A DNA stretch of 23,639 nucleotides from a virus. Position numbers and translations under genes: made by a program. The notes beneath the pieces were generated by a model. The model had not been told where the DNA came from and did no database searches. It was given only the letters and a program-made list of their open reading frames with translations. This document shows, in pieces, positions 1 to 23,639 of the stretch (within the stretch, counting starts at the first letter, position 1; every line of letters begins with the position of its first letter). The DNA is taken from positions 1 to 23,639 of IMG/VR virus record IMGVR_UViG_3300025853_000668; one strand, written 5' to 3'.

Positions 1-454
1 AACCGATCCGAAAAAGGAAGACGCTCTTGAAGATCTTGCTAAAAACACTTTTAGCCGTGCACAGGAAGTTATCACAAAAGCCAGAGAAGATAGAACTTTA
101 AAGATAGACGATATTGTCAAAAAGTTGTCCGAAGAGATGGATAAGTCAAAAAGTGATCTTAGAAGAATCGCAAGGACTGAAAGCACTAAAATATCTCTGG
201 GTAGTAGAAAGACTCAATATGAAAAGACCGGACGTTTTGACGAGTTCAAGTTTAAACATATCGGTATAATAGATAAAAGAACCGGTGAGGATAGTATTAA
301 AATGATGGAGCTTACTAAGAACGGTGTTTCTTGGGGTGAGTATGTAAAGCTTGCCAGAGAAGTAACAAAGGCTAGAGATCCTTCTTGGACAATAGATCCG
401 GATTATCCTATCTTGCATCCAAACCAACGGAGTAACTTTGTGAGGCTAGTGTAA
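1..454 (+). CDS. MuF-like minor head protein, C-terminal part
   Basis: The frame is open from base 2, so the gene starts outside the window and about 150 codons are visible. The protein shows the C-terminal signature of the phage Mu gpF / SPP1 gp7 head morphogenesis family: RRIARTESTK, then a stretch around HIGIIDKRTGED, then DPDYPILHPNQRSNFVRL, which matches the family's closing Hx(N/K)xRx pattern although the usual Cys pair (HPxCRC) is absent. Such proteins sit at the portal inside the capsid and are normally encoded right after the portal gene, so portal and terminase are expected to the left. The stop TAA shares its last base with the next ATG at 454. The family call is good; the exact role is inferred. 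Confidence 0.75.
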   Translation, partial: TDPKKEDALEDLAKNTFSRAQEVITKAREDRTLKIDDIVKKLSEEMDKSKSDLRRIARTESTKISLGSRKTQYEKTGRFDEFKFKHIGIIDKRTGEDSIKMMELTKNGVSWGEYVKLAREVTKARDPSWTIDPDYPILHPNQRSNFVRLV

Positions 455-705
455 TGGTTATTAGGACTCAAGAAGATATAAACGTAGCAGAGCATATAGT
501 AGATCTTAATGCTAGACGTGTGTCTCTTACTAATTCTGTTATAGGTGATATTGTTTATGATGCTATTACGGTTGAGTATCCGGATACAACCACGGAAGTG
601 TTTAAATATAGATCTGGAGGAGCTGGTGGAACTATTCAAGCTACTATTACTGTTACTTATACAGATACTACAAAAGATGACATTAGCAGTGTTGTGAGGA
701 CTTAA
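454..705 (+). CDS. small virion-operon protein, unknown
   Basis: An 83-residue protein with no family I recognise. It overlaps the MuF-like gene by one base (TAATG) and is followed two bases later by the next gene, so it belongs to the same transcript. The sequence is rich in Thr, Val, Asp and Tyr in alternating patterns (TIQATITVTYTDTTKDD), which suggests a small beta-sheet protein. No signal peptide or membrane segment is seen. The position between a minor head protein and fibre genes suggests a small structural or connector protein, but that is inference only. Confidence 0.7.
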   Translation: MVIRTQEDINVAEHIVDLNARRVSLTNSVIGDIVYDAITVEYPDTTTEVFKYRSGGAGGTIQATITVTYTDTTKDDISSVVRT

Positions 706-707
706 TT

Positions 708-902
708 ATGGCATGGGGATTTAATCCGTTTACTGGAACACTTGATAAAACAGGATCAGGGGGGGCAGAGAATTTTTCTTATGAGAATGTTATCTCTACC
801 AAAACGCTTTTAATTCCAGTTAATCAACAAATGATAGTGAGTGGTGTCCTTACTGTTGACGGCACTATAACATTAAATGGAGCGATTGTATTGATAAACT
901 AA
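708..902 (+). CDS. short virion structural protein
   Basis: A 64-residue protein opening with MAWGFNPFTGTLDKTG, a start I associate with small phage structural or fibre-linked proteins. The second half (VSGVLTVDGTITLNGAIVLIN) has the strand-turn repetition of a beta-helix or fibre shaft fragment (VxGxLTVDGxITLNG). It lies between structural genes in a tight operon; its stop TAA is one base from the next ATG (TAAAATG). The likely role is a fibre or tail appendage subunit; the call rests on style and context. Confidence 0.65.
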   Translation: MAWGFNPFTGTLDKTGSGGAENFSYENVISTKTLLIPVNQQMIVSGVLTVDGTITLNGAIVLIN

Positions 903-903
903 A

Positions 904-1689
904 ATGGGAAGGATAGATTTTAACAACCAAACACAGCCAAGTACACCATCAGCAGGATATACGTCTGTTTTTGTAGATTCTGCAGATAAACATACAAAAC
1001 AAATAGATGATACTGGAACAGTTATTGATTTAACAGCCCAGTCTTTACCTACAACAACCAAAGGAGATATTATAGTTCATAATGGTTCTACCGATATAAG
1101 GGTTGGTGTAGGAACTAATAATCAAGTTTTAACGGCAGACTCTGCAGAAGCAAGCGGTGTTAAGTGGGCAGACCCTAGTGGGAGTTCGGCTTCTTCAACG
1201 CTATCTTCTTGGATTCTTGACTCAGGAGATATTTATTATGCAGATTTTACGCACAACTTAGGAACCAAAGATTTAATCTTTAACGCTCGTGATTCTGCAA
1301 CAGACGAATCAGTTCAACTGGAAAAATTTGATGCTACTGATGTAAATACTGTTAGAGTGTACATTATAGGGAACACCGCATCAGTTAGAATGACGGTTTC
1401 TGGTGGATCTGGTGGAGTTGGAGTGCTTCCTTCTATAGTTAGCAAGACCAGTAATTATACGATGGTTAGCTCTGATGATATTATTGTGTGTGATGGTATT
1501 TTTACAGTAAGCCTTACTGCGGTTGCTTCTATAAATGCAAAGGTTTATACTATAAAAAATAAAGGAACAGGTACAGTAACAGTGGATCCGGATGGGTCAG
1601 AGCTTATCGAGGGGTCATCTACTTTGGCATTAAGTGCTGGGGAATCGGTGGATATTTTCCCACAAGGTGGGGCTTGGTACATTAAATAA
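904..1689 (+). CDS. fibre-like virion protein
   Basis: 261 residues. The N-terminal region carries phrases typical of phage tail-fibre and baseplate appendage proteins: PSTPSAGYTSVFVDSADKH, QIDDTGTVIDL, then TTKGDIIVHNGS and VGTNNQVLTADSAEASGVKWADP. A Gly/Ser linker (about residues 96-101) leads into a middle domain and a C-terminal beta-rich domain (about 175-261) with TVTVDPDGSELIEGSSTLALSAGESV, which resembles the small beta-sandwich that ends many virion surface proteins. There are no membrane segments. It begins one base after the previous stop. The receptor and the location on the particle cannot be told from sequence. Confidence 0.7.
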   Translation: MGRIDFNNQTQPSTPSAGYTSVFVDSADKHTKQIDDTGTVIDLTAQSLPTTTKGDIIVHNGSTDIRVGVGTNNQVLTADSAEASGVKWADPSGSSASSTLSSWILDSGDIYYADFTHNLGTKDLIFNARDSATDESVQLEKFDATDVNTVRVYIIGNTASVRMTVSGGSGGVGVLPSIVSKTSNYTMVSSDDIIVCDGIFTVSLTAVASINAKVYTIKNKGTGTVTVDPDGSELIEGSSTLALSAGESVDIFPQGGAWYIK

Positions 1690-1691
1690 AA

Positions 1692-2927
1692 ATGACATAT
1701 ATAAAAAAAATAAGTTTTGAAGATTCTCCAAACCTTGATGCGTTTGGTAGGCTTAGAAGTTCTAACCCTAGAACTCTATTTGATAGTAAACAGATTTTTA
1801 ACAATGCTCCTTTGTTTTGGGATGAAAGTTTAGAGACAGGTGCAGGTATAACTTCTTCATGGTCACAAGACGAAGCTGCAACAACTATAACATCAACATT
1901 AAACACCGCAGGTAAGTTTACAAGACAAACTTATATGAGGTTTAACTATCAACCGGGTAAATCTCAAGCTGTTCTTATGACGGGAGTGCTTGATAACTCT
2001 GGTGGAGGTACTGGAGTTCAAAGAAGAATAGGTTTATTTGATGATGCTAACGGTATTTTCTTTGAGGATGACGCAGGAACTATTGGAGTGACTATAAGAA
2101 GTAATGTAACAGGTTCTCCAGTTGACACAACAATAACTCAGGCTAACTGGAACCTTGATAAAATGGATGGTACAGGACCAAGCGGTGTAACGCTAGACTT
2201 TACAAAGACACAAATTTTTATCTTTGATTATGAATGGCTTGGTGTTGGTCGTGTAAGAATTGGGTTTAATCACAACGGACAGTCGATTTTTTGTCATGAA
2301 TTCCTGAACTCTAACAACTTAGCAGATGTATACATGAGTACTCCAAACTTACCACTTAGGTATCAAATAGAAACAACAGGAAGCAGCCCAGCAAGTAGTC
2401 TTAAATGTATTTGTGCGACTGTTATCAGTGAGGATGGTGTTCAGCCTTTAGGTGTGTTGAGGTATGCATCCACAGAAGGTACTCATGTAGATTGTGTAAC
2501 AGAAAATACACTTTATGCTATTATAGGAATAAGGCTAAAGTCAGGACATGGTGGAGCATCTATAAGGGTTGAACGTTTAGGTATTCAAATACAAACAGGT
2601 TCAGAAGATGGTGAGTGGGTTCTTGTGTTTAATCCAACGGTAGCAGGAACGTTTACTTATGCAGGTGAAACTAATAGTTGTGTAGAGGTTGCAAGAGGAG
2701 CAACTGCTAATACAGTTACAGGTGGGACTAAGTTTGCTGGTGGGTTTGCACAGTCCACATCAGGAGGAGCAGGATCAGGTGGGATTGATATTCCTATCCA
2801 AAACGCAATTTTATTAGGTGAAGACATTGCTGGTAATGTTGATGAAATTGTTTTATGTTGGAGACCTATTGGTGGAACTTCTGACCATGACATAGAAGGA
2901 AGTGTTACCTGGAGAGAATTAGTATAA
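1692..2927 (+). CDS. large virion surface protein
   Basis: 411 residues, all soluble and beta-rich. The N-terminus (SPNLDAFGRLRSSNPRTLFDSKQIFNN) and the following RQTYMRFNYQPGKSQ and QRRIGLFDDANGIFFEDD match a recurrent, functionally unassigned group of phage structural proteins as I remember them. A Gly/Ser-rich region (about residues 357-372, SGGAGSGG) may be a flexible loop. It sits between two fibre-like genes with spacings of two bases and one base, so it should be co-expressed and incorporated into the virion. A role as a fibre, head appendage or decoration protein is possible; nothing shows enzymatic activity. Confidence 0.65.
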   Translation: MTYIKKISFEDSPNLDAFGRLRSSNPRTLFDSKQIFNNAPLFWDESLETGAGITSSWSQDEAATTITSTLNTAGKFTRQTYMRFNYQPGKSQAVLMTGVLDNSGGGTGVQRRIGLFDDANGIFFEDDAGTIGVTIRSNVTGSPVDTTITQANWNLDKMDGTGPSGVTLDFTKTQIFIFDYEWLGVGRVRIGFNHNGQSIFCHEFLNSNNLADVYMSTPNLPLRYQIETTGSSPASSLKCICATVISEDGVQPLGVLRYASTEGTHVDCVTENTLYAIIGIRLKSGHGGASIRVERLGIQIQTGSEDGEWVLVFNPTVAGTFTYAGETNSCVEVARGATANTVTGGTKFAGGFAQSTSGGAGSGGIDIPIQNAILLGEDIAGNVDEIVLCWRPIGGTSDHDIEGSVTWRELV

Positions 2928-2928
2928 A

Positions 2929-3870
2929 ATGAGAGTTAGAGGGAGTCACTTATTTGACAAAATACCAAGGTTTGACAATGTATCAGAGGATAATCTTATC
3001 CCTGTTCACTCTGCTGCAGCAGATCCAACAACTACAGATGATACAAATAGCGGTTATTTTGTTGGATACGGATGGATAAATACCACAAGTGATGAAGCAT
3101 TTATTTGTGTTGATTCTACAGCCTCTGCGGCAGTATGGGAGAGTATTAATCTTAAAGAGTTTCCAGACAATCTTTTCAGGATAACAGATAATGGAGACGA
3201 TACAAAAAAAATAGCGTTTGAAGCTTCTGGTCTTACCACAGCAACTACTAGAACTCTTACCATGCCAGATAAAAACGTCACACTAGGTACTGATGACGAT
3301 GCAATACACGATAATGTTGCAGGAGAAATAAACGCTATTACAGAAAAAACAACACCTGTAGGTGCGGATTTGCTTCTGATTGAAGATTCTGCTGATAGTA
3401 ATAATAAAAAGAAAGTACAAATAACTAACCTTCCTTCTGGTGGTGGTGGGACGGTTAACAGTGCTTTTAGTGCGCACAGAATAACATCAAACCAAACACT
3501 TAACAATATCGTAGAAACAATTTTTGTTGCTAACAATGAAGACAGAGATGAAGGTGGTGATTACAGTACTAGCACTGGTAAGTTCACAGCGCCTGTTACT
3601 GGTTGGTATACTTTTAACGCAACTTTAACGATACAAACTTTTGCTTTTGGTAATATGTTTGTAAGGATTTATCAAAATACTACAAAGGTCGCAGAGGATT
3701 TTACAGATGCTCCTAGTGCTGGAGTGTTTAATCTTGGTTGTTCAGCTACTCTTTACTTGACGTCTGGTGATACGGTTGATGTAAGAGCTTATCAAAATTC
3801 AGGTTCTACGGCTAGTATTAATGCAGGTACTCAATGCCGGTTCAGTGGACACCAAGTAGGAGGAATTTAA
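2929..3870 (+). CDS. tail fibre protein with C1q-like jelly-roll tip
   Basis: 313 residues. The central part has common fibre phrases: FRITDNGDDTKKIAFEASG, TTATTRTLTMPDKN and GADLLLIEDSADSNNKKKVQ followed by a poly-Gly hinge (about residues 170-174). Residues about 178-313 look like a C1q/TNF-type jelly roll: SAHRITSNQT, FVANNEDRDEGGDYSTSTGKFTAPVTGWYTFNA (key pattern YSTSTGKFTAPVTGWYTF), then FVRIYQNTT and LTSGDTVDVRAYQN. This fold trimerises and often serves as a receptor-binding tip. Start follows TAAAATG coupling to the upstream gene. The domain call is fairly strong; receptor binding is inference from known C1q-like phage tips. Confidence 0.75.
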   Translation: MRVRGSHLFDKIPRFDNVSEDNLIPVHSAAADPTTTDDTNSGYFVGYGWINTTSDEAFICVDSTASAAVWESINLKEFPDNLFRITDNGDDTKKIAFEASGLTTATTRTLTMPDKNVTLGTDDDAIHDNVAGEINAITEKTTPVGADLLLIEDSADSNNKKKVQITNLPSGGGGTVNSAFSAHRITSNQTLNNIVETIFVANNEDRDEGGDYSTSTGKFTAPVTGWYTFNATLTIQTFAFGNMFVRIYQNTTKVAEDFTDAPSAGVFNLGCSATLYLTSGDTVDVRAYQNSGSTASINAGTQCRFSGHQVGGI

Positions 3871-3873
3871 AGA

Positions 3874-4350
3874 ATGGGAAATGCAGTAAGAAGAAGTACA
3901 AAGCAAGTTTTCAGAGATGTTGATTCATCTTTGTTTCCAGAAGCTGAATATATTAGGGATGCAGTTTTACCTTTAGTTGATGAGAAATATTGGAAGTGGA
4001 CGGGAGATGTTCCTTCAGAAATGACTCAAGCAGAAAAAGATCAAGTAGACCTAAGCGAACAGATTGCGCTTGTTGATGCATTCCTTAACGCAACAGCTGA
4101 GGCAGGTAAAAAATCCATCATGGATTGGGTAGTCTATAACGGTATTCAAAACTGGACAGAAGCCCAAAAAGCAGACATTCTTTTTAATACACCTATCTCT
4201 AGAGCTATGCAAGCATGTGATCATGGAGCTTTTCAAACTGCTAAATATATTGTAACTAATAATGTTGTGGCAGCTGCTCCACTTACTCAAGGTATGATAG
4301 ACGATTTCAAGAACAGAATGGACTCTTTGTCTGCTCAGTACCCTATGTGA
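3874..4350 (+). CDS. virion operon protein, probable fibre partner
   Basis: 158 residues, largely helical. It contains YWKWTGDVPSEMTQAEKDQVDLSEQIA, a phrase (WxxxGD..EMTQAEKDxVD) often found near the end of tail-fibre or fibre-assembly proteins of phages. The rest has alternating Ala/Gln/Lys and no membrane segment. The start is supported by a clear Shine-Dalgarno-like AGGAGG at 3858-3863, ten bases before the ATG. It is the last gene before an internal promoter at about 4362. It may be a fibre chaperone or a small structural subunit. Confidence 0.6.
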   Translation: MGNAVRRSTKQVFRDVDSSLFPEAEYIRDAVLPLVDEKYWKWTGDVPSEMTQAEKDQVDLSEQIALVDAFLNATAEAGKKSIMDWVVYNGIQNWTEAQKADILFNTPISRAMQACDHGAFQTAKYIVTNNVVAAAPLTQGMIDDFKNRMDSLSAQYPM

Positions 4351-4356
4351 GGTTAA

Positions 4357-4367
4357 TTTTATAAATA
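4357..4367 (+). promoter_or_regulatory. archaeal-type TATA box for gene at 4387
   Basis: The sequence TTTTATAAATA, preceded by GGTTAA as a possible BRE, is centred about 25 bases before the ATG at 4387. There is no Shine-Dalgarno sequence in between, so the transcript would be nearly leaderless. The same arrangement recurs before at least five other genes in the window. Confidence 0.7.
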
Positions 4368-4386
4368 CCTTTCTTTATGTAATTAC

Positions 4387-4797
4387 ATGGATAAAGGAAA
4401 AATAGAACTTAAAGCGTTAAAGGATATTGCAGTCTCCAGAGGCTCAGTCCCTGCTTTTAATTATAAATTCTCTAAAGATCAAATAGTAAAGGTTCCTGTA
4501 GAGCACATGCACGCACTTCTAAGAACAGGAGCTTTTGAGCTTATGGACAAAGTAGAAAGTGTTAACGAAGTACACACAGTTGCAGCACAAAAGGCAGACA
4601 AAGAACATCAACATGTCGCTTCGGATATCATAGGTCTTTCAGACATTAAGTTTGCAGAAAATACACTAACCGCGTCAGAGGAGCACAAAGGAAAGATTAG
4701 GTATGTTGAAACAACTAAATCATCAAGCGTAGAAATGTGTATGAGAACGAGCGCTAATAACTTCAAATGGGTAGTTATTAAGAAAAATACTTGGTAA
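4387..4797 (+). CDS. fibre-associated structural protein
   Basis: 136 residues. A mid-protein HQHVASDIIGLSDIKF segment (about residues 76-91) matches the H-x-HxxSDIxGL linker widespread in phage tail-fibre proteins. The C-terminal 45 residues (ASEEHKGKIRYVETTKSSSVEMCMRTSANNFKWVVI) look like a small terminal domain also found on phage fibre or head proteins (KGxIRYVE...xxxCMxTxxxxFxW). It starts behind its own TATA box and is coupled to the next gene through TAAAATG at 4795-4801. The structural assignment is plausible; the precise function is unknown. Confidence 0.65.
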   Translation: MDKGKIELKALKDIAVSRGSVPAFNYKFSKDQIVKVPVEHMHALLRTGAFELMDKVESVNEVHTVAAQKADKEHQHVASDIIGLSDIKFAENTLTASEEHKGKIRYVETTKSSSVEMCMRTSANNFKWVVIKKNTW

Positions 4798-4798
4798 A

Positions 4799-5137
4799 AT
4801 GGTTTATAAAAAATATGTTAGGGATCTAATAACCACTAATGGTAGGATTGTTACACCAGTTATAAATGGTAAGATCATTAAAGTTGTTGCAATCCTTAGT
4901 AGACCTAATCAAAACGTGAGAATTAAGCTTTTTACCGGAGACTTTGAGGAGGTCGTTAATACAATCGTTCAAAACGAAATTAATATTTACTATCCGTTCA
5001 ATGATCAAATAGCACACCCTACTCCAGAAGAGAGGCGTGTAGATTATTTTTACTCTTCCGGAAGCATGGGTTTGGAAGTAACAGGTATTTCTCCTGGTTA
5101 TCACATTAAAGAGTTTCGTATTATTTATGAAGAATAA
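4799..5137 (+). CDS. small protein ending the left plus-strand operon
   Basis: 112 residues, unrecognised. Alternating hydrophobic and polar stretches (IVTPVINGKIIKVVAIL, VRIKLFTGDFEEVV, MGLEVTGISPGYHIKEFRIIYEE) suggest a small beta-sandwich with no membrane segment. It is coupled to the upstream fibre gene by a one-base gap. It is the last plus-strand gene before the minus block. The T-rich sequence after it (about 5178-5193, TATTTTTACTTTTTAT) could end transcription. A virion-associated role is inferred from the operon only. Confidence 0.6.
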   Translation: MVYKKYVRDLITTNGRIVTPVINGKIIKVVAILSRPNQNVRIKLFTGDFEEVVNTIVQNEINIYYPFNDQIAHPTPEERRVDYFYSSGSMGLEVTGISPGYHIKEFRIIYEE

Positions 5138-5187
5138 ATTGTATTTCCGGAAGAAAAATCCAGAACAAGAGATTAAAATCTATATTT

Positions 5188-5520
5188 TTACTTTTTATCT
5201 GTAAAGTACTTTTTGTAAACTATAGCTGCAACAACTACAGAACCCATAGTTATTAGGAAGTTCCTAACAGTTTCATTTGTTTTTTCACTCGGAGGAGTCC
5301 ATGGTTCTAAGTGCTTACCATCACAGTATTCTACAGAGTATAGACTTTTGTCTGCACAAATATAGCATCCACTAGAATCGTTTAAGTATGTTAAATACTT
5401 ACTGTGACCCTTGTCTAAGCATGTATTATTTCCTACGATTTGAATCACTTCACCTGCTGAAAAGGTTGCTGTAATTAAATAAAGGATTAATAACAATCCG
5501 GATAATATTTTTTTATTCAT
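5188..5520 (-). CDS. small exported or membrane-anchored protein
   Basis: 110 residues from ATG 5520 (MNKKILSG...). I chose this start over 5535 because it gives a clean signal peptide: Lys-Lys, then LSGLLLILYLITATFSA with a plausible cleavage after TFSA. The exposed part has four Cys (about residues 33, 52, 55, 65; GCYIC and YC), which could form two disulfides or bind metal. A C-terminal hydrophobic helix (NFLITMGSVVVAAIVYKKYF) ends in a basic tail, so the product is probably anchored with its short domain outside. It overlaps the upstream gene by eight bases. It resembles surface-modifying or exclusion proteins in layout only; no family is recognised. Confidence 0.7.
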   Translation of the reverse strand: MNKKILSGLLLILYLITATFSAGEVIQIVGNNTCLDKGHSKYLTYLNDSSGCYICADKSLYSVEYCDGKHLEPWTPPSEKTNETVRNFLITMGSVVVAAIVYKKYFTDKK

Positions 5521-5917
5521 CTTTAAAGTCATCAAACGTTTTAGGTGGTGTTTTGTCTTTTTTTAGACCGATACCCACACAATCTTTTCCTTCAAACTTG
5601 TAAGCGTAACAAATGAAAATATGCTGTGTTAATTGTATCGGTTCGTGTTTAACACCTTTCGCATCAGTATAACCATCTCTTTTTTTCCTTAAAGCTTCTG
5701 CTTGTCCTGGTGTAAGTTTTATAAAAATATTTTCTTTGTCACCTTTTAATAAAACAGGGATTGAATAATTCTTAAATTTAAACTCTTTAATAATAATATT
5801 CTCCGATTGCGGAATAAACTCATCTCCTACTTCTAAAGTATACTCAAATAGTTCTTTCTTATCCTCAGTTATATAAGGCTTCCCTTCTTTTGTCATAATT
5901 TGTTTTTTTAATACCAT
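5513..5917 (-). CDS. hypothetical accessory protein
   Basis: 134 residues, soluble, rich in Lys and Glu. The sequence FKFKNYSIPVLLKGDKENIFIKLTPGQAEALRKKRDG shows a beta-rich N-terminal half and an amphipathic helix around residues 70-82. One Cys sits in HIFICYAYKF and one in KDCVGIG. The start ATG lies in the block ATACCATTTTTAGTTATTCT (plus strand, 5911-5930), an exact 20-base repeat of the start region of the next upstream gene at 6448-6467. It overlaps the exported-protein gene downstream by eight bases. I do not recognise the family. Confidence 0.65.
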   Translation of the reverse strand: MVLKKQIMTKEGKPYITEDKKELFEYTLEVGDEFIPQSENIIIKEFKFKNYSIPVLLKGDKENIFIKLTPGQAEALRKKRDGYTDAKGVKHEPIQLTQHIFICYAYKFEGKDCVGIGLKKDKTPPKTFDDFKDE

Positions 5918-5923
5918 TTTTAG

Positions 5924-6454
5924 TTATTCTATTAATTTATACTTCTTCCCGTTTAACTCTATAATACCTTCTTCTTTTTGTTTTTCTTCGATTATAGTAT
6001 AACCTTTTTCTTGATAGTCTTTTAACTTAATCTTTTGTCCTTCCTTAAGCTCTATCACTTCGTAAACATCTCTACGTACAACAACACAGTTATCACCTGT
6101 CTTAAACGTACATAAAGGACCTGTCTTAAACGTACAGCTATCACCTGTTTTAAACGTACAGTCATAACTTGTATCAAACGTACATTCAGAACCTGTATCA
6201 AACGTACAGCTATCACCTGTATCAAACGTACAGTAACCACCTGTCTTAAACGTACAGCTATCACCTGTTTTAAACGTACAGTCATAACTTGTATCAAACG
6301 TACATTCATCACCTGTCTTAAATGTACAGCCGTCATACTCACTAAAGTCTAATACTAAATTACTTTCTGTTGTTGAAAATGTTTTAGTTTTTTCATCCCA
6401 TGTGTACTTATCCTTAGATAGTTTTTCTCCGTTTTGTGTTACACTAAATACCAT
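5924..6454 (-). CDS. octapeptide-repeat protein (CTFxTG repeats)
   Basis: 176 residues in three parts: an N-terminal segment (1-40), a central array of eight-residue repeats (about 41-123) of the form xxCTF(K/D)T(G/S), and a charged C-terminal segment (124-176). Cys recurs exactly every eight residues, at 43, 51, 59, 67, 75, 83, 91, 99, 107, 115 and 123, so the array would stack as regular turns with a Cys ladder, like a small beta-solenoid. Repeats 2-4 and 7-9 are identical in protein and DNA. Similar CTFxTGxxC repeats occur in scattered phage proteins of unknown role. The initiation region is CTAAAAATGG, without a Shine-Dalgarno. Function unknown; binding or adhesion is a guess. Confidence 0.8.
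   Translation of the reverse strand: MVFSVTQNGEKLSKDKYTWDEKTKTFSTTESNLVLDFSEYDGCTFKTGDECTFDTSYDCTFKTGDSCTFKTGGYCTFDTGDSCTFDTGSECTFDTSYDCTFKTGDSCTFKTGPLCTFKTGDNCVVVRRDVYEVIELKEGQKIKLKDYQEKGYTIIEEKQKEEGIIELNGKKYKLIE
6119..6308. repeat. 24-bp tandem array with 70-bp perfect duplication
   Basis: The coding array of the octapeptide-repeat gene is built of 24-base units. Within it, 6119-6188 and 6239-6308 are identical over 70 bases, 120 bases (five units) apart. Identity at silent positions points to recent duplication or gene conversion. The wider array runs from about 6085 to 6330. Confidence 0.9.
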
Positions 6455-6456
6455 TT

Positions 6457-6591
6457 TTAGTTATTCTTCATGTATTCTTTTACTGATACGGTAACCAACT
6501 TTGAGAAGTCTCTTCCTGTTGCTTTAGCGTACTTGGTAAAGTTCTCCGCGTCTTCTTGGTCAAGCGTAATACTTTTTGTAGTTCTACCCAT
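6457..6591 (-). CDS. ribbon-helix-helix DNA-binding protein
   Basis: 44 residues from ATG 6591 (MGRTTKSITL...). The longer reading frame from 6639 would run through a TATA box, so the internal Met is the better start: it lies about 26 bases from TTTATAAATA. The sequence fits an Arc/CopG/MetJ fold: a short beta-strand (TKSITLD), helix A (QEDAENFTKYAKATG), turn, helix B (FSKLVTVSVKEYMKN). Such proteins act as dimers that insert the paired strand into the major groove. It is transcribed away from the head operon that starts at 6694, so control of both divergent promoters is a natural prediction. Its stop is two bases from the octapeptide-repeat gene. Confidence 0.75.
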   Translation of the reverse strand: MGRTTKSITLDQEDAENFTKYAKATGRDFSKLVTVSVKEYMKNN

Positions 6592-6609
6592 ACATCTATA
6601 TGTTTTTAT

Positions 6610-6623
6610 ATATTTATAAATAT
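6610..6623. promoter_or_regulatory. TATA box within 14-bp palindrome (RHH gene promoter)
   Basis: ATATTTATAAATAT is a perfect 14-bp palindrome. It contains the minus-strand TATA box TTTATAAATA centred about 26 bases from the ATG at 6591. The overlap of palindrome and TATA box makes it a candidate autoregulatory operator for the ribbon-helix-helix protein, although AT-rich palindromes arise easily by chance. Confidence 0.6.
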
Positions 6624-6648
6624 TTCTATATATCTTCAAATATGTATG

Positions 6649-6657
6649 TTTTATAAA
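6649..6657 (+). promoter_or_regulatory. TATA box of the head operon
   Basis: TTTTATAAA centred near 6653 predicts a start site near 6679 and a leader of about 15 bases. That leader contains GAGGT at 6683-6687, six bases before the ATG at 6694. This is the one promoter here that pairs a TATA box with a Shine-Dalgarno-like site. Confidence 0.6.
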
Positions 6658-6693
6658 GTCGAAATATGATTAAAAATTACAAGAGGTTTAAAT

Positions 6694-7107
6694 ATGGTCA
6701 CACTTAAGCTCAGTGCTAAGGATACAGAAGGTCTTCTGGATCAAGTAATGGATGATATAGTGGATTCTATATTTGCAGAATCTCAGGAAAATATTGTAAA
6801 ACTCGGAATAGTAGACGAAGGAACACTCCTAGGATCCGGAGAGGTTAAACGTGAGTTTCTAAAGAAACAAATCACGTACACGACTTCCTACGCAGATACT
6901 ATAGAGTTCGGTAGAATTCCAGGAAGTATGCCACCAGTCGACTCATTAAAGGGTTGGATTAGGCGAAAGCTTGGTGTGCAAGACGAAAAAAAAGTTACGA
7001 GTATTGCTTGGGCAATTGCTACGGACTTGAAAAAAAACGGTACTATGCCAAGACCTTACTTAGGTCCTGCAATAGACAAAGCTCGAGTGAGGTTTACAAC
7101 ACTATGA
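6694..7107 (+). CDS. HK97 gp10-like tail completion protein
   Basis: 137 residues. The middle matches the HK97-gp10 family: YTTSYADTIEFGRIPGSMPPVDSLKGWIRRKLGV (Y-xx-xIEFGRxPGxxPPxxxLxxWIxRK), followed by a helical region and PRPYLGPAIDKARVRF near the C-terminus, the usual (R)PYLxPA motif. These proteins act at the head-tail junction, either completing the head or the tail. The gene lies upstream of the protease and capsid genes here, whereas it commonly lies downstream of the capsid gene. It starts behind GAGGT and overlaps the protease gene by four bases (ATGA). Confidence 0.75.
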   Translation: MVTLKLSAKDTEGLLDQVMDDIVDSIFAESQENIVKLGIVDEGTLLGSGEVKREFLKKQITYTTSYADTIEFGRIPGSMPPVDSLKGWIRRKLGVQDEKKVTSIAWAIATDLKKNGTMPRPYLGPAIDKARVRFTTL

Positions 7108-8240
7108 CTGAAATATTATTCATTAAGAAGCAAGATCAAACAAAACTTAGTATTGAGGAGGTTGTTAAAGGCTTTAACGAGTCAGACAATTTAGAAGATA
7201 TTAAGGCTATGGTTGAGAAGGCTGCGGACAGGATGTATGTTAGTTGGGCTTCTGTTGATGCTAAAGACAAGGCAGGTGAACGTATCCCGATTGCCGACAT
7301 AGTAAAAAATCAAGAAACTCTTATTACTAAACGTGGTGGTCCTATTACTGATGAGCATTCTAATAATGTAGTTGGTAAGACTTGGGCTTACAAGGTCTTA
7401 GAACATCCTAAAAGTAGAACTATGGGAGTCTTACATCTTAATCAAATCTTTGCAGATAACGTCAAGGATGACGAGGTCTGGAAGGGAATTTTAAGCGGTA
7501 AAAAGACTGGTAGTTCTGTTGGTGGATTGACTGAAGATAAAAAAACGTTTGAAGTAGAGAGTACTGGTGGAGTAACTACTGTTTTAAACGGGTTTAAACA
7601 ATTCGAAACATCCATTGTAGAGAATCCATGCAACCCTTTTGCTACTAACGAAGGTTTTTCTGTTATTGCAAAAAGTGTGTCTGGTGCTCCTGCAAGTGAA
7701 ACAACTAAAATGGTTGAAGAAAAAAACGTTGCTGCTGTAACAAAGCAAGATGAAAATGACATGACTAGTGAAGCTCCTGAAGTTTCTTTAGATGATGTTA
7801 TTACTCTAGTTCAACAGTTAGCACAAAGAATGGACGAGATTGAAGCTCTTATTTCTGCAAAGCCAGAAGCCGAAGAGGAAGCTGAAGTAAGTACTCCAGA
7901 TGAAGAAGCAAAGGCTGATGAGCCAGAAGCTGAAGCTGAGGAAGAAAAATCAGAAGAAGAGTCTGAAGAGGAGACTGCTAAAGCAGACGAAGAAGAAGAA
8001 AAATCAGAAGAAGAGTCTGAAGATACAGAAGACCTAAAAGCTGAAATTGCAGAGCTTAAAAAGTCTCACGCAGAGCTTGTTAAGAAGTTCTCTGCTGTGA
8101 AAGTTATCTCTGCAACTAGACCTCTTTCCTCAGTTAAAAAAGCTGTAGAAAAAGAAGAGAAAAAAGCAATTAGTGCTCTTGATATTGTAAGAGGAAAAGC
8201 AACTCTAGACGAAGCTCTAGAAGCTAGATATAAGGTATAA
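7104..8240 (+). CDS. prohead serine protease with acidic scaffold-like C-terminus
   Basis: 378 residues from ATG 7104; the open frame extends upstream, but the ATGA overlap with the gp10-like gene fixes this start. Residues about 44-185 resemble XkdF-type and related prohead proteases: VSWASVDAKDKAGERI, then ITDEHSNN (candidate catalytic His85), and LSGKKTGSSVGGL (candidate catalytic Ser137/138), then FETSIVENPCNPFA. Residues about 225-378 are very acidic (long Glu/Ala/Ser/Lys runs, 260-310), with a coiled coil around 308-330, as expected of a scaffold or delta domain that is fused and later cut away. The major capsid gene follows after five bases. The protease would mature the procapsid by cleaving scaffold and capsid N-termini. 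Confidence 0.75.
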   Translation: MTEILFIKKQDQTKLSIEEVVKGFNESDNLEDIKAMVEKAADRMYVSWASVDAKDKAGERIPIADIVKNQETLITKRGGPITDEHSNNVVGKTWAYKVLEHPKSRTMGVLHLNQIFADNVKDDEVWKGILSGKKTGSSVGGLTEDKKTFEVESTGGVTTVLNGFKQFETSIVENPCNPFATNEGFSVIAKSVSGAPASETTKMVEEKNVAAVTKQDENDMTSEAPEVSLDDVITLVQQLAQRMDEIEALISAKPEAEEEAEVSTPDEEAKADEPEAEAEEEKSEEESEEETAKADEEEEKSEEESEDTEDLKAEIAELKKSHAELVKKFSAVKVISATRPLSSVKKAVEKEEKKAISALDIVRGKATLDEALEARYKV

Positions 8241-8245
8241 TCAAA

Positions 8246-9340
8246 ATGATAGGTACAACAAATTACGAATTAACAAACAAAGGAATTAAGACCATCGCAG
8301 AATTAGAAGCTGCTTATTATGGTGGGAATAGTGTAACTAAAGCAGATGATCCGCTTTTAACTAGTACTACAGGTGTAAATAACGATATTTTCGGAGCTGA
8401 AGTTTGGAACCAACTAAACGAAAAAGCTAAGACTTGGGGAATTTTACCTAAAAAACCATACACTAAAGCAGGTTTTAGAGTTAAAACTGCAAGAGGTGTA
8501 ACTCTAGGAGCTGGTGGAGTTTCAGAGAACGGGACTATCCCTGACACTGTTAAACCTACTTATGTTAAGCTTGCTTTGACTTTAAAGCATGTATGGCACG
8601 GATATGATGGTTCAACTCTAAAAGAGCTAAGAACTCCAGGAAACGACGATATCGGATTAGATCAAGTTAAGCTAGACATCGGTGAAGAGCATGTAAGATC
8701 CATTAACGCTATGCTACTTGTAGAGACTGATACTCTAGCAGGTGATAACTTTGAAAGTATTGATCGTGTATGTTCAAACAGTGCAGAATCTGCAGGACTT
8801 TCAGCTCCTTCCGATAACGATATCTATGGATTTGATAGATCTGCAAGTACAGGACTAGACGCTTATGTTAAAGATATGGCTAGTGCTGCAATCACTAAAG
8901 CTGAAATTAACTTAGCTATTAGAACTATTGAGCAAAACTCCGGTGAGAGACCAAACGTAATCTTAACAGGATACGATACTGCTAACGACATTGAAGCTCT
9001 ATTTGAAGCTCAAGGTAGAATGACTTACGAAAGAGTTAAGACTGGTGTTAACGGTATTGAGACTGGAGCAGGAAACGATGTAATGTTAGAAGTTGCTATG
9101 ATTAAAGGGATCCCTATGATCACAGATGACGCAGTACATCAAGATACTAAGAGTAGAATCTACTTCTTGAACACAAACTATCTATGGTTTGAAGTTGCAA
9201 GACCAACAGCTAACTTTGAAACTACTATGGACCAAATGATCCTACTTGGAAGACTTGGTGTAGAAGGTGGATTTATGACTGCTGGTGAGCTTAAATGTGT
9301 AAGATTCAGTGCTCAAGGTAAGATTAAAAATATCATTTAG
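8246..9340 (+). CDS. HK97-fold major capsid protein
   Basis: 364 residues. Placement directly after the protease-scaffold gene and sequence style fit an HK97-fold coat protein: a cleavable-looking N-terminal region (1 to about 40), GAEVWNQLNEKAKTWGILPKKPYTKAGFRV (N-arm and E-loop start), then helical spine segments, RPNVILTGYDTANDIEALFEAQGRMTYERV (A-domain style) and a closing ELKCVRFSAQGKIKNI strand. Codon use appears regular. The last codons contain TCAAGGTAAGAT, repeated just after the stop at 9342-9353, next to the inserted endonuclease gene. Assembly into the icosahedral shell is the known role of this family. Confidence 0.8.
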   Translation: MIGTTNYELTNKGIKTIAELEAAYYGGNSVTKADDPLLTSTTGVNNDIFGAEVWNQLNEKAKTWGILPKKPYTKAGFRVKTARGVTLGAGGVSENGTIPDTVKPTYVKLALTLKHVWHGYDGSTLKELRTPGNDDIGLDQVKLDIGEEHVRSINAMLLVETDTLAGDNFESIDRVCSNSAESAGLSAPSDNDIYGFDRSASTGLDAYVKDMASAAITKAEINLAIRTIEQNSGERPNVILTGYDTANDIEALFEAQGRMTYERVKTGVNGIETGAGNDVMLEVAMIKGIPMITDDAVHQDTKSRIYFLNTNYLWFEVARPTANFETTMDQMILLGRLGVEGGFMTAGELKCVRFSAQGKIKNII

Positions 9341-9353
9341 TTCAAGGTAAGAT
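9313..9353 (+). repeat. 12-bp direct repeat around the capsid gene stop
   Basis: TCAAGGTAAGAT occurs at 9313-9324 inside the last capsid codons and again at 9342-9353 directly after the stop codon. It may be a scar of a local duplication made when the endonuclease cassette arrived. Confidence 0.6.
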
Positions 9354-9366
9354 AAACTATTGTGCT

Positions 9367-9396
9367 AAGACTTATAAATAAATAAGTCTTTTTTTT
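9367..9396 (+). terminator. hairpin plus T-tract after major capsid gene
   Basis: AAGACTTAT (9367-9375) pairs perfectly with ATAAGTCTT (9382-9390) across a six-base loop and is followed by at least six T. This has the form of an intrinsic terminator for the capsid transcript. The TATA box of the next gene lies within the hairpin. Confidence 0.65.
9371..9380 (+). promoter_or_regulatory. TATA box of HNH endonuclease gene
   Basis: CTTATAAATA is centred about 26 bases before the ATG at 9401, with only the T-tract of the preceding terminator between them. The transcript would be leaderless. Confidence 0.65.
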
Positions 9397-9400
9397 CTTA

Positions 9401-10060
9401 ATGAAACAAATAAAAAACTTTCCAAACTATTCTGTTACAGAAAAAGGAGAAGTTTATTCTCATAAATCTAATAAGGTTTTAAAGGGGTACGTGGATAAAC
9501 AAACAGGTTATCACCGTGTTACTTTGCTAAACCAAGGAGTTCAAGCAACTAAGTTAGTTCATAGACTAATAGCAGAAGCGTTTATTCTTAATCCAGAAAG
9601 CAAAAATACGGTTAATCATATCAACGGTATCAAAACGGATAATCGTGCGGAGAATCTTGAATGGTGTACACAAAAAGAAAACATAGCTCATTCTTTTAAA
9701 GCAGGTCTTTCTGTTATTTCTAAAGGTAAAAATCATTATATGTATGGGAAAAAGGGGGTTTTGCATCATAGGTCAAAAAAAGTTTATCAGTTTGACATAT
9801 CAGGACAGTTGATTAAGGTTTGGGATAGTTTGATGGACATAGAAAGAGGCACAGATTATTCTATAGGACATATTTCTAACTGTTGTAAAGGTAAAAGAAA
9901 TCATTCTAATGGTTTTTTGTGGAGTTATGAAGATAAAAAAGAAGGACTACCTAAAAGGTTTTGTTTGTTTTGTGAAAAAGAACTTACTTTCAACTCTAAA
10001 GCAAGGGTGCAGAAGTATTGCTCAGAGAGGTGCAGATATGAGTTTAAGAAAGTTTTATAA
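9401..10060 (+). CDS. HNH homing endonuclease (NUMOD4-HNH-NUMOD1) with zinc finger
   Basis: 219 residues. NUMOD4-like start (IKNFPNYSVTEKGEVYS, residues 4-20), an HNH_3 core (residues 50-95: LVHRLIAEAF with His54, VNHINGIKTDNRAENLEWCT with His73), a KGKNHYMYGKKG linker, and a NUMOD1-like DNA-binding segment (about 127-176, VYQFDISGQLIKVW ... GHISNCCKGKR). The C-terminus adds a Cx2C-x15-Cx3C zinc site (Cys188, 191, 207, 211). This layout is that of free-standing homing endonucleases that nick or cut a related genome near their own gene and so spread. It interrupts the order capsid gene to small capsid-associated gene and has its own promoter. No intron or intein is seen around it. Confidence 0.85.
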   Translation: MKQIKNFPNYSVTEKGEVYSHKSNKVLKGYVDKQTGYHRVTLLNQGVQATKLVHRLIAEAFILNPESKNTVNHINGIKTDNRAENLEWCTQKENIAHSFKAGLSVISKGKNHYMYGKKGVLHHRSKKVYQFDISGQLIKVWDSLMDIERGTDYSIGHISNCCKGKRNHSNGFLWSYEDKKEGLPKRFCLFCEKELTFNSKARVQKYCSERCRYEFKKVL

Positions 10061-10063
10061 ATA
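10054..10063 (+). promoter_or_regulatory. TATA box overlapping the endonuclease stop
   Basis: TTTATAAATA, preceded by AAGAAAGT, contains the TAA stop of the HNH gene (10058-10060) and is centred about 27 bases from the ATG at 10086. It restarts transcription of the virion operon after the inserted endonuclease gene. Confidence 0.7.
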
Positions 10064-10085
10064 TCTTTGATCTTTAGTAGTTATT

Positions 10086-10355
10086 ATGGCTTTCGCAAGT
10101 ACAATTACAAGCAAAGAAAATTCAGGTAGCTTAGCTATGAGAATTGGAACATTTACAAACGGTGGAGCTGATACTGGTGGAGATGTAGACACTGGTCTTT
10201 CCGTTGTTGATTCTTTTGTTATCATCGAAACTGGAGCTGCTGTTGTTGCAAACAGAAGCGTAGTAAATGAAACATTCCCTTTAGCATCTAACGCTGTAAC
10301 TATTGTTACTGATGCAGATGTTGATGGAATTTGGATGGCGTGGGGTAAAGAATAA
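10086..10355 (+). CDS. small capsid-associated protein
   Basis: 89 residues of beta-rich sequence: MAFASTITSKENSGSLAMRIGTFTNGGADTGGDVDTGL, VVDSFVIIETGAAVVANRSVVNETFPLASNAVTIVTDADVDGIWMAWGK. I associate this pattern (MAFAST.TS..., GTFTNxGxxTGGDxDTGL, closing GxWMAxG) with short phage proteins encoded next to the major capsid gene. The position suggests a head decoration or accessory protein present in many copies. Transcription from the TATA box at 10054 would give a leaderless mRNA. The specific function is inferred from position. Confidence 0.65.
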   Translation: MAFASTITSKENSGSLAMRIGTFTNGGADTGGDVDTGLSVVDSFVIIETGAAVVANRSVVNETFPLASNAVTIVTDADVDGIWMAWGKE

Positions 10356-10361
10356 ACCAAA

Positions 10362-10628
10362 ATGGTTACTGTAAAGCACCCTGCTCGTCAGGTGATTAAT
10401 CCAAACCAAACACAAGCTAACAATAGAGTTACTTATGGTGTAAATACTTATATTTTTGACAAAGAGCAAGGGTATATTTTTACAATGGATGAAGAACATG
10501 ATGAGGCTATCGAATACTTCACAAAAGAGCTAGGATACACTATTAAAAATATTGGTCCTAAGCCTAATAAATCAGAGCCAGAAGTTGAAAAAAAATTCTC
10601 TGAGAGTAAAGATAAAAAGAAGAAGTAA
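10362..10628 (+). CDS. small hypothetical head-region protein
   Basis: 88 residues, unrecognised. It begins with MVTVKHPARQVINPNQTQANNRVTYGVNTYIFDKEQGY and ends in a highly charged, probably disordered tail (KPNKSEPEVEKKFSESKDKKKK). No membrane segment. It starts six bases after the upstream stop, so it is co-transcribed. The place between capsid-associated and connector genes suggests a head or head-tail joining function, with the basic tail perhaps contacting DNA; this is inference. Confidence 0.65.
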   Translation: MVTVKHPARQVINPNQTQANNRVTYGVNTYIFDKEQGYIFTMDEEHDEAIEYFTKELGYTIKNIGPKPNKSEPEVEKKFSESKDKKKK

Positions 10629-10657
10629 TTCTTCTCTTCTCTTTTAGTCTAATAAAC

Positions 10658-10666
10658 TTTATAAAT
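10658..10666 (+). promoter_or_regulatory. TATA box of connector gene
   Basis: AATAAACTTTATAAAT carries a BRE-like A-rich flank and a TATA box centred 26 bases before ATG 10688. There is no Shine-Dalgarno sequence. Confidence 0.75.
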
Positions 10667-10687
10667 TCTTAACTTTAATTCTAATGC

Positions 10688-11329
10688 ATGGTAACGTATT
10701 GTACAGCTGCTCAAGTGGCTAGTTTTTTACAAAAAAAAGGAGGGTTTAGTGCAACAACTACTCCGACTACAACAGACGTAGAAGATCTGATTGAGAGAAA
10801 TGAGGATTATATTGATGAAGAAACAGGTCATGCATGGAGAGAAAAAACTGTAACTGACGAATATGTGGATCGTCCTGTTCCTGTTCCTGGTCTTGGTATG
10901 CGTTTCACACTTAGAAACAGATCTGTTAAAACTATTACTACTGGTTCTGGTGATAAAATCGAGGTCTTTGATGGTAATTCTTTTGAAGATTACGCAGCTA
11001 CAAAGACCGAAGGAAGAGCCTCAACGGCAGATTATTTTGTAGATAAAGAACTAGGACAGGTTTACATTAAAGATAGAATAGGAGCTTGGTATCCAAAGGG
11101 ATTTAGAGCGACTTATAGATACGGTGAGGCTACTGTTGCGCGTGACATAGAAAAAGCTTGTATACTCTTAACTGCGGCGGATATTATAACTATGAATGAT
11201 AGACAGGGAAGATTTCCAGACGATGGACCGTCTAATAAAATGAGTTTTGATTTAAGATATCAAAAATGGAAAGATCAAGCAGAAGATATTTTAGCAAGTA
11301 GAAAGGAATTGGGACCGTTTGTCCTATAA
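10688..11329 (+). CDS. head-tail connector (gp6-like adaptor)
   Basis: 213 residues. The N-terminus CTAAQVASFLQKKGGFSATTTPTTTDVEDLIERNEDYIDEETGHAWREKTVTDEYVD matches the helical opening of HK97 gp6/SPP1 gp15-type adaptors (T..Qva.fL....ft..T.p....V..lI...edyIDe.TghaWr). A beta-rich central part (SVKTITTGSGDKIEVFDG, VYIKDRIGAWYPKGFRATYRYGE) is followed by C-terminal helices. In known phages the adaptor forms a ring under the portal. A second ATG at 10684 is in another frame and is not used; 10688 fits the TATA spacing. Confidence 0.7.
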   Translation: MVTYCTAAQVASFLQKKGGFSATTTPTTTDVEDLIERNEDYIDEETGHAWREKTVTDEYVDRPVPVPGLGMRFTLRNRSVKTITTGSGDKIEVFDGNSFEDYAATKTEGRASTADYFVDKELGQVYIKDRIGAWYPKGFRATYRYGEATVARDIEKACILLTAADIITMNDRQGRFPDDGPSNKMSFDLRYQKWKDQAEDILASRKELGPFVL

Positions 11330-11343
11330 TTAACCAAGTAAAC

Positions 11344-11353
11344 TTTATAAAAA
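11344..11353 (+). promoter_or_regulatory. TATA box upstream of tail terminator gene
   Basis: GTAAACTTTATAAAAA gives a BRE-TATA centred near 11348 and a predicted start near 11374, leaving a leader of about 55 bases before ATG 11430. A second TATA-like ATATAATAAA at 11403-11412, 22 bases before the ATG, could give a leaderless mRNA. Confidence 0.55.
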
Positions 11354-11397
11354 ACAAACCTTATTTCTTCTTAGGGAATCTGCTCCCGCGTTTGTTT
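11352..11397 (+). other. nested inverted repeat before tail terminator gene
   Basis: AAACAAAC (11352-11359) pairs with GTTTGTTT (11390-11397), and inside it GGGA (11374-11377) pairs with TCCC (11384-11387). If transcription starts upstream, this could be a terminator of the connector transcript (the right arm is T-rich) or a leader structure. If it starts near 11374, only the inner hairpin would be in the RNA. Confidence 0.4.
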
Positions 11398-11429
11398 GTT
11401 AGATATAATAAAGCAGATAAGAAAATAAA

Positions 11430-11903
11430 ATGGCTACTAATGTAGATACTACACAAATCATCTTAGATTTATTATCGAGTAATTGGAACAGTGCGAACAC
11501 TGACGGATTAACTCCAGAGTTCAAAAAGATCTTCCAAGTGCCTAAAACCAATATAGACTTTGATTACTCTAGGGATTATGTTTTATGTTATAATCCAAGC
11601 ACGGAGAATTTAGAGGTGGGTATTGGTAATAATACAATCGAAGACGTATTTGAAACAGTTACAATAGACGTTAGAAGTTATGGTGAAGAAGAAGCTGAAG
11701 AAGATTTTTGGAATGATACTCATATGATAAAACTCAAAACTGAGATTAACAGAATTTTAAAAACTAATAAAGTAAACTTTAACGCCAACTTTAACGAGCT
11801 TAGATCTATTCAGCAGTGGCAGGAGTTAAACGACAGGTATCGGGGAATCTTCCGAGCGATTAAAACTGTTGAATTAGTAGATTATTGTAGAGAATTTGCA
11901 TGA
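11430..11903 (+). CDS. probable tail terminator protein
   Basis: 157 residues, alpha/beta: TTQIILDLLSSNWN at the start, a central DFDYSRDYVLCYNPSTENLEVGIGNNTIEDVFETVTIDVRSYGEEEAEEDFWNDTHMIKLKTEINRIL and a final strand FRAIKTVELVDYCREF. Length, the VxIDVRxYG strand followed by a helix, and position between connector and tail tube genes fit the gpU-like tail terminator class, which caps the tail tube and joins it to the head. Sequence similarity in this class is weak, so the assignment leans on gene order. Confidence 0.6.
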   Translation: MATNVDTTQIILDLLSSNWNSANTDGLTPEFKKIFQVPKTNIDFDYSRDYVLCYNPSTENLEVGIGNNTIEDVFETVTIDVRSYGEEEAEEDFWNDTHMIKLKTEINRILKTNKVNFNANFNELRSIQQWQELNDRYRGIFRAIKTVELVDYCREFA

Positions 11904-11921
11904 TTTTTGTAAAATTTAGAC

Positions 11922-11972
11922 TTTAATCTTAATTTAAACCAAAATTAAACACAGTTTAAACTCAGTTTAAAC
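11922..11972 (+). repeat. five 11-bp-phased TTTAAAC repeats before tail tube gene
   Basis: TTTAATC, TTTAAAC, ATTAAAC, TTTAAAC and TTTAAAC begin at 11922, 11933, 11944, 11955 and 11966, each exactly 11 bases apart. The last two are parts of the perfect tandem CAGTTTAAACT (11952-11962, 11963-11973), each containing the palindrome GTTTAAAC. No other TATA box stands in the usual place, and the last copy is centred about 22 bases before ATG 11991, so it may serve as one. The array could also be an operator on one DNA face or bent DNA. Confidence 0.6.
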
Positions 11973-11990
11973 TTAAAATAAACTATAAAA

Positions 11991-12974
11991 ATGTCAGGTA
12001 CATATGCAGGTAAGAACGTATTTGCCCTTTTCGGGATAGAAAGCACTTTCAATACTCCAGTTAGTACAACTAAAGATATTGGAGTGATATCAGGGATTAG
12101 CCCAGATTTAAACAATAATAATATTCAAGTTAGATCAATCGGAGACAGAGAAGTTTGTGCAAACGTTGCAGGAAACTTTGATGCTACTCTTGGAATTGAT
12201 GGAACTCTAAACTCTGGAGCTGTGTTCGAGCTTATGTTTGGACAATCAACAGATACAGAAACAACAGGAGACTATACTCATACTTTTGTAGATAGAGGAA
12301 CTTTAGAACTATTAAATACAGCGTCTAGTTTCACTATGAGTGAGAACTACGATTCTACAACAGACGTAGTAAATACTTATTCCGGGTGTAAAATTAATAG
12401 TCTAGAGGTAAGTGTTGAGACTGGTGGAACTTTGAACTTCTCAGCAGAAGTTTTAGCTTCAAGTTTAGCGGTAACATCATCTGCAGGAACTGAAGTTCTT
12501 ACATCTACTAGTAAACTAGCAGGGTTTAACGCTACTCTTTCAACAGGAGATGCAGGATCAGAAGCTACTGTTGGACTTACTAAAAACGTAAGTGTAAGTT
12601 TTGGTCAAAACATCGACCCGGCAGACGTTAAAGCGATTGGAAGTAGAGAGAATCAAGACCTTGTAGAGAAAAACATGGATGTTACAGTTACTTTTACTAA
12701 AAGCTTTGCAAACTCAACAGAAGAACAAAGGTTCTTAGGAGGTACAAGTCCAAGCACTGGAACTCCAACAGCTACAAGCTTGATCCTTTCTGTGAATAAC
12801 GGAGTTGCTTTAGGGTCTGGTAGAGTAGAATTTTATGTTAAACTTTCAGGAGGGCAATATGAATCTACTAATAGAACAGTAAGCACAGATGGTATAGTAG
12901 AAGAGACTTTTAACTATACGTTTGGTAATATTGAAGATGTGTATTTTGTAGATGCAGTTGCTTCATACTTTTAA
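11991..12974 (+). CDS. major tail tube protein
   Basis: 327 residues, beta-rich with no membrane segment. N-terminal MSGTYAGKNVFALFGIESTFNTPVSTTKDIGVISGISPDL and the later FELMFGQ, TASSFTMSENY, YSGCKINSLEVSVETGGTLNFSAEV fit the tail tube family that opens with a xxxxxxGxExTFGTP segment and has a LxVxxxxG-xLxxSxx core. The C-terminal part (about residues 262-327) could be an added Ig-like domain (ATSLILSVNNGVALGSGRVEFYVKLSGG). The following genes (chaperone pair with frameshift, then tape measure) give the classical order and strengthen the call. The product would polymerise as hexameric rings into the tail tube. Confidence 0.8.
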   Translation: MSGTYAGKNVFALFGIESTFNTPVSTTKDIGVISGISPDLNNNNIQVRSIGDREVCANVAGNFDATLGIDGTLNSGAVFELMFGQSTDTETTGDYTHTFVDRGTLELLNTASSFTMSENYDSTTDVVNTYSGCKINSLEVSVETGGTLNFSAEVLASSLAVTSSAGTEVLTSTSKLAGFNATLSTGDAGSEATVGLTKNVSVSFGQNIDPADVKAIGSRENQDLVEKNMDVTVTFTKSFANSTEEQRFLGGTSPSTGTPTATSLILSVNNGVALGSGRVEFYVKLSGGQYESTNRTVSTDGIVEETFNYTFGNIEDVYFVDAVASYF

Positions 12975-12981
12975 ATAAAAA

Positions 12982-13308
12982 ATGGAATACGAGAGAAAAA
13001 TAAAGATAATATACCTTGATGGTAAAGAATACGAGCATACTATGAGAAAAATGCCAATTAGAAAGAGAAATACTCTTTTTAATACTTATCTTGATATGAC
13101 TAAGATCATGAAAGGAAAAGGAAAAGTAGCAGATACTGATATTGTTTCTTTGATTAAGAAAGATATGAGTGTTTTAGATTTCATCCTTGATGCTATTGAA
13201 GCTTGCTGTCCTGAGTTAGATCTTGATAAGGTAGACGGGCAACAGTGTGATGAGATTTTCAACGAGAACTCTGCTTTTATCCTTGGTCTTGCTGAATCAA
13301 AAAATTAG
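12982..13308 (+). CDS. tail assembly chaperone, short form (gpG-like)
   Basis: 108 residues: MEYERKIKIIYLDGKEYEHTMRKMPIRKRNTLFNTYLDMTK ... FILDAIEACCPELDLDKVDGQQCDEIFNENSAFILGLAESKN. The small alpha/beta start and helical end resemble tail-assembly chaperones encoded between tail tube and tape measure genes. The last three codons and stop read TCA AAA AAT TAG, which holds the -1 slippery heptamer A_AAA_AAT directly before the stop. In the lambda model this product binds the tape measure and is not in the final virion. Recognition is mainly by position, size and frameshift. Confidence 0.7.
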   Translation: MEYERKIKIIYLDGKEYEHTMRKMPIRKRNTLFNTYLDMTKIMKGKGKVADTDIVSLIKKDMSVLDFILDAIEACCPELDLDKVDGQQCDEIFNENSAFILGLAESKN

Positions 13309-13541
13309 AAAGCTATTTTAGGGACTTGATACGGATGAAATATCCGCCTTATATTCCATTCGAAGCCTACGAAATAGCAAATATTTACACTTTGATGAGT
13401 ATAGGAGCAACGTTTAACGAGGCAATAAATATGCCTTGTGATGTTGCAGATGGACTTCTTGCCCTTCATAAGCAAATAAAAGAGTATGAAGAAGACGAGA
13501 TGAAGAAGGTTACAAATAAATCAAAAATGAATAGAAGATAA
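12982..13541 (+). CDS. tail assembly chaperone, frameshift form (gpGT-like)
   Basis: A -1 shift on 13299-13305 joins the 108-residue frame to 78 further residues beginning LESYFRDLIRMKYPPYIPFEAYEIANIYTLMSIG and ending before 13541. Total predicted length is about 186 residues. The second frame has no good start of its own (a TTG at 13326 only) and is closed just upstream by TGA at 13293-13295, so it is accessible only by slipping within a window of some ten bases. The tape measure gene follows after one base. In lambda the equivalent GT protein links tape measure and tube subunits in a fixed ratio to the short form. Confidence 0.75.
13299..13305 (+). promoter_or_regulatory. programmed -1 frameshift site A_AAA_AAT
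   Basis: In the zero frame, codons are TCA AAA AAT TAG. The heptamer fits X_XXY_YYZ, the stop lies right after it, and the -1 frame is open from there to 13541. A 5-bp hairpin CGGAT/ATCCG (13332-13346) lies 26 bases downstream, farther than the usual stimulator, so the stop codon context may act instead. Confidence 0.75.
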
Positions 13542-13542
13542 A

Positions 13543-14817
13543 ATGGCAGTACTAAAATTAGATATTATAGTAGATAATTTGAATCAGATAAAAAAAGCCT
13601 TTGAAAACGTAGAAGTTGGTGATAAGTCTGGTGGTCTTCTTGGTGGTATTGATGAACAAATTAAAAAGCTCAGGGATCTTAAGATTGCAGCTACTAGCAT
13701 AGAAGATCTAAAAAAGATCAATAAAGACTTACAAAAGTTGCAAATTTCCAGACAACAACTGTCAAATGTAGGTTTGGAAGATAAAAAGAAAAAAAAAGAA
13801 GATGGACCATCTGCACTAGGAATAGGTGTAGCAGTTTCTTTTATTGAGCAACTTGTTAAGAGCACTGATGCGGTAGTAGGACTCTTAAAGGCAATTGGAG
13901 GGTTATTAAATCAATTAATAGCACCATTTGTTCCTATATTGCTTTCACTTATTAAACCGGTTTTTGTTATTTTAAACAAGTTTATAGCAAAGTTCTTTCA
14001 GACGTTCTTTTCAGATACAGGCGAGGGAACTCTTGAGAGAACAGTAAAACAAATACTCTCTGTACTTGCGGGAATCGGTACGTTTATAACTGCTTTAGTT
14101 CTAGGGGTTAAACTTCTTCCGGCTTTACTTGCTGGTGCTATTGCTGGTGTTCTTACTCCAGGAGCTTTTGATTTAGGAGGGGACTTAGTAAAGTTCTTTG
14201 CGGATAAACTCTCTGGTGTTGGTAAAATACTTGCTGATACTATTACCTTTATAGACGAAGTATTAAACACAGATTTTGCAGGTGTTTTACTATCGTTTGT
14301 TAGTGGAGCTGTTAATCTTGTAACAGGACTGGGAAACGCCTTAGTTTCTCTTGTTAATTTAGATTTTTCAGGAGTTGCAGACGGCTTCAAGAAAGCTTTT
14401 TTTGGTCTTATTGAAGGATTAAAAGCGCAGTTCTTGTTCCTATTTAACCTATTAAAAATAACTTGGACACTTGGGGCTACAGTAGTATTCAAAGCGTTTG
14501 GGTTTTTGTTTAAACTACTCAAAAACATCTTTCAAAGTGCTGTGCAAAAAATAGCTGGAATATGGTCCTTTTTGTTATCAGGACTAAAATCTGCTATTAC
14601 AAGCTTTGCTAGTGCTTTTGTGAGAGGTTTAAACGCATTGATCGGTTTGCTTAATAAAATTCCAGGAGTTGATATAGGAAGAGTTAGTGCTGGAAATACA
14701 GGAAGAGAAATCCAAACTAACATTTCTATAAACGTAGAAGGTTCTGCAGATGAAAAAACACTAGAAGAAATTACAAGACGTCTAGCTTTCTTGCAAAGCA
14801 GACAGGGAGGGTTCTAA
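13543..14817 (+). CDS. tape measure protein (short)
   Basis: 424 residues. The N-terminal 90 residues are charged and coiled-coil-like (VDNLNQIKKAFENVE, IDEQIKKLRDLKIAA, IEDLKKINKDLQKLQ). Residues about 95-380 alternate long hydrophobic helices (LLNQLIAPFVPILLSLIKPVFVILNKFIAKFF, LPALLAGAIAGVL) with amphipathic ones, as in tape measure proteins. The C-terminus (NIPGVDIGR region, then NISINVEGSADEKTLEEITRRLAFL) is also typical. At the usual ratio of about 0.15 nm per residue, the tail would be roughly 60 nm, short for this class. It starts one base after the chaperone stop (TAAAATG). Confidence 0.8.
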   Translation: MAVLKLDIIVDNLNQIKKAFENVEVGDKSGGLLGGIDEQIKKLRDLKIAATSIEDLKKINKDLQKLQISRQQLSNVGLEDKKKKKEDGPSALGIGVAVSFIEQLVKSTDAVVGLLKAIGGLLNQLIAPFVPILLSLIKPVFVILNKFIAKFFQTFFSDTGEGTLERTVKQILSVLAGIGTFITALVLGVKLLPALLAGAIAGVLTPGAFDLGGDLVKFFADKLSGVGKILADTITFIDEVLNTDFAGVLLSFVSGAVNLVTGLGNALVSLVNLDFSGVADGFKKAFFGLIEGLKAQFLFLFNLLKITWTLGATVVFKAFGFLFKLLKNIFQSAVQKIAGIWSFLLSGLKSAITSFASAFVRGLNALIGLLNKIPGVDIGRVSAGNTGREIQTNISINVEGSADEKTLEEITRRLAFLQSRQGGF

Positions 14818-15273
14818 ATGGTAGTTAATCAATTCAAAATAGAAAACTTGTCTAATGGAAAAGGGTTAAAATTTCACTCTGCGAGCAGGGTGGGAGATGC
14901 TCTTTCTATTAAAAACGTGGATGTGGCTTTTGGTGGTCAATCCAACCAGAACTATTCAAGAAACTTCGGAGGGTTCTCAAGGATTATCTCAGTGGACTTC
15001 AGGCTTAATAATGACGGTACGGATAAATCAACCGATGCAAGTAATATTATCACATTAAGTCAACAAGAGGACTACCTTATGGGACCTAACGGTGTTATGC
15101 AAGGTAAAGATGCTGGTGATATTATTTCGGATGTGAAGTTTAGACTTACTCTTTACGAAGATGGAGCGACTAAAACCATAACTGGTGGTGTGTCGGAGAT
15201 TAGTATAGATGGATCAAGCGATGATGCTAATCATTGGCTAGGAAGTTTGAACATCTTTGAAGGTGCGAATTAA
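14818..15273 (+). CDS. tail protein, possible distal tail or hub component
   Basis: 151 residues, beta-rich: VNQFKIENLSNGKGLKFHSASRVGDALSIKNVDVAFGGQSNQNYSRNFGG ... SRIISVDFRLNNDG ... DVKFRLTLYEDGATKTITGGVSEISIDGSSDDANHWLGSLNIFEG. The N-terminal VxxFxIENLSxGKG and following strands fit small tail proteins placed between tape measure and hub genes. ATG follows the tape measure stop with no gap, and a strong Shine-Dalgarno-like GGGAGG (14805-14810) sits seven bases before it. It probably forms part of the tail tip ring; the family is not recognised with certainty. Confidence 0.65.
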   Translation: MVVNQFKIENLSNGKGLKFHSASRVGDALSIKNVDVAFGGQSNQNYSRNFGGFSRIISVDFRLNNDGTDKSTDASNIITLSQQEDYLMGPNGVMQGKDAGDIISDVKFRLTLYEDGATKTITGGVSEISIDGSSDDANHWLGSLNIFEGAN

Positions 15274-16671
15274 ATGGTAATCAGGATTTTTCAAGAGGAT
15301 ACGGACAATGTGTCTACTACTATGCTAAAAGAAGATCGGACTAATATCGATATTCTCACCATTCTTGGACCTGAAACACTTACAATTAACGCAGAGGACG
15401 AGGTAGACATGCGTGATCCTACTGGTACCACGTATTTTACCGGGATTGTTAAATCTGTAGAAGCTGCCGGTGAGAAAAGAATTGTTGTTGAAGACTACGG
15501 ATCGCAACTTAAAAGAATTATAATCAATGAAGTTTTTCAAAACAAAAAACCTGAAGAGATTATAGAGGATATTATTAACAATGACACTGATCTAACTTAT
15601 GTTTCGTCTATTACTTCTACTGATACGATTAATGTTTATAAAGCAAATAAAAAAAGGGCTTGGGATGTGGTTACTGAGATGGCAGAACTCTTGCTTGCTA
15701 ACTTTCGAACGGATAAAAATAAAAACTTCCAATTAGAAAGAGAAGGAGACAGTTTCTCTTCAAAAAGTATCTCTACATCTAACGCACTTCTTGACGGTAA
15801 ATGGCTTGAAGATAAAGAGCCTATGGTTAATATCGCTACAGTAGATGGTGATGATAGACAGGTTTTTGAAAAAGAAGAATTATTTAACGGTACAGGAGCT
15901 CAAACCACTTTTACTCTTGCAGAAATTCCTATAGATATTCGTGTAGAGCATCCGGTAGGAACCCTGCTTGATGGGTTTGTTGAAGGTCAAAGTACTGGAG
16001 ACTATAAGCTGGACGACCGTGAGATTAAACAAATCACTTTCTCTTCAGCTCCTGCTTCAGGAACTAATAATATAAAAGTAACTTACACAGCATCCATTCC
16101 TATTTCTGTAAGAAGAAGAAGTAAAGCCAGTAGGGATACTTATGGAGACTATCCAAAGGTCTTCAAAAAAAGATATATTAAAACACGTACTGAAGCAAGA
16201 GCTTATGCGGATTTTATTATAGGTCGTTTTGCAAATCCTTTACTAAGTTCAAGGTGGATAATAACAACTAACACTGACGTTGATGATTTTGAACAATATG
16301 TACCAAATGAAGTAATCAACGTTAATGATACACTCAGAAGTATCTCAGGGGATTTTATCATAAGAAAAGTAGAGCGTCAGTATCCTGGTAATCTAAAAAT
16401 AACTGTAGGAACTCCGGAGAATGATATTACAGCTTTCAATAAAGAAAGTCTTATCAGAATCAAACAGTTAGAAGAGAAGGATGATAACAGTACAATTATC
16501 AACGATTCGGAAACGCTAGAGGAGAACCTCTTAATTACAACTACTGATACAGTAACTGATATCACTTCAAAAGCTCCGGCTGATGGATTTGTTTTAGATT
16601 ACAGTCCGAATAACCAACTTGATAAAAGCAAAAAATTAGATGGAGGGACAGTTACGGTTTTATACCCTTAG
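15274..16671 (+). CDS. tail hub / gpD- or Tal-like baseplate protein
   Basis: 465 residues. The first 90 residues (VIRIFQED ... LTINAEDEVDMRDPTGTTYFTGIVKSVEAAGEKRIVVEDYG) look like the first hub domain (xGxxYFxGIVxSVExxG). Next, KKPEEIIEDIINNDTDLTYVSSI and NKKRAWDVVTEMAELLLANFRTDKNKNFQLER form the typical second domain of hub proteins (AxDxxxElaellga.f..d..g.f.). Residues about 275-390 (KTRTEARAYADFIIGRFANPLLSS, YVPNEVINVNDTLRSISGDFIIRKVERQYPGN) complete the hub pattern. No peptidase motif is seen. It begins without gap after the upstream stop, with AGGTG eight bases before the ATG. Confidence 0.75.
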   Translation: MVIRIFQEDTDNVSTTMLKEDRTNIDILTILGPETLTINAEDEVDMRDPTGTTYFTGIVKSVEAAGEKRIVVEDYGSQLKRIIINEVFQNKKPEEIIEDIINNDTDLTYVSSITSTDTINVYKANKKRAWDVVTEMAELLLANFRTDKNKNFQLEREGDSFSSKSISTSNALLDGKWLEDKEPMVNIATVDGDDRQVFEKEELFNGTGAQTTFTLAEIPIDIRVEHPVGTLLDGFVEGQSTGDYKLDDREIKQITFSSAPASGTNNIKVTYTASIPISVRRRSKASRDTYGDYPKVFKKRYIKTRTEARAYADFIIGRFANPLLSSRWIITTNTDVDDFEQYVPNEVINVNDTLRSISGDFIIRKVERQYPGNLKITVGTPENDITAFNKESLIRIKQLEEKDDNSTIINDSETLEENLLITTTDTVTDITSKAPADGFVLDYSPNNQLDKSKKLDGGTVTVLYP

Positions 16672-16680
16672 GTGAATAAC

Positions 16681-17049
16681 ATGGCAATTACACAAACAAG
16701 TTTAAACGCAATTAAAACACAGGTCTTAAACGATATCGATACAACTTATGGATATATAGCAGTCGGTGACGATGCTACTGCTCCTGTTGTTGGTAATACT
16801 ACTTTAGGAAATGAGACAGATAGAGAAGCATTATTTGAAGCTGCGAGTATTATCACGAATACTATCCGGATGTATATTTTTTTAGATACAACTGAGAATA
16901 ACGGTAATGATATTAATGAGGCTGGTTTATTTGATGCTGCTTCTTCTGGTACGATGTTTGCTAGAAGCTTATCTAATAGTATCACAAAAGATGCTTTCAC
17001 AGAAGTAACTATGGAATATGCTATAACGGTTGATGCGCTAAATGCATAA
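16681..17049 (+). CDS. tail/baseplate fibre-like protein, paralogue 1
   Basis: 122 residues from ATG 16681. A GTG at 16672 directly after the upstream stop would add three residues, but AGGTGA (16670-16675) is well placed for ATG 16681. YGYIAVGDDATAPVVGNTTLGNETDREALF then INEAGLFDAASSGTMFARSLSNSITKDAFTEVTMEYAITV matches a common phage protein with the layout IxxGxGxTxPxxxxTxLxxExxR ... IxExGLFdaxSgGTMxxR. The next gene encodes a diverged copy with the same FDAASSGTM block. The family usually lies near the baseplate or fibre genes; whether it is structural is inferred from that. Confidence 0.7.
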   Translation: MAITQTSLNAIKTQVLNDIDTTYGYIAVGDDATAPVVGNTTLGNETDREALFEAASIITNTIRMYIFLDTTENNGNDINEAGLFDAASSGTMFARSLSNSITKDAFTEVTMEYAITVDALNA

Positions 17050-17082
17050 CCATATAAAAAACAAAATGGAGAGATATATAAC

Positions 17083-17451
17083 ATGGTAGTAGTGCAAGTT
17101 GGTTTAGATGCAGCGGAAGCCTTTGCGTTAAATCATTTTGACGGGTTTACGCACATTGGGATCGGAACAGGAACCGGTGCAGATGGTCCTTCACGAACTA
17201 CCTTAGAAACAGAAGTGGCTAGAAATGCGTTTGATTCGTCTGTTAAAAACGCTGGAGCTGGTACTTATGACTTTACAGGTGTATTTACCATTAGCCAAGC
17301 AGACGGACAGACTATAACAGAGGTTGCAATTTTTGACGCTGCAAGTAGTGGGACTATGGCTTTAAGAAAGCTACTACCCGTATCAGTTTCAAAAAGTTCA
17401 ATACAGTTAGAAATAACAGTGCGGGTTACAGTAACCGCAAGCAATAACTAA
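17083..17451 (+). CDS. tail/baseplate fibre-like protein, paralogue 2
   Basis: 122 residues. FTHIGIGTGTGADGPSRTTLETEVARNAFD and ITEVAIFDAASSGTMALRKLLPVSVSKSSIQLEITVRVTV align with the preceding gene at the same positions (GxGT...TTLxxExxR, FDAASSGTM, final beta-strand), so the pair arose by tandem duplication followed by strong divergence. Start context is mixed: GGAGAG (17068-17073) ten bases upstream, and a weak TATA-like CATATAAAA (17051-17059) about 28 bases upstream that might give an extra transcript. Two different subunits may make a hetero-oligomeric baseplate ring or fibre. Confidence 0.7.
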   Translation: MVVVQVGLDAAEAFALNHFDGFTHIGIGTGTGADGPSRTTLETEVARNAFDSSVKNAGAGTYDFTGVFTISQADGQTITEVAIFDAASSGTMALRKLLPVSVSKSSIQLEITVRVTVTASNN

Positions 17452-17452
17452 A

Positions 17453-17632
17453 ATGGCAGGAAGAAAGTATTTAAGAATTGAGATAGAGGGTAAAGGTTTT
17501 GTAGTTGACCTTAATTTTGTAAAGCCCGAAGAGATAAAACTAGAGCTGGGTTATGTAGAAGGTACAACTTTTAACGGAAAAAAACAAATAACCTTAGAAT
17601 CATTAGAAAAACAGGGGTTTAAATTAGAATAA
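17453..17632 (+). CDS. 59-residue protein in the tail operon
   Basis: A short gene reading MAGRKYLRIEIEGKGFVVDL, then NFVKPEEIKLELGYVEGTTF and NGKKQITLESLEKQGFKLE. It is flanked on both sides by TAA-A-ATG junctions (17449-17455 and 17630-17636), exactly the spacing used by its neighbours, which strongly supports translation. The composition is charged with alternating hydrophobic residues, suggesting a small alpha/beta protein. No family is recognised; a small tail or fibre-assembly component is likely from its place in the operon. Confidence 0.75.
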   Translation: MAGRKYLRIEIEGKGFVVDLNFVKPEEIKLELGYVEGTTFNGKKQITLESLEKQGFKLE

Positions 17633-17633
17633 A

Positions 17634-18692
17634 ATGGCAGGAAATTTTTATGCATTTGAAGAGTTCATGGCTAGTGCAAAGATTAATGCACATATAGATG
17701 GTAACAGTAGTGGACTTGCTGAGGCGTACTATAAAACGCTTCAAGCCAATGACGTTTTTAATAACAACGACGGATCTGCAGCTGATGAATTTGTAGATTC
17801 TACTGGAACAAATGATACAGTAAGTGTTCCAGTATCTTTAACAACTACAGATAGTACTAGTCAAAGCACAAGCTATCCAACATTAAGTAGTTCAGTCTAT
17901 ACATTAGGAGCTAACGATGAAGCACCTGGAGATACAACTCACGACCCAGATAGTTTTACGAATGTGTCAAATGCTTTTGACGGAGATCCTACTACTAACG
18001 CTCAGAAAGTCACAGCTTCCTCAACTTCTGCTACACATTCCTTAGGGAAAACATTCGCTTCAAAGTTTGTAGACTATATTTTAGTAGGAACAGCAATAAG
18101 AAGAAATGGGTCTAACTCATGGAACTCTGCAAGTATTAAGATTCAAACGTATAACGGAAGTACCTGGAGTGATGAAACAACCTTGCACAGTACAACAAGC
18201 AAAAGATATATGGCAGCCTACGGTTTTTACAGAATGTCAAAGACTGTACAAGGTATTAGAATACAATATACTTATTCAGACGATGCTTCTATCGGTTGTG
18301 ATTTTGATCTATACCAGTTAGAATACGGTGACTCACTAGTAACTGACGGTGTTTTTAACACAGACCAATATGAGTTACTTGACGATGGAGGAGGGTTTGT
18401 TACTTCTGGTAAAGTAGTTTGTGCAGAAGATAATATCTTAGCTACGGATGGAACAGAACAAGGTTTAAGCGTATATATTGAATCGACTATAGAAGCAAAT
18501 ACTTCTATAACAATGGATATAACGGACGGAACTGTAACACTATCAGGTATTACATTCGATAGTCGTGGTAAAAGTGGAGTACAAGACGTGAGTAGTTTTA
18601 CTACAGGTAACTTACAAATCACATTTAACCTAAATAGTACAAATGTAGCAAACTCACCAAGACTCAAAGGGTACGGGGTACACATGTTTTAG
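17634..18692 (+). CDS. large adhesin-like fibre protein with discoidin-like domain
   Basis: 352 residues. After a helical N-terminus (FYAFEEFMASAKINAHIDGNSSGLAEAYYKTL) comes a Ser/Thr-rich part, then residues about 107-235 resembling an F5/8-type (discoidin) beta-sandwich: TNVSNAFDGDPTTNAQKVTASS (the NAFDGDxxT opening), SASIKIQTYNGSTWSDETTLHS, KTVQGIRIQYTYSDD and DLYQLEYG. The C-terminal third (LVTDGVFNTDQYELLDDGGGFVTSGKVV to the end) is another beta-rich domain. Carbohydrate binding is typical of the discoidin fold, so host attachment is plausible. The domain call is by pattern only. It starts one base after a stop (TAAAATG). Confidence 0.65.
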   Translation: MAGNFYAFEEFMASAKINAHIDGNSSGLAEAYYKTLQANDVFNNNDGSAADEFVDSTGTNDTVSVPVSLTTTDSTSQSTSYPTLSSSVYTLGANDEAPGDTTHDPDSFTNVSNAFDGDPTTNAQKVTASSTSATHSLGKTFASKFVDYILVGTAIRRNGSNSWNSASIKIQTYNGSTWSDETTLHSTTSKRYMAAYGFYRMSKTVQGIRIQYTYSDDASIGCDFDLYQLEYGDSLVTDGVFNTDQYELLDDGGGFVTSGKVVCAEDNILATDGTEQGLSVYIESTIEANTSITMDITDGTVTLSGITFDSRGKSGVQDVSSFTTGNLQITFNLNSTNVANSPRLKGYGVHMF

Positions 18693-18697
18693 ATAAA

Positions 18698-18925
18698 ATG
18701 GCATTACCAGAAAGTAAAAGAGTAGGAAAGAAAATAAGGCAGACACTCGGAGGTCCTTTTAAGGAACTTCAGTATCTTGCGGATGCAGTCGCAGCTCAAG
18801 ATATTATCATCAGAAAGTACGTTCTAAACCAAACTATTACTGATGAAGAACTTACTTGGGCGTCTGAAAAGCTTGAAGAGCTAAGAGCCGTAAGAGCTAC
18901 TGTTGAATCTATTCGTAATGAATAA
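18698..18925 (+). CDS. small helical protein
   Basis: 75 residues: MALPESKRVGKKIRQTLGGP at the start, then a helix-rich remainder with KELQYLADAVAAQDIIIRKY and EELTWASEKLEELRAVRATV. No membrane segment, no Cys. It follows the adhesin-like gene after five bases and ends two bases before the TATA box region of the lysin gene. It may be a fibre chaperone or minor tail subunit; not recognised. Confidence 0.6.
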   Translation: MALPESKRVGKKIRQTLGGPFKELQYLADAVAAQDIIIRKYVLNQTITDEELTWASEKLEELRAVRATVESIRNE

Positions 18926-18926
18926 A

Positions 18927-18935
18927 TTTATAAAC
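18927..18935 (+). promoter_or_regulatory. TATA box of the lysis cassette
   Basis: AATAAATTTATAAAC provides BRE-like and TATA elements centred about 25 bases before ATG 18956. It allows the lysis genes to be expressed apart from the long tail operon. Confidence 0.7.
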
Positions 18936-18955
18936 ACTTTTTTCTATTAGAATTT

Positions 18956-19567
18956 ATGTATAAGGTCGGTGATATTGTTCTTTTTGAACCTAGAGGGTTT
19001 GTAGGGTACTTGATAAATGTTGGAAACCTTAAGGAGTATGGAGAAAAAGGACCAACACACATAGGAATTATTTGTGAAATTACAGAAGATCATGTTGTTG
19101 TAGCAGAATCTCGAGCAAAAGGTTTTCACAAACATAGCTATACAAAGCTAGAAATGGCAGACCTTACCCAGCCTCAAAATAACACCGTTCCAAAAGTCCA
19201 AATTAAAACACTTGATCGTGCTTATAGTGTTGATCCTAAAAAGCTTAATGATATTATTATTAAGTATATCGGAAGAGAATACGGATTTTTAGACATTTTT
19301 TATATCATGCTTTACCTGAAGTTTGGTTTTAAAATGCCTAAACGATTAAGAACCAGAAGCAAAAGACTTATCTGTTCTGAAGCTGTTGCCCGTGTATTTT
19401 ACGAGCTGGACAAGACGATTAACCTTGAGGTAGAATTTAACAAACCTTACGACTATCTCATGCCGATAGAATTCAAACATTCAAAACACTTTAAAGATTA
19501 CAGATGGAACGAAATTCTGTCTTGGAGAATAAACAATGGGATCAAACAAACGAATAAAACGCCTTGA
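18956..19567 (+). CDS. permuted NlpC/P60-type cysteine hydrolase, candidate lysin
   Basis: 203 residues. The order of motifs is that of the permuted (YiiX/LRAT-like) papain fold: GDIVLFEPRG (5-14), GPTHIGIICEI with candidate catalytic His35, VVVAESRAKG (E51), then GREYGFLDIFYIML (106-119) and RLICSEAVARVFYE with candidate nucleophile Cys140. Such enzymes cleave amide bonds in peptides, cell-wall cross-links or lipids. No signal peptide is seen. A one-TM protein gene overlaps its end, so a lysin-holin pair is suggested. In an archaeal host the substrate might be a peptide-linked wall such as pseudomurein, but a non-lytic processing role cannot be excluded. Confidence 0.7.
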   Translation: MYKVGDIVLFEPRGFVGYLINVGNLKEYGEKGPTHIGIICEITEDHVVVAESRAKGFHKHSYTKLEMADLTQPQNNTVPKVQIKTLDRAYSVDPKKLNDIIIKYIGREYGFLDIFYIMLYLKFGFKMPKRLRTRSKRLICSEAVARVFYELDKTINLEVEFNKPYDYLMPIEFKHSKHFKDYRWNEILSWRINNGIKQTNKTP

Positions 19568-19736
19568 AAAGAAGTTAAAAGCTCATATTGAAGAAGAACA
19601 CAAGAAGGTTATCTTTAGTAAGCACAACATTCACACAGCTGTTACTGTTGCACTTATTTTGTACATGATAGTTAAAGGCACTTTAGACCCTACTAACCTT
19701 GAGGAAATACTTAGAATACTTACTGGTATTTTATAG
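19536..19736 (+). CDS. one-TM holin-like protein
   Basis: 66 residues: a strongly basic, coiled N-terminal part (SNKRIKRLEKKLKAHIEEEHKKVIFSKH), then one hydrophobic segment (IHTAVTVALILYMIVKGTL, about residues 32-50), then a short acidic-amphipathic tail. Size, single membrane span and a 32-base overlap with the lysin gene fit a holin or spanin-like helper. Usual holins have a charged C-terminal tail rather than the N-terminal charge seen here, so orientation is uncertain. It is the last plus-strand gene of the window. Confidence 0.6.
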   Translation: MGSNKRIKRLEKKLKAHIEEEHKKVIFSKHNIHTAVTVALILYMIVKGTLDPTNLEEILRILTGIL

Positions 19737-19791
19737 GTTTAAAAAAATAACTCAGGACAAGTTTTTAGCGGCAAGTCCCAAGTGCTAACGT

Positions 19792-19845
19792 AGTATATAA
19801 AGAATAGTTCTACAGTTTACAATAATATCTTATTCTTTATATACT
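19792..19845. repeat. 15-bp perfect inverted repeat with convergent TATA boxes
   Basis: AGTATATAAAGAATA (19792-19806) is the exact reverse complement of 19831-19845, with a 24-base spacer. Each arm carries TATATAAAG, so promoters on the two strands would point toward each other across the spacer. It may be a regulator binding site, a hairpin in RNA, or an origin-like element. Confidence 0.6.
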
Positions 19846-19904
19846 TTATTAAGAAAATAATTAGGAGAAAATATGATAAAGCAAAAGACCTAATTACTTT
19901 GTGT

Positions 19905-19957
19905 AAAAAAAAGAGAACAGCATATTCCTTTTTTATAACAAGCAGGGTGACAAACCC
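19905..19957 (-). ncRNA. candidate 50-nt small RNA
   Basis: On the minus strand, 26 bases from a strong TATA box (19978-19988), an RNA would begin with a hairpin GGGTTTGTCACCC and end in eight T (19905-19912). It encodes at most a nine-residue peptide (MLFSFFYTK), so a small structured RNA is as likely. This is inferred from promoter, hairpin and T-tract only. Confidence 0.3.
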
Positions 19958-19967
19958 TATTTTTTTA
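19944..19967 (+). terminator. hairpin plus T-tract after the lysis genes
   Basis: AGGGT (19944-19948) pairs with ACCCT (19954-19958) across GACAA, followed by A and seven T. It is a good candidate end for plus-strand late transcripts that pass the lysis genes. Confidence 0.6.
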
Positions 19968-19977
19968 GATGTTTCAC

Positions 19978-19988
19978 CTTTTATAAAG
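19978..19988 (-). promoter_or_regulatory. minus-strand BRE-TATA box
   Basis: Read on the minus strand, GGAATAACTTTATAAAAGG is one of the best BRE-TATA matches in the window. It overlaps the stop of the 57-residue gene at 19989 and points into the non-coding region, where no protein gene follows. Confidence 0.5.
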
Positions 19989-20162
19989 TTATTCCATCTC
20001 AGAAATTTTCTTCTTTTCTTCCCCTCTAAACAGTGCAATATCAAAATTCACAAACTTGGATTGTTCTAGTAAAACACCTCTACTTATCCTCTCGTGAAAC
20101 TCTTTTGCTTTTTGCTTTCTCGCCTTGTATTTTTTCTCATAAGCTGTGTCGTAGGTTTTCAT
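19989..20162 (-). CDS. 57-residue charged protein
   Basis: Read from ATG 20162: MKTYDTAYEKKYKARKQKAK, then EFHERISRGVLLEQSKFVNF and DIALFRGEEKKKISEME. The ATGA overlap of four bases with the stop of the upstream gene supports the start. The first 25 residues form a very basic helix and the rest is mixed, which could suit nucleic-acid binding. It is the last gene of the right-hand minus operon. No family is recognised. Confidence 0.7.
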   Translation of the reverse strand: MKTYDTAYEKKYKARKQKAKEFHERISRGVLLEQSKFVNFDIALFRGEEKKKISEME

Positions 20163-20350
20163 TTTTTGTTTTTCTTGCCTCCTCTTCTCGTAGGCTTTTT
20201 TTTAACTCTTAAGGGTTTACCCTCAACTCTCTCTTTAATGTCTGTTATAATGTCTCTCTGGCTTAATTTACCTATAATAATATTATCTTCTTTTACTGAT
20301 ATAATAGGTAAGTGTCCCATATAATCCGGTGTAACGCATAATCTCTCCAT
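20159..20350 (-). CDS. small basic protein
   Basis: 63 residues. MERLCVTPDYMGHLPIISVKEDNIIIGKLSQRDIITDIKERVEGKPLRVKKKPTRRGGKKNKK: a compact beta-strand region and one helix (SQRDIITDIKERVEG) followed by a basic tail of Lys, Arg and Gly that suggests nucleic-acid binding. ATG lies about 23-25 bases from a TTTAAATAAA box on the minus strand, so this gene may begin its own transcript. It overlaps the downstream gene by four bases. Not recognised. Confidence 0.65.
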   Translation of the reverse strand: MERLCVTPDYMGHLPIISVKEDNIIIGKLSQRDIITDIKERVEGKPLRVKKKPTRRGGKKNKK

Positions 20351-20365
20351 GGTTTTAATAAAAGT

Positions 20366-20378
20366 AATTTATTTAAAT
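20366..20378 (-). promoter_or_regulatory. candidate TATA box for gene at 20350
   Basis: ATTTAAATAAATT on the minus strand is centred about 23 bases before ATG 20350. It is weaker than the TTTATAAA boxes elsewhere, but the spacing agrees. Confidence 0.45.
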
Positions 20379-20399
20379 TATTTTGGTGTTTGCAAGTTG

Positions 20400-20414
20400 G
20401 TTACAGAGTGTAAC
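20400..20414 (-). other. 6-bp hairpin after membrane protein gene
   Basis: GTTACA (20400-20405), loop GAG, TGTAAC (20409-20414) is a perfect small hairpin placed directly after the stop of the gene at 20415. No T-tract follows on the minus strand, so it could be a processing or pausing signal rather than a terminator. Confidence 0.4.
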
Positions 20415-20781
20415 TCACTCCTTTTGTTTTTCTTTATTCAAGTGATAAACAATCAAACCTAATGGGTAAAGGGTCATTAATACTAGCATCAACAGGATTA
20501 TATCATAAAGTAGAGATTTGTTTGCTTTAGAAACTCCTTGCTCTTCTTTTATCTTATCATAACAATCAAAGTATGAAAGGTTATCATTATTCATATTGCA
20601 TTTATTTATTTCTGAGTGTGAAAATCTCCCTCCGTGATGGTGTCCACTAGACCCAAAACTTCCCACCACAACAGCTCCTGCTCCTGGACTACTAACACTA
20701 TAAACAAAAGGTGTTAAAAGAAAAATTAGTACTACAACAACTATTAACTTAACCATTTTTATCATAACTCACTCCTTTTGT
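20411..20781 (-). repeat. 17-bp direct repeat flanking the membrane protein gene
   Basis: TAACTCACTCCTTTTGT occurs at 20411-20427 and again at 20765-20781, once at the 3' end of the gene 20415-20765 and once at the 3' end of the DUF1653 gene. On the minus strand both contain AAAAGGAGTGAGTTA, a Shine-Dalgarno-like block; only the second copy now precedes a start codon. Confidence 0.7.
20415..20765 (-). CDS. small exported, membrane-anchored protein
   Basis: 116 residues. N-terminal MIKMVKLIVVVVLIFLLTPFVYS is a signal peptide or anchor; then a Gly/Ser/His-rich stretch (SSPGAGAVVVGSFGSSGHHHGGRFSH), a short domain with two Cys (NKC, FDC), and a C-terminal transmembrane helix (LYDIILLMLVLMTLYPLGLIVYHL) with a charged tail. 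The layout matches the product of 5188-5520 without obvious sequence similarity. ATG 20765 overlaps the upstream stop (ATGA) and has GGAG six bases before it; ATG 20756 is an alternative. A surface role toward host or competing viruses is inference. Confidence 0.65.
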   Translation of the reverse strand: MIKMVKLIVVVVLIFLLTPFVYSVSSPGAGAVVVGSFGSSGHHHGGRFSHSEINKCNMNNDNLSYFDCYDKIKEEQGVSKANKSLLYDIILLMLVLMTLYPLGLIVYHLNKEKQKE

Positions 20782-20968
20782 GTACAGGTTCGAACCGTCT
20801 GATGTAAGTATTGTCTATCTTTATCATCTCATAGAACATTTTCTTAGGTCGGATCTCTATCTTTTCAGAGTTAAGAGGTTTGTACACTACTAACTCTTCT
20901 TTAGTCTCTGTGTGTCTTCCTTCGTAGAGGGTTTCATACAAGTCTCCTTTAAAGTGTCGGTATATCAT
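20762..20968 (-). CDS. DUF1653 family protein
   Basis: 68 residues: MIYRHFKGDLYETLYEGRHT, then ETKEELVVYKPLNSEKIEIRPKKMFYEMI and IDNTYIRRFEPV. This fits the DUF1653 pattern YRHFKGxxYxVLxxAxHTETxExLVVYxxLY...xxxRPxxMFxE.V......RF along its whole length, with the usual size. The fold is a small beta-barrel; a biochemical role is not established. In phages such genes stand among short early or nucleotide-metabolism genes. It precedes the membrane protein gene with a four-base overlap. Confidence 0.8.
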   Translation of the reverse strand: MIYRHFKGDLYETLYEGRHTETKEELVVYKPLNSEKIEIRPKKMFYEMIKIDNTYIRRFEPVHKRSEL

Positions 20969-20979
20969 TTGGTATATAA

Positions 20980-21171
20980 TTAGGCGAAACTTACAGTCTC
21001 GTCTGCAATATTTGGACCTTTATTTGTTTCTAAAACTATTTCTTTTGCATAAGCAACTTCTGCATTCTTCTCTAGTATTATACTTTCAGATACAGCTTTA
21101 CAATTTGTAAAATTTATTTCATACTGCTTGCCTTCTTTTTTACATATTACTGTCAATTTTTTTATTTCCAT
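20980..21171 (-). CDS. hypothetical protein
   Basis: 63 residues: MEIKKLTVICKKEGKQYEIN followed by FTNCKAVSESIILEKNAEVA and YAKEIVLETNKGPNIADETV. Mainly beta-strand pattern, two Cys (C10, C24), no membrane segment. The start follows the A-rich run AGAAAAAATGG that marks most minus-strand starts here. It lies 11 bases upstream of the DUF1653 gene in the same operon. Not recognised. Confidence 0.6.
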   Translation of the reverse strand: MEIKKLTVICKKEGKQYEINFTNCKAVSESIILEKNAEVAYAKEIVLETNKGPNIADETVSFA

Positions 21172-21190
21172 TTTTTCTAATATTTATCTC

Positions 21191-21427
21191 CTAATTGTCA
21201 ATATTATCAATCTCCTTTTGTAATTCTTCTTCTGTTATATCAAAAAACTTCATCCACATCTTAAAAGCAGGATGTTCTAAAGCTAAACAACAACCTACAG
21301 CCCACTTAATAGCTTCAGCTCTTAGTTCTTGCTCTAATTCATTAACACCATCAAAAAAAGAATTATCAAATGCAGAATCTCTAGGAGAGATAAGTATATC
21401 TTTTTTTAAATCTTTTAACGTTTTCAT
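21191..21427 (-). CDS. hypothetical helical protein
   Basis: 78 residues, acidic and helical: MKTLKDLKKDILISPRDSAF, then DNSFFDGVNELEQELRAEAIKWAVGC and CLALEHPAFKMWMKFFDITEEELQKEIDNI. It has adjacent Cys residues (GCC) and no membrane segment. It follows the GGDEF gene after about 20 bases in the same operon and so would be co-expressed with it. The LRAEAIKWxxxC phrase is reminiscent of short phage proteins of unknown role. Confidence 0.6.
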   Translation of the reverse strand: MKTLKDLKKDILISPRDSAFDNSFFDGVNELEQELRAEAIKWAVGCCLALEHPAFKMWMKFFDITEEELQKEIDNIDN

Positions 21428-21447
21428 TTTTTCTTATTTCCATCCTT

Positions 21448-22026
21448 CTAATAAACATCCCTCGCAATATCTATCGTTCCTTTGTTTCTACCAGTGGTTT
21501 TTGACCTGTATAGAGCGTTATCTGCTTGTCTTAGCAAGATCTCAGGGCTGGTCATTTCGTGTGGCTTCTTAGTACTAACACCGTAAGAAATAGTAATGGG
21601 ACGTTTTAATGGTGCTCCATTATTATACATTTCCTGTATCTCATTACGGAAGTCTTCCATTTGCCACAAAACTTCATCTGAGTATTGACCCGGAAGAATC
21701 ACTGCAAACTCCTCACCACCATATCTATACACACGATCGTCTTTCTTATGGAAGTATTTCTTAGACATGTTCCCCACAGTTTTCAAACATAAGTCTCCTT
21801 CCGGATGTCCATACGTGTCGTTGTATTGTTTGAACAGGTCAATATCAAAAAGCATCAAAGAGAAAGCGTTTTGTTTCTTATTAGCTATTTTTACTTTATT
21901 CTCTAAGGTTTGATCAAAGTGTTTTCTATTATACAAACCGGTTAAGTGGTCTGTAATAAGCTCTTTCTGTAGTTGTTTATGTTCGACTAGTAAATCGTTA
22001 TACATTTTTTTATAAAAATTCTCCAT
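21448..22026 (-). CDS. stand-alone GGDEF-domain protein, predicted diguanylate cyclase
   Basis: 192 residues with a single GGDEF domain after a short coiled helix (1-22). All main motifs are present: DHLTGLYNRKHFD (26-38), FDIDLFKQYNDTYGHPEGD (60-78; metal ligand Asp61, guanine contacts Asn69 and Asp78), RYGGEEFAVILPG (101-113; GGEEF at 103-107), ITISYGVS (144-151) and QADNALYRSKTTGRN (167-181). The family condenses two GTP to cyclic di-GMP. The inhibitory RxxD site is KKDD (94-97), with Lys for Arg, so product inhibition may be weaker. No sensor domain, membrane segment or EAL/HD-GYP domain is attached. Start context is CTAAAAATGG like neighbouring genes, arguing that it is a settled resident. 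A product other than c-di-GMP is possible. Confidence 0.9.
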   Translation of the reverse strand: MENFYKKMYNDLLVEHKQLQKELITDHLTGLYNRKHFDQTLENKVKIANKKQNAFSLMLFDIDLFKQYNDTYGHPEGDLCLKTVGNMSKKYFHKKDDRVYRYGGEEFAVILPGQYSDEVLWQMEDFRNEIQEMYNNGAPLKRPITISYGVSTKKPHEMTSPEILLRQADNALYRSKTTGRNKGTIDIARDVY

Positions 22027-22052
22027 TTTTAGTGTTTAATTATTTTTGTGTT

Positions 22053-22409
22053 TTACTCTATCTTATACTTCTGGTTGATCCAGGTGATCATGTCTTCTTT
22101 GAAGGGTGGGATGTATTCCGCAAAACCTAAAGGAGCACGCTCTTGTCTTTCGTATATTTGTTTAGTATTTTGCCACACGTTCTCAAGATAATTTATCTCG
22201 GTTACGAGCGGTAAAACTTTATCATGCAAAAGATTATCGTAATGCCTGATAAGATGGTAGTCCATACTAGTTTTTTTCAACTGGAGCAAGATCTCATGTT
22301 CTAAATCTGAGAATTTCTCCGCGTCGTCTTGCATAAGCTCCACGTCGTCCCTCTTATAAAACTCGGTAAACTTGTTCAAATTATAATTTGTATTTTTATA
22401 TCTTAACAT
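22053..22409 (-). CDS. hypothetical helical protein
   Basis: 118 residues, mostly helical and charged: MLRYKNTNYNLNKFTEFYKR, a long helix region (QDDAEKFSDLEHEILLQLKK, YHLIRHYDNLLHDKVLPLVTEIN) and a C-terminal part with PPFKEDMITWINQKYKIE. No Cys or membrane segment. It lies just upstream of the GGDEF gene and overlaps the next upstream gene by 14 bases, so the three genes share a transcript. It might be a partner or regulator of the cyclase, but nothing in the sequence shows that. Confidence 0.6.
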   Translation of the reverse strand: MLRYKNTNYNLNKFTEFYKRDDVELMQDDAEKFSDLEHEILLQLKKTSMDYHLIRHYDNLLHDKVLPLVTEINYLENVWQNTKQIYERQERAPLGFAEYIPPFKEDMITWINQKYKIE

Positions 22410-22803
22410 TTTTTAATTGTTTTAAGACCTTTAGACATTCTTTATATATTTCTTTAGAGGTCCACTTCTTATTATTCTTTTCCCATTCAAACCCTTCTTC
22501 TCCAATACTATAACCGTGAAAGTCGTCACAATGTCCGTAATCCCAACCTAAAAACCAGGTATCAGAATGAAAGCCTTGTAATCCTTTATTAGCATAAGTT
22601 AAACCACCGTGACAGTTAATGTGAAGTTCTTGACCAGTTTCCGTATAGTCATAACTTTTATTATTGTAAGGATGCTCTTTAGGAAGTCCAATATAAGCAC
22701 AAGGATAATGACCGTAATTCATTATTATTATTAGATAATTGTCTATTCTCTCCTCATGTAAACATATCAACTTTCTTTCCTTTGTGTATTTCATCTCTTT
22801 CAT
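22396..22803 (-). CDS. conserved phage protein of unknown function (YxGLPxxHP / HGGLT type)
   Basis: 135 residues. It shows a set of motifs I associate with a widespread uncharacterised phage family: MNYGHYPCAYIGLPKEHPYNNKSYD, LHINCHGGLTYANKG, TWFLGWDYGHCDDFHGYSI and a C-terminal SKEIYKECLKVLKQLKN. The conserved His, Asp and Cys residues (HGGLT, DYGHCDD) could bind metal. The family is found in many bacteriophages, so this gene links the virus to a wider tailed-virus gene pool. It overlaps both neighbours. Confidence 0.7.
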   Translation of the reverse strand: MKEMKYTKERKLICLHEERIDNYLIIIMNYGHYPCAYIGLPKEHPYNNKSYDYTETGQELHINCHGGLTYANKGLQGFHSDTWFLGWDYGHCDDFHGYSIGEEGFEWEKNNKKWTSKEIYKECLKVLKQLKNVKI

Positions 22804-22952
22804 TTTTTAAACATCTCCTTTAATACTTCTTTTAGTGAGTCATCTGAAATAATCCACATAGTTAAAGCAGCCATTAGTTTTGGAATAAAAAGATACAGTG
22901 CTACAGGAAACCCAATAATATTTCTTAAAGCTCTTAAGTATTTATTTTTCAT
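22800..22952 (-). CDS. 50-residue membrane protein
   Basis: Read from ATG 22952: MKNKYLRALRNIIGFPVALY, then LFIPKLMAALTMWIISDDSL and KEVLKEMFKK. One hydrophobic stretch (about residues 12-35) is flanked by a basic N-terminus and a charged C-terminus, so a single membrane span with the N-terminus inside is likely. The start lies three bases after the upstream stop in TAAAAAATG, and its stop overlaps the next ATG (ATGA). Not recognised. Confidence 0.7.
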   Translation of the reverse strand: MKNKYLRALRNIIGFPVALYLFIPKLMAALTMWIISDDSLKEVLKEMFKK

Positions 22953-22955
22953 TTT

Positions 22956-23156
22956 TTAATCATCTATTACTTTAAGCTCTACATCATAATCATCAATAGT
23001 TACAAAATGTAATTCATTTTTTCCACCAGAAATCTTAGCCCAATGATATGTGACATTTATCCAACCAGCCAATTCTATTGCATCTCTATAACTTATAGTA
23101 AAGTCTTTTTCTTTTATTTTATTTTTTATCATCTCAACTATTTCTTGCCTAATCAT
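22956..23156 (-). CDS. hypothetical protein
   Basis: 66 residues: MIRQEIVEMIKNKIKEKDFT, ISYRDAIELAGWINVTYHWAKIS and ELHFVTIDDYDVELKVIDD. Helix-helix-strand-strand pattern, soluble, no Cys. It starts four bases after the upstream stop (TAGAAAAATG) and is followed after three bases by the 50-residue membrane protein gene, consistent with a tightly coupled operon. Not recognised. Confidence 0.6.
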   Translation of the reverse strand: MIRQEIVEMIKNKIKEKDFTISYRDAIELAGWINVTYHWAKISGGKNELHFVTIDDYDVELKVIDD

Positions 23157-23160
23157 TTTT

Positions 23161-23625
23161 CTACCACTGACCGTTACACCAGCCTTCAGCGTTTGGATCG
23201 TTACGAGGTGTGTTTTGATCTGATTGTAACTCGTGACTTTCTAGTCTATAATCGCACAGGTTCTTATATCCGTCACACACATAACAGCCCATGTCTTTGT
23301 AGTTTTTTGTACCTTCTAACCCAGCACGTCTTTCTAGTTCTATGCTTCTTTGATTACGGCTTACGTTATACCACATGCATTTGTTACTCGCAGTGTTTTC
23401 TTTCATTTGATGATTAACATAAAACAAAGTTGCTGATTCTACAGCAGTGTTAAAAAGCTTTCTAAGGTCGTCTGTGATAGGTCTATTCCCCATCTTACAC
23501 TCCATCTCTTGCCTAATGTTATATGCAACGTCGTTAAAGTAATTCATCGCTTTAATCTTCTTCTCCTCAGGTAGGTCTGAGAATTGCATGATCTCTTCTA
23601 ATCTATTTTCATTGTCAATAGTCAT
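23161..23625 (-). CDS. hypothetical Cys-containing protein
   Basis: 154 residues. The N-terminal 75 residues are helical (NRLEEIMQFSDLPEEKKIKAMNYFNDVAYNIRQEME). The C-terminal part contains several Cys and aromatic residues (MGCYVCDGYKNLCDY, EGWCNGQW), possibly a metal site. The ATG lies behind TAATAAAAA near the window edge, so the gene is complete and its promoter or upstream neighbour lies outside. It is the first gene of the visible minus operon. Not recognised. Confidence 0.6.
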   Translation of the reverse strand: MTIDNENRLEEIMQFSDLPEEKKIKAMNYFNDVAYNIRQEMECKMGNRPITDDLRKLFNTAVESATLFYVNHQMKENTASNKCMWYNVSRNQRSIELERRAGLEGTKNYKDMGCYVCDGYKNLCDYRLESHELQSDQNTPRNDPNAEGWCNGQW

Positions 23626-23639
23626 TTTTTATTACTCTT

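Follow-up and report, generated by a model that had tools for sequence, protein, structure and literature searches.

A stand-alone GGDEF diguanylate cyclase gene in a tailed virus of archaeal affinity

We found that a tailed virus that very probably infects archaea encodes a small stand-alone GGDEF protein and, judging from its residues, c-di-GMP synthesis is very probably what this protein does. The virus is represented by an IMG/VR record, a linear fragment of 23,639 bp that contains a head-tail module and that we refer to as the window. The cyclase gene occupies positions 21448-22026 on the minus strand (192 codons, with its ATG at 22026). c-di-GMP is regarded as a bacterial messenger, and a dependence on it is not known for archaea or for the viruses that infect them. 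Retention of an apparently intact cyclase by a virus in this archaeal context speaks for selection on what the enzyme makes, and the protein offers a small, expressible enzyme for asking if c-di-GMP acts in archaea.

The 192-aa protein matches the Pfam GGDEF family PF00990 over residues 25-182 far beyond chance (E 5.6e-43, 146.9 bits vs a cut-off of 23.8) and the NCBIfam diguanylate cyclase family TIGR00254 with E 1.7e-46, so the profile searches that the first-pass annotation had proposed bear out its assignment. In an alignment with 12 other GGDEFs, the invariant or nearly invariant positions include D26, D61, F65, K66, N69, D78, R101, the GGEEF loop at residues 103-107 (21706-21720, minus strand, as derived from the residue numbers), K176, G179, and R180. 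By analogy with PleD and WspR, the metal ligands are D61 and the second Glu in the GGEEF loop, while N69 and D78 bind guanine and K176 and R180 bind phosphate. The protein carries both a GG[DE]EF loop and the residues expected to hold metal, GTP, and guanine, and the active site is apparently intact, as first claimed. Hypr GGDEFs, which make cGAMP, have Ser at the guanine-binding Asp position. Retention of D78 in the viral enzyme disfavors a Hypr/cGAMP synthase identity and makes the earlier suggestion of another cyclic product unlikely.

Only one helix of about 23 residues lies N-terminal of the GGDEF domain, with no sensor domain there and no EAL domain in the 192-aa protein, in agreement with the initial description of an enzyme lacking both sensory and c-di-GMP-degrading domains. 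The RxxD allosteric I-site, an optional feature that does not define the GGDEF family, reads KKDD in the viral cyclase, which confirms the replacement of Arg by Lys noticed at the outset. Since the I-site is missing from many active cyclases, weaker feedback in the viral enzyme is something that we infer.

An AlphaFold2 model built on a 17-sequence alignment (pLDDT 93.2, pTM 0.86) consists of a single helix at residues 2-24 followed by a GGDEF fold. Its top solved match in Foldseek is the WspR GGDEF domain fused to a GCN4 zipper (E 6.4e-20), and further solved matches are Caulobacter DgcB, with a coiled coil and a GGDEF domain (6ttr), full WspR, and PleD; the WspR entries are 3i5c and 3bre. 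The model confidence and the WspR match together predict that the viral protein adopts the GGDEF fold. A helix stalk that drives dimerization is the working mode of WspR-, DgcB-, and PleD-type enzymes, which makes it plausible that the viral cyclase is a constitutive dimer held together by its N-terminal helix. Ten predicted viral proteins gave a clear structural match (E <= 0.001), including those of SP-15 and Bordetella phage CN1 and Gp350 of phage G; no archaeal-virus protein was among the named matches in this set.

What kind of virus carries this gene? The major capsid protein (8246-9340, plus strand) has 9 matches in 50,697 phage records, namely eight haloarchaeal tailed viruses (33-35% identity) and the Methanofastidiosa virus vir519 (25%). 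A search of 84,980 prokaryote genomes with a capsid protein alignment found a sole match, a contig of the archaeal MAG S5B6_HD70 (42%). A profile search of 87 genomes from the phylum of this MAG then detected a second capsid match in genome G034, 119 kb into a 155-kb contig. At that site, genes such as ftsZ, alaS, argS, RNase HII, and pyruvate:ferredoxin oxidoreductase (translations read by eye) surround a phage-like module that includes a tyrosine recombinase, and by this gene content the module is a provirus integrated among archaeal genes. The tailed provirus spans roughly 105-131 kb of contig G034:C4 (L163-L165), within an archaeal chromosome, and is a relative of HCTV-1-type viruses.

The tail-completion protein (6694-7107, plus strand) and head maturation protease (7104-8240, plus strand), both assigned with PHROGs, are syntenic with the archaeal provirus and the MAG contig by tblastn, and from the portal end onward to the tail tube the genes come in a shared order. 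A head-tail region protein (phrog_17057; 10688-11329, plus strand) matches exclusively haloarchaeal viruses in the phage collection. The protease, tail-completion, and tail-tube proteins had no match in that collection and hence give no host clue, nor was there a tRNA-based one. In a tree of 31 capsid proteins, the window groups with two other contigs (L003 and L012; 100/100) inside a 12-member clade containing no host-linked member, and the host-linked members of the tree are archaeal without exception. HCTV-1 belongs to the Druskaviridae, and the capsid phylogeny of a predicted Poseidoniales virus family resembles that of the Druskaviridae (PMC13108676). The homologous capsid and head-tail region proteins relate the window to archaeal Caudoviricetes near the Druskaviridae; membership in that family calls for a genome of ~100 kb and genome-wide protein sharing, vs a 23.6-kb fragment with two matching proteins here. 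Directly downstream of the capsid gene, a NUMOD4/HNH homing endonuclease is encoded at 9401-10060 on the plus strand.

Promoter sequences were the basis on which the first-pass annotation had suspected an archaeal setting. The arrangement TTTATAAA-N18-26-ATG occurs 7 times in the window vs 0.59 expected (0/100 shuffles), and at least four of the seven TATA-like boxes directly precede predicted starts, at 4387, 10086, 10688, and 18956 (boxes at 4358-4365, 10054-10061, 10658-10665, and 18927-18934, all plus strand). The same excess is found in the sister contig L012 and in L024, and is absent from the relatives L020, L022, and L163. At 50% GC, L024 still has 4 boxes at leaderless spacing vs 0.08 expected. 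Five bacterial or phage control loci had none, although these loci are short or GC-rich with ~0 expected and are weak controls. Shine-Dalgarno motifs are scarce in the window. The claim of archaeal-type promoters thus holds for several genes but not for the cyclase, which has no TATA box of its own. Its start context, TAAAAATG, is the same as that of neighboring minus-strand genes, as had been observed, and the cyclase is probably co-transcribed within that gene run. Altogether, the capsid matches, the MAG contig and provirus, and the enriched TTTATAAA boxes at leaderless spacing make an archaeal host for the window virus well supported, with the host link coming from relatives rather than from the virus itself.

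The cyclase sits in an operon-like run of ten small genes on the minus strand (20159-23625), delineated from ORFs and family searches. The run includes a DUF1653 protein (20762-20968, minus strand; E 1.6e-20) and a phrog_2164-like gene (22396-22803, minus strand) recognized by family search. A search of loci from related viruses returned no homologues of the minus-strand operon genes, and the two neighbors of the cyclase that were tried had none in other viral contigs. Is the cyclase truly part of this virus? A contig from another metagenome accession (L002) is 99.9% identical to window positions 11451-23639 over 12,189 bp, and its 12 mismatches all fall outside the cyclase gene. Because this second assembly bears the cyclase together with the same tail genes, we reject a chimeric contig. 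The GC content of the cyclase gene (36%) equals that of the window. No Rfam family matched the window at E up to 1, so neither a c-di-GMP riboswitch nor another RNA was detected. Elsewhere in the window (5924-6454, minus strand), a 176-aa protein is built of repeated CTFKTG/CTFDTG hexapeptide-like units and weakly matches Cupin_3.

Where did the gene come from? GGDEF proteins had been called rare in archaea, and the archaeal literature describes them as nearly absent and unproven (PMC5847659, PMC8646023). They are less rare than assumed in at least one archaeal phylum, that of S5B6_HD70, where 25 of the 87 genomes encode one, on contigs of up to 236 kb and adjoining archaeal genes such as NMD3. 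Most of these archaeal GGDEFs form one clade (99/95) of 220-390-aa proteins with N-terminal extensions. In this native clade (L034-L063, phylum of G028), the loops are mostly retained, and PilZ, EAL, and MshEN occur in none of the genomes. AU tests on a 97-row quick tree did not reject a grouping of the viral protein with archaeal GGDEFs, but both constrained trees outscored the free tree and the tests were uninformative; we therefore used a careful tree of 60 rows. There, 28 rows from bacteria, plasmids, and phages group with the viral GGDEF (92/82), and the native archaeal clade lies apart. The GGDEF tree is weakly resolved, and this grouping suggests that capture from bacteria is the more likely origin. 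The phylogeny that had been proposed as a check accordingly places the viral enzyme among bacterial-type GGDEFs.

Alternatively, the gene may derive from the host archaeon or one of its kin rather than directly from a bacterium, in which case the virus would be returning a host-type enzyme. We regard this as unlikely. The archaeal genome G032 encodes a stand-alone GGDEF of 190 aa (L035) that is 39.6% identical to the viral protein and is flanked by an M29 peptidase and a D-aminoacyl-tRNA deacylase of the archaeal type, and sisterhood of the viral protein and L035 is not rejected by an AU test (p 0.94). Against this, the careful tree places the viral and G032 GGDEFs apart, the contig from G032 is just 3.2 kb, and the closest bacterial matches, cyclases from Rhizobium etli plasmids (40.8% identity), score 135 bits vs 96 bits for the archaeal protein.

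What might the virus do with c-di-GMP? We propose that an archaeal tailed virus captured a bacterial-type GGDEF gene that was cut down to a catalytic domain and a dimerizing helix. The cyclase would be expressed from the minus-strand accessory operon, dimerize through its N-terminal helix, and convert two GTP to c-di-GMP without an input signal, while the altered I-site would probably weaken product feedback. As c-di-GMP accumulates in the infected cell, host behavior would shift through a receptor that is not PilZ, EAL, or MshEN. For the whole chain, in which constitutive synthesis alters host surface behavior or physiology via a receptor outside these three types, we judge the chances to be evenly balanced, and its last steps are those that we infer. 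Viral diguanylate cyclases have been linked by other authors to biofilm or gene transfer (PMC7785012), and c-di-GMP was undetectable in extracts of Haloferax and Sulfolobus (PMC8646023).

The proposed host search for PilZ or other receptors came back empty: PilZ, EAL, and MshEN were each found in 0/87 genomes of the phylum that hosts two relatives, which need not be the phylum of the window virus's host, and the positive controls for these searches gave matches. A receptor is therefore not evident. The presence of GGDEF in 25 of these archaeal genomes alongside none of the three domains suggests that an unrecognized receptor may exist. A more tentative idea is that the virus installs c-di-GMP as a signal or agent in a lineage without canonical receptors, acting via an unrecognized archaeal target or on cyclic-nucleotide defense.

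A related proposal is that the enzyme is active but that its c-di-GMP, or some by-product, misleads or competes with nucleotide-sensing host defenses (CBASS, type III CRISPR, or Panoptes-like systems) as a decoy would, and is not a behavioral signal. A stand-alone catalytic unit with no sensor would suit this role, as would the missing receptors in one archaeal host phylum, and one report describes a defense system that uses decoy cyclic nucleotides (PMC12657218). Panoptes, however, is a host system and not a viral one, and the residues of the viral enzyme predict c-di-GMP, not the cyclic nucleotides of those defenses. Moreover, the GGDEF protein has no PADLOC match, which argues against its being a defense gene, and one neighbor weakly matches PD-T4-6. 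We consider the decoy role improbable and continue to favor a signal acting on host behavior.

Less probable still is a bacteriophage with an archaeal-virus-like capsid whose cyclase serves ordinary bacterial c-di-GMP signaling. The bacterial type of the GGDEF, the DUF1653 neighbor, and a second neighbor weakly matching a Streptococcus phage protein would fit a phage; the capsid matches, with each host-linked relative archaeal, the archaeal MAG and provirus, and the TATA-like boxes at leaderless spacing in both the window and its sister contig disfavor one. About equally improbable is an inactive GGDEF acting as a binding or scaffold protein, which the altered I-site might allow, since degenerate scaffold GGDEFs usually lose catalytic and GTP-binding residues and the viral protein retains them all.

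How unusual is a viral GGDEF? At least 446 viral contigs encode one, and in the best non-redundant set the ORFs are mostly 280-640 aa, as expected for multi-domain proteins; many are perhaps bacterial prophage flanks. Several GGDEF matches in the phage collection are probably bacterial contamination. Several records listed as phage, such as CAKLQH020000018.1 and AGRM01000005.1, are apparently bacterial chromosome contigs and inflate the GGDEF counts in that collection. Beyond the identical copy in L002, the closest viral homologue among the 446 loci is ~40% identical. Among 29 related records (28 viral and the archaeal MAG), the only GGDEF match was in the MAG; the search of related viral contigs envisaged in the first-pass annotation thus yielded 0/28, which is weak evidence of absence as several records are short fragments, and left the near-identical L002 as the sole close viral homologue. 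We found no report of a diguanylate cyclase in an archaeal virus in the open-licence literature, which is not proof of absence, and a survey of archaeal tailed viruses does not mention GGDEF or diguanylate (PMC8651126). The view that GGDEFs are uncommon in viruses needs qualification, as bacteriophages, SP-15 among them, also encode GGDEFs that are small or stand alone.

Within its family the viral enzyme is unremarkable, and cyclases encoded by phages have been described before. The Druskaviridae (HCTV-1, HVTV-1) and the G034 provirus share a homologous capsid protein and similar gene order with the window, but halovirus capsids are only ~33-35% identical to that of the window, and neither the related virus records nor genome G034 has a GGDEF. 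The native GGDEFs of the S5B6_HD70 phylum likewise place this domain in archaea, but mostly as a separate clade of longer, N-terminally extended proteins. Bordetella phages LK3 and CN1 and Pseudomonas Yuavirus also encode GGDEF cyclases, and LK3 lysogens over-produce biofilm (PMC8471281); their bacterial hosts, however, possess c-di-GMP systems, and the CN1 protein is a distant structural match (25% identity). SP15_150 of Bacillus phage SP-15 is closer in form, a stand-alone 183-aa GGDEF of a tailed virus and the second structural match among viral proteins, but it is 33% identical, has a bacterial host, and lies in a carbohydrate gene cluster. Finally, unlike the WspR/PleD-type cyclases of Pseudomonas and Caulobacter, the viral enzyme has no receiver or other input domain, carries KxxD for RxxD, and is encoded by a virus, yet these cyclases are its best sequence and structure matches and share its GGEEF domain, catalytic residues, and helix stalk.
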